NCBI GenBank assembly: GCA_030280995.1
Contig: JASXTE010000008.1
Coordinates: 19,832,133-19,896,132 of the forward strand
Source: Hemileia vastatrix
Lineage: Eukaryota > Basidiomycota > Pucciniomycetes > Pucciniales > Zaghouaniaceae
Direction of reading: 5' to 3'
Length of the DNA: 64,000 bases
Positions 1 to 64,000 of the stretch are shown piece after piece (the stretch's first letter is position 1; each line of letters begins with the position of its first letter). The notes beneath the pieces were generated by a model. The model saw only the letters and a list, made by a program, of their open reading frames with translations. It was not told where the DNA came from and did no database searches. A program made the translations under genes and the position numbers.

Positions 1-800
1 TTTTGTGCATAAAGGTTTTGTCTTGGAGTCCACTACCAAGAAATTACTAGTAGTTGTCAGGTGGAATGATTTTTGTTGAGTAACTTCAGTTTCAATGTCC
101 AAGAAAATGTTTTCAATAGTGGGCCTTTGATTTGTAATGTCATACTTGCTTAAAATAATGGTTGTGGAATTCTGGTATGATTCAGGCAGTAGATTCAAAA
201 CGTAGTTGCCCATGATATAGGAGAGCATAATTTCCTTAAAAAGATTGGGAGCAAATACTCTGAGGAGTTTCATCATTCCTCTGAATTCGTTCATTGCCAC
301 AAGCAGATTACTTTCAGTGAATTTAATCTTGAAAATTTGACTTACAACAAATGAGAAATTTCGACTTGACTTGGAAGTGTAGTGATCCTTAATATATTTC
401 AATAATTGGGCAGGCTCCACTAGATTGTCATCCACTATAAATTTGTGCTGATTAGGTCTGTCCATGAAAATCTTAATTATAGTGTTTGTCTGCCTTTGAT
501 GAATGTTGAAAATATTTAATAAATTAGGTTTGTTAGATAAAGGACAATCTTCTGTTAAGAATTGGTCCAGATCATGTACAGTAAGTGCATATTTGATATC
601 CATTTTCCACATACTGTAGTTCTTGTCATTTAGCTTCTTGAAGCCTTTGATTACAGAATAGTTAGATGTATCTTGAAGGTATGAGAAATTTGGTGCAGGG
701 ATTTTCTCAGATGCTGAAGCTATTCCTAGACTAGCTGTGTGTGATGAGGTAGGTGAAGAAGCAGTAGTGTTGATAGATAGAGGAGTTGCCAGTTTGGATT
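1..800 (-). CDS. gag: Gag polyprotein fragment of copia element C (partial)
   Basis: About 265 codons are open from near position 800 to the window edge, with no stop. The product would be the nucleocapsid precursor that packages retrotransposon RNA in cytoplasmic particles. Recognisable motifs shared with element B include KLNDKNYS..W near the N-terminus, NQHKF, SKSSRNFSF, and LSYIMGNYVLNLLPESYQ followed by SKYDITNQRPTIE. I see no clear ATG near the expected start (element B uses an ATG at 8736); the first in-frame ATGs are near 603-612, so the true start is unknown. Unlike B, this copy has no nonsense codon in the visible part, so it could be a functional or younger copy, but only its first part is in view. 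Confidence 0.65.
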
Positions 801-809
801 TAATGCAGG

Positions 810-826
810 GGCGCTGGGCCCATAAC
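810..826 (-). promoter_or_regulatory. Primer-binding site of copia C (half-tRNA-iMet type)
   Basis: The plus strand reads ggcgctgggcccataac, which matches the anticodon arm of eukaryotic initiator tRNA-Met. The element RNA (minus strand) is therefore complementary to the middle of that tRNA rather than to its 3' CCA end. It lies three bases inside the LTR end, as a copia primer site should. Confidence 0.75.
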
Positions 827-828
827 TC

Positions 829-1547
829 TGATAAAAATGAAGTAAGATAAAGTTATATAATTATGGACTTAAGGACAGTGGACAGAGTGGGACAAAGGAG
901 GACAGAGGACAAAAGAGGACAAGAGATAAAGTGAAATAAGATAGAACAAGAAACTAAGAGAAAGAAAAGATGAGCAATGGAATAGTGTTAAGTAGTAAAA
1001 AGGAATGAGTGGATTGCATTGCAGTCGTAGAGCACCTACTTGTTACCTGATAAAAGTGAAGTAAGATAAAGTTAAATAATTATGGACTTAAGGACAGTGA
1101 GAAGAGTGGAACAAAGGAGGACAGAGGACAAGAGAGGACAAGAGATAAAGTGAAATAAGAGAGAACAAGAAAGTAAGAGAAAGAAAAGATGAGCAATGGA
1201 ATAGTGTTAAGTAGTAAAAAGGAAGGAGTGAATTGAATTGCCGTCATATAGCACCTACTTGTTACCTGATAAACATGAAGTAAGATAAAGTTAGATAATT
1301 ATGGATATAAGGACAGTGGGCAGTGGACAGAGTGGGACAAAGGAGGACAAAGGACAACAGAGGACAAGAGATAAAGTGAAATAAGTGAGAACAAGAAACT
1401 AAGAGAAAGAAAAGATGAGCAACGGAATAGTGTTAAGTAGTAAAAAGGAAGGAGTGAATAATGACTCAGGTATGAGAGGTCATTCTTAAATGTACGCAGG
1501 TTCAGGTATGCATATAAATGGGGATAAATAGTAGTGCTTTAACAATG
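829..1547 (-). repeat. LTR of copia C with three ~220-bp tandem units
   Basis: The LTR begins (plus strand) with TGAT, as in element B. Three near-identical units start at about 829, 1046 and 1266, each opening with tgataaa..tgaagtaagataaagtta and containing repeated ggaca-rich runs. The period is about 220 bp. The outer end is not certain because the partner LTR is outside the window. Confidence 0.6.
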
Positions 1548-1933
1548 ACAGAAATATATATCTATATATATGTAAATAAGTTAAAGTATAAAATAATGGT
1601 ATTCTAATAGTATCTTAATAAGTTTGGCATCATTTTGAAATCCATTTGACATGAATTTGAAGTTGCATATCATAATTTTACCATTACAAAACTCCGAAAC
1701 AGTGTAAGCTCTTTTTAAAGTTTGTTTATTTCCAAACTCTGAAAAGGAGAAGTTTTGTAAAACAGTTCATCACAGAAGATAGTATACATTAAAAACTGTG
1801 GATAATTCATATGACTTTCTGGTAAATATTCTGAACTAGCTAATTTACAATTTTCACAATTTCCTTCATTTTTTTTGAATTTGGCCACACCCTCGACAAC
1901 AACTGGGAACTCTGACATGATTCATTCAGAAGT
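1548..1933. other. AT-rich spacer with no recognised gene
   Basis: The stretch holds a TA-rich run near 1550-1575 and a 67-codon minus-strand open frame (1715-1918) with two CxxC-like cysteine pairs (NCENCK) that I do not recognise. Without a homologue or codon bias to support it I do not call it a gene. The right end supplies the first copy of the GTATC target duplication of element A (1934-1938). Confidence 0.4.
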
Positions 1934-1938
1934 GTATC

Positions 1939-2073
1939 TATAGTGGAGACTATCAAGTTTTCATTACTCTGTGCAAAAATCTATATATCTATATACATGT
2001 AGCTCTAGAATATTCTACTAGTTTCTCATCTCTTCTCAACCATTCTACTTACTACCCTAAACACTCCCCAACA
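1939..2073 (-). repeat. 3' LTR of copia A, with adjacent polypurine tract
   Basis: It matches the right LTR at 11079-11213 over its full length with a few substitutions. In element orientation it starts TGTTGGGGAG and ends CTATA. Just inside it the minus strand reads GAGGGCGGGGG (about 2074-2086), the polypurine tract that primes plus-strand DNA synthesis. Confidence 0.88.
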
Positions 2074-2104
2074 CCCCCGCCCTCAACCATACGAAACACC
2101 CACT

Positions 2105-4149
2105 TTACAAAGATTTGAGCTGTAATAGTGGCAAATTGTCTGAGAGTTTGTTCCTCCCTATGGTTTTAGTCATAATGTTGGCAATGTTGTCAAGAGTAGA
2201 AATACAGGTGAGAGAAGTCAGTCCATCGTATAGTATTTCATTCACATAATAGAAGTCTTGCCTCATGTGTCTGGAACGTTTGTTAGAAGGTGAATCTTCT
2301 GCAACATGGACAGATGATTTGTTGTCGCAAAAGAGCTTAAGTTTAAACTTGATGCCTGTAACATCCTCTATGAGGTTCTGGATCCATATTCCAGTCCGAG
2401 TCCCATGACTTAGGGCCATATTTTCTGCGTGTTGTGATGAAATTAAAACAAGCGGTTGTCACTTTGCACTCCAGCTAATAGGTACCCCATGGTACATGAT
2501 GACATATCCATGATTGGCCCAATCTGTAGGACTAGTCCAACTTGCATCTGTATAGACATGCAGTGGTTGATCTTTGATATATTGAGGTTTTATAATTAGT
2601 GCAAGAACTTGAGTGGCTTCCAGATAACCTAGCAAATAATTAATGGCAACCCAATGTTTGGGCTGTGGATTTTGGGCAAAACGTGATAGGAAATTGACAC
2701 TATAAGCAATATTGGGTCTTGTACCAACTGCGAGGTAGCTCATTGAGCCAAGGATACTGAGGTAGTTTTGTTGGTTGAGTTTATTGGTAAGTTTGATATT
2801 GCCATTTTCTGGATGACTGGGGAGTGTAGTCAGGTACCAGTTTTGGGAGGGGTTTTTTTCTTTCAAAATTCTAGAAACTAAAGCACCCTGACTCAGAGAA
2901 AAGCCTCCATCAATGTGTTTAATATCCACACCAACAATAGAAGTAATAGTACTAGACCATTTTATATTCAGAATGCCATCTAAATTTTTTGATAAAGTAT
3001 CTAACACTAAATCAGAACTACCAGCAACTATACCATCATCAACATGTATCCAGATAATCCCCCTGTCACTATTATTACTACTACTAATTATATATAGACT
3101 AGAATCATAAAAACTAGGGATATAACCAAGTTTTCAAAGTTTGGAGGACAAATGTTTCCACCAGCAGCGTGCCGCCTGTTTAGTCTCATATAAGGCCTTT
3201 TTTAATTTTAAAACTTTATTGTTTATTTTTTCATGTTCATAAAAACCTTCAGGTAATTCTATCCATACATCTTCATCAATTTTTGAGTGTAAGTAGGCTG
3301 CTGTGACATCAAAACTATGGACAGGCCATTGATTCAATGCTGCTGTTGTTAGAAGGAGTTGTAAAGAAGTGAAAGTTGAAGTAGGTGCAAAGGTATTGTG
3401 ATAATCTGTTCCTTCAACTTGGGTGAAGCCTTTGGCCACAAATCTAGCTTTTCTTTTGATAACATTCCCTGCACCATCTCATTTAATGCTGAAAACCCAT
3501 TTTCCCTTAATAACATTCTTGTTTTCTGGCCAGTCAACAAAATCCCAAACATCCATCTTTTCCATATTCTCCATTTCATTCTTACATGCCTTTACCCACT
3601 CTTTATTTTCCCCATCTTTCATTGCCTGTTTGTAGGTCCTAGGTACACCACTCATAATTTCCACAAAATTATGCTCAATGTCATCTGCAGTTCTGTCTTG
3701 CTCATGAATTTCTTTAATCTCATCAAAATTCAGCAAATCCATTTTATTAGTGATAAAATCCAAGTCCATTTTTTTGTTTTTTTGAATTTTACTATTATGG
3801 TCTTGAGTATTGTTACTTCTAGGTAGATCAGTGTAATTTCAATTTTTAACAGGTCTGCAGACTTCATAGGTTTGAGATTTCAAGTCTCCAGGAAAATGTA
3901 CCCATATTCTTTCATAGTATTTATTTTTAATCTTATCATACATTATCCATCCTTTACCTCCCACAGAATATCCAAGTACAACACATTCAATGCCTCTTTT
4001 ATTGAGTTTTTTTCTTTTTTCTGAAGGTAAGTGAACATATCCTACTTCTCCAAAAAATCTCAAGTGAGAAAGATCAGGCCAATAACCCATGAAGGATTCA
4101 AAAGGTGTATTGGTAAGACAGGTGCTGTTGGGAACCCTGTTGTATACAT
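2105..4149 (-). pseudogene. pol: Copia A pol, C-terminal part: integrase end, reverse transcriptase, RNase H
   Basis: The frame continues from the right-hand piece across the nested insertion: the integrase line ending WAAYV at 9516 resumes as YNRVPNSTCLTNTPFESF here. The reverse transcriptase follows, with the motif KARFVAKGFTQVEGTDY and the catalytic WIHVDD motif near 3050, then RNase H with YTDASW, SSQHAE and LFCDNKSSVHVAED. The natural TAA is at 2105-2107. Four internal stops at 3839, 3479, 3134 and 2459 are all TGA and all in the same frame, with no indel. In aligned copia motifs an Arg or Lys is usual at two of these places (for example SWSAK-x-QP), so CGA to TGA transitions are the simplest cause. 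The gene is inactive without readthrough. Confidence 0.85.
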
Positions 4150-4717
4150 TGATAGACAACAGCAGCAGGTAAGTTAAGGACTAATGGACAATGAGGACAT
4201 GGGAAAAATTGGACTTGGGACTGAAATGGACTAAGAGAAAGCTTAAGAGAAGAAATGAATAGTATAAGTAAATGGTAGTGGACAAAATTAAATAAATAAA
4301 TAAGAGAGAGAAAGTGGATTCATTGCTGTAGCAGAGCATACGTAAAAAGTTACCTGATAGACAACAGCAGCAGGTAAGTTAAGGACTAATGGACAATGAG
4401 GACACAGGACGAATTGGACTTGGGACTGAAATGGACTAAGAGAAATCTTAAGAGAAGAAATGAATAGTATAAGTAAATGGTAGTGGACGAAAGTAAATAA
4501 ATAAATAAGAGAGAGAAAGTGGATGCGGGTCCATGAGGAGACACGCATCCATACATAATGCTTGTCTATCATATGGTTAGGTTAGAGAAGTAGGTTAAGT
4601 AAGAGCAAAGTATCTATTTGTCAAGTAAAGTGAATAAGGAAAGTACGTAGGCAAGGTATTTAATATTATAGACTAAAGAGTAGAACATTATCTAATAGAA
4701 TTGTATTAATATTAACA
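4150..4717 (-). repeat. 3' LTR of copia B (568 bp)
   Basis: In element orientation it begins TGTTAATATTAATAC and ends ATCA. It contains two tandem units that begin gatagacaacagcagcaggtaag on the plus strand (4151 and about 4358). It matches 8847-9515 closely apart from repeat number. Confidence 0.88.
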
Positions 4718-4740
4718 CCCCCTCGTGCTCAAGACAGCAA

Positions 4741-7700
4741 TTAATTCAAATTTAACTCCTTCAGAAGTTTGTGATGCTTAGGTTTAGGTAAAGATTTGGT
4801 TAAAATATCAGCTATAATTTGGTTAGTGGAAATGTAATTAATTTTAAATTCATTGTTGTTGACTTGTTCACGAAGCCAACATACTTTGGTGTTGATATGG
4901 CTAGTTCAGTGCTGATAGAGTGGATTAAGGGTGAGATTAATGCCTCCTTGATTATCGCCAAATAGTTGAGAGCTGATGAGATCGATGTTGAAATCATGAA
5001 AAATTTCCTTAATCCAGATAAGGTCCTGACCACACTCAGTCATTGCATAATACTCAGATTCGGAGGTGGATAGGGCAACAGATTGTTGTTTGGATGATCT
5101 CCAGTTAATGAGACCCAAGTGAAAAACTAGAGTCCCTGAAGTGGATTTTGAATCTTCGGCTTTGTTGTAGTCTGCGTCAGCATAACCAGAGAGATGACCA
5201 ATTTGGGTATTGTTCACCGATCCTAGGATCAACCTGTATGATTTAGTAAGTTGTAGGTAACGTAAGACATGAAAGAAAGCATTGATTTGTTCATCAGTGG
5301 GGTCATTAAGGTGCTGAGCTAATGAACTAGCTGCAAACGCAAGATCAGGACGTGTGCAAAGAACCAAATAATTAAGTAAGCCAATAGCATGTTGGTAATT
5401 GATAGATTCCGCGAGAGTTTTGGAGTTGCCCTTGATGAGATGAGAGTTAGGAACCAATGGAGTTGAGGTTGATTGACAATTCGAGTGGTTAAATTTGTTG
5501 AGAAGTTTGTTGATATAAAGAGTTTGAGATAAAGCAAGAGTTCTAGATGTTTGGTCACAATCGACTCGCATGCCCAGAACCCATTGAAGTTCACCTTGGT
5601 CGTCCATATCAAATACTTGAGAAATTTTATCTTTGAAGCCCTGTATGAAGGGGCCTCCGATGATAAGATCATCCACGTGGATAAACACATAACAAGGTTT
5701 TAAGGGGTCATTGTTATAGAACAAGCAGGGATCAGCTTTACTTGCTTTAAAACCAATGTCATTGAAGAAGGATGATATTTTGTGATACCAACATCTGGGA
5801 CTTTGTTTAAGTCCGTAAAGAGACTTTTTGAGATGAAGACAATGACTATCGTTCAAAGGAGTATAACCACATGGGAAATGCAAGTACAGGTCTTCTTTGG
5901 GTTCACCATGTAAAAAGGCAGACCGGACGTCCATTTGATGAAGTTCCCAGTCCCTAAAGGCTGAAACCCCAAGGAGAAAGCGAAGGGTTGATAATCGCCC
6001 AGTGGGAGCGTAAGTTTCATTGTACTCTATTCCCTCAATTTGAGAAAAACCTTGTACACAGAGCCTGGCTTTATATTTGACTATGTTTCCCTCGGAGTCA
6101 GTCTTTTTCTTGAAAGTCCATGTGGTTCCCAGTAAATGGTTGTGACCTGGGGTAGGCACTTCTTCCCACACATGATGTTTTGAGATACTAGAAAGTTCGG
6201 ATTGAATAGCTTTCAGCCACTCATCACTTTTGGGGGAATTAATGGCTTCAAGATAGTTAGCTGGCGTGTCCAATGGAGTTACTGTTAGACATAGCAGATT
6301 ACCTCGGCGGTTAGTTTGCAAGATGTTTGCAGAATTGATTTCAGAGGAAATTTCTTTTGACGGTTTGAGATTTTTATCGACGTAAGTGTAGTTTTTAGAG
6401 GAAGGAAGTTCAGGAGGAATTTCCTCAAAACGATTGTCATCGGGAAGTTCAGTGGCAGAAATAGATTCATCATATTCAGCAGCCTCAATGTTGGAGGGAT
6501 TTTCATTAGATAAGGAAGGAGAATCGAAAAGGGGTACTTTGGAGAAGGATACTTCAGGGAAGATGAGTGTTTCAACTGGGTTTCCTTTACCAATTTTAGG
6601 GGCTATATTGAAAGTATTAAGAAATTTAGCATTATGGGTGATATGTATGGAGTCAGTGCTTGGAGAATAAATACGATAATTCATATGACCCTCACAGTAA
6701 CCCAAAAATATACCCTCAGTACCACTACTGTCAAATTTTCCAGCTCGGTGATGTTTTTGTCGATAATAAATAATATCTGACCCAAATGGATAGAGTTTAC
6801 GAGGTAAATTATTTGATGATTCATGCCACAGTTCCCATGGAGTTTGACATTTTTCGAGAGCTGATGAGGGTAATATATTGAGAAGGAAGGTTGCAGTGTT
6901 GATAGCTTCAGCCCACCAGTAGGAGTCAAGACCAGATTCGATGAGTAAACATTTAGCCTTTTCAACCAGAGATCTGTTTCCTCTTTTGGCTATTGGATTC
7001 TGTTGAGGCGAGTATGGAGCAGTTAAGAGATGTTTGATTCCCTTGTCTTTTAAATGATTTTTAAAGCTATTACTCGTAAATTCACCACCATTATCTGAAA
7101 TGATGCATTCGATAGTTTTACTCTGTTGATTTTCGACAAGTTTTTCAAATTCTTTATACTTCTCAAAGGCTTCTTATTTGAGCTCTAGGAAGTAGACGTG
7201 TCGAAATCTTGAGTGGCCATTGACAATTTGAAAGAAATAGGCCTTCCCTCCTTTTGATTCAGGTGTGATTGGGCCACATAAGTCCATATGGATGACGTCA
7301 AGTTGATTTTTAGGAGTAGGAAACGTGCCAGAAAAAGGTAAAATGTGAGCTTTAGCAAGTGCACATGTCTTACAGCTGAATTTGGAAAAATTCAAACCTG
7401 GGAAAAGAGTTTCCATGGTTTGATTACTTGGATGTCCAAAATTATGATGTAGGAGTTCCAGATTGTTTTGATTTAAGGATGCTGAATAGATATTGTAGAT
7501 GGGATTCCTCGCAAATAGAAAACTGATTATTTTACCTTTGGCAGAACATTCAATTAGAGTTGAGCCGTTTTCTTTTATTTTGAAAATGCCATCGTTGTTT
7601 TCAAGGCATCGACCATTAATAAGAATATCGGTGATGGCAATAAGGGTTACTTTGATAGATGGCACGTAAAGTGCACAATTAATGACAAATATCTGACCAG

Positions 7701-8736
7701 ATGATGAGGTAAATGAAACTCTGCCTTGTCCAAGGGCAAGAATTTCATCCCCATTTGCCAGGGTTAAGGTGATTTTAGCGTCCTTATATTGAGTAAACAA
7801 ATCCCGATTATTGAAGATAGAGAAAGAGGCGCCACTGTCCAATATGGCATGATTAGGAGGGATGTCTGAGAATACAGTTAAGGCTTTATGTTGAGTTTCA
7901 TTTTCTTTAGCCTCTCTTTCCTTTTTACGTTTTAAGAATTCTTTGCGCTTTTCAGGATGGAGATGAAAACATGAGGCTTCCAAATGCGGTGCTAAGGGAT
8001 TGTGTTTGCCCCTGGAGCAAAAGGGTCTTGTCTTGGAGTCCATGGCCAAGACAGTTCCTGAGTTGTTACCAGTAACGTTGAGTACTTTTTGACGAGTTAC
8101 TTCAGTTTCGATGTCTGCGAAAATAGTTTCAATTGTGGGACGTTGATTAGTAATGTCATACTTGCTTAAGATAATAGTGGCTGCCGTTTGGTATGATTCA
8201 GGAAGCAAGTTGAGCACATAGTTTCCCATGATGTAGGAAAGTATGTTTTCCTTGAAGAGATCAGGAGCAACATCTTGTAACAATTTGATTGTCCCTCTAA
8301 ATTTGTCCATAGCTCCCAGTATATTACTTTCAGTAAATTTGATTTTAAATAGCTTACTTATCACGTAGGAGAAATTCTGACTAGATTTTGAGGCATAGTG
8401 ATTTCTTATTTGAGTCCATAGTCCCGCTGGTTCAATAGCATCATCGTCCAATATAAATTTGTGTTGATTCGCTTGATCCATAAACATCTTTATTATCGTG
8501 TTAGTTTGTCAAAGTTTAATTTTAAAGACGGATAGTAATTCAGGATCTGAAGGGACAGGATTGTCCTCATCCAGAAACTGATCCAGATTACGCACGGTGA
8601 GAGCATATTTCAGGTCCGTCTTCCAGGTACTGTAGTTTTTGTCGTTTAATTTTTTGATACCTTTAATTTCAGAATAGCTTGATGACTCCTGAAGGTAAGT
8701 GAAGTCGGGTGTCTGAGGTACCGAAGGTTCAGGCAT
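4741..8736 (-). pseudogene. gag-pol: Copia B Gag-Pol polyprotein with three nonsense codons
   Basis: One frame of about 1330 codons runs from ATG 8736 to TAA 4741. Order of domains: Gag (SKSSQNFSY, LSYIMGNYVLNLLPESYQ), an HNP-type zinc motif (C..GKHNPLAPH..SCFHLHP near 8000), aspartic protease (AILDSGASFS near 7840), GAG-pre-integrase with LLHHNFGHPSNQTME and an HHCC finger, integrase (IHMDLCGP, ISDNGGEF), reverse transcriptase (YKARLCVQGFSQIEG, FIHVDDLIIGG near 5680), and RNase H (YADADYNKAEDSKSTSG, ALSTSESEYYAMTE). Stops are TGA at 8509, TAA at 7174 and TGA at 4906, each explicable as a C-to-T change. The third integrase catalytic residue, normally Glu in NPIxER, is Lys here (NPIAKRGNRS). 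The copy therefore looks inactive, although still easily readable. Confidence 0.88.
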
Positions 8737-8828
8737 TTCCGTGTAGTTAGATGATGAAGGAGAGTTGGGAGATGATGCAGTAGTTTCAGCGGATTCAGGG
8801 GTCTCCAGTTTTTAAATAATTAGCTGGG

Positions 8829-8844
8829 GCGCTGGGCCCATAAC
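8829..8844 (-). promoter_or_regulatory. Primer-binding site of copia B (half-tRNA-iMet type)
   Basis: The plus strand reads gcgctgggcccataac, the anticodon-arm sequence of initiator tRNA-Met, directly inside the LTR end at 8847. The element RNA would pair with an internal part of the tRNA, as in the Drosophila copia element. Confidence 0.8.
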
Positions 8845-8846
8845 CC

Positions 8847-9515
8847 TGATTCACAACAGCAGCAGGTAAGTTAAGGACTAATGGACAATGAGGACATGGG
8901 ACGAATTGGACTTGGGACTGAAATGGACTAAGAGAAAGAAAGTTACCTGATAGACAACAGCAGCAGGTAAGTTAAGGACTAATGGACAATGAGGACACGG
9001 GACGAATTGGACTTGGGACTGAAATGGACTAAGAGAAAGCTTAAGAGAAGAAATGAATAGTATAAGTAAATGGTAGTGGACAAAAGTAAATAAATAAATA
9101 AGAGAGAGAAAGTGGATTCATTGCTGTAGCAGAGCATACGTACAAAGTTACCTGATAGACAACAGCAGCAGGTAAGTTAAGGACTAATGGACAATGAGGA
9201 CACAGGACGAATTGGACTTGGGACTGAAATGGACTAAGAGAAAGCTTAAGAGAAGAAATGAATAGTATAAGTAAATGGTAGTGGACGAAAGTAAATAAAT
9301 AAATAAGAGAGAGAAAGTGGATGCGGGTCCATGAGGAGACACGCATCCATACATAATGCTTGTCTATCATATGGTTAGGTTAGAGAAGTAGGTTAAGTAA
9401 GAGTGAAGTCTCTATTCGTCAAGTAAAGTGAATAAGGAAAGTACGTAGGCAAGGTATTTAATATTATAGACTAAAGAGTAGAACATTATCTAATAGAATT
9501 GTATTAATATTAAAA
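8847..9515 (-). repeat. 5' LTR of copia B (669 bp)
   Basis: It starts TGAT and ends ttaaaa on the plus strand, where the other copy has ttaaca, so the terminal CA has mutated. Repeat units begin at about 8847 (a short 100-bp version), 8947 and 9151. The next five bases, tacat, are the target duplication. Confidence 0.87.
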
Positions 9516-10860
9516 TACATATGCTGCCCATAAATAAGCCCTGCCCCAGAACTCCTCAGGTAATTTGCTATCAACAAGCAGTGTCTTACCACTGTCAGAT
9601 ACAGTCCTGTTGAAACGCTCAATTTTGCTGTTTTGTCCATGAGTGTATGGCATGCTATGTTCATGAAAAATTCCTTTCTCAGCCATCCAAATCTTAACTT
9701 GATTATTGACATATTCAGTCCCATTATCAGTACGTATAATTTTTACTTTGTGGTTACTGTAGTTTTCCAGTAAGTTAACAGTCCAGACAATTGATCCAAA
9801 AACATCTGTTTTGCTCTTTAGAAGTTCACAGACACCAAAAGAGGTGTGCAGGTCCTGAAAAGTAATCTTGTATGTGTAACCTTCTGGAGTTGGTGGTAGT
9901 GGACCAACTAATTCAGTTGTTATGATCTCAAGTTTTTGTAATGATCTGTTGGTTGGGTGCCATGATGGATTTTGACGGCTTTCACTTTTTGATTCTTTAC
10001 ATGCAGTGCAGTTGAGTGACCCAGCAGGTAAGAATTTAGGAAGTCCATTGGCTCCTCCAAATTTGAATAGTCGTTTTATGCATTTGAGAGATCTGTGACC
10101 AAGATGGCGATGCCATACCATCAAAAGATTATCGTTGTCATTGTTTACAGAAATATCAGTTGGGCCGGGAGCAACTTCAGAAGGACAGATAGTGACAGAA
10201 AGAATTTTATTACTAGGGAGACATTTATCATCTATGGTAACAGGATTAGGAAACACCCATTTCCTATCCTTATATTCTGCTTTGAGTAAATAGAATCCAT
10301 CTCTGTCCAGAATAAACATATCCTTTTCATAAACCCCAATCTGTCCTCCTCCCTCTATAATAGCAGCAGGGGATATTAAAGTGTTACACACTGATTCACA
10401 AAACAAGACACCATTCAATGCCAGTATATTCCCATCTACATCCCAAAAGTTAAGAGTCCCCATGCCTGTGATGAAAGGAGGTTTAGAGAGGTGGGTGGCT
10501 ACTTTCAGTGGTATAGGATTTTTAAAGGGTTTGAAATTGACTAACTGGTCTTTGTTTCCAGTTAGGTGGTGAGTGGCACCACTATCAAGGATTGGACTTG
10601 AGTGGGTGTAAGATACATTGGCGCGGGCCTCTTTGATTCGGGGCTCATCATCTGCAGCAATTAGATTCTCGCCAATCTCGGTGATTTTAGTAAAAGTTTG
10701 GGGGCTCACATTTCTTTGATGAAGGGATGGAAGACATGGAGCTGGTGACATGGAGGTGGTTGGGTGAACAGAAGGTTGGTAAACTGGATACAAGGTTGGG
10801 TAGTATGTTTGGTAATTCAAAGAGTTGCCGCAGTTTGATACGGGTGGAGGTAGATAAATT
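9516..10860 (-). pseudogene. pol: Copia A pol, N-terminal part: protease and integrase start
   Basis: The frame is open on the minus strand from about 10860 to the nested insertion at 9515. It holds an aspartic protease (PILDSGATHHLTGNKDQL near 10600), a GAG-pre-integrase motif (VWHRHLGHRSLKCI), the CTACKESK zinc pair, and the integrase core (IIRTDNGTEYVNN, then SKIERFNRTV). The first catalytic Asp expected before the GP motif reads Glu (TTELVGPLPP), which a C-to-T change cannot explain. There is no convincing ATG at the start of this frame and almost no Gag before the protease. The gene is broken by element B after WAAYV and continues at 4144. Confidence 0.82.
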
Positions 10861-11064
10861 ATACGGGTTGTAGCAAGCCATGTGTGAGAGATAAAAAAAA
10901 TATAATAATAATAATAAAATAATATTGGTATTGATAATAGCTCGGAGGTTATCCTGAGGGGTTGGTGCTACCGGTTGAGTCTGGAGGTTATCCAAGATAA
11001 AGATAAAAAAAAAATCGGGTTACCGAAGGGTTCAGAATTACTGGGGGCGCAGGTCAGGTTTAAC
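10861..11064 (-). pseudogene. Leader and vestigial gag of copia A
   Basis: Between the primer site and the protease frame there are only about 200 bp, where a copia gag of roughly 200-300 codons would be expected. An ATG at 10995 opens a short frame (MDNLQTQPVAPTPQDNLR) that soon enters a TAT/A-rich microsatellite (10900-10925). I read this as the first codons of gag fused to the protease region by an internal deletion; a spliced leader is an alternative. Confidence 0.45.
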
Positions 11065-11078
11065 GCAGGCCCATAACC
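11065..11078 (-). promoter_or_regulatory. Primer-binding site of copia A
   Basis: The plus strand reads gcaggcccataacc next to the LTR start at 11079. It matches the initiator tRNA-Met anticodon region with a few differences from the B and C sites. Confidence 0.65.
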
Positions 11079-11213
11079 TATAGTGGAGACTATCAAGTTT
11101 TCATTACTCTGTGCAAACACTTATATATCTATATACACGTAGCTCTAGAATATTCTACTAGTTTCTCATCTCTTCTCAACCATTTTACTAACTTCCCTAA
11201 ACACTCCCCAACA
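11079..11213 (-). repeat. 5' LTR of copia A (135 bp)
   Basis: This is the partner of 1939-2073, bounded outside by the GTATC duplication at 11214-11218. By eye it differs at about seven bases. At 135 bp it is very short compared with the ~570-670-bp LTRs of element B. Confidence 0.88.
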
Positions 11214-11218
11214 GTATC

Positions 11219-14200
11219 AGACTACTGATCTAGTGACCAATCAATTGAATGAAACGTCAAGTTGCTTAAGCTGAATAATCAATGAAGTCAATACTTGGAC
11301 CGAAGGTGATATATTAGGTTCAGGTGCTTCAGGCAAAGATCCAGTCGTTCAAATGAGGGCAATCTTGAATTTAGATATAAATAGTTTAAAATGGATAGAA
11401 GATGTGAGTGGGGAGTTGGTTAGTCAAGTCGAAGACTTTCGGTATTGAGTGATGTAAGTCGATATCTAGGTGGGTCATGATGATGATAGTGACAACGGTA
11501 GTGAGACGTCAGGTATTTTTTTATATAATTTTTTAAAAGAATGCTATTTTATTGAATTTATTGCTCCCTTTCTTTCATTTTAGTCTATTTTCTTGGGATA
11601 CGTGAGGACTCTAAAAAGGGGGTATCTTTAAAATGTATTCTTTACCCCCTCTGATGAACAGCGTGTTAATTATCTGATCAATTTCAAATAATAATAAGAA
11701 AAAAGAAGTTGAAATCCAAGTTTAAAAAAGAGAAAGAAATGAATAGCTATGACATAATATTCTATGTTCATGAGTACTTTGTCTGTGTTCCTGTGTGTGA
11801 ATGGGAGAGTGAGGGTGATAAGAGTAGACAATTGGACTTGGTCTGTACCTCACCTCGCCTTGAAACCCAATCACTAAAACACAAATGTTAATATATATAT
11901 ATATATATATTAAAAGCACTAGAGAATATGTACCAAGTTGAAAAGGCATTTTACAAAACTAAAAAAAAAATAAAAAAAGGTAGATGCACACTTTAATTAA
12001 GTTACTAAAATTTCGCAATCATGATTGGGAACAGATTTAAATTTAATGAGTATCTTTTACTTACTGTTAAGATTAAACCTTCTTCTTGGTAGTTTGAGAT
12101 TCATAGCTCCTATACTCACTATTTGTTATATGACTACAACATTATTATCTGAACACTATATTGTTTAATCTATATTGATATGATCAGATCTGATAACTTA
12201 TATACTATCTCATTATAGTCTTTTCACATAAATATAGACCACAAGTTGTACAACTGGATTATCATGTTATATCCGCTTCTGTTGTTTACTTTTTTGATCA
12301 TCAATTTCATCATTTGTTGGTCCCGAGTGACCTTTACTTCACTTGGTTATGTTCAATTTAAAATGATCTCGCTGCCACTTACAATTGCCTTAGCCTTGAA
12401 ACTTTTACACTTACTATAAAGCTTTACAAAAAAAAGAATGCTTATTAGATTTACTAAATCATTAGTGTTGTTTTTTATGCTGAGTGGCGAAATGGTATTA
12501 ATTCAACTTGTATAAGCCGTAATCATCATTGAATACTTTGCCACACCATGAAGGAGCATTTATTAATTTACTTGTTAAGATCACTCGTCCTCAGGGCATG
12601 AAACTACTCATGTGAAAACAAATTAAACTATGGGATATAAATGGTAAAGAGAGGAGATAGGTGGTCAATGAATGAAAATGAACTTTTTGAGATTAACATT
12701 CTTGCATTAAGAATTAAAATAGTCAATTTCAACAAGAAAAAGTCTTAAAAATGGTCCCATCTCTTTGGTTTAATAGTGTTGATTTAACAAAAATATGAAA
12801 AAATGATTTCAGACTTTAAAATCCACGGAAATAGTGAGACGTTCACAAATTATTTTTGAAGTTCAAGAATCTTTGGTCTATTAATTGGACACTGGCAAAA
12901 AAGTGGCAAGTAGTTTTTTATCGCAGAGGTGAATGGTAGTCAATCAGCACACAAAGCAATGTTGATCTAATTGAGCCACCGACATGGTATTATAATCCAA
13001 CACTTCCTCAAGGAAATGAGAAATATTTAGACGTTTAATGTCATCAGTTTGATAGTTTTTTGCTACATTAGACATATACAACTAACCCTGTATAGCTTGC
13101 AGTTCTCTTGCCTCTCATCCCCCGCTAAAGGCATGGGTTGTTAGAATTTTTCTCATGATGGTTTTGCTTCATAGTTCCTATAGTTACAAGATGATACAGC
13201 AAAACTTGAACAGCTTGCGGGTTTCTTTTCTCCGATCCCCCGCCGAAAACATGAGTTTAGGTCACTTTTGGCAGGGAATAAATGGCAAGAAAACCACAAG
13301 CTGTTCCGGCTTAGCTGTACATAACTACCTATTTCACTATTCCATGATAGAGTGATCCAATAGAAGTAGACCACAAGTTGTACTGTTACATGTTTACTAT
13401 ATAAGTACTCATGTTGTTTACTACTCATAATCTATGTTACATTTAATTTGATCTCGAGTATCATTCATTTTCTCGTTCGAAGCTCCTCATTTGATCTCAT
13501 TTTTAAAGTCATTTTAATTACAAATTGCACGTTATAAATATCTCTAACATGAGTCAGCTAACTTAAAATGTTGATTTTAGCGGAGAATGGGATGCAACAC
13601 GGCCGCAAGCTCTTCAGGATTAGCTGAAACTGATTTTAAGCGTTTGCAAACCAAAGTTGACTCTAGCAATTTATGATACAGCCAGCCACGTAATGGAATT
13701 TAGGCTTTCATCTCTCATGGGAAATAGATAAAAGATACTTATAAACACACCTACCGTTCACATCAAAGGTAAAAGGCTTTTGATATTCAAAAAGGATGTA
13801 TCGCATTTACAAAATCAAAAACGATAAATTGTCCAGAGGTATGAAAAATGAAATCAAAAACTCTAACGATAAGTAATCATATTTGTAAGCCAGAAAGAAA
13901 GAGAAACAGAAAACCAGTTCAACCCGAAATGATAATGAAAATAAGAGTAGAAATACAGTAGTTAATAAAATAAAGCATAACACCCAGGCCCTCAATTCCA
14001 ACAATCTTTGCAAAAAAAAAACTATAATAAAACGAGATAAATTAAAACAATCTAATAAGAAGAAGACAAAACATATTGAGACTCAAAAAGAGAAAAATGG
14101 CCATGGTAATATAAAACTATATTCAAAAAAGTTTTAATGGAATACAAAACAAAATACTGGTTTCCAAACATTTTAAAAAAAGTCAGCCAATTGAACAAAA

Positions 14201-14244
14201 TAACCAAAACTTATGTAAAGTGAATTGAGACGTACATTTTCTTT
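11219..14244. other. Low-complexity intergenic stretch, no gene recognised
   Basis: I see no open frame with recognisable motifs. It contains a (TA)n run at about 11889-11912, a small family of short G/C-rich repeats at 13094-13640 (listed separately), and A-rich sequence downstream of the gene at 14245. The phrase gaccacaagttgtac occurs at 12236 and again at 13368, which hints at an old, diverged duplication. Confidence 0.4.
13094..13640. repeat. Cluster of short G/C-rich direct and inverted repeats
   Basis: Two direct copies of a ~43-bp motif (agcttgc..ttct..tcatcccccgc..) lie at 13094-13137 and 13213-13255. An inverted relative lies at 13590-13635 (gcggagaatgggat..ggccgcaagctctt). The second copy also pairs with 13284-13307 (ggcaagaaaaccacaagctg) to form an imperfect ~20-bp hairpin. 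This could be the remains of a miniature transposon. Confidence 0.4.
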
Positions 14245-15012
14245 TCAAGGAAGTCGGAAAGCCTTCTTTCTCCTCTTCCGCTTTTGAGGCTGTGGCCCAT
14301 GTTCTTGGGCCACCACCTCGGACGCCATTCCTGATGGAATTTGGGATCTTTTTGTCCGTTTTCTAGGACCGGCATAGGGCTTTGAAGCCGAGATAATGGG
14401 CTCGGCGGTCGCCCGAGACGCTATTCTAGCTGAGAAGCGGCGTTGGCCTTCAGCGAAAAGGATGCTCCCAAGAGCACCCGCCTCCATACAAGGCCTTTTC
14501 GGACTTCTATCTTCCTCTTCGTCATCATCTCCGTCTCGTCTCTTAAAATAATAATATACTTGAGCCTTTAAAGCGCATTGTTAAGTGAAAAAAGTATAAT
14601 TTTTTCTTACATTGGGACTAGGATTGGCCTCAGCATGGCTCCTCGTGTTGGGAGAAGCACGGGGGCTACTGACAAGAAAAGGTGATTGAGCTATACCGTC
14701 ACTTATCGGTATAGGCGAAGAAGGTTGCCGCCGTGCGACTGGAGAGCGGGGGGAAATGGGCGACACAAAAGGCCGAGGTGAGGAAACAATGGAAACTTCG
14801 GCCGCCAGGGGAGAAGGAAAAGATTTTGGTGGAGAAGGAGGGAGGGGAGAAATACCACCCAAGCTGGGTGCAGCTGGCGGCAGGGATGGGGATGGAGACG
14901 TAGATGGCGAAGATGAGGGTGAACGAGATGAATGTCTCGCTCTAATAGCCTTTAAGGAATTAATATTTTCATCTTGATGATGAACACGGGAGTTGAAAGA
15001 TAATGGGCTCAT
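14245..15012 (-). CDS. Ser/Pro-rich protein with basic C-terminus, two exons (hypothetical native gene)
   Basis: ATG is at 15012; exon 1 is 15012-14611, a 69-bp intron (14610-14542) starts GTAAGA and ends TTTTAAG, and exon 2 is 14541-14245. Phase 0 joins perfectly, giving about 232 residues. Residues 25-134 are dominated by Ser and Pro with many SP dipeptides (SPSSSPSTSPSPSLP), the typical target of proline-directed kinases. Exon 2 opens with an acidic patch (DGDDDEEED) followed by SPKRP, and ends with a strong basic cluster (QKRKRRKK) that looks like a nuclear localisation signal. There is no signal peptide or membrane segment, and I recognise no domain. The region is rich in CpG, unlike the transposons around it, suggesting a selected native gene. 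The function is unknown; a disordered nuclear regulator is a guess. Confidence 0.65.
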
Positions 15013-15100
15013 TGTAATAGATGAAAGTCAGGTACTAAAGTCAAGAAGAGAAATGACAATAAGATTGAAGAGTGGGGGAAAAGGGGAGAACAGGTGGGGG

Positions 15101-15107
15101 TTTTATA
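15101..15107 (-). promoter_or_regulatory. Probable TATA box of the Ser/Pro-rich gene
   Basis: The minus strand reads CTATAAAACC about 90 bp upstream of the ATG at 15012. Pyrimidine-rich sequence follows, up to ATTACAATG at the start. Position and sequence fit a fungal core promoter. Confidence 0.5.
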
Positions 15108-16460
15108 GACATTGAAGGGAGGGCAGATAGGGAGAGAACCATTGCGGAATCTACTGAATCAGAAGAGACCGTGGCCAAAGGAAGATGATTTGAAAGGGAA
15201 TTTAAGCAAGGAATAGGATGGCTAGAGTTAGTACGCAATGATGATGACAAAACTGAAATGATTTTTTATTGATTTGTATTGATGAAGAGACCATGAAGGA
15301 TAAAATTAATTGGGTGAGTAGATTATGTGACTTAGTTAGGTATATTGAGTAGGCAGTGAGTAGCTTATAGTGGCAGTCAGTAGATTTTAAGTAGCCCAGA
15401 TGCGTTATAAAGGAGGCAGTAATTGAACAATGAGAAAAAGGGGCGCAATGACGCAAAAGAAATTGCAGCGTAAAATGTGGAAAGCGCGTGTCTAGAACTT
15501 TGTACTCAACTGTGAATTCCATCGCATTCTACAAATTCTAGCCAACCATCACTCACTACAATCCCGGAGTTTGTGCCATTAAGAGAGCCAAGGAATTATT
15601 GTATTACAATTATGACGAATATGCAGTAATTGTAATTGGGCACAATGAAAGGAAACCAAGTAGCACAATGGATGTGATTTACAAACCATTTGCTATGAAG
15701 AAAAACGGATTTACAAAGGATATATGTGCTTGTAGCCAAAGTAGAGAGCCAAGACAGATTAATAGAATAGAAAGTAGCAATATCGATGATTATTGCGAGC
15801 TACTACCAACTAATCATCTGTACAAGCTGCTCCAGGATCAATCAAAGACACCATCATCACACAGTTTCTTTTGTAACTTGATTAACATGTAACAATACCA
15901 ACATATCGATGGCGTTCGAATTGGGTTTGGATAAAATTTGCTAACTCCAATGCAAACACAAGATGCCATTGCGAATGCCACCAATCTCCGGAACGTCAGG
16001 ACAAACACCAAACATCTGGCCCAGCTTGACTCACTGCGTAAAGGATGTTATTTGAGAGAACATGCATCAGCAAAAAACTCTGGCAAGTGATTAGGTATGC
16101 TATTAATGTTCATTTTTGTTTGAACTCATAGGAAAGTATTCTTGGGTGGGATTTATAATAATCTAAGAGCCATTACAATATATTTACAAACAGCACAACA
16201 TTACACTGAGCAGAGTACAACAAAGAGGTGAAGTCAAAGAATAAGAAATACAACTAGCTTCATTAAATTATGAATTAATCAGCATGTCAATGTAATTTTT
16301 TATGGGATCAAATTTTACCAAGTCTTTTACCTTCCACTTAAAATAGCACCTCCACCTCACCATCAATCATTTCTGAAAGATTTTGTCAGCCTGTCGCTGA
16401 TGAAGAAACTGAAAATGAGAGGGAAAATTACAAACACTACACCCAAAGTGAAATATACCC
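15108..16460. other. Intergenic sequence, no supported gene
   Basis: The first few hundred bases are probably promoter of the minus-strand gene. A plus-strand frame at about 15599-15892 starts from TTG and has no recognised motif, so I do not call it. From 16100 the sequence is AT-rich up to the MITE at 16464. Confidence 0.4.
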
Positions 16461-16463
16461 AAT

Positions 16464-16674
16464 AGGGGGTATCAAAGTTAGAAATCTTCCATTTCAAAAT
16501 ACCTCTTTTTTCCACCAAATCAACCATGATTATTTTTTTTAAATATGCCATATTGTGCCTCCAAAACACCTTTCTACTGAGAATTAATGTCAAGTTTGTG
16601 GCTTTCTTTTTGTGTTGTGAAATGCCTTTTAATTAATTACAATTTTTTAACTTTGATACCCCATAATAGGTATA
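16464..16674. mobile_element. MITE M1 (211 bp), Harbinger-like ends
   Basis: Its ends read AGGGGGTATCAAAGTTAGAAAT and, inverted, a tail ending AACTTTGATACCCCAT, flanked by a duplicated AAT (16461-16463 and 16675-16677). Two further copies are at 24844-25043 and 25441-25639. The outermost bases match those of the large Harbinger elements H1-H3, so their transposase may move it. Confidence 0.75.
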
Positions 16675-17185
16675 TTCATGGTTGAGTTGGGTATATTTTT
16701 TTTTCATACCTTTTTAATGGTGTGGAAAGAAATCAACAGAAGTAAAAATAAGCATTAAAAATCTTAAGTCAAACCCAAACCGGTAAACCTATGTTCAATG
16801 GCTTACATTTTGGCATCCTCATCTTCCACTTAATAGGGGGTATCAATGTTGACCGATCCGCAATTAAATTAATTGCGGATAAAAATCCTTATACCCCAAT
16901 TATCTTCCGCAATTATTTTTGCTAATAATTGGGTTATTAGACACTTTACGTGTCAATGTTCACCTCTTATCCGACATTTATTTACTCAATTTTCCATAAC
17001 CACATCTTGGACAACTTTCTGGATATCCCAGCCTTCTACCTTGCTGCGCACTTCCATTCTCATCCCATCCTGTTCATTCTATCCGCTCAGAATTTCTCCC
17101 CATTTCATCTATTTGATTCTTCTCCTTTTCATCTCGCTATCTCATCTGCTTGTTTCTGCTCCTTTTCATCTTCATTTATAATAAC

Positions 17186-18583
17186 ATGCCTCGTCATTCT
17201 AGATCTTCTCAAAGGCAGCCATCACCCAGTTGTTCTTCAATTCCCACTACTTCCTCTTTTCCCCGCTCAGCCAAGAAATCAAAGACTGTTCAATTAAAAA
17301 AAGATGATCATCTCATTCTTATCAACTGGCTGAAAACCAAATCTAACTATGATTCTTGTTTTGGTACTGAGTATGCCACTAAAGTAGGACGGCCCCCCAC
17401 ATCAAAAGTTAATGGCTATCTTCTAATGGCAAATGAATTACGCAATAAGACCAAGGGAAGGATTGATCTTTTGCCTAAACAGATGTCTGAACGCTTCAAG
17501 CATTATCGAGCAAAATACAAGAAGGCAAAGGCTCTTTCATCTTCCACTGGTTTTGGGGTTACTGACATTGATATAACTAAGGGTATAAAATCCATAGACA
17601 ATAAACTTGATTCTTTATGTCCTTACTTTAAAGAGATGGATGCAATTTTTGGAGAGCGAGCCGATGTTAATCCTGTAAACATGTTGGATGGAGAAGATCC
17701 TATCTCCGAACATGATGTCGAAGCAAATCTTTTCCCATCCTCTTCCTCTACTCAAGCCTCCCCTCTTCTAAATTCTACGAATCTAGATAGCTTTGCTATT
17801 GATCCTATGGGCGATTTAACCCAACCCAATCTAACTCAGGTCTGTTTCTTTTATCTTATCAATTCTATTTTTTTATTTACTTATATTTTTCTTATTTCTT
17901 AAAAGGCTGATGAACAAACCCAGGATCCTCAATCAACTGAGTCTGAAGCTAGTGACAATGATGAGGAGGAAAATGCTACGTTGAACAAAAAGAGAAGGGC
18001 TTCAACTAGTCTAAATTTCCTCTCCCAAAGAAGACGAAAAAGTGATACTTCATCACAAACACCTTTTTCTTCGATGGAACAGTTTTTAGAGAAACGTGAT
18101 GCTGGTAAGTGATATCATACCTCTTATTACTTTACTCTGCTTTTCTTCTACTTTATGTTAATTTTTATTCTCACTCTAGAACAAGTGGAAATTGCTAAAG
18201 AGACACTGAGCTTTGAAAAGAAGAAATACGAGCTCTCTTTAAGGAGGGATGACAGAGTACAAGATTTGGAAGAGAGGAAGTATGAGCTCTCCTTACGGAA
18301 GAATGATCGGATCCAAGATTTGGAGGAGAAGAAGTTTGAGCTCTCTTTACAGAAGGATCGTAGGGCCCAAGATTTGGAGGAGAAGAAGTTTGAGTTAACT
18401 CTTAGTATTGAAAAATCCAAAAATAAGGAAAAAACACTCGAGCATCAAAACTTAATGGAACAGATGAAGTATAAGCATGATCTCCAAGAAAGTTCTAAAA
18501 AGAAAGATTTCTTGATCGAATGCATTAAAGCAAACAAATCTGTTGAAGAAATAGAACGTTTAATGAAATTTTTTGTTGACTAG
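17186..18583 (+). CDS. SANT/trihelix DNA-binding protein with coiled-coil repeats (Harbinger accessory protein)
   Basis: Three exons (17186-17839, 17906-18104, 18180-18583) join to a 418-residue frame; the introns are 66 and 75 bp with GT..AG ends. The chosen ATG opens MPRHSRSSQRQ. Residues about 35-150 form a Myb/SANT-like helical domain of the kind seen in the second protein of Harbinger elements (INWLKTKSNYDSCFG, MSERFKHYRAKYKKAK, STGFGVTDIDI, CPYFKEMDAIFG). A Ser-rich linker and an acidic stretch with a basic KKRR cluster follow. The C-terminal third is a charged coiled coil built from three ~19-residue repeats (ELSLRRDDRVQDLEERKY and variants). In known Harbinger systems this partner brings the transposase to the element ends in the nucleus; that role here is inferred. 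Confidence 0.82.
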
Positions 18584-18719
18584 TTTCTTTTATTTCTTTC
18601 ACACTTCATGTGTTCATATTTATTTGTACATAAATTTTACAATTATTTTCTGTATTTCTTGAAATATCGTATTTTAATGTTAAATATTCTTTTTTTAAAT
18701 AAAATTTTCAAGTCTCCTT

Positions 18720-19135
18720 TGAAAATTTGACAATCCCCCACCCCTGGATTTTTTTGAAGTAAGGGGTGGGTATCACAAAAATTCTTTCATGTCATGAATC
18801 TTGAAAGTTTTATATGAAAATTTGGCTTTACTACCCCCTGCATTTTCCCGGTATCCTAAAAATTCTTACATGTCAAGAATTTCACAAGTCTTATAAAAAA
18901 TTTTGGCACAACCCCCCATGGATTTTATTGAAGTAAGGGACGGGTATCACAAAAATATTTACAAGTCAAAAAAATTCTATATCTGTTTAAAAAAATTGGC
19001 AATACTCTCCCCTGCATTTTATTGAAGCAAGGGGTGGGTATCACCAAAATTTTTCTAAGTCATCAATTTCACATGTCAGATTTGAAAATTTGGCAATACC
19101 CCCCCCTGCATTTTATTGAAGTAAGGGGTGGAAGT
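18720..19135. repeat. ~96-bp tandem repeat between convergent genes of H1
   Basis: About four units each contain an accccc..tgcattttattgaagtaaggggtggg core followed by tatcacaaaaat..tca-agt. The accccc and ggggtgg parts within a unit can pair as a small hairpin. It lies between the 3' ends of the SANT and Tet-like genes, where it may separate or end convergent transcripts. H2 holds the same array at 28780-29190. Confidence 0.7.
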
Positions 19136-19431
19136 CATCTAAATTTAATATAATTACATAAATTATTAAATAAATATCTAATATATATCAATTTCCCTAG
19201 TTTAATGTAATGACAATCCCTCAAGCCAAAATGCAGACCAAGTCGAGAAACATAAGTTTGGGACTTTCTACAGGTATAGGAAAGAGGAACCCCATGAAAC
19301 AAATAAATGTTATCATGATTACCTGTTATACAACACAAGGTCGATGGCTCATCACATTATTTGAGAAAATTGATATATAAAAAATATTTATTAAAAATTT
19401 ATGAAAAAATATAAAATTTTCGATGACAACT

Positions 19432-20774
19432 CTAATCCCCATACTTTTTGGATCTAGATAAAGTTTTTTTAAATCGAATAACTTTACCTTCTTTCTTTAC
19501 CTTATTGATTCTTTGTATCAACTTATTACTGATTTGAAATGAGCAACCAAAATGAGTGAAATCTTGACAGGATTTCAAACCAGGAGGAGCTTTGGTCGTT
19601 TGATGATTATCCTTAGAAGAATTCCAAATAGTTTCGATGATACCATTTCCCAAACCAAAATCAATGATGCACCGGTGGTCTGGAAAATATAAACCATGTC
19701 CTTTGATTTTAGCTGGAGATGGTATTGGGTGGCCAGTTATCGGATTGATATATGAGAATATTCCAAAAGTAAGAAAATTGGCATCATTTCTATCGATATG
19801 AATCCTATTGTGAAATCCAGAATGAGTGATAATAACATTAGAAAATAAAAGATATTCGTGGCTGATATCTTCCCATTCAGAGTCACACCAATTCGGTATT
19901 CCAACTTTGGTTGCAAGGTCATGATTTTTTTCAAATGCCTTATTACAGAGCTTTTTGAGTCGAAGAGCAAGAAAAGAATTAAAGTAGGGTAGAGTGTCCC
20001 ATAAGCGAAAATCTTCATCTTTTTGTGCTTTAGTGATATTATTGAGCAATGAATATATACCTATATAATTGAAATAATTAAAATGATATTAAGAATGGAA
20101 CAAAAATTATTAGACATACCAAGAGAATATCCTTTGACAAAACCAGGTCTCCAACCAAAACCAATCATGATACCACCCAACAAATTCTTATTCCTTATAG
20201 GTAATCGAACCAAAGCCATTTGATAAAGAGTTATGATAAGATCGGATAGTTGATTAAAAGCTTCATCTTTTACACCATCGAATGAATGAACTTCCAAAAT
20301 GAATTGAGGCTTAAAAGCATTGCTGATAACTGCAACAACTCGATCATCTCCAAATTCTGTTAGATATTTGATATCTTCTGGTAATTTTTTCGGATATTGA
20401 TTTTTTTTATCTACTTTAGTTTTATAAAAAAAAATGTTTGGGATATGACGAAAATAACTTTCGCAGAGAGACTTTTTTTTTAAATATCTTTTCTTCTGAT
20501 GAGACTGATTATCTTTAATTTTTTTTGATGATTTAGAAGATGATTGTATGGAAGTTGATTTCAAAGAAGATGATAGAGTTGATTTCAAAGAAGATGATAG
20601 AGATGATAAAGATGAAGATGATAAAGAAGATAAATTTATTTTTGATGATTTAGAAGAAGATTGTATGGATCTTGATTTTGAAGAAGATGATAGTGATGAT
20701 AAAGATGAAGATGATAAAGAAGATAAAGATGAAGATGAGAGAGAAGTAAGGGGTGAATCTGAAGAAGAAGACAT
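19432..20774 (-). CDS. Tet-like 2OG-Fe(II) dioxygenase carried by Harbinger H1
   Basis: Exon 1 (20774-20120) and exon 2 (20060-19432) are split by a 59-bp intron (GTATGT..ATATAG) and give 427 residues. The first ~100 residues are low-complexity Ser/Lys-rich (repeated SSLSSSS). The rest matches what I remember of the rust Tet-like 2OG-Fe(II) oxygenase family (Pfam 2OG-FeII_Oxy_6 type): FHNRIHIDRNDAN contains the HxD iron ligands (His306, Asp308), then FGIFSYINPITG, LYFPDHRCIIDFG, and IIETIWNSSKDNHQT with the second His (His371), ending THFGCSFQIS. The related TET/JBP enzymes oxidise methylated cytosine or thymine in DNA. The position where this family usually has the 2-oxoglutarate-binding Arg (TRFG) reads His388, so activity is uncertain. 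The gene lies between the transposon ends and shares strand with the transposase. Confidence 0.78.
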
Positions 20775-20779
20775 TTTTT

Positions 20780-21424
20780 TGATCTGAAAAAAAATTAAAT
20801 GTCAATAAAATTTCAACTCAATTTTTTTTAAAAAAAAATCTCACCTTATTTTTCAAATAAAAAAACTGTTTTTTATTTAAAAATTAAAATAGAAAAAAAA
20901 ACAAAAAAAAAAATAACAAAAAACAAAAAATGAGTAAAAAATTTTCCAAAAAAAAATTTTATTAAAAAAAAAACCTGAGGTTTTATTTTTAAAAAGAAAA
21001 TAAAAGCAAAATCCTTAAAAAAAAAAAAATTTATCCAAAAAAAAAAATTTCAGTAAAAATTAAATCACAAAAAAAAAAAATAAAAAAAAAAATTAAAAAA
21101 AAAATTAAAAGTGAACCTGAAGATTGGTTATTAAAAACCTTCTCACAAGATCCTGAAAAAAAAAAAAAAAATCAGTAAAATCAAAATCAAAAATAAAAAA
21201 ATTATTTAAATAAAATCAAAATCACAAAAATTAATTATAGAAAAATTAAATATAAAATTATAAACCTTTTTTGTATTGTAAATAAGAGGGACAGTCCTTA
21301 TCAGCAAAAAAATATTTTTTTTTTCTATATTACTGCAAAAAAAATAAAAAAAAAAATCAAAATTACAAACAAAAATTTGTTAGTATCTTTATTTGAAAGT
21401 TAGTAACCCATCTTTATCTCCCAT
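20780..21424. other. A-rich non-coding stretch in H1
   Basis: This is mostly long A runs on the plus strand, with no gene. It probably forms the 5' flank and promoter of the Tet-like gene on the minus strand. The matching region of H2 is 30800-31320. Confidence 0.6.
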
Positions 21425-22440
21425 TAAAGTCCCCTTTTCCCCCTCAAATGCTCTCCTTGCCTGCCTCAAAATCCCCCTGAAATACCCCCCTTTCACCCCT
21501 CTTTAGGTCCCTCATCACCCTTCTTTCCCCACTCATTAGCTGCCTCAAACCCCCCCCCCCCATTCCCCCCTCTTTAGCTCCCTCAAACCCCCCCATTCCC
21601 CTCACCTTAGGCGCCTCAAACCCCCCCCCATTCCCCCCTCTTTAGCTCCCTCAAACCCCCCCATTCCCCTCACCTTAGGCGCCTCAAACCCCCCCCATTC
21701 CCCTCTCCTTAGGCGCCTCAAACCCCCACCCTTCCCCTCTCCTTAGGCACCTCAAACCCCCCCCATTCCCCTCTCCTTAGGTACCTCAAACCCCCCCCTT
21801 CCAATCTCCTTACCCCCTCCCAAACCCTTTCCCCAACACCCACCCCCCCCCCTGTTTATTAACGAACGATCTATAACGATCGTTCGTTAAGTAATCGAAT
21901 CGCTAACGATTCGATTACTTAGCGAACGATGGTTACATATCGTTCGTTAAGTAATCGAATCGCTAACGATTCGATTACTTAGCGAACGATGGTTACAAAT
22001 CGTTCGCTAAGTAATCGAATCGTTAGCGATTCGATTACTTAACGAACGATCTGTAACGATCGTTCGTTAATAAACTGGGGGGGGGGGGTAGAGGAGGATA
22101 TAATGTGATTAGGTAGGGGGGGAAGGGGGGGTGTTTGAGGCGCCTAAAGAGAGGGAAAGGGGGGGTTTGATGTGGGTAAAGAGAGGTGAAGGGGGGGGGG
22201 TTTGAGGCGCCAAAAGAGAGGTGAAGGGGGGGTTTGAGGGACATAAAGAGAGGGGAAGGGGGGTGTATTGAAGCACCTAAAAAGAGGGGAAAGGGGGTGA
22301 TGAGGGACCTAAAGAGGGGGGAAAGGGGGGATTTGAGGCAGCTAAAAAGGGGGTAAAAAGGGGGTCAGAGACAGGTAAAGAGAGGGAAAAAGGGGGGCCT
22401 TGAGGATGATAAAGAGAGGTGAAGGAGAGAAAAAAAAACA
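21425..22440. repeat. ~1-kb inverted structure: C-rich arm, CpG-rich palindromic array, G-rich arm
   Basis: The left arm (21425-21853) has tandem C-rich units of about 40 bp (ttaggcgcctcaaaccccccc). The right arm (22076-22440) has G-rich units that are its reverse complement in style (gggggtttgaggcgcc). The core (21854-22075) is a palindrome built from a 60-bp repeat, with the phrase cgttcgttaa or cgttcgctaa at exactly 21881, 21941, 22001 and 22061; each unit (taagtaatcgaatcgctaac..) is itself self-complementary. The core contains many CpG sites (cgaacgatcgttcg). It can fold into a very large hairpin, and the arms can form G-quadruplexes. Confidence 0.88.
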
Positions 22441-22541
22441 AAAAAATAAAAAGATAAAAAAGATAAAAAAGCAAAACAAAAATTAGTTTACCCTAGAACA
22501 AAAATAATAGAAGCACTTACAAAAAAAACAAAAAAAAAGCA

Positions 22542-22572
<31 letters not shown>

Positions 22573-22922
22573 AATCATGATTAGCAAATAAAAAACCATG
22601 AAAAAAGAAAAAAAATGACCTACCTGGTGAGCTGAGTTGAGAAAATAAATGCAACCAAAATATTTGAGGGATGTTTGAGGAGAATAGGAAAAGGATATGA
22701 GTGATGAATGAAAAAAAAAATCACTGACAAAATATGCGATATAAGAAAATATGCGATTTTATGTTGAGGAAGTGAAAGAAAACCAATGAGCCATCCAAAA
22801 AAAAGATATTCACCGTAAATTCAAAAAAAAAAATGAATATGCAACAAACCAAAATACAAAACCAAGTGATTAAAGTACACAAAGAGGACAATTGGAAAGT
22901 ATGAAAACATAAAAATTAAAAA
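22441..22922. other. A-rich 3' flank of the H1 transposase gene
   Basis: This AT-rich stretch has no open frame of note and runs of A such as aaaaaaaaagc. It sits downstream of the transposase stop codon. Confidence 0.5.
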
Positions 22923-24182
22923 TTAAAAGGGTGAAGAGAAATGTTGAAGAGTAATTGGCATTATAATGGGGCGTATGCCGGTTGATTGAATGATTTGTGA
23001 ATCAAGGGAGGGGAGTGCCAGTGGTGGTTCAGGATCCTCTTCTTCATAAAGATCATTCCACTCATCCTTTAAATCAGCTAGAATATTGTGGAGTATTACG
23101 CAAGTCAAGATCCAATGATTTGCAGTTTTGATCTCCAATTTTTTTTGAAATTGGATTCTGAGCTCCCGAAGACTAGAAAATCGTCCCTTTAAAATACCTA
23201 TAGCATGTTCAATTCGTACTCTTGATTGTGCAAGGTGATAATTAAATTTAGTTTTGGGGTCATTTTCTGAAGTTGCACCACGGAAAGCAGGTATAATGTA
23301 CTTTCCACTTGCATATGCTGAGTCTGCAAGGAGGTACTGAGATTCGTCAAAGTATGATTCAGGGGATTGAGAAATCCTCATTCTTTGGAAGACGGAAGAG
23401 TCATGACATGATCCAGGGCAGCCACTGTGAAAAGCAATAAATTTTTTATTGACATCGCATACAAGTTGAACGGCAATAGAGTATCTAGAAAGAAGATTAA
23501 AAGTTAGATTGTGAAAGATGAGAACTTGGAGAAGATTTTGAAGAAACCTTTTTTTGCGATCAAAATAATGGTTGCCATCATGAGCAGGCTTTTGACTCAA
23601 AGGGATGGTTGTGCCATCAACAAAACCTATACAGCCAGGGAAACCTTCAGCTTGCATTACTTGAGAGGATTCAAGTCGCTGTTCTGGAGTTGGCCAAGCA
23701 AGAGTTTGAGACTTGAGGGAAAGGATAGAAATCATACAGCGCTTGGTGTATAATATCACGGTACCATATCCTATGTTAAAGAGATTATCCAAACGTCTTA
23801 CGGCAGCACCATTTCCATTTGAGCCAAAGCGACATAGAGCAACAGCAAGTTGGATGGCAGGATTACGCTGTTTGTTATGAGAATTGTTATGGAAGATAGG
23901 ATGATTGGAGATGAGTTGATAAAGTTTGAAGAAAGAATCGGGAGAAGTTCTAAAAAGTTGTGTGAAGTTTAAATGAGGAATGTTGAGAATGGAGGCCAGA
24001 TCATATCGGGGATCATGATAAAGATTTGGCCCCCTGGTGATGATGTAACGCTTTTTGGAAAGAAAACACATATAAGCTAAAGCATCTTCCAAATCAGAGT
24101 CAGATTTATAGTAAAGAACTAAAAGAAAAGTGATAGCATTCATTGTTGAGTGAAGTAGATTCCTAGTAGAGAGGTGTTTCAT
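22923..24182 (-). CDS. PIF/Harbinger DDE transposase (DDE_Tnp_4 type) of H1
   Basis: The first ATG after the open upstream sequence is at 24182. A 63-bp intron (23547-23485; GTTTCT start, CTAAC branch site, CTAG end) is probably removed, giving 398 residues; unspliced, the frame stays open (419 residues) because the intron is a multiple of three without a stop. The catalytic triad is visible: FVDGTTIPLSQ (Asp189), LLADSAYASGKYIIPAF (Asp266) and RIEHAIGILKGRF (Glu304) in spliced numbering. Other family motifs are GNHYFDRKKR-YSIAVQLVCD and GCPGSCHDSSVF. The enzyme would excise and insert the element in the nucleus. Length and motif order fit an intact enzyme. Confidence 0.85.
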   Translation of the reverse strand: MKHLSTRNLLHSTMNAITFLLVLYYKSDSDLEDALAYMCFLSKKRYIITRGPNLYHDPRYDLASILNIPHLNFTQLFRTSPDSFFKLYQLISNHPIFHNNSHNKQRNPAIQLAVALCRFGSNGNGAAVRRLDNLFNIGYGTVILYTKRCMISILSLKSQTLAWPTPEQRLESSQVMQAEGFPGCIGFVDGTTIPLSQKPAHDGNHYFDRKKRFLQNLLQVLIFHNLTFNLLSRYSIAVQLVCDVNKKFIAFHSGCPGSCHDSSVFQRMRISQSPESYFDESQYLLADSAYASGKYIIPAFRGATSENDPKTKFNYHLAQSRVRIEHAIGILKGRFSSLRELRIQFQKKLEIKTANHWILTCVILHNILADLKDEWNDLYEEEDPEPPLALPSLDSQIIQSTGIRPIIMPITLQHFSSPF

Positions 24183-24603
24183 TGTTGCCGGTGGAAGGGT
24201 TATGTGATGAGGGAAGTGGGAATTCACCGCCAAATGTGCAGTTGGGGTGTGTAGATAGAAAAAAAACTTAAGTGTTCGCCACCAAAATTAAGTAGCATAG
24301 AGTGAGGAAATACTTAAGGATGGCATCAGCAATTATAAGTCATGTGACTTTCTTATAAATCCATCATGGATGAGATGAGTTTGGGATCAGGAATTAGGAA
24401 TGGAAATTGGGGTATAAGAGGCGGGATAATGCATTATCGTGGATTTCTTATCCACTAGCCCTGGGGCTAGTGGATAAGAATCTTCCGCAATTAATAATGT
24501 CTGATCCCGGGAAAAAAAATTCCTGATCCCTAATTGCGGATCCCTGAACATTGATACCCCCTAATAACACTATGAACAAGGTAAAATATTGCTGATGGGG
24601 TTA

Positions 24604-24787
24604 CACTACCAACACCATTCGTTACGCCACAAGGTGTAACAAATGCGTTACAGTTGTGTAACGCTTCCATAATAAATACATAACAATCTTTATGTCCCCT
24701 AGCAATCAATAATAATTGTTATGTATTTGTTACACAACCATTACGCAACTGTTACGCCGTCTGGCGTAACAAACAAATTCGGTAGTG
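24604..24787. mobile_element. 184-bp foldback element with CACTACC/GGTAGTG ends
   Basis: The two halves are imperfect reverse complements over nearly their full length (attcgttacgcc..aataaatacataacaa against ttgttatgtatttgtt..ggcgtaacaaa). The ends CACTACC and GGTAGTG suggest a CACTA-type miniature transposon. The flanking triplets (tta, ata) differ by one base, so a target duplication is possible but not clear. Confidence 0.6.
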
Positions 24788-24843
24788 ATATTCATGCGTG
24801 TGTTAGTTATATATTTGAAGAAGTGACATAAACACAGAAAAAA

Positions 24844-25043
24844 AGGGGGTATCAAAGCTAAAAATCTACCATTTTAAAATATCCCTTTTTTCCACCAAAT
24901 CAACCATGATTATTTTATAAAATATGTCATGTTGTGCCCCCAAAACACCTCTTTACGGAAAATTAATGTCAAGTTTGTGGCTTCCTTTTTGTGTTGTGAA
25001 ATACCTTTTAAATAATTACAAATTTCTAACTTTGTTACCCCCT
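24844..25043. mobile_element. MITE M2 (200 bp)
   Basis: Same family as M1 and M3, with ends AGGGGGTATCAAAGCTA and TTCTAACTTTGTTACCCCCT. The flanking triplets are aaa and aat, so the target duplication is decayed. Confidence 0.7.
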
Positions 25044-25079
25044 AATATGTGTAAGAAAAATATTTTAAAACCATGAATG

Positions 25080-26330
25080 TTTTTGTTTTATTACTTATTT
25101 TTCTTCAAATAAACGTGGGTTACACCTTTATTGAGTTCATGCCATCAACGTTAAGCATCACACTCATCAAAAAATGATTGCATCTGTAGTGAAATCTGAT
25201 TTGCTGCATTGGCATGAACATCTATGACATATCAGCATGGATTACATCAAAATATTACTTTCCCTACAAAGAAAATAGTGATCCTATCTTTTGTGAGCCC
25301 TGTGTTAAAGCTAAATTGCATAAGCTACCATTTTCTGGACACTTTCCAGAAGCATTAAGGCTGCTGAAATTATTTAACTGCAACTTAAGTGGAATACTAG
25401 TAAAAACAAAATCAGGGATTGAATATCATTTTAAATTATTAGGGGGTATCAAAGTTAGAAATCTTCCATTTCAAAATACCTCTTTTTCCCACCAAATCAA
25501 CCATGATTATTTTTTAAAATATGGCATATTGTGCTCCCAAAACACCTTTTTACTGAGAATTAATGTCAAGTCTGTGGCTTTCTTTTTGTGTTGTGAATAC
25601 CTTTTAATTAATTACAATTTTTTAACTTTGATACTCCCTATTATATGCATATTCTTCTTATAAATTTGTGTAATTTCTTAAAAAAAAATCTTATGCCTTT
25701 GAAAAATTCCTGCAACTCAAAAAATATGCTGAAAACCTAAAAAATCAAAAACTATTGAATGTAGAGTGTGACATTGGAGGAGGATTTATTAACAGAAGTT
25801 TCAGTGATCTTGCATTTACTGAAGGATTTAAGATAATATTCAAATTTCTCTATACCCCTCAACAGAACCCAATCTCTGAAAGAGAGAATCGGATGTCTGT
25901 TGAAATGGGTAAAGCCAACATGACAGAACACATGTGAAGGGAAGCTTTAAACACTTCAGTATTCATTGAAAACCATATTCACACAAAATAAAACTCAATT
26001 TATCTGTTTCCATATAAGAAATTGTTCAATACCAAAACAAAAATCTATAGACTGAGAGCCTTAGGCTATCTTGCATATTACCTGATCAATAAGAAGATTT
26101 TTTCTGGAAAATTTAGAACTAATTCTGTTTAGGCATGTCTGTTATGTTTTAAGGAGAAACATAACTCTTATCAATTACCAAATTTAAAGATAAACAAGCC
26201 TTTCTACTCAAATAAAATTATTTTTCATGAGAATGTCTTCCCATTTTTTGAACCACCAAAATCAAAATCTACTTGGCCAAATTGTTTTGTTAATGAAGAT
26301 TTCATAGCAATTTTTCATTGTTTATGTATT
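25080..26330 (+). pseudogene. Copia relic D1: GAG-pre-integrase and integrase remains
   Basis: Plus-strand fragments read FCEPCVKAKLHKLPFSGHFP (the integrase zinc finger with its flank), VECDIGGGFINRSF (around the second catalytic Asp), and FLYTPQQNPISERENRMSVE (around the catalytic Glu), then degraded post-integrase sequence to about 26330. Stops and frameshifts are frequent. MITE M3 is inserted between the zinc finger and the core. No LTR can be paired with it. Confidence 0.7.
25441..25639. mobile_element. MITE M3 (199 bp), inserted in copia relic D1
   Basis: The ends AGGGGGTATCAAAGTTAGAAAT and ..TTAACTTTGATACTCCCT are flanked by a perfect ATT duplication (25438-25440, 25640-25642). Closest to M1 in sequence. 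Confidence 0.8.
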
Positions 26331-26429
26331 TTGGTAGATAATAAGAACTGTGTCTTGTGCACTGAAACTAGAAAAGGGCACAGACCTCTATGGTATATAT
26401 ACTGTGTTTTCAGCAGAGTATATTCCTAG

Positions 26430-26749
26430 TGGCCTGATTCTATTTTCTAGGTGATGTCTTTCTCTTCTCTCTATAATTATATTCATATATCTAATCTTTG
26501 AATAGTTGTGTTATCAGGTTGTTGGTGCTACTCAATAGATATAGGCTTGGGACACTTATCCCAATCTCTATTATATTATATTACAGGTATAAGAGTAGTT
26601 ATCTATCTTATTATATTAGTGAAATGCATTCTACTCATCCAAGTGTGGCCTGATTCTATTTGATAGGTTGGTTGCACTCCCCAATAGATACAGGCTTGGG
26701 ATGCTTATCCTAAGCTCTATCATATTATATTACAGGCCAAACGCTTACA
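26430..26749 (+). repeat. Copia-type LTR end (element D) with tandem units
   Basis: Two diverged copies of a unit (tggcctgattctatttt.. and caatagata-aggcttggga..attatattacagg) lie at about 26431 and 26645. The LTR-like sequence ends ttaca directly before a tRNA-iMet-type primer site. The left boundary is unknown. Confidence 0.5.
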
Positions 26750-26750
26750 G

Positions 26751-26767
26751 GTTATGGGCTCAGGCAC
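26751..26767 (+). promoter_or_regulatory. Primer-binding site of copia D
   Basis: The plus strand reads gttatgggctcaggcac, complementary to the initiator tRNA-Met anticodon arm with few differences. The body of this element is cut off about 50 bp further on by the insertion of H2. Confidence 0.65.
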
Positions 26768-27263
26768 CCACTTTTCTAAACCCAGATAAAGAATGCAATA
26801 CACTAATTTTAACATAATACTAGGGGGTATCAATGTTCAGGGATCTGCAATTAAGTTAATTGCGGAAAATAATCTGCATACACCAATTATCTTCCACAAT
26901 TATTTTTGCTAATAATTGGGTTATTAGACACTTTATGTGTCAATGTTCACCTCTTATCTGAAATTTTTTTAGTCAATTTTTCATAACCACATCTTGGACA
27001 ACTTTCTGTCATAACCACATCTTGACCTACTTTCTGGCATAACCACATCTTGGACTACTCTCTGGATATGACTTCTACCTTGCTGCACACTCACATTCTC
27101 ATCCCATCCTGTCCATTCTATCCACTCAGAACCCCTCATCATCTCATCTGCTTGTTTCTGCTTCTTTTCATCTCGCTATCTCATATGCTTGTTTCTGCTC
27201 CTTTTCATCTCTCTATCTCATCTGCTAGTTTCTGCTCCTTTTCATCTTAATTTATATTTTAAC

Positions 27264-28614
27264 ATGCCTCATCTTCCTAGATCTTCTCAAAGGCAGCCAT
27301 CACCCAGTTGTTCTTCAAATCCTACTACTCCCTCTTTCCCCCGCTCAGCCGAGAAATCTAAGACCGTTCAATTAAAAAAAGATGATCATCTCCTTCTTAT
27401 CAACTGGCTGAAAACCAAATCTAACTATGATTCTTGTTTTGGTACTGAGTATGCGACTAAAGTAGGACAGCCCCCAGCATCAAAATTTAATTGCTATCTT
27501 CTAATGGAAAATGAATTACGGAATAAGACCAAGGGAAGGATTGATCTTTTACCTAAGCAGATGTCTGAACGCTTCAACCACTACCAAGCCAAATACAAGA
27601 AGGCAAAGGCTCTTTCATCTTCCACTGGCTTTGGGGTTACCGACATTGATATCACTAAGGGCATCAAATCCATATATGATAAACTTGAATCTTTATGTCC
27701 TTACTTTAAAGAGATGGATGCAATTTTTGGAGAGAAAGCTGATGTTAATCCTGTAAACATTTTGGATGGAGAAGATCCTATCTCCAAACATGATGTTGAA
27801 ATAAATCTTTTCCCATCCTCTTCCTCCACTCAAGCCTCCCCTCATTTGAATGAGACCAATCTAGATAGCTTTTCTGTAGATCCTATTGGCAATTTAACCC
27901 AACCAAATCTAACTCAGGTCTGTTTCTTTTTTCTTTTATCTTATCAATTCTATTTTTTAATTTACTTATCTTTTTCTTATTTCTTAAAAGGCTGACAAAT
28001 AAACCCAGGATCCTCAATCAACTGAGTCTGAAGGTAGCAACAGTGATGAGGAGGAAAATATGATCTTGAACAAGAAGCGTAGGGCTTCAAGTAGTCTAAA
28101 TTTCCACTCCCAAAGAAGACAAAAAAGTGATACTTCATCACAAACCCCTTTTTTGTCTATGTAAATTTTTTTAAAGAAGCATGATTCTGGTAAGTGATAC
28201 CATACCTCTTATTAATTTACTCTGCTTTTCTTCAACTTTATGTTAATTTTTATTATCACTCTAGAACAAGTGAGAATCACTAAAGAGACTCTAAGCTTTG
28301 AAAAGAAGAAATACAAGCTCTCTTTAAGGAGGGATGATAGGCTACAAGATTTGGAAGAGAGGAAGTATGAGCTCTCTTTACGGAAGGATGATTGGGCCCA
28401 AGATTTGGAGGAGAAGAAGTTTGAGCTAACTCTAAGTATTGAAAAATTAAAAAAAGAGGAGAAAACACTCGAACATCAAAACCTATTAGAGCAGATAAAA
28501 TATAAGTTTGATCATGAAGAAAATTCCAAAAAGAAAGATTTCTTGATCAAATGTGTTAAAGCTAATAAATCAGTTGAGGAAATTACACGTTCAAAGAAAT
28601 TGTTTGATGACTAG
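27264..28614 (+). pseudogene. SANT/coiled-coil gene of H2, broken
   Basis: Exon 1 (27264-27917) is open and the same length as in H1, with the SANT-like motifs kept (INWLKTKSNYDSCFG, CPYFKEMDAIFG). Exon 2 starts at 27991 and meets TAA at 28000-28002, with a second TAA near 28162. The coiled-coil exon (from about 28265) is open but has two rather than three of the ~19-residue ELSLRxDD repeats. The product would stop just after the Ser-rich linker. Confidence 0.82.
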
Positions 28615-28779
28615 TTTGTTTTATTACTCTCACACTTCAACTGTTCATATTTATTTGTACATAAAATTTCCAATAATTTCATGTATTTCATTACTCTATC
28701 AATCATTACTTGAATTTTTGTATTTTAATGTTAAATATTCTTTTTTTAAATATAATTTTCATGTCTCCTTTGAAAATTT

Positions 28780-29190
28780 GACGATCCCCCACCCCTGGAT
28801 TTTTTTGAAGTAAGGGGTGGGTATCACCAAAATTCTTTCATGTCATGAATTTTGAAAGTCTTATATCAAACTTTGGCTTTACTACCCGCTGAATTTTACC
28901 GGTATTTCCAAAATTCTTACAAGTCAAGAATTCCACAAGTCTTATAAGAAATTTTGGCAATACCCCCCTTGATTTTATTGAAGTAAGGGACGGGTATCAC
29001 CAAATTTTTTTCACCAAAATATTTGCAAGTCAAAAATTTTACATGTTACATTTGAAAATTGTGAAATACCCCCCCTACATTTTATTGAATCAAGGGGTGG
29101 GTATCACCAAAATTTTTACAAGTCTTCAATTTTGAATGTCATATTTGAAAATTTGGCAATACCCCCCCTGTGCATTTTATTGAAGTAAGG
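28780..29190. repeat. ~96-bp tandem repeat of H2
   Basis: About four units of accccc..gaagtaaggggtgggtatcacc, orthologous to the array at 18720-19135 in H1 and likewise placed between convergent genes. Confidence 0.68.
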
Positions 29191-29496
29191 GGTGGAAGTC
29201 ATCTAAATTTAATATAATTACATAAATTATTAAATAAATATCTAATATATATCAATTTCCCTAGTTTAAATTAATAACAATTCCTCAAGCCAAAATGCAG
29301 ATCAAATCTAGAAACAAAAGTTTGGGACTTTCCACAGATATAGGCTAGAGGAATCCCATGAAAAAAAATAAATGTTATCATGATTACCAGTTATACAACC
29401 AAAGGTCATTGGCCCATTACTTTAGTTGAGGAAATTGATATATAAAAAATATTTATTAAAAATTTATGAAAAAATATAAAATATTTGATGACAACT

Positions 29497-30797
29497 CTAA
29501 TCCCCATACTTTTTGGATCTAGATAAAGTTTTTTTAAATTGATTAACTTTACCTTCTTTCTTTACCTTGTTGATGCATTGAATAAACTTATGACTGATTT
29601 GAAATAAGCAGCCAAAATGTGTCAAATCTTGACAGGATTCCAAACCAGGAGGAGTTTTGGTTGTTTGATGATTATCCTGAGAAGAATTCCAAATAGTCTC
29701 AATGATACCATTTCCCAAACCAAAATCAATGATGCACCGTTGGTCTGGAAAATATAAACCATGTCCTTTGATTTTTGCTGGAGATGGTATTGGTTGGCCA
29801 GTTATCAGATTGATATATGAGAATATACCAAAAGTAAGAAAATTGGCGTCATTCCTATCGATATGAATCCTATTGAGGAATCCAGAATGAGTGATAATAA
29901 CATTAGAAAATAAAAGATATTTGTGGCTGATATCTTATAATTCAGAGTCACACCAATTTGGTATTCCAACTTTGCTTGCAAGCTCATGATTTTTTTCAAA
30001 TGCTTTATTAAAGATCTTTTTGAGTAGAAGAGCAAGAAAAGAGTTAAAGGAAGGTAGAGTGTCCCATAAACAAAAATCTTCATCTTTTTGAGCTTTAGTG
30101 ATATTCTTGAGCAATGAATATATGCCTATATAATTGAAATAAGTGAAATGATATTAAGAATAGAACAAAAATTATTAGAAATACCAAGAGAATATCCTTT
30201 AAAAAAACCAGGTCTCCAACCAAATCCAATCATGATACCACCCAAAATATTTGTATTCCTTATAGGTAACCAAACCAAAGCCATTTGATAAAGAGTTATG
30301 ATAAGATTAGATAGTTGATTAAAAGATTCATCTTTTACACCATTGAATGAATGAACTTCCAGAATGAATTGAGCCTTAAAAGTATTACTGATAACTGCAA
30401 CAACTTGATCATCTCCAAATTTGGTTGGATATTTGATATCTTCTGGTAATTTTTTCGGATATTGAATTTTTTTTATCTACTTTAGTTTTATAAAAAAAAT
30501 GTTTGGGATATGACGAAAAAAACTTTCGCAGAGAATTTTTTTTTTCAGATATCTTTTCTTCGGATGAGACTGATTATCTTTAATTTTTTTTTTGATGATT
30601 TAGAGAATGATTTTATTTTTCAGATATCTTTTCTTCTGATGAGACTGATTATCAATAAATTTTTTTGATGATTCAAAAGATGATTGTATTGAAGTTTATT
30701 TTGAAGAAGATGATAGAGATGATAAAGATGAAGTTGATAAAGAGGATAAAGATGAATATGATAGAGAAGTAAGGGGTGAATCTGAAGAAGAAGACAT
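29497..30797 (-). pseudogene. Tet-like 2OG-Fe(II) dioxygenase gene of H2, broken
   Basis: It aligns with the H1 gene over both exons. Exon 2 keeps the iron ligands (LNRIHIDRNDAN and DNHQT) and the SYINLITGQPIPSPAKIKG stretch, and like H1 has His in THFGC. It carries a TAA near 29937 where H1 reads GAA (Glu). Exon 1 keeps the Ser-rich start from ATG 30797, but a duplicated QSHQKKRYLKKK-like segment and frameshifts disrupt it. It cannot make a full enzyme. Its presence shows the dioxygenase gene was part of the family before H1 and H2 separated. Confidence 0.82.
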
Positions 30798-30799
30798 TT

Positions 30800-31319
30800 T
30801 TTTGATCTGAAAAAAAACTTAAATTTCAAAAAAAAATTCAACAAATTTTTAAAAAAAAAACCCACCTAATAATATCTTTTGAAATAAAATTTAAAGAAAA
30901 ATCCTTTTAAAGAAATATTAAAAAAATTTTTTTAAAACATAAAGAAAAAAAAAATTTCAGTAAAAATTCTTTCAAAAAAAAAATTCAAATGAAAACATGA
31001 AGTTTGGTTATAAAAAATCTTCACAGAAAATCCTGACATAAAAATTTTAAAAAAAATAAAAAAAATAAAAAAAATTCAGTAAAAGAAAAATCAAAACAAA
31101 AAATTAAAAAAAAAAATTATATTCAGTAAAATTATTTGGAAGAAAAACTAAAAATTAAAATCTAAACCTTTTTTGTTTTGTAATTAACAGCGAAAGTCCT
31201 TCACAGAATGTAAAAGATATTTTTTTTCTAAAATTCTGCCAAAAAAAAAAAAAAATTTACAACAAAAAATTTTTAGTATTTTTTTTAGAAAGTAGGTAAC
31301 CCCTATTTAGCTCCCATAA
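30800..31319. other. A-rich non-coding stretch in H2
   Basis: Counterpart of 20780-21424 in H1, dominated by A runs on the plus strand; no gene. Confidence 0.55.
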
Positions 31320-31960
31320 AAGTCCCCTTCCCCCCATTTATTTCTCTTAAATCCCCTATAAAATCCCTCCCTCCTTGCCTCAAAACCCCCCTCAAATCCC
31401 CTCCTTGCCTGCCTCAAAATCCCCCTGAATCCCCCTCCTTATTTGCCTCAAAACCCCCCCAAACTCCCCCCTTTATCCCTCTTTATATGTCCCAAACCCC
31501 CCCTTTCCCCCCCTCTTTAGCCGCCTCAAAGCCCCCCCTTTTAGGTCCCCTCCCCCCCTTCCACTCCCCTTAAACCACCTCTACCCCCCCCCTCTTTCTT
31601 AACAAACAATCAGTAACGATTGTTCATTAAGAAGGAGGGGGGGTAGAGGCAGATTAAGGGGAGTGGAAGGGGGGGGGTTTGAGGTGGCTAAAGAGAGGAG
31701 AAGGGGGGAGGGTTGAGGCACCTAAAGAGAGGGGAAGGGGGGGTCATGAGGTGCCTAAAGAGAGGGGAAGGGGGGTCACGAGGCACCTAAAGAGGGGGGA
31801 AAGGGGGGATTTGGGACAGGTAAAGAGGGTGAAATAAGGGGGACTTGAGGAAGGTAAAGAGAGGGGAGAAGGAGTGACTTGAGGCAGGTAAAGAGAGAGG
31901 AAAAGGGGTGAAATGAGGCAGTTAAAGAGGGTGAAGGAGTGAAGAAAAAAGAAAAAAAAG
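31320..31960. repeat. C-rich/G-rich inverted structure of H2
   Basis: A C-rich arm (31320-31595) and a G-rich arm (31630-31960) flank a short core (ttcttaacaaacaatcagtaacgattgttcattaag). The inner ~60 bp on each side (ccactccccttaaaccacct against its inverse) pair almost perfectly. The 60-bp CpG-rich palindromic array of H1 is reduced here to a single short hairpin. Confidence 0.82.
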
Positions 31961-31984
31961 AGAAAAAAGAGAAAAAAGAGAAAA

Positions 31985-33487
31985 TGTCAGCCTGTATATC
32001 TCCAGGACTGAGTAAAAAGTAACTATAAGTTATGTTAAACACATGAACTATACATGGGAATAATAAATAAGAGTACACAAATAGTATACATAAGTAAAAT
32101 TATGATAATACACAAAAAAATGCCATTATAACACCTTATATACACACATATATCCACCTTTTATAGGTCTTATGTACTTAATATTAAGTTGGAATATGTT
32201 AGGGTAATCTTAAGAATCTTAAGTATAAGGCTGCACAATTTTTAAGTACACTTAAAGCTGTTATATTCATTGTTTTATGCAAAAAACAAGAAATGCGCTT
32301 TATTTCACTTAAAAGTTGACTATATGCACTATAAAATTGAGAATATCAAAATTGCGCTTTGACAGATCAATTGGGCTCATTTAGAACTATTGATTTGGCT
32401 ATTTAAATGCATAAAAATAACACTTTTCAAATTTGGTGTTTTTTATGCCAGAAATGGCTTCTGTGTACTGGCCACATACTGCCTGCTTTTTTCCCGTGTG
32501 AATAGCTTCATTTTTAGCAAAGTTAGCTTTTTCACACTATAATTACCCCACATTCTACGCCCACTGTGGGGAAACACACTAAAATAGGCGACAGGCGCTT
32601 ATTTAGTGTCCTAGCTTAATTAATAATGCATTGACCCTGTTTATATGCACTAATTTCATTAATAACCTCACTCTTGGCACTTTATTTCATCACCACGCTT
32701 AAATTCGCCTAATTTTAGTCAAGGATTTACCCGTGCAAGCGCCTGCCAAGGACTGCATGTAGTTACCCCACATCTCACGCTCTTTTTTAAGTTTTTGGGT
32801 GGTTTCTCAGTTAATTTTGGTTATTTTTGAATGGGAATTTCACGTAGTATAATGTCAGGATTAGCCCCATTATTTCTACAGTCAATCCCCCTTATTATTA
32901 AGCTATTATTAACCTTAAAAAAGTCTCCTTTAGTCCTTAATATTATTGTTTTATACGCATATACTCTCTTTTTGTCTTTTTCTTTAATTTTGATGGATTT
33001 CCCTTATTATTTCAGGATTTTGGCGGTTATTACTCTTCTAATTATGTCATGGGTTACTGGGAATGTTGATGGGCATGTTTATTAGTTGTTTAGAGGCGTC
33101 ATTAACTGTGTATTGGGTGGTACATCAAGGGAATCATTGGGGAACTTAGTGTGTATAAAAGGAGGAGGTTTTTGGGTTGTATTTCTTCATTCTTTATCAT
33201 TACAATTTAACCAATATAACCAATCCAATTACAATACATATCAATTAGTACTTTTATAAGACTTTTGAATAGTATCTGAATTTATATAATCTATTTTTCT
33301 ACCAACTATAAAGATTGTAAGCCATATATAAGAATAGTGAGAATTATATTACTGAGACCTTTATATTTGATTATATTTTACAACTTAGTGGATTAGAACT
33401 ACAGTATTCATATAGGACCATTAAAATCTTCTAGACAACTGACTATTCAAGCTAGTTCACGTCCTTGTACTTGACCTTAGCCTGACA
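31985..33487 (+). repeat. 5' LTR of gypsy G1 (1503 bp)
   Basis: It starts TGTCAGCCTG and ends CCTGACA, so the ends are inverted repeats. A TATA box sits at 33154-33160. It contains an 84-codon hydrophobic open frame (32831-33085), judged fortuitous. Just inside the LTR, ttggggacctttcc (33489-33502) is the probable primer-binding site; I cannot name the tRNA. Confidence 0.92.
33154..33160 (+). promoter_or_regulatory. TATA box of the G1 5' LTR
   Basis: The sequence gtgtataaaaggagg lies about 330 bp before the LTR end and marks the likely U3/R border region. The same box is at 41382-41388 in the 3' LTR, from which transcription would run towards, and antisense to, the H2 transposase remains. 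Confidence 0.6.
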
Positions 33488-34157
33488 ATTGGGGACCTTT
33501 CCTCAAGAATTCTGTTATAATCCTGTAAGTGAAATTTTCAAGAGAAGGTGCACATAAATAATATCCCTATAGAAATATTTGGATAATTACAACAGGTTGG
33601 GGTCACTTATATAGTGATTTCAGAAAAAGAAGCCCTGTTATATTATAAAATTGTGATATTGAATCAACAATTTTACCACTAATTTAACTTATAATTGTTA
33701 TTAGTGGGTCTGTCAATAGACCAATTAAATTTGAGATCTTTGCAGATAAAATTTTTTACCACTAATTTAACATATAATTGTTCTTAGTGGGAGTCTGTTA
33801 ATAGACCAATTAAATTTGTGATCTTTGCAGATAATAAACCAATTAAAACTGATTAATTGTTTTCTTTTAACAGGACTCTTAATCTTTTCTTTTATTGGTT
33901 TGTAAAATTCATTAAATATTTAGAAAGAATCATACTGACAGTTGTTTTCTTTTGAATATAAAAACACGGCTACATATTGTAGAACAGTTAAATCAAGTGA
34001 CCACATAAAAGCATATTTGACTTTTGGCACTTAAATATTCACTTCATACCAATAAGTAAGCAATAAAATTGTCTTCAGTGGTATTGATAAATACTGATAA
34101 AACTCCTTTTTGAAGTTTTCATATCTAAACTTTCAATTCTTTAAATTCCACGTAAAA
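33488..34157 (+). other. G1 leader with an ~87-bp tandem duplication
   Basis: The untranslated leader carries two direct copies (about 33672-33757 and 33758-33840) of taccactaatttaac.tataattgtt.ttagtggg..agaccaattaaattt.. Each copy can form a small hairpin (accactaat with attagtgg). A packaging or translation-control role is possible but not shown. Confidence 0.5.
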
Positions 34158-37100
34158 ATGTGTGACAACAATGACATTGTAAGTAATAAGGTAAAACCTT
34201 ATAACTTAAGACCTAGAGCTGAAAGACCTGTTACAGGACATTCAAATGGAGGGCCAGGACTCTCCCATAATCAACAACACTCCGTCAATGTCTCTGGAGG
34301 AAAGGGAAAAGCTTTTAAAGCAGGTTTCAATAAAGAAAACAAAAAATACTTTACAAGAACAAGTTCACTCCCTATCCACCCTACTGAACACCTTGACAAT
34401 AAGAGTCAACAATATAGTGGACCAGATCAACAATCTGGAAAAGAGAGCAGCTCAAGGTTTCATAGAAGTCAACCAAGCTCTAGTGGACATAAAGACTCAA
34501 CCACCAACAGTGGCACCCAACAATTCCATAGCAACACCTCCAGCCCAAGAGGAGGACCAAAAAATTACAGTAAGCAAATGGAAATGGGATTGGTACGCCC
34601 AAAACTACAACAATCCTCAACAGCAGGGCTCCAGCAGTCACCCTTACAGGGGAAAGGCAAGGAGAGGCAGGGGAAGTGGGATAAGACCTTGGTAAGTCAT
34701 CCAACTTCTTATGATCAATTATATCAACCTGAAAATAAATTACTTATAGGTAATGAGATTGATAAGGAAATATTGGATATTATTGATAAGGATTTAAAGG
34801 ATTATTCATTTGAACAGAATATGTTAAACTTGTCTTTACATGAGGACAATGTAAATAGTTTTATTGATCACCAGAAAAATACTATTAATATAAAAATGGA
34901 ATCAAATGAATTAAATCTTGACCCTGATAATGAGTCTTCTGCATTGGACACGGAAAAAATAGAATATTTTTTAAAAGAGAATCCAATGGAATCAAAAATA
35001 ATAAGTAAATTATTATTGAGAATTGAAAAATTGGAAGAGTTCTCAAAAGAGTCAAACATTAATACAGAAAATGTATTATTACAACTAACACAATCATTGA
35101 GTACCACAGCCAATAAATTAAAAATTATTGAAAATTCAAATAATGAATTAATCAATGAGAATAAAAGATTAAAATCTGAGATTAGAAATTTAGAAAGTAA
35201 ATTAGAACACTCTCAGAATATTATGGCTACCATAGAGGGACGTGTAAAATTGTCTTTTTCAAATGTAAATGATACTTTAACTCATGTACCTGTAATAAAA
35301 GATAGGTTACAGAGAGTAGAAATTGAAGTAGCTAACATTTTGAAAAATACTGAAACAATAAAGGATAATACCTCTTATGTAGAGAGAGTACCAGTTTTTA
35401 TGAAACACTCTGATGATAAACCAATGATTGAACATGAACATAGTGTTATGGGCTCTGAGAATATAAAATCAGTAAAAGATGAAATAAATGATCATCTTTC
35501 TAAAGTAAGTGAATTACTCAATATTCCTCAGGTTAGGGAAGCAAAAACTAGCCAAAAGAACTGGCCTAAGTTAGATCAGTACCCTTCTTTTGACGGGGAT
35601 TCAAAATCTGATTGGCAACAATTCATACAAAGAATTGATAACTTAAAATTTTCATACAAATTACCTGATGAAGAAATTACTTCAAAGTTAATATCTTTAT
35701 TTACAGATGTGGCCTTATTATGGTTTGAATCTGTATTGAGTGAGGGAATTAATTACTCCTGGAATGAATGGAAGGCACTAATTGAAAGGCAATTTGGTGG
35801 CCCAAAATTTAGAATCACTCAACAAAGACTGTATGAAAAGGCCAGATATAATCCAAATGCTGGAGATAAACCCATGGTCTTCTTAATGAATTTAATAAAA
35901 ATCATGAAAGCTATGGATCCAAAAATGGATTATGAAGAGTGGAAAGAAAAAATAATATACAAATTGCCTATATCAGTTAGAGACATTATTGTTGCTAGAA
36001 CTGAAACTGTCAGAGACACCTCTGGATTCATTAATATATGCAATGAGATATTATTAAACCACAAATATGAAACCAAGTATAGTAATTACAGACAAAGTGT
36101 TGACGTGGTAAAACCTACTACAAGTAAGTTACCAGTGGAAAAGAAAAAACCTTCAGCTCCCCTTGTCCCTAAGAGACAAGAAAATAACACTTGTTACAAA
36201 TGTAATGAGCCTTGGGTTAAAGGTCACACGTGTAAGAAAAGAATAAATGTTATTGAAACCTCACAGAATTCTGAACCTAGTAATCATGAAGATGAGAATG
36301 TGGAATCCAGTGAGGATTGCAAGAGTAACATATCTTACAGTGATGATGAAAATGAGATATTTGTATTAGAACAGGATATAATGTTCCTGAATGATGCTAT
36401 ACCTCATACAGACACATCTTTAACTTCTATAGAGGAAGCTGAAATAATTAAAGATGTATCTCATGATACTTACAAAATAACACCTATCAGAGCACCTATT
36501 ATCATATGTGGAAAAGAAATGAATGCCATTCTTGACACTGGGGCTGCAGGTAGTGTAGTTTCACTTAATGCATTAATGAAACTTGATAGTAAGTACCAGG
36601 AAAAACTAGAACCTGTTCAGACAAAGAACTGGAGGGGTTTTGGTTCAGTATTAAATCCAATTGGCAAATACAAAACTGCTGTATTCTTTAAATATAATAA
36701 TGGATATGTTAGAGCAGTTTGTGAATTTGTAGTAATGGATAATAATAATTGTAGTGATTGGTTTATTATTGGCAATGATTTATTGACAAAATTTGGCATT
36801 AAACTAGATCCTGCAAACAGTTGTTTCACCATAGGGGTGAATGGTAAAAGAAAATTCAAAATATGTTCTGAAAATTCAGTATATACCATTTCTCCTAGAG
36901 AAGAACAACTGCAAGGTGGAAGAACCACCAATGAAGTGGGTGAATTGGAAAATGAAATCCAAAAGGCCTCTTTCAGTCCTCAACTCTCAAAAATTGAACA
37001 AGAAGATATTTTGAGATTGATTAAATCATATCCTATGGCATTTGCTCATGGCTCAAATGAACTAGGATTGGTCAAAGACCATGAGATGAAAATCTCTTTA

Positions 37101-40031
37101 AGCTGTGATCTGGATAATATTCCTGGCAGTTTAAAAAAGAAACCTTACCCAGCATCTCCTGCAAAAAGGAAAGATATTGAAGACAATATAAAATTGTTGT
37201 TGGAAATGGGTATTGTTGAAAAAGTGGACACAACACCTAAGTATTGTGTCATTTCACCAGTATTAATCTCTTATGAAAAAGATAAGGCAAGATTATGTGG
37301 TGATTATAGAGCTCTGAATACATATACAGTAGATGATATTTACCCTCTACCAAGGATAGCTTCTATCCATGCTACCTTACAAGGAGCAAAATATATTTCC
37401 TGTCTGGATGGGAACAAGGGTTACCACCAGATTCCTGTGGAAAGAAATTCTCAAAATTACTTATTAATAACCACTCATATGGGTATATATAAGTATGTGA
37501 GAATGCCATTTGGCCCAAAGAATGCCCCTTCAGTCTTCCAAAAATTGATGGATAGTGTTTTTCATCAGGAAATGGTTGAAGGATGGCTATTGGTTTATAT
37601 TGATGACATCATAGTGTTTTCAAAAACATATGATGAACATTTAAATCACCTGAAAAGAGTCTTTCAAAAAATGGATGAAATTAATATGACTATTGCATTA
37701 AAGAAATGTAAGTTTGGATTTCAATCCTTGAAAGTACTTGGACATGTTGTATCTGGATTACAAATTTGTGTTGACCAGAATAAAGTGGCAGCAATTAAAA
37801 ACATTGGGATACCTAAAAATGTAAAAGAGGTTCAAAGTTTTTTGGGTATGTGTGGATATTATAGACAATATATTAAAAATTACCAATCCATTGCAGCCCC
37901 TTTAACAACATTAATCAGGAAGAATGAAGCTTTCATTTGGAATAATGAAAGACAGCACGCCTTTAACAAATTAAAGGAATGTTTAATGTCAGCTCCAATA
38001 TTGGGACTGCCAGATTTCACCCTACCTTTTATCTTGTACACTGATGCAAGTTTCATAGGTTTGGGTGCTGCTTTACAGCAAAAACAGATAATAAATGGAA
38101 AATTATCTGAAGTAGTTATCTGTTATATATCCAGAACCTTAAGAAAGACAGAATTAAGGTATGGTGCCACACAGCTAGAATGTTTAGCCGTGGTGTGGGC
38201 TTTGGAGAAACTTCATTACTATCTGGAAGACCAGAAGTTTGAACTTATAACAGATTGCAGTGCAGTAAAATCATTACTAAACATGAAAACACCTAATAGG
38301 CACATGTTTAGATGGCAACTAGCTGTACAAGAGTACAGAGGAAGAATGACAATCACTCACAGAGCAGGAACATTGCATTCAAATGTGGATTTATTATCCA
38401 GAAGTCCTTTGCCAAATGATGCTGACAACCCAGCTTATGTACCTGAAAATGAGGTTATACATATATTTGGGATTTATATAGTGGATTTAGAAGAAGAGTT
38501 TATGCAAACTATATTGGAAAATTATTCATCTGATAAAGATTTGTCTAAACTATCTACCATTCTTAATGATCCAACAAATGCCTCCATGAGTGCATTAATT
38601 AAAACCTTGCCTCCAAAGTATAAAAATGCGTTGGAAAAAGGTAAACTATCAATTGAAGATGGATACATATATTACAGAAAAAAGTTAAGCAATGTAATAG
38701 TAATACCACCTTCTATGAAAGAGTTAATGTTGAGTACTTGTCATGATGACATCTTAGCTGGTCATTTTGACTTTAACAAAACATTAACCAGAGTTAAAAA
38801 TACAGCCTGGTGGATAAACATGAAAGAGGATGTACAAAAATACATTGAAACATGTGACTCTTGTCAGAAATCTAAAAGATTAACTGGGAAGAGAGCTGGG
38901 TTGTTACAACAAATAGAGCAGCCAAAAGCTCCATGGGAAATTATAAACATGGATTTTGTAACTGGCTTGCCATTAGCAGGAAAAGAAAGTTTCAATTCTT
39001 GCTGGGTAATAGTGGATAGATTAACAAAAATGTGTAAGTTTATCCCTACCCATAAAGAGGTATCTGCTAAAGACTTGGCGTTACTATGGTGGACTCAGAT
39101 GATGAATACTGCTGGGTTCCCCAAAGCCATAATCTCTGACAGAGATCCTAAATTTACTTCAGAGTTCTGGACATCTTTGATGGAAGTATCAGGTTGTCAA
39201 TTAAAATTGTCTACAGCACACCATCCACAAACTGATGGGCTGGCTGAGAGGATGATACAAACTCTAGAAGACATGATCAGAAGATATTGTGCCTTTGGAT
39301 TAGAATACAAAGACAATGAGAAATTCACACATGACTGGGTAACATTAATTCCTGGCCTTGAATTTGCTTATAACAGCACAACTCATTCTGTAACAGAGAA
39401 GAAACCATTTGAACTCTGGCTGGGATATGTACCAAATACCCCAGTAAATCTTTTAAATAAACTACCAAGGTTGGATATACACCCTGGCACTAAATCCTTT
39501 ATTCATATGCAACAAATGTGTAGAAAGCATGCAGAAGAATGCATCCAAAAAGCATTTGAATATGAAAAGAAAAGGTGGGACAAATCTCATAAAGAATTTG
39601 AATTTAAAAAGGGAGATGAAGTCCTCATATCAACACTACATTTTAACTTACAAGGTAATGTTAAATTAAAGGATCCCTTTGTAGGACCTTTTGTAGTAAA
39701 TAAAATGGTTGGGAATAATGCAGTGGAAGTCATATTATATGCTCCATATGATAGGAAACATCCAGTTTTCCCTATCTCATTATTGAAACCTTACCATGCA
39801 AATGATCCTGACTTATTTCCAAAAAGAAGGGGAAGGCCTAAAAAGCAACCTGAAGAAATTGTGGAAAAAGCAGAGATTGAAAAAATACTCAAGAAAAGAA
39901 TCCTTACTAAAGAAAAAGGAACTGAGTATTTACTAAGATTTAAAGGGAAATCAAATGAATTTGATAAATGGATACCTGAAAAAGAAATTTCTAATTTATC
40001 CACCCTTCTTAAAAAATTTAAACAGAAATAA
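34158..40031 (+). CDS. gag-pol: Gag-Pol polyprotein of gypsy G1 with chromodomain (1957 aa)
   Basis: ATG at 34158 is the first in frame (MCDNNDIVSNK). Domains by residue: low-complexity N-terminus overlapped by a second frame (to about 180), coiled coil (about 280-400), gag capsid domain (about 467-640, with WQQFIQRIDNLKFSY and WNEWKALIERQFGG), zinc knuckle CYKCNEPWVKGHTC (679), aspartic protease DTGA (793), reverse transcriptase with YIDD (1147-1150) and MPFGPKNAPSVFQ, RNase H starting at YTDASF (Asp1296), integrase HHCC finger (about 1530-1575) and D,D-35-E core (Asp1599, Asp1661, Glu1697), and a C-terminal chromodomain (about 1904-1953, LLRFKGKSNEFDKWIPE). Gag and Pol are in one frame with no stop, as in many chromoviruses. 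All catalytic residues are present. The chromodomain would steer integration to particular chromatin. Confidence 0.94.
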   Translation: MCDNNDIVSNKVKPYNLRPRAERPVTGHSNGGPGLSHNQQHSVNVSGGKGKAFKAGFNKENKKYFTRTSSLPIHPTEHLDNKSQQYSGPDQQSGKESSSRFHRSQPSSSGHKDSTTNSGTQQFHSNTSSPRGGPKNYSKQMEMGLVRPKLQQSSTAGLQQSPLQGKGKERQGKWDKTLVSHPTSYDQLYQPENKLLIGNEIDKEILDIIDKDLKDYSFEQNMLNLSLHEDNVNSFIDHQKNTINIKMESNELNLDPDNESSALDTEKIEYFLKENPMESKIISKLLLRIEKLEEFSKESNINTENVLLQLTQSLSTTANKLKIIENSNNELINENKRLKSEIRNLESKLEHSQNIMATIEGRVKLSFSNVNDTLTHVPVIKDRLQRVEIEVANILKNTETIKDNTSYVERVPVFMKHSDDKPMIEHEHSVMGSENIKSVKDEINDHLSKVSELLNIPQVREAKTSQKNWPKLDQYPSFDGDSKSDWQQFIQRIDNLKFSYKLPDEEITSKLISLFTDVALLWFESVLSEGINYSWNEWKALIERQFGGPKFRITQQRLYEKARYNPNAGDKPMVFLMNLIKIMKAMDPKMDYEEWKEKIIYKLPISVRDIIVARTETVRDTSGFINICNEILLNHKYETKYSNYRQSVDVVKPTTSKLPVEKKKPSAPLVPKRQENNTCYKCNEPWVKGHTCKKRINVIETSQNSEPSNHEDENVESSEDCKSNISYSDDENEIFVLEQDIMFLNDAIPHTDTSLTSIEEAEIIKDVSHDTYKITPIRAPIIICGKEMNAILDTGAAGSVVSLNALMKLDSKYQEKLEPVQTKNWRGFGSVLNPIGKYKTAVFFKYNNGYVRAVCEFVVMDNNNCSDWFIIGNDLLTKFGIKLDPANSCFTIGVNGKRKFKICSENSVYTISPREEQLQGGRTTNEVGELENEIQKASFSPQLSKIEQEDILRLIKSYPMAFAHGSNELGLVKDHEMKISLSCDLDNIPGSLKKKPYPASPAKRKDIEDNIKLLLEMGIVEKVDTTPKYCVISPVLISYEKDKARLCGDYRALNTYTVDDIYPLPRIASIHATLQGAKYISCLDGNKGYHQIPVERNSQNYLLITTHMGIYKYVRMPFGPKNAPSVFQKLMDSVFHQEMVEGWLLVYIDDIIVFSKTYDEHLNHLKRVFQKMDEINMTIALKKCKFGFQSLKVLGHVVSGLQICVDQNKVAAIKNIGIPKNVKEVQSFLGMCGYYRQYIKNYQSIAAPLTTLIRKNEAFIWNNERQHAFNKLKECLMSAPILGLPDFTLPFILYTDASFIGLGAALQQKQIINGKLSEVVICYISRTLRKTELRYGATQLECLAVVWALEKLHYYLEDQKFELITDCSAVKSLLNMKTPNRHMFRWQLAVQEYRGRMTITHRAGTLHSNVDLLSRSPLPNDADNPAYVPENEVIHIFGIYIVDLEEEFMQTILENYSSDKDLSKLSTILNDPTNASMSALIKTLPPKYKNALEKGKLSIEDGYIYYRKKLSNVIVIPPSMKELMLSTCHDDILAGHFDFNKTLTRVKNTAWWINMKEDVQKYIETCDSCQKSKRLTGKRAGLLQQIEQPKAPWEIINMDFVTGLPLAGKESFNSCWVIVDRLTKMCKFIPTHKEVSAKDLALLWWTQMMNTAGFPKAIISDRDPKFTSEFWTSLMEVSGCQLKLSTAHHPQTDGLAERMIQTLEDMIRRYCAFGLEYKDNEKFTHDWVTLIPGLEFAYNSTTHSVTEKKPFELWLGYVPNTPVNLLNKLPRLDIHPGTKSFIHMQQMCRKHAEECIQKAFEYEKKRWDKSHKEFEFKKGDEVLISTLHFNLQGNVKLKDPFVGPFVVNKMVGNNAVEVILYAPYDRKHPVFPISLLKPYHANDPDLFPKRRGRPKKQPEEIVEKAEIEKILKKRILTKEKGTEYLLRFKGKSNEFDKWIPEKEISNLSTLLKKFKQK
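34246..34695 (+). CDS. Overlapping small ORF in G1 gag (149 aa, coiled coil and RG-rich tail)
   Basis: In a second plus-strand frame, wholly inside the start of gag-pol, an ATG at 34246 opens MEGQDSPIINNTPSMSLEER and a heptad-like stretch (SLSTLLNTLTIRVNNIVDQI), and ends with YRGKARRGRGSGIRPW before TAA. It looks more protein-like than the Ser/Gly/Gln-rich main frame across the same bases. The degenerate relative G2 (about 57620-57975, minus strand) keeps many residues of this frame (LLNQITIKKSRNTLQEQ; AAQGFIEVNQALV; GSGIRxW then stop), despite decay. The basic RG tail suggests nucleic-acid binding. It could be a separate small Gag-like protein or an N-terminal module joined by frameshifting. 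I know no named family for it. Confidence 0.6.
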   Translation: MEGQDSPIINNTPSMSLEEREKLLKQVSIKKTKNTLQEQVHSLSTLLNTLTIRVNNIVDQINNLEKRAAQGFIEVNQALVDIKTQPPTVAPNNSIATPPAQEEDQKITVSKWKWDWYAQNYNNPQQQGSSSHPYRGKARRGRGSGIRPW

Positions 40032-40212
40032 ATTTCTGTTCAACCAGCTGAGGGGTTAAAAAACCAGTACTCATAATATTTTATTATGTTTTATTTCTTT
40101 AAAGTTGAATCTTTAATGCTACAGATTTATTCTGAACACCTGAAAATTACAAATTAAATAAAATAAAATGTATAACTTATCATTTTTTTTATTGTTTTTT
40201 TGGGTGGGCGAG
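40032..40212 (+). other. G1 3' untranslated region and polypurine tract
   Basis: An AT-rich stretch ending ttttttgggtgggcgag directly before the 3' LTR; the G-rich end is the polypurine tract. Confidence 0.75.
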
Positions 40213-41715
40213 TGTCAGCCTGTATATCTCCAGGACTGAGTAAAAAGTAACTATAAGTTATGTTAAACACATGAACTATACATGGGAATAATAAATAAGA
40301 GTACACAAATAGTATACATAAGTAAAATTATGATAATACACAAAAAAATGCCATTATAACACCTTATATACACGCATATATCCACCTTTTATAGGTCTTA
40401 TGTACTTAATATTAAGTTGGAATATGTTAGGGTAATCTTAAGAATCTTAAGTATAAGGCTGCACAATTTTTAAGTACACTTAAAGCTGTTATATTCATTG
40501 TTTTATGCAAAAAACAAGAAATGCGCTTTATTTCACTTAAAAGTTGACTATATGCGCTATAAAATTGAGAATATCAAAATTGCGCTTTGACAGATCAATT
40601 GGGCTCATTTAGAACTATTGATTTGGCTATTTAAATGCATAAAAATAACACTTTTCAAATTTGGTGTTTTTTATGCCAGAAATGGCTTCTGTGTACTGGC
40701 CACATACTGCCTGCTTTTTTCCCGTGTGAATAGCTTCATTTTTAGCAAAGTTAGCTTTTTCACACTATAATTACCCCACATTCTACGCCCACTGTGGGGA
40801 AACACACTAAAATAGGCGACAGGCACTTATTTAGTGTCCTAGCTTAATTAATAATGCATTGACCCTGTTTATATGCACTAATTTCATTAATAACCTCACT
40901 CTTGGCACTTTATTTCATCACCACGCTTAAATTCGCCTAATTTTAGTCAAGGATTTACCCGTGCAAGCGCCTGCCAAGGACTGCATGTAGTTACCCCACA
41001 TCTCACGCTCTTTTTTAAGTTTTTGGGTGGTTTCTCAGTTAATTTTGGTTATTTTTGAATGGGAATTTCACGTAGTATAATGTCAGGATTAGCCCCATTA
41101 TTTCTACAGTCAATCCCCCTTATTATTAAGCTATTATTAACCTTAAAAAAGTCTCCTTTAGTCCTTAATATTATTGTTTTATACGCATATACTCTCTTTT
41201 TGTCTTTTTCTTTAATTTTGATGGATTTCCCTTATTATTTCAGGATTTTGGCGGTTATTACTCTTCTAATTATGTCATGGGTTACTGGGAATGTTGATGG
41301 GCATGTTTATTAGTTGTTTAGAGGCGTCATTAACTGTGTATTGGGTGGTACATCAAGGGAATCATTGGGGAACTTAGTGTGTATAAAAGGAGGAGGTTTT
41401 TGGGTTGTATTTCTTCATTCTTTATCATTACAATTTAACCAATATAACCAATCCAATTACAATACATATCAATTAGTACTTTTATAAGACTTTTGAATAG
41501 TATCTGAATTTATATAATCTATTTTTCTACCAACTATAAAGATTGTAAGCCATATATAAGAATAGTGAGAATTATATTACTGAGACCTTTATATTTGATT
41601 ATATTTTACAACTTAGTGGATTAGAAATACAGTATTCATATAGGACCATTAAAATCTTCTAGACAACTGACTATTCAAGCTAGTTCACATCCTTGTACTT
41701 GACCTTAGCCTGACA
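40213..41715 (+). repeat. 3' LTR of gypsy G1 (1503 bp)
   Basis: Same length as the 5' LTR. Differences I can see include cacgca for cacaca near 40372, tgcgct for tgcact near 40556, and gcactt for gcgctt near 40824. It is followed by GAAAA. Confidence 0.92.
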
Positions 41716-42133
41716 GAAAAAAAACAAAATTAGTCTAACCTTGAAAATAAAAAAAAAGGACTTACAAAAAAAAACAAAATAAAGCAAAATAAAAAAATTC
41801 ATGATTAGAAAATAAAAAACAAGAAAAAAGAAAAAAAAAGACTTACCTGGTGAGACGAGTTGAGAAAATAAAAGTAACCAAAATATTTGAGTGATGTTTG
41901 AGGAGAGGATGAAAAGGATATGAGTGATGAATGAAAAAAAAATCACTGACAAAATATGGGATTTCAGAAAATATGTGATTTCATGTTGAGCTGGTGAAAG
42001 AAAACCAATGAGCCATCAAAAAAAAAGATATTTACCGCAAATTCAAAAAAAAATGAATAAGCAACAAACCAAAATACCAAACTAAGTGAATAAATTACAC
42101 AAAGAGGACATTTGGAGAGTACAAAAAAATAAT

Positions 42134-43395
42134 TTAAAAGGGTGGTGAAGAGAAATGTTGGAGAGTAATAGGCATAATGACAGAGCCTATGCCAGTTGAA
42201 TGAATGTTTTGTGATTCAAGCGAGGTGAGAGCCAGTGCTGGTTCAGGATCCTCTTCTTCATAAAGATCATTCCACTCATCCTTTAAATCAGCTAGGATAT
42301 TGTGGAGTATAATGCAAGTCACGATCCAATGATTTGCAGTTTTGATCTCCAATTTTTTTTGAAATTGGATTCTAAGCTCCCAAAGACTAGAAAATTTTCC
42401 CTTTAAAATACCTATAGCATGTTCAATTTGTACTCTTGATGGGGCAAGGTGATAATTAAAGGCAGTTTTGGGGTCACTTTCTAAACTTGCACCATGAAAA
42501 GCAGGTATAATGTAATTTCCACTTGCATATGCTGAGTCTGCAAGGAGGTACTGAGATTCGTCAAAGTATGAGTCTGGGTTTTGAGAAATCCTCATTCTTT
42601 GGAAGATGGAAGAGTCATGACATGAGCCAGGGCAGCCAATATGAAAAGCAATAAATTTTTTATTGACATTGCATACAAGTTGAATGGCAATAGAGTATCT
42701 AGAAAGAAGATAAAAAGTTAGTTTATGAAGGATGAGAAATTGGAGAAGATTTTGAAGAAACCTTTTTTGCAATCAAAATAATGGTTGCCATCATGAGCAG
42801 GCTTTTGACTCAAAGGTATAGTTGTGCCATCAACAAATCCTACACAGCCAGGGAAACCTTCAGCTTGCATTACTTGAGAGGATTCAAGTTGCTGTTCTGG
42901 AGTTAGCCAAGCAAGTGTTTGAGACTTGAGGGAAAGGATAGCAATCATAAAGCTCTTGGTGTATAATATCACAGTACCATATCCTATGTTAAAAAGATTA
43001 TCCAAAGGTCTTACAGCAGCACCATTTCCCTTTGAGCCAAAGCAACATAGTGAAACAGCAAGTTGGATGGCCAGATTACGCTGTTTGTTATGGGAATTCT
43101 TATGAAAGATAGGATGATCAGAGATGAGTTTATAAAGTTTGAAGAAAGAATTGGGAGAACTTCTAAAAAGTTGGGTGAAGTTTAAATGAGAAATGTTGAG
43201 AATGGAGGCCAGATAATATTGGGGATCATGATAAAGATTTGGCCCCCTGGTGATGATGTAACACTTTTTGGAAAGAAAACACATATAAGCTAAAGTATCT
43301 TCCAAATCAGAGTCAGATTTATAGTAAAGAACTAAAAGAAAAGTAATAGCATTCATTGTTGAGTGAAGTAGCTTCCTAGTAGAGAGGTGTTTCAT
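42134..43395 (-). pseudogene. PIF/Harbinger transposase of H2, frameshifted
   Basis: It is closely related to the H1 transposase, with ATG at 43395 and end at 42134. The triad is still visible (FVDGTTIPLSQ, LLADSAYASGNYIIPAF, QIEHAIGILKGKF). The A run just before the intron has six bases instead of the seven in H1 (FDCKK region near 42765), which shifts the frame after splicing. Several substitutions remove otherwise shared residues (for example HRG-like Arg and Cys changes near 43020-43090). Not functional as read. Confidence 0.83.
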
Positions 43396-43799
43396 AGTTG
43401 CCGGTGGAAGGGTTATCTGATGAGGGAAGTGGGAATTCACCCCCAAATGTGCAGTTGGGGTGTGTAGATAGAAAAACAACTTAAGTGTTCTCCACCAAAA
43501 TTAAGTAGCATAGAGTGAGGAAAGACTTATGGATGGCATCAGAAATTATGAGTCATGTGACTTTCTTGCAAATCCATCATGGATGAGATGAGTTTGGGAT
43601 TGGGAATTAGGAATATAAATTGGGGTATAAGAGGTGGGATAATGAATTATCATGGATTAATTATCCACTAGCCCTTGGGCTAGTGAATAAGAATCTTCCA
43701 CAATTAATAATGTCTGATCCCAGGAAAAAAAATTCCTGATCCCTAATTGCGGATCCCTGAACATTGATACCCCCTATTATATAATCCCATTCTTTAATA

Positions 43800-44330
43800 A
43801 TATTTGTCCATTCATTATATTAGTCATGTATTATTCTTCTATTAAGACTGTTTTATTCAAGTGTTGTAATTCTATTCAGACTGTTTCTGTACCTGATTCA
43901 TTTAATGTATGTTGACATAGCTCACTATAAAAGAGGGAGTGTTCATTCTATTTTAGACATCTCATTTCTCTCTTTTTAATCTTTCCTATCCTTTAGGCAG
44001 TTGACTTATTATTGTTAACTTACTTTTCTTTTATATATTTCTCTTACAGTTGTGGCTGCATATCTCTTATTTTACTTTATGTGATCTAACTATTTAACTC
44101 TTCTTATATCCCATTAACTCAGGTACTTATTCTAATATTTTAGTGTGCTCTTTATGCTGCAATGTATATCACCTTGTTTCTCTCTCATTAACCTTTCCTT
44201 TCCTTTGGAAAGTTGACTTATTATTAACTCAATTTTCTTTTTTTTATTTCTCTAACAGTTGTGGTGGCATATCTCTTATTTTACTTTGTGTGATCTAACT
44301 ATTTAACTCTTCTTTTATCCCATTGACTCA
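43800..44330 (+). repeat. Copia-type LTR (element E) with ~213-bp tandem duplication
   Basis: Two copies of a unit (cctttgg..agttgacttattatt.. ttgtggtggcatatctcttattttact) start near 43980 and 44193. A TATA box (43926-43932, cactataaaagagg) lies upstream. The left boundary is not defined and the right end is close to a tRNA-iMet-like primer site at 44340. Confidence 0.55.
43926..43932 (+). promoter_or_regulatory. TATA box in LTR of copia E
   Basis: The sequence ctcactataaaagaggg fits a core promoter about 410 bp before the primer site. Confidence 0.45.
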
Positions 44331-44339
44331 GCCTAATAT

Positions 44340-44352
44340 TTTATGGGCCTAG
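44340..44352 (+). promoter_or_regulatory. Primer-binding site of copia E (degenerate)
   Basis: tttatgggcctag resembles the tRNA-iMet anticodon-arm complement (gttatgggcccag) used by elements A-D. Confidence 0.45.
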
Positions 44353-44378
44353 TCCTCTGTTAACTCTAGTATTTCAAG

Positions 44379-46856
44379 GTGGCTTTCTCCTCTCTAAAAA
44401 ACTCGAAGTCTACCCAGTCAGAGTATTCATCTGATATTCCTTCTCTTCAACTTATTTCAACTGCTCCCTCAACTCCAGAATTCTGGACAAATATGGAGTC
44501 CAACACTTTCTCAGAAATTAAAGGAGTCAAAATACTTACTAATAAGAGTTATGCCACCTGGAAGAACCAAATTTTCAATGAGCTAGGAATTTAAAACCTT
44601 GATAAATTTCTTCTTAAAACAATCACTGTACCTTCTGATCCCACCTCCCTTGACATATTTAACTTCCATAAGAAACAAACTGCCATGATCCTATGAATGT
44701 TCCTAGATCCTGAAAATCACACCCTGTTTTTCCAAGATTAATCTGTCTTTGAGCCTGCAAACCTTTGGGAACATATCTGAGAACATTACACATCTACTTC
44801 TGCCAAGAATAGTTCCAGTGTCAAAGCTGATATATTTAATAATTACTTCAACAAATCAGATATTGTGGTGGACATCAAAAATTTTGGCTCACCCTTAAAT
44901 TAGTAAATGAAGTCTTACCCTCTTTATTTCCTGGTAAATTATTAACTACAATTATTTCATTCTATATACTTCACCTCTTTCCAGAATCTTATCAAAACAT
45001 CTCCCACCTCATCTTTACTAACATCAAAGTCACTAAGAAAACTCCCTCAATTGAAGAAGTGTTGTCTGAACTCAAAAAAGACTGTAAAATCCCTAAATCT
45101 GAACCATAAAAGATATGTTTAGACTTCAATGTGAAAGGAGGGAATCTATGTTTCAATGGAAAACACAATCCTTTGGCACCCCACTCCAAATCCAACTTTT
45201 TCCAGCTAAAACCTAAAAAAAGAGAAGAATTTGATATAAGAAAGAAGGAACACAAACAAAGAGATGAAAAAGCTCTAACCATCCTCAGTTCTTTCAGAAA
45301 CACTTCTATTCTCAACAGTGGCACATCCTAAACTCTCTTTCACAAAAAAATGTTCTTTATCTCTCTCCAAACATCTGCCAAATCTCTTCTAACAGCCAAT
45401 GGATATGTTATTCATGCCCAAGTAATTGGGACAGTCAACCTTATACTCAATCAAAGATTCTTCCAAATTAAAAATTCACTCTACTTCACTAAATTCCAAA
45501 GCAATCTCATCTCTGCAGCCTGGTTTCTTTTCCAAAATTTTACTATAACAGGATGTGGAGATTATGCCAAAGGCTTCAATCACATTGAAAACTTTGTTGT
45601 GGAATGCTCACTGAGTGAAAATGTTTTTTCACTTCCTTTAAAATTCTCAGGAGACACTAATTCTATTGTTTCTACTAAATCTCTCCTTACAACTCATAAA
45701 GCTTGTGAACACCCCAACATTGCAGCTGCTAAATTTATGTAACCTGGAAAAAATTTCTTGAAGCTCAACTTTATTCCATGTCTCACTGCTAAATCTCATT
45801 GACTACTGTTCCTGGGAAATTTTATAACACCTGACAAGGTCCTTAGCATGATTCACAAGTATCTATGTGGTCCTGTCAATCCTGTCTACTGGGGAGGAAG
45901 AGGTATTTCATGCAAATAGTTGACAGGTTCTCCAGTAACCGTTTTACTTATTTCTTTTCACTTAAATCAGAGGCCTTCAATTTCTTTATATAATTTCTTA
46001 ACTTGGCATAAAAAAACTGAAAAATGTGTTAAAATTGTGGCCACTGACAATGGGGTTGAATTTGTTAACAGTACCTTTGATGTATTATTTAATTATGAAG
46101 GCATTGAATTACTAAATATGGCTCCATACACTCCTCAGAAAAATCCATTTTCTGAAAGAGTAAATTTAACATTGGTTGAAAAGGCTCAGGACTTATTATT
46201 TGAATGCAGGCTTTGTAGGTCCTATTGGGGGGAAGCAACAAACACCACCAACTTTATATTGAATCAAAAACATTCATCAAAAATCAATGGAAAGACTCCT
46301 TTAAAAATATGGGGTCCTGTTTCCAAAATTCAGTATGGTAAGCTCCATCCATTCAGTTTTGATTTAGTCTACAACATTCCTAGGAAGAGGAAAAAATCAA
46401 AATTCAACCCTGCAGGTGAAAGGTGTATTTTTGTAGGATATGCAAATGGTCATCACAACTTCAAAATCTTTTCCCCTAAACTGGACTGTTTCATAATAAC
46501 TCATGATGTTAGATTTCTGGAAAAGTCATTTTCCTTAGAAAATCAATCATTATCCCATTACTTGAGTTCCCTCTGATTCCTGATCCAGCCTTTCATGACC
46601 AATAGGCCCCTCCTTATTGCTTAAATGATTATTTTCCTGTACCAACTCTTGAATCAGTAAATTTTCTGCCTTTGGAACCAATAATCACCAGTACAATGCC
46701 CTTATCAGGTAAAATGTATACATGGCTTCAAAAAGATACTCATGCACCAAAGAATATTAGTCTTGAAATTGATCCCAGAAACATTCTGAACCATTCCAGA
46801 AGAAGTAATAACACTTGTAAACTCATAATTGAACAAGATGATGTGGTAGCCTAAAG
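44379..46856 (+). pseudogene. Copia E gag-protease-integrase relic
   Basis: From ATG 44379 the order follows element B: gag start (FSEIKGVKILTNKSYATWKN), the HNP zinc motif (CFNGKHNPLAPHSK near 45155), a damaged protease (SILNSGTS, with Asn for the catalytic Asp, near 45315), integrase core (IVATDNGVEFVNS near 46040, NPFSERVNLTLVEKAQ near 46150, SYWGEATNTTNF), and the linker before reverse transcriptase (KNISLEIDPRNILNHSRRSN near 46770). Many stops and shifts are present. It belongs to the same lineage as B and C but is far older. Confidence 0.78.
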
Positions 46857-47556
46857 TTTAGTATAGAACTAGGTTTAATAAAAGAGGTGTTTCTAGAGTT
46901 GATTATAGAGATTTAAAAAGCCAATATAATTCTATAAGATTTATATTGGAAAGAATGGGTGTTAAAAATGGTTTAAAAGGGTTAATTTAATGAGTCAAAA
47001 TTTAATAATTATTTAATGGTCAGAAAATGCATTTATGTGTCTAAAAATGTATGTAAGAAAAATTCAGGAGTCTCAAGAGCCTTTAAACATTTTCAGAGAA
47101 TTTTAGCTATTTTTCTTCTATTTTTAATAATTTTATAAATTATTTTTGATTTTTTTTCATAATTTACTTAACTTTGATAATTTTTTACTAGGTGAAAAAG
47201 GCTGCGCAGACTACAAAAATTATATGGGATTTATAAGAAGAACTAGCTCAATCATCTGTAATTTTTCTAGATTTTTGGTTAGTTTTTTAAGGTTATAATT
47301 GAGTCTGGAAGTCTTTAGAAGCTTTATATGAACTCTGGTTACCTCTGGACAAGCACTGGGATTCTCTGGCTGGGGAAAATAAATAATGAGATTTACTATG
47401 CATATAAAGCTTGTAGAATTAAAATTAGACAGTATCAGACATAAAGACATTTTAACTATTAACCAAAACAACAAATATTATCAACAATCATTATTATTTT
47501 AAATAACAATTTATAAATTGTAATACCCTTATAAATATAATACTTTTACATATCAT
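46857..47556. other. AT-rich stretch with no recognised feature
   Basis: It lies between the copia E relic and Harbinger H3. I find no motif; it may be decayed E sequence or filler. Confidence 0.4.
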
Positions 47557-47559
47557 ATT

Positions 47560-50240
47560 AGGGGGTATCAATGTTCAGGGATCAGCAATTAAATTAATTG
47601 CGGATAAAAATCCTTATACCCCAATTATCTTCCGCAATTATTTTTGCTAATAATTGGGTTATTAGACACTTTACGTGTCAATGTTCACCTCTTATCCGAC
47701 ACTTTTATCCTCAATATTTCATAACCACATCTTGGACAACTCTCTGGATATCCTAGCCTTCCCACCTTGCTGCGCACTCCTACCCTCATCCCATCTTTTC
47801 AGCTACCCTGAAAATTTTTTCATTGAAATGTCCAATCCTCTTTACCATAGACAATCTCTCTCACCAAAATCTTGAATTCCAGGCCAGAACCTCCCCTATA
47901 TGGTAAGAAAGAGAATATTTTCAATCTATGAATCAAAACATTTAGCATTGTATGATTTCATAGCATATTTTGAACAGAAATGGTATGATATTTCTCAACC
48001 TCCAGACTTGAGAGGCAGTGTTAGACCTATCTCATGGGAAGTAGATGGTAAATAGATTTTCTATTTTATGTGACGAGCTACTGCTTCTAACCAGGATACT
48101 GCTGTATTATTTTTATTTTTTCCTCCTCTAAAAGAGACTCCACCTCACTGCTTCACCTCTACTTGATTTCCCACCCTGCAAATCCACCTTTCTTGCCTCC
48201 CATTTACCTCCAATAGAAACCCCACTCCTCAAACTTACCTCGCTCTCCATCTCTTCATCTCCACTAGACACCCCAGAACACCCTTTAAACTTTAATTGAT
48301 GCACCATACCTTTAATCCATGTTGCTTTACTCCCATTTGCCTCAAATAGAAACCCCACTCCTCAAACTTACCTCGCTCTCCATCCCTTCATCTCCACTAG
48401 ACACCCCAGCACACCCTTACAACTTTAATTGATGCCCCACCCCTTAAATCCACCTCGTTTTACTCCCATTTTCCTCCAATAGACACCACAATCTCCATCC
48501 ATTCATCTCCACTAGACACCCCAACACACCCTTTCAATTTTTATTGATGCCTGGCCCCTCAAATTCACCTCGCTTGCCTCCCATTTGCTTCCAATAGAAA
48601 CCCCAACACACCTTTTTAGCCAAACTTGATGCTCCAAGCATCAAATCCATCTTGCTCCCTTCCTCATCATACAAAAATTAACTCGCCAACCTCCCCATAG
48701 CCTTCAACCAAAAACCCTCCACCTTTACATCCAATATTCTCTTCTTCACTTCATCTCCACAAAAAAATGATAATCTTAAAGTATGTAATATTAGATTTAT
48801 AGAGATGAATAAAGAAAAGTAATCCAAATATATTAAAATAAGTCTATGATACAGACAACTGTTTTGCAATAACTGAAATAGTCTATGGGACAAGATATAT
48901 GATTTAATAGCCCAATATAATAAAAATAAACATTATTTGAAGAAAATAGCTAATAAATAAATAAATTATGAACCAATGAATAAAAAATTATTATATTTCA
49001 CACCATTAAGAATCTCCAAAAAGTAACTAAAAGTCTGACAAACAGTCACTTTAATTTGTACAATTATATATTCGGCAAAACCATAAATGCTTGGCCTTTT
49101 TGCCAAAAATTATTTCATACTTTTTTTGCCTGTTTCAGCACTTTTACGGCCCTAATTAGGTATTTTTAGGCTTTTTTGGGTGATGCATCCAACATAAAAG
49201 ATGCCACACCAGTATAAAACTTCCACAAAAAAATGTCAAAAGGGCCAAGAGTTATCATTCATGCCATAAATAAGTAAAAAAGTAAATTTGTTCCCAAAAA
49301 ATATTAGAAAATTATTGACCTGAATCTTTTCTAAGTTTCTTGCATACAAAAATTACAGCCCTGTTACATTCAAAAATTTTGAAATATATATTTTTTCTTT
49401 ATAATGATGTCTATAAGTAAAGGTTAATGTGATAGTTTGTATCAATATTAACTTTTTTTACAAATCTTGATTAATGTGGGAAAATTAAATATATGTTCAA
49501 GGTACTAAAGAAGCACATAAGAGGGTGGCGAGCTAATTTTTGGGTGATGAGGTGTCAATTGGAGGTGAAGAGGAAGGGAGAGAGGTGGATTTGATGCTTG
49601 GGGCATCAAGTTTGGTTAAAAAGGTGTGTTGGGGTTTCTATTGGAGGCAAAAGGGAGTAAAGCGAGGTGGATTTGAAAGGTGAGGCATCAATTAAAGTTG
49701 AAAGGGTGTGCTGGGGTGTCGAGTGGATATGAAGAGATGGAGAGCGAGGTAAGTTTGAGAAGTGGGGTTTCTAGTGAAGGTGGAAGGGAAGGTATAAAGG
49801 AAGATTTGAGGTGTACGGGAATTGGTGGGAACACGAGGGAAGGATAGGATCAGAGACTTATGTTAATTTACAAAGGAAATATTTACAAAAAGGAATAAAC
49901 CATGAATGTAAAAAAGAAATGAGGGTGTGTAGATAGAAAAAAAGGTTAAGTGTTCACCACCAAAATTAAGTAGCATAGAGTGAGGAAAGACTTAAGGATG
50001 GCATCAGGAATTATCAGTCATGTGACTTTCTTGCAAATTCATCATGGATGAGATGAGTTTGGGATCAGGAATTAGGAATGGAAATTGGGGTATAAGAGGC
50101 GGGATAATGTATTATTGTGCATTCCTTATCCACTAGCCCTGGGGCTAGTGGATAAGAATCTTCCGCAATTAATAATGTCGGATCCGGGCGAAAAAAATTC
50201 CTGATCCCTAATTGCGGATCCCTGAACATTGATACCCCCT
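47560..50240. mobile_element. Non-autonomous Harbinger derivative H3 (2.7 kb)
   Basis: The ends AGGGGGTATCAATGTTCAGGGATC and its inverse match H1/H2, and ATT is duplicated at 47557-47559 and 50241-50243. About 250 bp at the left and 320 bp at the right (from gggtgtgtagatagaaaa) are homologous to the H1 ends. The interior has no gene; it holds a C-rich tandem array, an AT-rich centre and a G-rich array in inverted order. It would depend on a transposase supplied by an element such as H1. Confidence 0.85.
48120..49830. repeat. Inverted C-rich and G-rich tandem arrays of H3
   Basis: The left array (48120-48780) repeats units like ctccatctcttcatctccactagacacccca..acaccctttaaactttaattgatg. The right array (49510-49830) is the inverted form (ggtgtgctggggtgt.gagtgg..gaagag.tggagagcgaggta). 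A ~700-bp AT-rich centre separates them. The layout copies the hairpin region of H1 with unrelated sequence. Confidence 0.7.
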
Positions 50241-50659
50241 ATTATATATTTCACTCAACAACTCATAAATATTAGCTGATAGAGTACCATTATAAAGGTC
50301 TTGACTTCAGGAACTTTATTTTAACAACTATTTCCAATAAAAAAAAGCTTAATAAAAACATAATATTCAATCATTTAAATAACTTTTCTGAAAACAGCTT
50401 CACTGGTGTATTTCTTTCCCTCATTTCAAAGAACACAGATTCTACATCTCAATTCCGTTAATAACAAATAGTTTATTGGTCATTTATATCAAGTAGATGT
50501 TTTAGCTTAGTTAATTGTGAACTCTTTATTAACTTAAAGGGACATAGTTTTATTTGGTTTATCCAACTCCCTTGGATTCTGCTTACAGTAAGGCAACTTT
50601 AAGAGTCTCTCTACAAAAACTTTCCAAGAAGATATTTTCAGGCAATAACTAGTAACAAC
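50241..50659. other. AT-rich stretch with no recognised feature
   Basis: It lies directly right of H3, before a reverse-transcriptase fragment. Probably decayed copia sequence. Confidence 0.35.
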
Positions 50660-51062
50660 TCTCATTATTTGGAGGAGTATATGAAGTCAGAATAGCCAGC
50701 ACTGAAACTCATAAAGTCTGGAAAATGGTTCCAAAACCTGAAGGACAAAATCTGTTGGTAATGGTGTGGGTATTCAAAAAGAAAGTTTATAGTGAAGGAA
50801 ATCTTTATATTTATAAGGCTAGACTATTTCTGAAAGGGTAATCTAAAACTGAATGGATTGACTATAACAATACTTTTGATCTAACTAGTTGCTTTGCTTC
50901 CCTCTGAAAATTTCTAAGTCTTTTAGCCTACAATGACTTTAAGGCTCATCTGATGGACTTAAAAACAGCCTTCTTACATGGTGCACCTGATGAGGATGTT
51001 TACATTTTATTTCCAAAAGGATTCACTGGCACTTGTCCCCCAAACTCATGTCTCAAACTTAA
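50660..51062 (+). pseudogene. Copia reverse-transcriptase fragment
   Basis: The translation reads HKVWKMVPKPEG, VFKKKVYSEGNLYIYKARL and LKTAFLHGAPDEDVYILFPKGF, the N-terminal half of a copia reverse transcriptase, with two stops. It breaks off after LKLKK and is followed at once by gag-like sequence of another copy. It could be the displaced continuation of copia E. Confidence 0.7.
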
Positions 51063-52930
51063 AAAAAAGGATGATATGATACATAATTTTACTGCCAGAA
51101 AAGAGGCTATCACCATTAAAGATGTAACAGAAGCTCTCTTATATGTCTAGTGAAAATCTACTCCTTACTCAAAATCCAAATCCCCTCTCAAGACTAATAA
51201 AAATCAAAGAGTTATAGAAATTTTCACCAATGGTGTACACAATCCAAACATCAAACACTCACAAGAACAGTGCTTTCAAGTCCACCCCCATTTATGAAAC
51301 AAGAAAACTAATAAACAAGAGTCAAAACATTCTGAATCATTGAACAAGCCTACCTTTGCATACAAATTATCCAGCTCCTTTAAACCCCTGATCACTGTTT
51401 AATTATGACTCATTATCATACTGGGCCCACTGACTTCTTGCTTGAAGGTGGGGCTTCATGGCACATGTTCTACAGAAAGGAGCTTTTAATCTCAATAGAA
51501 CCTTTCAAGTCACCTATTTTTATAGTTAATGTCAAAAAAATGTATTCTCAATAATGTAGAGTGGTATCTTTGCTCTCTAATTACTCCACCATCCACTTTG
51601 AAGATTGCTTGTATGTTCCTGAGTTACACATTAATCTCTTTAGTCAAATAATAATCCTGTGAAATTATTACCAGTTGATAATACCTGACAATGAAGAAAT
51701 ATTCTTAATGAAAAATAATAATCAAAATGTTCTTCATGGTGTTATTGAAAGTAACCTTTTGTACCTAATACTGGATTTACCTTCAAAAGACCTTGCAAAT
51801 AATGCCAGTGATAATTATTCAATGTGAAATAATCAAATGGGTCATCTCATCTCCAGATATCTATCCTCAATGAAGAGTAAGTGTTTTATTCATCTCCATG
51901 ATTCTCCTTAAATTTCACCATGTGTTAGCTGTATTAATGCTAAATTACACTATTTGTCATTCTCGAGATCACTCCCTCAGTTGAAGCACCCTCTAAAATT
52001 TATCCACTCTGATTTAAGTGGAAAAATTTTGCCTCCCTCTTTAGGTGGTGGTCAATACTATTTTCAACTCACAGATGCCTTTTTGTCTTATCAATTCATT
52101 TACATTTTAAAGAAAAATCTGAGACTTTACAAAAATTATAAACTTTTAAAGCTCTAGTTGAAAGTGTATTTGATTCCAAAATTTCTAACTTAGTGAATGA
52201 TGGTGGTGGTGGTGAGTTTGTTATTAGTAGTTTTAAGGAATAGTTGAACCTGGAGGGGATTTCAATGCACATAACCTCACCATACACTCCACAAAAGAAT
52301 CTTATAGCAGAAAGATGGAACAGGAAAACAACTGATAGAGCTAAATTCTTGCTTTCCCATAGTAAATTTCCCAAAGAGTTTTGTGGTGAAGCAGTAAATA
52401 CCATTGTATACCTTCATAACAGATCCACCACAGCTTCCAAAGCTATGATGACTTCCTATGAAATCCTACTAAATTAGTCACCTAAACTGGATCACTTATA
52501 AACTTTTGGTTTTGCAGCATAATCTTAAATTCCAAAACAGTTCAGAGGAGGAAATTGAACCCAAATGTGTCATTAAAGTTTTTAGTAAGATATGACAACC
52601 AGCTGTTATGTTACCATTTATATAATCCACAATCCAATATAATAATGTAATAAAATAATATTATATTTGATGAAAATTCATTCTCATATATTGAAATAAA
52701 CAAAAAACCATCCAAAAACTTCATTATTGAAGAGTCCTCACTCACTCTTCCTCAGCTAGGAGATAATGAGGGTAATATCATAAATCATCTACCTGCTGAA
52801 GAATTCACAAATTTTCCATAAGTTAATGAAACAGATTATCCTCCTACTGAAAAAGACAAACTAATTGATGAAGATAAACCACAAAAGAAACTGACACCTG
52901 CTACAAATGAGACTGAGCCACCTGTTGCTA
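51063..52930 (+). pseudogene. Copia relic F: gag end to integrase
   Basis: In order: gag C-terminus, degraded HNP zinc motif (NGVHNPNIKH..CFQVHP near 51235), protease site (LLEGGASWHM near 51440, Asp lost), GAG-pre-integrase, zinc finger region (LPQLKHPLKFIHSDLSGKI near 51970, with the first integrase Asp), and the catalytic Glu region (YTPQKNLIAERWNRKT near 52290). Stops occur throughout. The relic is cut at its right side by gypsy G2. Confidence 0.72.
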
Positions 52931-52937
52931 CCAGAAT

Positions 52938-55211
52938 TATCAGTCTGAGTTCAAGTAAAGAGACATGAATAGCTTTATTAGTCAGTTGAATAGAAGATTT
53001 TAATGGTCTTGTATGATTACTGTAGTACAACTCCAATAAGTATTAAAATATAACCAAATATAAGGGTCTCAGTAATATAATCTCACTAATGATAAATGGT
53101 TTACAATTAATGGTTGGTAGAAAAATAGAGATAATAATTCAAAAATTATTCAAAGACTTTTAATGGTACTAATGAAGTGTATTGTAATTTTAATGGCTAT
53201 ATTTTTTTAATTGTAACTATAAAGAATGTAGAATATGAGCCCAAAAACCTCCTCCTTTTATAACCAAGAAATCCCCACTATTCCCCCTTAATTCACCAAT
53301 CCACTTCATGGCCAATGTCACCCAAATTTAGATGTTACACATTCTTCTCAGTATAAGGTTTTAATAGTAGTAAAAGATTAATAATATCACATGCCAAAAT
53401 ACATAAATAACAAGTGTTAATCCATCAAAACTAGAGTGATGACCAAAATGAGAGTATATGCATGTAATTCTTAAAATAAAAACCTAAATCAGGAAGAAAA
53501 TTTACTAAATATAAGACATAATTAAGGGGTATTAAAAGTAGAAATGAAAGGGCTAATTATTCTAAATTAATATGTGAAATCCCCATCTAAATATAACCAA
53601 TATTTACTGAGAAACCATTGATTAACCCAAAATAACACCAGAAATGTGGGGTAGCTGGATGCAGTCTCTTGGAAGGTGCTTGCACAGGTAAATACTTGAC
53701 TAAATAGTCAATTTTAAGAAAGGTAGTTAATTATAGGCACCAATACTGAGGTTATTAATGAAATTAGTGCATATAATGAGGTAGATGCACTAATAATAAA
53801 ATTAGGACACTGTCACTGAATGGCCTACACTAAAGGTTGAGGGTGTTCCTGGGTAAGTGAGATTGGCAAAGGTGATTAAGGACTAATTTGAATCACAGAG
53901 AAATGCTTCAAGGGAGTGGTTTGAAGATATGTTAAAGGTAAATTACTTGATTCAAGGTAAGTTTGAGATAAATAATAATGTATGGTAGAGTAAAACTAAA
54001 ATTCAAGGAATCTCACAAAGGGTTGGAACTTAATAATTAAAAGGGATTTAGGAGTTTTTATAGTTTGAAGAGAAATTGATCATTAGGAAAGATAAGCAAC
54101 AATAATTGCCTTATATAAATTTAACTTCTATCATAAAAATATTATAATTTAATTCTTAGGAATGTTGAACCAAATCCCCCCAATCATATAGACAACTCCA
54201 CTTTTCATTGACCCCTTTAGTGAACTGCCCTTAATTTATCACTGAAACTCCAATATAACTCACAGATCCTTTAACTTTACTCCTATATCTACTCACAGAC
54301 CTTTAATTACCTATAATTACACAATAACCCAACATTGAGACTATACTATTGAGCTGAGCACTAATACACCATGCATTTGCTTAAAGTTGAAAAGTATAAG
54401 AAGATGATTGTCTAATTTAGATTTAAGTTTAAGATAGTACAGTTAATAGTGCGTTCAAATTGAGAAAACAAAGGAAAGAAGAAGTTACTAGGTAGATTTT
54501 CCTTTCTGCACTTTGAGTATGGATTTGTGTATCAATATATGGATTAAATGATTGACTTTTGCTTCAAGTGTCACATGGCGCATGAAAGACACTAAATAAG
54601 TGCCTGTTGCCTATTTTGGTGTGTTTCCACTAGTGGGAATACAATTTAGGTTAATTATAGTGTGAAATTTCTAAATTTTCTAAAAATGAAACTATTCACG
54701 TGGGACAAATGCAGACAGTATGTGGCCAGTACACAGAAGCCATTTCTGGCATAAAAAAATCAAATTTGAAAAGTGTTATTTTTATTCATTTTAATAGCCA
54801 AATAAATAGTTCTAATTGAGACAAGTTGATCTGTCAAGGTGCATTTTCAATATTATTAAATTTATAGCACATATATTCAACTTTTAAGTGATTTAAAGCA
54901 TATTGCTTATTTTTTCATAAAAAAATGAAAACAACAGCTTTAATTCTATATAAAAATTATTTAGCCTTATGTTTAATTTTCTTAAGATTACTCCAAAATA
55001 TTACAACTTAGTATTAAGTACATAAGACTTGTAAAAGGTGGATATATGCATGTATATAAGGTATTATAATGGCATCTATTGTATTTCTTAATTGATTTTA
55101 CTTATGTATACATCTTTTATACCACTATTTATTGTTCCCATGTGTACTACATTTGTTTAACATAATTTATGAATTTTTTTTTACTCAGTCTTGCAAATAT
55201 CCAGGCTGACA
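52938..55211 (-). repeat. 3' LTR of gypsy G2, enlarged
   Basis: The right end reads ccaggctgaca, matching the G1 LTR start inverted, and the left end corresponds to the G1 LTR end. The G1-like lacttatttagtgtcc region appears twice (near 53800 and 54590), bracketing roughly 770 bp that G1 lacks; an insertion or duplication is likely. Confidence 0.7.
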
Positions 55212-55369
55212 CTCAACCACCCAAAAAAACAATTGATAAATTATACATTTTTTTATTTTTATTTTTTATGTATTCAGAAACATTTGTAGCATTAAAGAGA
55301 AATTCTTTAAAGAAATAAAACATAATAAAATATTATGAGTACTGGTTCTAACCCCTTAGCTGGTTGAAC

Positions 55370-58061
55370 AGAATATTATTTATGTTTAATTTTTTAAGAA
55401 GGTAGGATAGATTTGAAGTTTCATTTTCAGGTATTCTCTTATCAAATTCATTTGATTTTCCCCTATATCTTAATAAATACTCAGCTCCTTTCTCTTTAGT
55501 AAGATTCCTTTCTTGAATATTTTTTCAATCTCTGCTTTTTTCAAATTCTCTTCAATTGACAGTTAACCTTTTTCCAATGTATTTTTATACTTTTGAGGTA
55601 AAGTTTTAGTTGATGCACTCATTGAGGCATTTTTAGGATCATTTAAGATGGTTGATAATTGAGACAAATCTTTATCAGATGAATAATTTTCTAATATTTT
55701 TTGCACCAAATCTTCCTCTAAATACACTAGATAAATCCAAAATATATGTATTACCTCATTTTCAGGCACATAAGCTTGGTTGTCAGTATTATTTGGTGAA
55801 GGACCTCTGGATAAAAAATCCACATTTCAATGCAATTTTCCTGCTCTATGAGGGATATTCATCCTTCCACTGAATTCTTGTACAGATATTTTCCATCTAA
55901 ACATGTGTATATTTGGTGTTTTTATGCTTATTAATGATTTTACTGCACTGCAATCTGTAATTAATTCAAAAATATGGTCTTCCAGATAGTAATGAAGTTT
56001 CTCCAGGGCCCACACAATGGTTAAAAATTCCAGTTGAGTAGAACCATACCTTAATTCAGTTTTTATAAAGTTTCTTGATATGTAACAGATAGCTACTTCA
56101 GATAAGTTACTATTTATCATCTGTTTCTGCTGTAAAGCAGCATCTAACCCTGTAAAGCTTGCATCAGTATACAAGATAAGAGGCAGGTAAAAATATGGCA
56201 GTCTCAATATTGGGGCTGAAATTAAAAATTCCTTTAATTTACCAAAGGCATGTTTTCTTTTATTATTCAAAAGAAAGTCTCATTTTTCCTGATTAATGTT
56301 GTTTAAGGGGCTGAAATGGATTGTTAGTTTTTTATATACTGCCTATAATATCCACACACACCTAGAAAGCTTTGAACATCTTTCAAAATCTTAGGTATAT
56401 CAATATTTTTTATTTATGCAAATTTATTCTGGTCAAAAAAAAATTTTAAGCCATATGCAACATGTCCAAGTACTTTCAAGGATTTAAAACCAAACTTACA
56501 TTTTTTTCAATGCTATTTTCATATTAATTTCATCCATTTTTTGAAATAATTTTCTCAGGAAATTTAAATTTTCATCATATGTATTTGAAAACAATATGAT
56601 GTCATTAATATACACTAAGAGCCATCCTTCAACTATTTCATGATGAAAAAAACTATCCATCAATTTTTGGAAGACTTAAGGGGAATTATTTGGGCCAAAA
56701 GGCATTCTCACATATTTATATATTCCCATGTGTGTGGTTATGAGCAAGTAATTCTGACAATTGTTTTCCAAAGGAATCTGGTTATAACCTTTTTTTCCAT
56801 CCAGAAAGGAAATATATTTTTCTCCTTGTAAGATAGATTGGATAGAAGCTATCCTTGGGAGAGTGTAAATATCATCCACAGTGAATGTATTCAGATTTCT
56901 TTAATCACCACATAATCTTGCCTTATCTTTTTTGTAAGAGATTAAAACTGTTGAAATAACCCAATACTTAGGAGTTGTGTCTACTTTTTCAACAATACTA
57001 ATTTCTAAAAATGTCTTAATGTTGTCTTAAATGTCTTATCTTTTTTCAGGAGAAGCTGGGATTCTCATTTTTCAATTCATTATTTGAATTTTCAATGACC
57101 TGTAATTTATTGGAAGTAGTACTCAATGATTCTGTAAGGTTTAATAATACACTTTCTGTATTATTGTTAGACTCTCTATAGAATTCTTCCAATTTTTCAA
57201 TTCTTAATAATAATTTATTTATGATTTTTGATTCCATTGCATTTTCTTTCAAAAACTATTCAATTTTATCTGTGTCTAACTAAGAAGACTAATCATTATT
57301 ATTGGACTCAAGATTTTATTCATTTGGTTCAATTTTAATGTTCCTAGTATTAATTTTGTTTTCAATAAAACTATGTAGATTGTTATCATTTAAAGATATA
57401 TCCAAAATAATATGTTCAAATGAAAAATTCTTAAGATACTTATCAATTTCATTACCTATGAGTAATTCATTATTAGTATTATATAATTGATCATTAGAAG
57501 ATGTATGACTTACCAAGATCTTATTCCACTTCCCTGTCCTCTCTTTACCCTTCCCCTGTAAAGCTGACTTCTGAATCTCTGTTGAAGAGGATGGTTGTAT
57601 TTTTGAGAAGACCAGTCCCATTTCCATTTTCTTACTGTAATTTTTCGGTCTCTTCTTTATTTGGAGATAGAGGTACTTCTGGAAAAACCATGGAAGGGTT
57701 GTTGACTACTGTAGTAAGTTGAGCTTTGAGGCCTACCAGTGCTTGATTTACTTCTATGAATCCTTGAGCTGCTCACTATTTTAGCTTGTTCATCTTGTCT
57801 AAAATGTTGTTGGCTTTAACTGTGAGGTTGTTTAGAAGTAATGACATGGAAAAAATTTGCTCTTGTAAAGTGTTTCTTGACTTCTTTATTGTGATTTGGT
57901 TTAATAGCCTTTCTTTTTTATCTACAGCCATTTAAGGAGTGCTGCTGTTTATTGGAGACTCTTCTCCCTCCATTTTAATGTCCTGTAACAGCTCTATAAG
58001 ATCTAGGTCTTAGATTGTAAGACTTTGCCTCATTACTCACAATGTCAACATTGTCACACAT
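55370..58061 (-). pseudogene. G2 gag-pol remnant
   Basis: ATG 58061 begins MCDNVDIVSNEAKSYNLRPR, as in G1, but soon meets TAA. Recognisable parts are the N-terminal region (57000-58061), reverse transcriptase (56276-57040, ISFLDGKKGYNQIPLE and MPFGPNNSP), RNase H (55827-56270, LYTDASFTGLDAALQQKQ), a piece after RNase H (55563-55823), and chromodomain remains (55370-55555). Gag capsid, zinc knuckle, protease and integrase are missing through two deletions. Many stops and shifts. Confidence 0.8.
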
Positions 58062-58659
58062 TTTTCAAGTAGAATTTAATCAAAAAATTCAGATATAAGT
58101 ATTAAAACTTCAAAAAGAGTTTTATTAGTATGATATAACACTACTTAAGTCAAATAATTGCTTAATTGTAGGTTTTATAGTAAATTTATCAGTTCCAAAA
58201 GTCAAATATGCTTTTTATGTTGTCACTTAATTCAAGAGGTCTACAAAATGTAGGTGTATTTTTATATTTAAAATATAAATTTGTAAGTAATATTCTTTTT
58301 AAATATTAAATGAGTTTTAAAAACCAAGAAAAAACGATTAAAAGTCCTATTAAAAGAATTAATTATTCAGTTTTTATTACTTGGTTTATTATCTTCAAAG
58401 ATTAAAAATTTAATTGGTCTAGTGACAGATCTTTACTAAGAACAATCTCTGTTCAATTAGTAGTAAAAATTTTTATTCAATATCACAATTTTATTATATA
58501 ACTGGGCTTCATTTTCTGAAATCACTATATAAATTTACCCCAACTCTTTGTAATTTATCCAAATAATTCTATAGGGATTTTATTAATTTGTAGCCTTTTT
58601 TGAATTTTTACTTACTGGAAGATAATCAACCAAATTCTTGAGGAAAGGTCCCCAATTTT
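58062..58659 (-). other. Leader of gypsy G2
   Basis: AT-rich sequence homologous to the G1 leader, including the ccattgaattagt..agtaaaaat remnants of its tandem duplication and the primer-site region gaaaggtccccaat at 58643-58656. Confidence 0.6.
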
Positions 58660-58980
58660 TATGCTGAGCTCCAGTACAGCAACATTAATAGCTTGATTAG
58701 TCAGTTGTCTAGAAGATTTTAATGGTCCTATATGAATACTGTAGTAAAAATCCAATAAGTATTAAAATATAACTCAATATAAGGGTCTCAGTAATTTAAT
58801 CTCACAAATGTAAAATGGTTTACAATTTATAGTCAGTAGAGAAATAGAGATAATAATTCAAACACTATTCAAAGACTTATAATGGTACTAATGAAAAGTA
58901 TTGTAATTGTAATGGTTATATGTTCTAATTGTAATGATAAATAATTTAGAATATAAGCCCAAAAACCTCCTCCTTAAAAG
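58660..58980 (-). repeat. 5' LTR of G2, truncated
   Basis: It matches the last ~320 bp of the G1 LTR and stops abruptly at the cctcctcctt segment next to the TATA position, so the promoter half is gone. Confidence 0.7.
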
Positions 58981-59668
58981 TTTTTATAAAGTGTAAGTTG
59001 ACTCCACTTATGAATCCTTGAAACAACTACTGCTGATAAAAGTGGGCTAACCTGTTTAGTAGTGAATTAGTTAAGTACTTTTGTTATTTAGAAAGACAAA
59101 TGGATTAATTGCAAATTCAGCACACCTGATGTATGACATGTAAGTAATTTTAGTACAAGTACTGTAACTTAGTTGTATGAATGGTGATGCTGACCTATAA
59201 CAAAGAAATTAAAAACTATTATAATACTAATGTAATTGAAGTTAAGTCACACCTTTTATAAAGTGTAAGTTGACTCCACTTATAAATCCTTTAGACAACT
59301 GCTTCTGATAAAAGCGTCCAAACATATGGAAAGAAATAGATGAATATAAATAAATAATGTAATGATATGTTTAATACTACAGACCTTTTTAGTAGTGAAT
59401 TGGTAAAGTAATTTTGTTATTGAGAAAGAAAAATGGATGAAAAAAATCTAGAAATAATCACAGTATTTATAATACAGGCCTTTCCAACAAAATAGCACTA
59501 ATTATGTAATCTATAACAAAACCAATATTATATGTAGCATGAAAAATAACAACTGAGAAAAAGTAATGGACTTCAAGGGTTTCAGAAAATTATCAAGGTT
59601 AACACAAACTTTTCTATCCCATATTGGTGCTGAGATTCTTTTCTTTGATAATTTGAAACACTCTAACA
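58981..59668 (-). repeat. 3' LTR of copia J with ~277-bp tandem duplication
   Basis: In element orientation it begins TGTTAGAGTG (at 59668), directly after the polypurine-like AATGAGGGGCAG. The phrase ttttataaagtgtaagttgactccactta occurs near 58983 and again near 59260. The left end is unclear because G2 abuts it. Confidence 0.6.
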
Positions 59669-59683
59669 CTGCCCCTCATTACT

Positions 59684-62600
59684 TTAACCTATAGACTTCA
59701 TACATTGCTTTAAACCAAGATCAGTTATGAATTTTTCAAATTTAACATGATCTAGAGATTTTGTCATAATATCTGCAACCATATAATTGGTAGGGCAATA
59801 TTTTAGATCAATTTCTCCATCAAGGACCTTCTCTAGAACCCAGGTGAAGTGAAATTTAATGTGTTTAGCTCTCTTGTGAGCTATGGTGTTTTTGGACAGA
59901 GCTATTGAGCCTTGATTGTTGCCATATACCAATGTACCTTGATTTTTTTCATAGTACAATTCACTTAATAGTTTTTTCAGCCATAATCCCTCTAGACCAG
60001 CATTCAAATAACTTTTTTATTCTGATTCAGTAGCTGATGTAGATACTGTGACTTGATTTTGGCTTTTCCATGATATAGCTCCTCCTCCAAGCATGAAAGT
60101 ATAACCATTGGTGGATCTCCTTGTAAGGTTGAATCCAGCCCAGTCAGTGTCACTAAATCCAGTTGGTTTCTAAATATTTTTACCTTTTTTTATTGTTATC
60201 AGAGCATTGAATGCCTTTTTTTATATGATTCCAATGTTCATTTTCCCCTTGAGATATCAAAGAATACTTAGAGCTGCTTTCCAATGACTGATGCTGGGTT
60301 TGATAAGAAATTGTGATAAATAATTTACCAAGAATGTAATATCAGGTTTTTTACATTGAGAGAGATATCCTAAACTACCTATAATTTTTCTATAATCATA
60401 ACCTGATTTTAGGAATTGATGGTGTTGATCATCATTGGCAGGAAGAAGATGAATATTTGAAGGCATAGGGTTGGGATTAGATTTACAGTCACACATTCCA
60501 AATTTAGATAAGATGTCAGAAATAAATTTTTTTTGATGAAGTTGAGTGATGTTGTTGTCTTATCTTGAAATTTGTATACCAAGTAAGTAGTTGGACTTAG
60601 TGAAATCATGGACTTTAAAGTCTTTTGATAATTCTGAGTGGAATTTTCATGCTTCATGCCCAATTATTACCATATCATCTACCCAGATAAAAACATATAG
60701 AAATCCATTAGTAGAGTATTTCTTGATGAAACAAAATGGGTTACTACTACTGGTCCTAAATTTATGTCCATGAAACCATTTTGGGACTTCCTGATACCAA
60801 GCTTGTGGTGCTTTCTTGAGTGCATATAGGGCTCTCTTAAATTTTAATACCATTTTTCCACTCTTTATATTATTGATTTCATGATTACAATTTTGATTTG
60901 AATGCTCTAAAAATTTGGGGAATCCTTCATGTGCTGATATGAAGATATCTTCTTCTAGAGTGCTTTTTAGAAAGATAGTATTTACATAAAGTTGATAGAT
61001 TGGTAATTCTTCAACTTTTGTTATTTCAATTATTGTTCAAAGGGCTTCCATTCAACTGGTTGGAGAGAAAGTTTCAAAGAATTCAATTCCCTCCTTTTAT
61101 AGGTAACCTTTTATTACTATTCAAGCTTTATGTTTATTTAGCACACCATTCTCATTGTACTTTGTTTTGAATACCCATTGATTTGGAAGGATATTTATTG
61201 TTTAAATGGTGTTGCACACCACACATTATTTTCATGTAATGAATCAAATTCTTCTCTGATTGCTCCTAACCAGTGGGATTTTTGACATCCATTCATTTCC
61301 TTTTTGTGTCTATCAGGTTCAACTGATTTTTGATCCACAATATTGATTAATGCATTGTGAGTACTTTCTAATTGTGAAATAAGGTTTTGAGTATGTGACC
61401 TGAGAGTTGGGCCAGTATACTGATTTTATGTTACTTCTGCAGGTGGTGGACCTAAACTTACTATTAGATGTCTAGTTGGCATTTCCAATGTTGATACTTC
61501 ATTATTTGTTTGTTATTCTAGTGTGTCATAGTATTCCTCTTTTTCTGTATAAGTACATATTCTTTCATTTGGTTGATGTACAATCATTATTGCAAATGAT
61601 AGTGATGGACTAGTATTTGTCTTCATAGAAAATTCATTTTCATTAAATACTGCGTTATGAGTAATAATTATTTTGTTGTTTTTAATGTCTATTAGACAGT
61701 AATTATTATTTCCTTCTAAGTATCCAAGCAATATACATCTTGTGTCAGCGGAGAAAAATTTTCCTTTTCAAAGCTGTTTTAGAATATTTTCAATTTCCAG
61801 GCAGGAAAATGGATGTAAATGTTCCAGTTTTGGATTTTTAACAGTGAGTGCCTCATAGGGTGATTTCATATTCAATTCTTTACTGAAAGTGAGATTATCT
61901 AGATAGACTGCTGTATTAATGGCCTCTCCCCAGTATGTTAGTGGCAATACAGATTGATATAGGAGAGCACAAGATTTTTCTGTCATAATCTGGTTTTGTT
62001 TTTCACTTATTGGATTTTGTTCCAATGTATATGGAGCTGTTATCTGATGCCTAATTCCATGATTTTTCAGAAATTTTTCAAATTCTATTGAGCAGTATTC
62101 CCCACCACCATCTGTGACAATTGTTTTTAATTTTGTATCACAGATGTTTTTGTGTTTGGATTTGAATTGCACAAGTTTTTTAAGTGCTTCATTTTTAATC
62201 TTTTATAGAAAGACTACTCTGGTTGATGTTAATCCATTGGTAGTTTTCATATAATATTCATATCCTCCTTTTTATGGTGGTGATATACAACCACTCAAGT
62301 CCAAGTGGATCACTTGGAGTGGCACTTTGGGAGTATGGAGGTGTCCTTTGAATGGAAGCCTCTTTTATTTTGTCATTTCACAAATTTCACAGAAGAAAGA
62401 TTCATCTGTTAATGTCTGAAAAACTATGTTTCTGGTATAGGTGTAGTTGAGATATCCCAATCTGTTGTGCCAGAGTCACAGTGAACAGGTAAGCACGGCT
62501 CTCCTTTCAACTAGTTCTCCACTCAATTTACATAGATTTTGTTGGATGTGACCAAATTTTTTTTGATTATCATTCCTAATTACACATCTTTCAGGTTTTT

Positions 62601-63761
62601 TTAGATACATAATTTGATCATATTTTCTCCAAAATTCATTTGTTGAAATTAAGTCATATGGGAGACTAGGTACAAGAAGAGAAATAAACAATACAGATTT
62701 ATTTCCTTTAAATAGAGTGAACTTTCCTTTCCCAATAAATTTTATATCTTCCTTTCCTGTTGTGATATCAAAATTGGTATTTTTATAAGTGAGAAAATGA
62801 GGTTTATTCCTAATTATTGAGGATGTGGCTCCTGAGTCAAGTACAGGTTTCAGATTATTTTTGTATTAGGAAGATGAGGTAAGTAAATACTTGTTAAAGG
62901 TTATAATTGTAATTTCTTTTGTGTTATTTTCTGAATTCTCCTTTTTACATTGGTCTCTCAATTTGACCCAGCTTGGTTTCACAATTTTTTCCCAGAAATC
63001 TTGTTCAAGATGTCCCAGTTTTTGACATACAGAGAATTATATTCAAGGTTTTATTTTTTTTGTTCTTGTCTAGCTTCCCAGAATCAACTAAAAATGCCTC
63101 ATTTTAGTTGTAATTAGTTTTTTTCAATTGAATTTTGTTAAATTTACTTGCTTTTTCAAGAACTTCAAGAACATACTTCATATTAAGTTTACCAGAAGAC
63201 AGAATGCTTTGGGAAGTAGGTGAGTATTAATTTGGAAGTTTCATAGTTACTTGAGCTGCCATAGTGTCACCTTCATAACTTATTTTGGCATTAGTTAGAT
63301 TCCTAAGAACTTTTTGGATGTCAGAGATAAAGGTCTTCAAGTCATTGGTAAATTTTAATTCATTCAGAATTTGTAAGGCAGCAGCTTTGTTGAAGGAATT
63401 AATTCAAGTGTTTTTTTTTCAGTTTGATCCAGATTTTGTAGGTGTCTCCCTTTAGTTCTGTATTATCACAGATTGGAATAGTGTTATTGTGGTCAAGGTG
63501 TCAAATAATTAGAGAGTAAGCTTTCATATTTAATTTTTGTCTTTTCTATATTTCATTAGCGCTAGGTGTAGTAATAGTAGCACCATATTCTTTCTCAGTG
63601 GTGAAAATAACAAATTCATTTTCAGTTACTTCCCAGAGATTGTTTTCATGTAGTAGACTCTCCATATGCACCAACCACATCTGATAATTTTTTTCTCTAA
63701 GGTACCTGTTTTTGTTATTCTCTAACGCTTTAATAAAATCTTGAATTCTTTCAGTGTCCAT
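59684..63761 (-). pseudogene. gag-pol: Copia J Gag-Pol relic
   Basis: From ATG 63761 (MDTERIQDFIKALENNKNR, then MWLVHMESLLHENNLWEV) through a decayed gag; protease site VLDSGATSSI near 62845; integrase core (IVTDGGGEYCSIEF near 62110, ITAPYTLEQNPISEKQNQ near 62020, YWGEAINTAVYLDN near 61920); reverse transcriptase (VFIWVDDMVIIGHEA near 60660, KRALYALKKAPQAWYQE near 60820); RNase H (YGNNQGSIALSKN near 59900) to a stop at 59684. Stops and frameshifts are common. Gag and integrase differ from the B/E lineage and resemble another copia clade. The matching right LTR is not seen in the window. Confidence 0.8.
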
Positions 63762-64000
63762 TGTTAGAGATTTAAATCAATTATTATGTCTTTAGAGTTG
63801 TCACACGCCACGTGATAATCAAAGCAAAAGTACCTCAATTACCCCACTATTCAAGCTCTAACTCCACTAGCGATGCACAAAAAGCAACCTTGGGGAGATT
63901 GCATTCTATTGTGTTCTCAAATCAGCTGTGCTATCTAAACCTTAAAAGCACACTAATGTTAAAGATTAATCTAATTTTCAATAATAGACAATGTGCTTTG
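63762..64000. other. Right edge of window, no recognised feature
   Basis: Upstream flank of copia J. I could not find a tRNA-iMet-type primer site or an LTR pair here. Confidence 0.35.

What the first reader, a model, noticed from the sequence alone, without database searches (positions are those of the whole stretch)
16835..24562. A Harbinger-type DNA transposon that carries a Tet-like dioxygenase gene as a third gene
Seen: a 7.7-kb element with matching inverted ends and an AAT duplication holds intact SANT/coiled-coil, Tet-like oxygenase (HxD..H motifs) and DDE transposase genes. Known: TET/JBP genes in fungi have been linked to a different transposon superfamily (KDZ), and Harbinger elements usually have two genes. 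Inference: the enzyme could remove or rewrite DNA methylation on the element, countering host silencing, and such elements could be the vehicle that spread Tet-like genes in rust genomes. To my knowledge this combination is not widely described.
Basis: partly seen in the sequence, partly recalled or inferred. Interest (0 to 1): 0.88.

Follow-up and report, generated by a model that had tools for sequence, protein, structure and literature searches.

The report
Three-gene Harbinger transposon carrying Tet-like enzyme
This is a jumping gene of a large-genome fungus, probably a rust, that carries its own Tet-like enzyme, probably to undo the DNA marks that silence it; elements of this general kind are already in print, and this one is a distinct and very abundant version.

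Summary
Window 16835-24562 is a complete Harbinger-type DNA transposon: 32-bp inverted ends (29 identical), a 3-bp AAT duplication supported by empty sites, and three open genes: a weakly Myb/SANT-like protein, a spliced 427-aa Tet-like 2OG-Fe(II) oxygenase (PF20515, E 2.6e-37) and a DDE transposase (PF13359, E 8.5e-31). The oxygenase gene is not a nested accident: a second three-gene copy lies in this window, and 53 of the 150 listed transposase places have a listed oxygenase exon at the same spacing and strand. Some copies hold only exon 2, or none.
The combination is already in print: Kojima 2025 (PMC12730594) reports TET-carrying Harbinger ("PHISTA"). This family differs in its 3-bp AWT duplication (PHISTA: TA) and perhaps in a Myb/SANT-like partner.
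New here: oxygenase exon 2 evolves under constraint (omega 0.07-0.31 in 9 of 11 pairs); young copies differ by C-to-T 58 times more often at CpG, and 16 of 17 exon-2 stops are CGA to TGA; a second Harbinger family captured and multiplied the exon-2 module. Anti-silencing is likeliest but inferred. Interest 0.5.

The parts
16832..16834 (.). target-site duplication AAT, left
   Evidence: empty sites with one AAT; 20 of 26 end-pairs with identical 3-bp flanks
16835..16866 (+). left terminal inverted repeat, 32 bp, 29 identical to the right one
   Evidence: 12-mer count 16,674 vs 17 control
16835..24562 (.). whole transposon, 7,728 bp
17186..18583 (+). gene 1: 418-aa protein, inferred exons 17186-17839, 17906-18104, 18180-18583; N-terminal Myb/SANT-like region, C-terminal 18-residue repeats
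   Evidence: splicing by script; Myb_DNA-bind_4 E 9.4e-4, below cut-off; 54-bp tandem repeat
18741..19145 (.). array of diverged ~94-bp repeats between gene 1 and gene 2
19432..20774 (-). gene 2: Tet-like 2OG-Fe(II) oxygenase, 427 aa, inferred exons 20774-20120 and 20060-19432; H306, D308, H371
   Evidence: (PF20515 residues 176-376, E 2.6e-37)
21436..22430 (.). long inverted repeat of C-rich and G-rich ~33-bp units between genes 2 and 3; core 21859-22070 has 30 CpG in 212 bp
   Evidence: other cores in L013, L009, L027
22923..24182 (-). gene 3: DDE transposase, 398 aa, inferred exons 24182-23548 and 23484-22923 (63-bp intron, also open in frame)
   Evidence: PF13359 full length, E 8.5e-31
24531..24562 (-). 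right terminal inverted repeat, 32 bp
24563..24565 (.). target-site duplication AAT, right
26822..43775 (.). second three-gene copy in the same window (gene 1 from 27264, oxygenase 30578-29500, transposase 43395-42143), decayed, with an LTR retrotransposon between oxygenase and transposase; its 3-bp flanks (ACT, ATT) differ
47560..50240 (.). non-autonomous relative with the same ends, ATT duplication and no match to the three proteins

Best explanation
An autonomous PIF/Harbinger-type transposon. The transposase and a Myb/SANT-like partner bind the ends, cut and paste the element and make a 3-bp AWT duplication (anatomy and duplication shown; chemistry inferred from the family). The third gene encodes a Tet-like 2OG-Fe(II) oxygenase that most likely oxidises 5-methylcytosine on the element's own DNA, so that its genes can be expressed and its ends used despite host CpG methylation (inferred). 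Host C-to-T change at CpG, the expected trace of methylation, steadily destroys copies, the oxygenase gene included, so the lineage persists by making new copies (inferred from the mutation pattern). The middle of the element is a region where sequence gets replaced, so the oxygenase is lost in some copies and can be captured by other elements (replacement and one capture shown; the process inferred).
For: Profile matches and open frames; HxD..H kept: HID in 85 of 90 and distal H in 89 of 90 exon-2 copies. Same order and spacing: 53 of 150 listed transposase places have a listed exon-2 place 3.6-4.3 kb downstream on the same strand, 0 in another geometry within 8 kb; 12 of 14 exact exon-1 tags on contig C2 have an exact transposase tag 2.9-3.65 kb upstream. 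Constraint on exon 2 against the window copy: omega 0.12-0.31 for L010, L011, L013, L014, L015, L016, L030 and the second window copy, each with upper 95% limit of 0.66 or less. CpG decay 128/1780 vs 21/16910 at other C/G; 16 of 17 stop codons are CGA to TGA. Tags: 2,692 transposase, 1,569 exon-1, 3,857 exon-2, controls 0.
Against: No expression, methylation or enzyme data. Young TET-carrying copies are still mutated at CpG, so any protection is incomplete. 5 of 10 full-size copies lack exon 1 or the whole gene, so not every copy needs it in cis. By my count of the listed rows, 32 of 150 oxygenase exon-2 places carry a stop against 1 of 150 transposase first-exon places (both lists are capped by score, so not a fair comparison). 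In 90 near-identical copies shared and single variants did not differ in N/S (12/10 vs 61/27, p 0.21). L009-L027 exon 2 gave omega 1.17; window copy against L009 0.50 and L027 0.42. Only 17 of 90 exact exon-2 tags on C2 have an exact transposase tag upstream; 2 lie on the wrong side and 2 on the opposite strand. No solved TET structure was matched by sequence, and both structure models were too poor to use.
Confidence: 0.6

Rival explanations
1. Passenger: the oxygenase gene is cargo picked up in a part of the element where sequence is freely exchanged, and has no role in its life.
For: The middle is replaced in L010, L011, L014, L016 (exon 2 only) and in L029 (no oxygenase; its aligned ends with the other two genes 98-99% identical to the window copy). 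A piece was carried off by a second family. Young-copy frequency test not significant.
Against: Omega 0.07-0.31 in 9 of 11 pairs with the window copy; GT/AG splice sites in 29 of 29 best-matching copies and no stop over residues 86-427 in 25 of 29; the same arrangement in many copies.
Confidence: 0.2
2. The enzyme writes rather than erases: a lasting base modification (5hmC or a further modified base, as JBP or CMD1 do) that marks the element's DNA for its own proteins or for transcription control.
For: The protein is distant from characterised TETs (no PDB sequence match); Kojima 2025 raises the same option; CpG decay goes on in TET-carrying copies.
Against: No partner modifying enzyme was recognised among the element's three genes; otherwise nothing here distinguishes the two.
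Confidence: 0.15
3. A host oxygenase gene or another transposon lies inside the element by chance (nested insertion).
For: Nesting occurs here: the second copy in the window holds an LTR element.
Against: Same order, strand and spacing in 53 pairs; also in copies whose oxygenase matches only at about 56-62% over long tblastn stretches that include intron and frame breaks (L009, L015, L027) and in a second copy in this window.
Confidence: 0.02

Closest known systems
TET-carrying PHISTA (Harbinger superfamily), Kojima 2025, PMC12730594
   Same: Harbinger-related DDE transposase, a TET/JBP-type gene and a third protein, in rust fungi.
   Different: PHISTA is reported with TA duplications and a third protein without Myb/SANT; here the duplication is 3 bp (AWT) and the third protein has a weak Myb/SANT-like match. 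Section 3.1.4 names five Puccinia species and Austropuccinia psidii as hosts. The ends here could be misread as a TA duplication (AW[TA]GGGGG...CCCCC[TA]WT), so whether PHISTA really differs should be rechecked. Its sequences are in a supplement I could not open.
Canonical Harbinger / Nuwa elements
   Same: Two-gene core of transposase plus Myb/SANT-type protein, 3-bp duplication.
   Different: Nuwa families encode two proteins and no oxygenase (as stated in Kojima 2025, section 3.1.4).
KDZ transposons with TET/JBP (Iyer et al. 2014; recalled and as cited in Kojima 2025, paper not held)
   Same: Fungal DNA transposon with a TET/JBP-type gene.
   Different: Other transposase: here the matches are DDE_Tnp_4, then DDE_Tnp_1 and Plant_tran, and no KDZ-type family is listed.

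Membership tests
PIF/Harbinger superfamily | DDE transposase of the DDE_Tnp_4 type | tested here: met
   PF13359 E 8.5e-31, full profile
PIF/Harbinger superfamily | terminal inverted repeats and 3-bp target duplication | tested here: met
   29 of 32 bp; 20 of 26 end-pairs; empty sites at 3 places
PIF/Harbinger superfamily | second protein with Myb/SANT domain | tested here: inconclusive
   Myb_DNA-bind_4 best E 8e-4, first member 20 bits vs cut-off 27, 3 of 4 members; whole protein no Myb hit; model pLDDT 40.5; no PDB match
PHISTA (Kojima 2025) | TA dinucleotide duplication | tested here: not met
   3-bp AWT
PHISTA (Kojima 2025) | TET/JBP-type gene beside a Harbinger transposase | tested here: met
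PHISTA (Kojima 2025) | transposase falls in the PHISTA clade | not testable with these tools
   reference sequences are in a supplement; 0 supplement look-ups allowed
Tet-like 2OG-Fe(II) oxygenases (PF20515) | profile match over cut-off with HxD..H | tested here: met
   129 bits vs 27; H306/D308/H371 (assigned by motif, not by structure)
Tet_JBP proper | match to the older Tet_JBP Pfam profile | tested here: not met
   only PF20515 listed at E<=10
TET dioxygenase | oxidation of 5-methylcytosine | not testable with these tools
   needs an enzyme assay

The most novel reading that the evidence does not exclude
A lineage of canonical 3-bp Harbinger elements, distinct from PHISTA, keeps a Tet-like eraser under selection while host CpG methylation and mutation are the main way that same gene is knocked out (CGA to TGA stops, Asp to Asn at the iron site). 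The eraser module moves between Harbinger families in one genome, so the arms race can be read directly from thousands of copies.
Probability: 0.35. Interest if true: 0.75.

Novelty: new variant of a known kind. Interest (0 to 1): 0.5.

Why it matters
Thousands of copies, with and without an intact Tet-like gene, in one genome make a natural experiment on whether a transposon-borne eraser counters methylation. The published account that I read (Kojima 2025, named sections) argues from reading frames and trees; here there is a measured mutational trace, as expected of CpG methylation, on the same copies, a measured constraint on exon 2, and a case of transfer between two Harbinger families.

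Tried and rejected
Structure prediction of oxygenase exon 2 alone and of gene-1 exon 1 gave mean pLDDT 36.8 and 40.5; no fold search was run. Spliced proteins were not sent to the predictor because its rule bars them. The protein homologue search scored 740 candidates, none at E<=0.001. PDB sequence searches gave no oxygenase or Myb match. NCBIfam gave nothing relevant for the oxygenase or gene-1 exon 1. Rfam: no match in the window. The frequency test for selection among 90 young exon-2 copies was not significant; an earlier 40-copy version (variants shared by 4 or more 18 N/24 S, single 180 N/66 S) includes poorly aligned old copies and is not relied on. CpG change compared between copies with and without the oxygenase is confounded by age and subfamily and was left undecided. 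From one search's 100 listed places, 13 facing end-pairs 2-20 kb apart exist: 9 were kept, L012 was read and dropped (no gene match, unequal flanks), and 3 (starting C2:1995511, 3899129, 4960135) were never read; L027, whose right end is not an exact match, was added. L028 (no right end in the stretch) was not counted. Chance and nested insertion were rejected.
Full report
What is there. The sequence shows an element at 16835-24562 with inverted ends that agree at 29 of 32 positions and AAT on both sides. Three genes lie inside. Gene 1 (+, 17186-18583, three exons) gives 418 aa. Gene 3 (-, 24182-22923, two exons) gives 398 aa. Exon limits are inferred from GT..AG sites and family likeness; there is no RNA evidence. 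In Pfam, gene 2 hits only PF20515, the Tet-like 2OG-Fe(II) oxygenases (E 2.6e-37), over residues 176-376. Gene 3 hits DDE_Tnp_4 over the full profile (E 8.5e-31), then DDE_Tnp_1 and Plant_tran. Gene 1 as a whole has no hit over a cut-off (SH3_1 at E 0.014), but its isolated N-terminal region hits Myb_DNA-bind_4 at E 9.4e-4, under the curated cut-off; 3 of 4 copies match that family, and the only other family listed is Myb_DNA-bind_3 (E 0.2, one member). I therefore call it Myb/SANT-like, unproven.

Ends and duplication. AGGGGGTATCAA occurs 16,674 times in the 747.6-Mb genome against 17 reversed-control matches. Of 26 end-pairs examined (13 of them short elements under 1 kb), 20 have identical 3-bp flanks; of 22 pairs with AWT on both sides, W agrees in 20 (p 1.2e-4 if independent, match chance set at 0.52), while the next base outwards agrees in 5 of 26. 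A 30-mer made of the two flanks of this insertion with a single AAT was found at 3 places with one mismatch each: two on the same contig 30.5 and 66 kb away, one on another. So the duplication is 3 bp. A TA reading of the same ends is possible on sight but fails these tests.

Does the oxygenase belong? A second copy of the same order lies at 26822-43775, decayed, and split by an LTR retrotransposon with reverse transcriptase and chromodomain. As a sample taken without regard to genes I used facing end-pairs among the 100 places listed, which cover the first 5.2 Mb of contig C2. Of 13 such pairs 2-20 kb apart I read 10 and kept 9: L009, L010, L011, L013, L014, L015, L016, L029 and L030/L031; L012 was dropped (no gene match, unequal flanks) and 3 were not read. 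L027, with one inexact end, makes 10. All 10 match the transposase and gene 1, not always intact. Five match both oxygenase exons (L009, L013, L015, L027, L030), most of them decayed. Four have exon 2 only because window 20075-22510 is replaced by other DNA (L010, L011, L014, L016). One has neither because 18984-22171 is replaced (L029). Genome-wide, the 150 scored exon-2 places (15,064 first-look candidates) and the 150 scored transposase places (15,838 candidates) pair up at 3.6-4.3 kb on the same strand in 53 cases, with no pair in another geometry within 8 kb; both lists are capped, so 53 is a lower bound. On contig C2, 12 of 14 exact exon-1 tags have an exact transposase tag 2.9-3.65 kb upstream; of 90 exact exon-2 tags 17 do, 2 have one on the wrong side and 2 on the opposite strand. 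Tag counts with up to 3 mismatches are 2,692 (transposase), 1,569 (exon 1) and 3,857 (exon 2), controls 0. Tags differ in how conserved they are, so these are rough. The gene-1 tag did not complete.

State of the gene. Of the 29 best-matching oxygenase copies other than the window's own (L034-L062), 25 have no stop over residues 86-427. That alignment hides insertions. In one script 15 of the 30 loci had the gene on the strand read; 11 of these showed the start string and intron, of which 7 gave full proteins of 427-520 aa and 4 were cut short. Length varies in the serine-rich start. In 90 exon-2 copies (the window's included), 76 have no stop, HxD reads HID in 85, HIN in 4 and HFD in 1, and the distal His is kept in 89. 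By my count of the listed rows, stops occur in 32 of 150 exon-2 places and 1 of 150 transposase first-exon places, but the two lists are cut by score at different depths.

Selection. Pairwise omega of exon 2 against the window copy is 0.12 (L013), 0.27 (L010), 0.28 (L014), 0.27 (L011), 0.28 (L016), 0.31 (second window copy), 0.30 (L030), 0.20 (L015), 0.07 (L062, a search hit), 0.50 (L009) and 0.42 (L027); only for L009 does the 95% range pass 1 (upper limit 1.17). L009 against L027 gives 1.17, the second window copy against L030 0.45, and five pairs of exon-2-only copies 0.31-0.44. Transposase and gene 1 give 0.42-2.27 and 0.27-0.69 by the same method, but 5 of 9 transposase pairs have dS below 0.04. 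Among 90 young copies, variants shared by 3 or more are 12 N/10 S against 61 N/27 S for single ones, p 0.21. So long-term constraint is supported; selection among the youngest copies is not shown.

Host defence trace. Among 89 copies at least 98% identical to the window copy in exon 2, C-to-T (or G-to-A) relative to it is 128/1780 at CpG positions and 21/16910 at other C and G, a 58-fold difference. Sixteen of 17 stops are CGA to TGA at two arginine codons, 252 (10 copies) and 414 (6 copies); some of these may be shared by descent. In 8 other full-size copies CpG change is 8-43% against 1.6-11.5% at other C/G. The window copy keeps CpG at 0.51 of expectation against 0.25 for the rest of the window. 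This is what methylation-driven deamination would leave; methylation itself was not measured. TET-carrying copies are not spared.

Transfer. One exon-2 tag without an exact known end nearby was read (L123). There a 2.36-kb piece of the exon-2-only form, 93-95% identical, sits in reverse orientation inside, and in place of the rest of, the transposase gene of a different Harbinger family (57% identical over residues 32-207), whose end begins GGGGGTGTCAGTTCTGG. A 30-mer of that end occurs 8,691 times with up to 2 mismatches, control 0. Of 31 exact tags of it on contig C2, 12 have an exon-2 tag inward within 6 kb, 9 of them at 1,589-1,647 bp on the opposite strand, none outward, against 0.84 expected by chance. 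The tag was taken from L123, so exact matches favour its subfamily. So a second family captured the module and multiplied it. It is exon 2 only; whether it makes an enzyme is unknown.

Other Tet-like genes. PF20515 searched in the genome gave 10,849 first-look candidates; all 150 that were scored are over the cut-off, and 0 of 14 control genomes match.

Literature. Of Kojima 2025 (PMC12730594) I read the abstract and outline, sections 6, 14, 23, 25, 26 and 34 and passages. It reports seven TET-carrying transposon lineages in rusts, including Harbinger 'PHISTA' with TA duplications and a third protein without Myb/SANT, and proposes escape from silencing or from C-to-T hypermutation. Hemileia, Phakopsora, Cronartium and Uromyces are not found in its main text. 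PMC12210899 was seen as passages only, PMC13297926 (a 2026 review of fungal methylation) in a listing only. Iyer et al. 2014 is recalled and not held. In the rows listed by the searches I saw no other paper on a TET-carrying Harbinger.

Verdict. The combination is already in print, but this is a distinct variant, and its copies give evidence that I did not see in the published sections. The anti-silencing role remains the best inference, about 0.6.

Noticed in passing
21859-22070: Core of the long inverted repeat between transposase and oxygenase has 30 CpG in 212 bp (3.9 times expectation) in a CpG-poor window; the L013, L009 and L027 stretches read there hold 4-5 CpG each.
   Followed up: partly
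26822-43775: Second three-gene copy split by an LTR retrotransposon with reverse transcriptase, integrase and chromodomain matches (ORF 34101-40028).
   Followed up: partly
4909-7173: RVT_2 (copia-type) reverse transcriptase reading frame on the minus strand.
   Followed up: no
window 16464, 24844, 25441 (left ends only) and loci L017-L023: Elements of about 190-200 bp, most beginning AGGGGGTATCAAAGTTAGAAAT, share the terminal 12 bp and the AWT duplication; they look like non-autonomous passengers.
   Followed up: partly
47560-50240: A 2.7-kb relative with the same outer sequence and internal repeats but no match to the three proteins.
   Followed up: no
G000, e.g. C121:39680692-39681369: A class of Tet-like genes with nearly the whole PF20515 domain in one open frame; transposon context unread.
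   Followed up: no
C2:19782584 and C2:19818443: Two empty versions of this insertion site lie 66 and 30.5 kb from the insertion, so the flank is itself locally duplicated.
   Followed up: no
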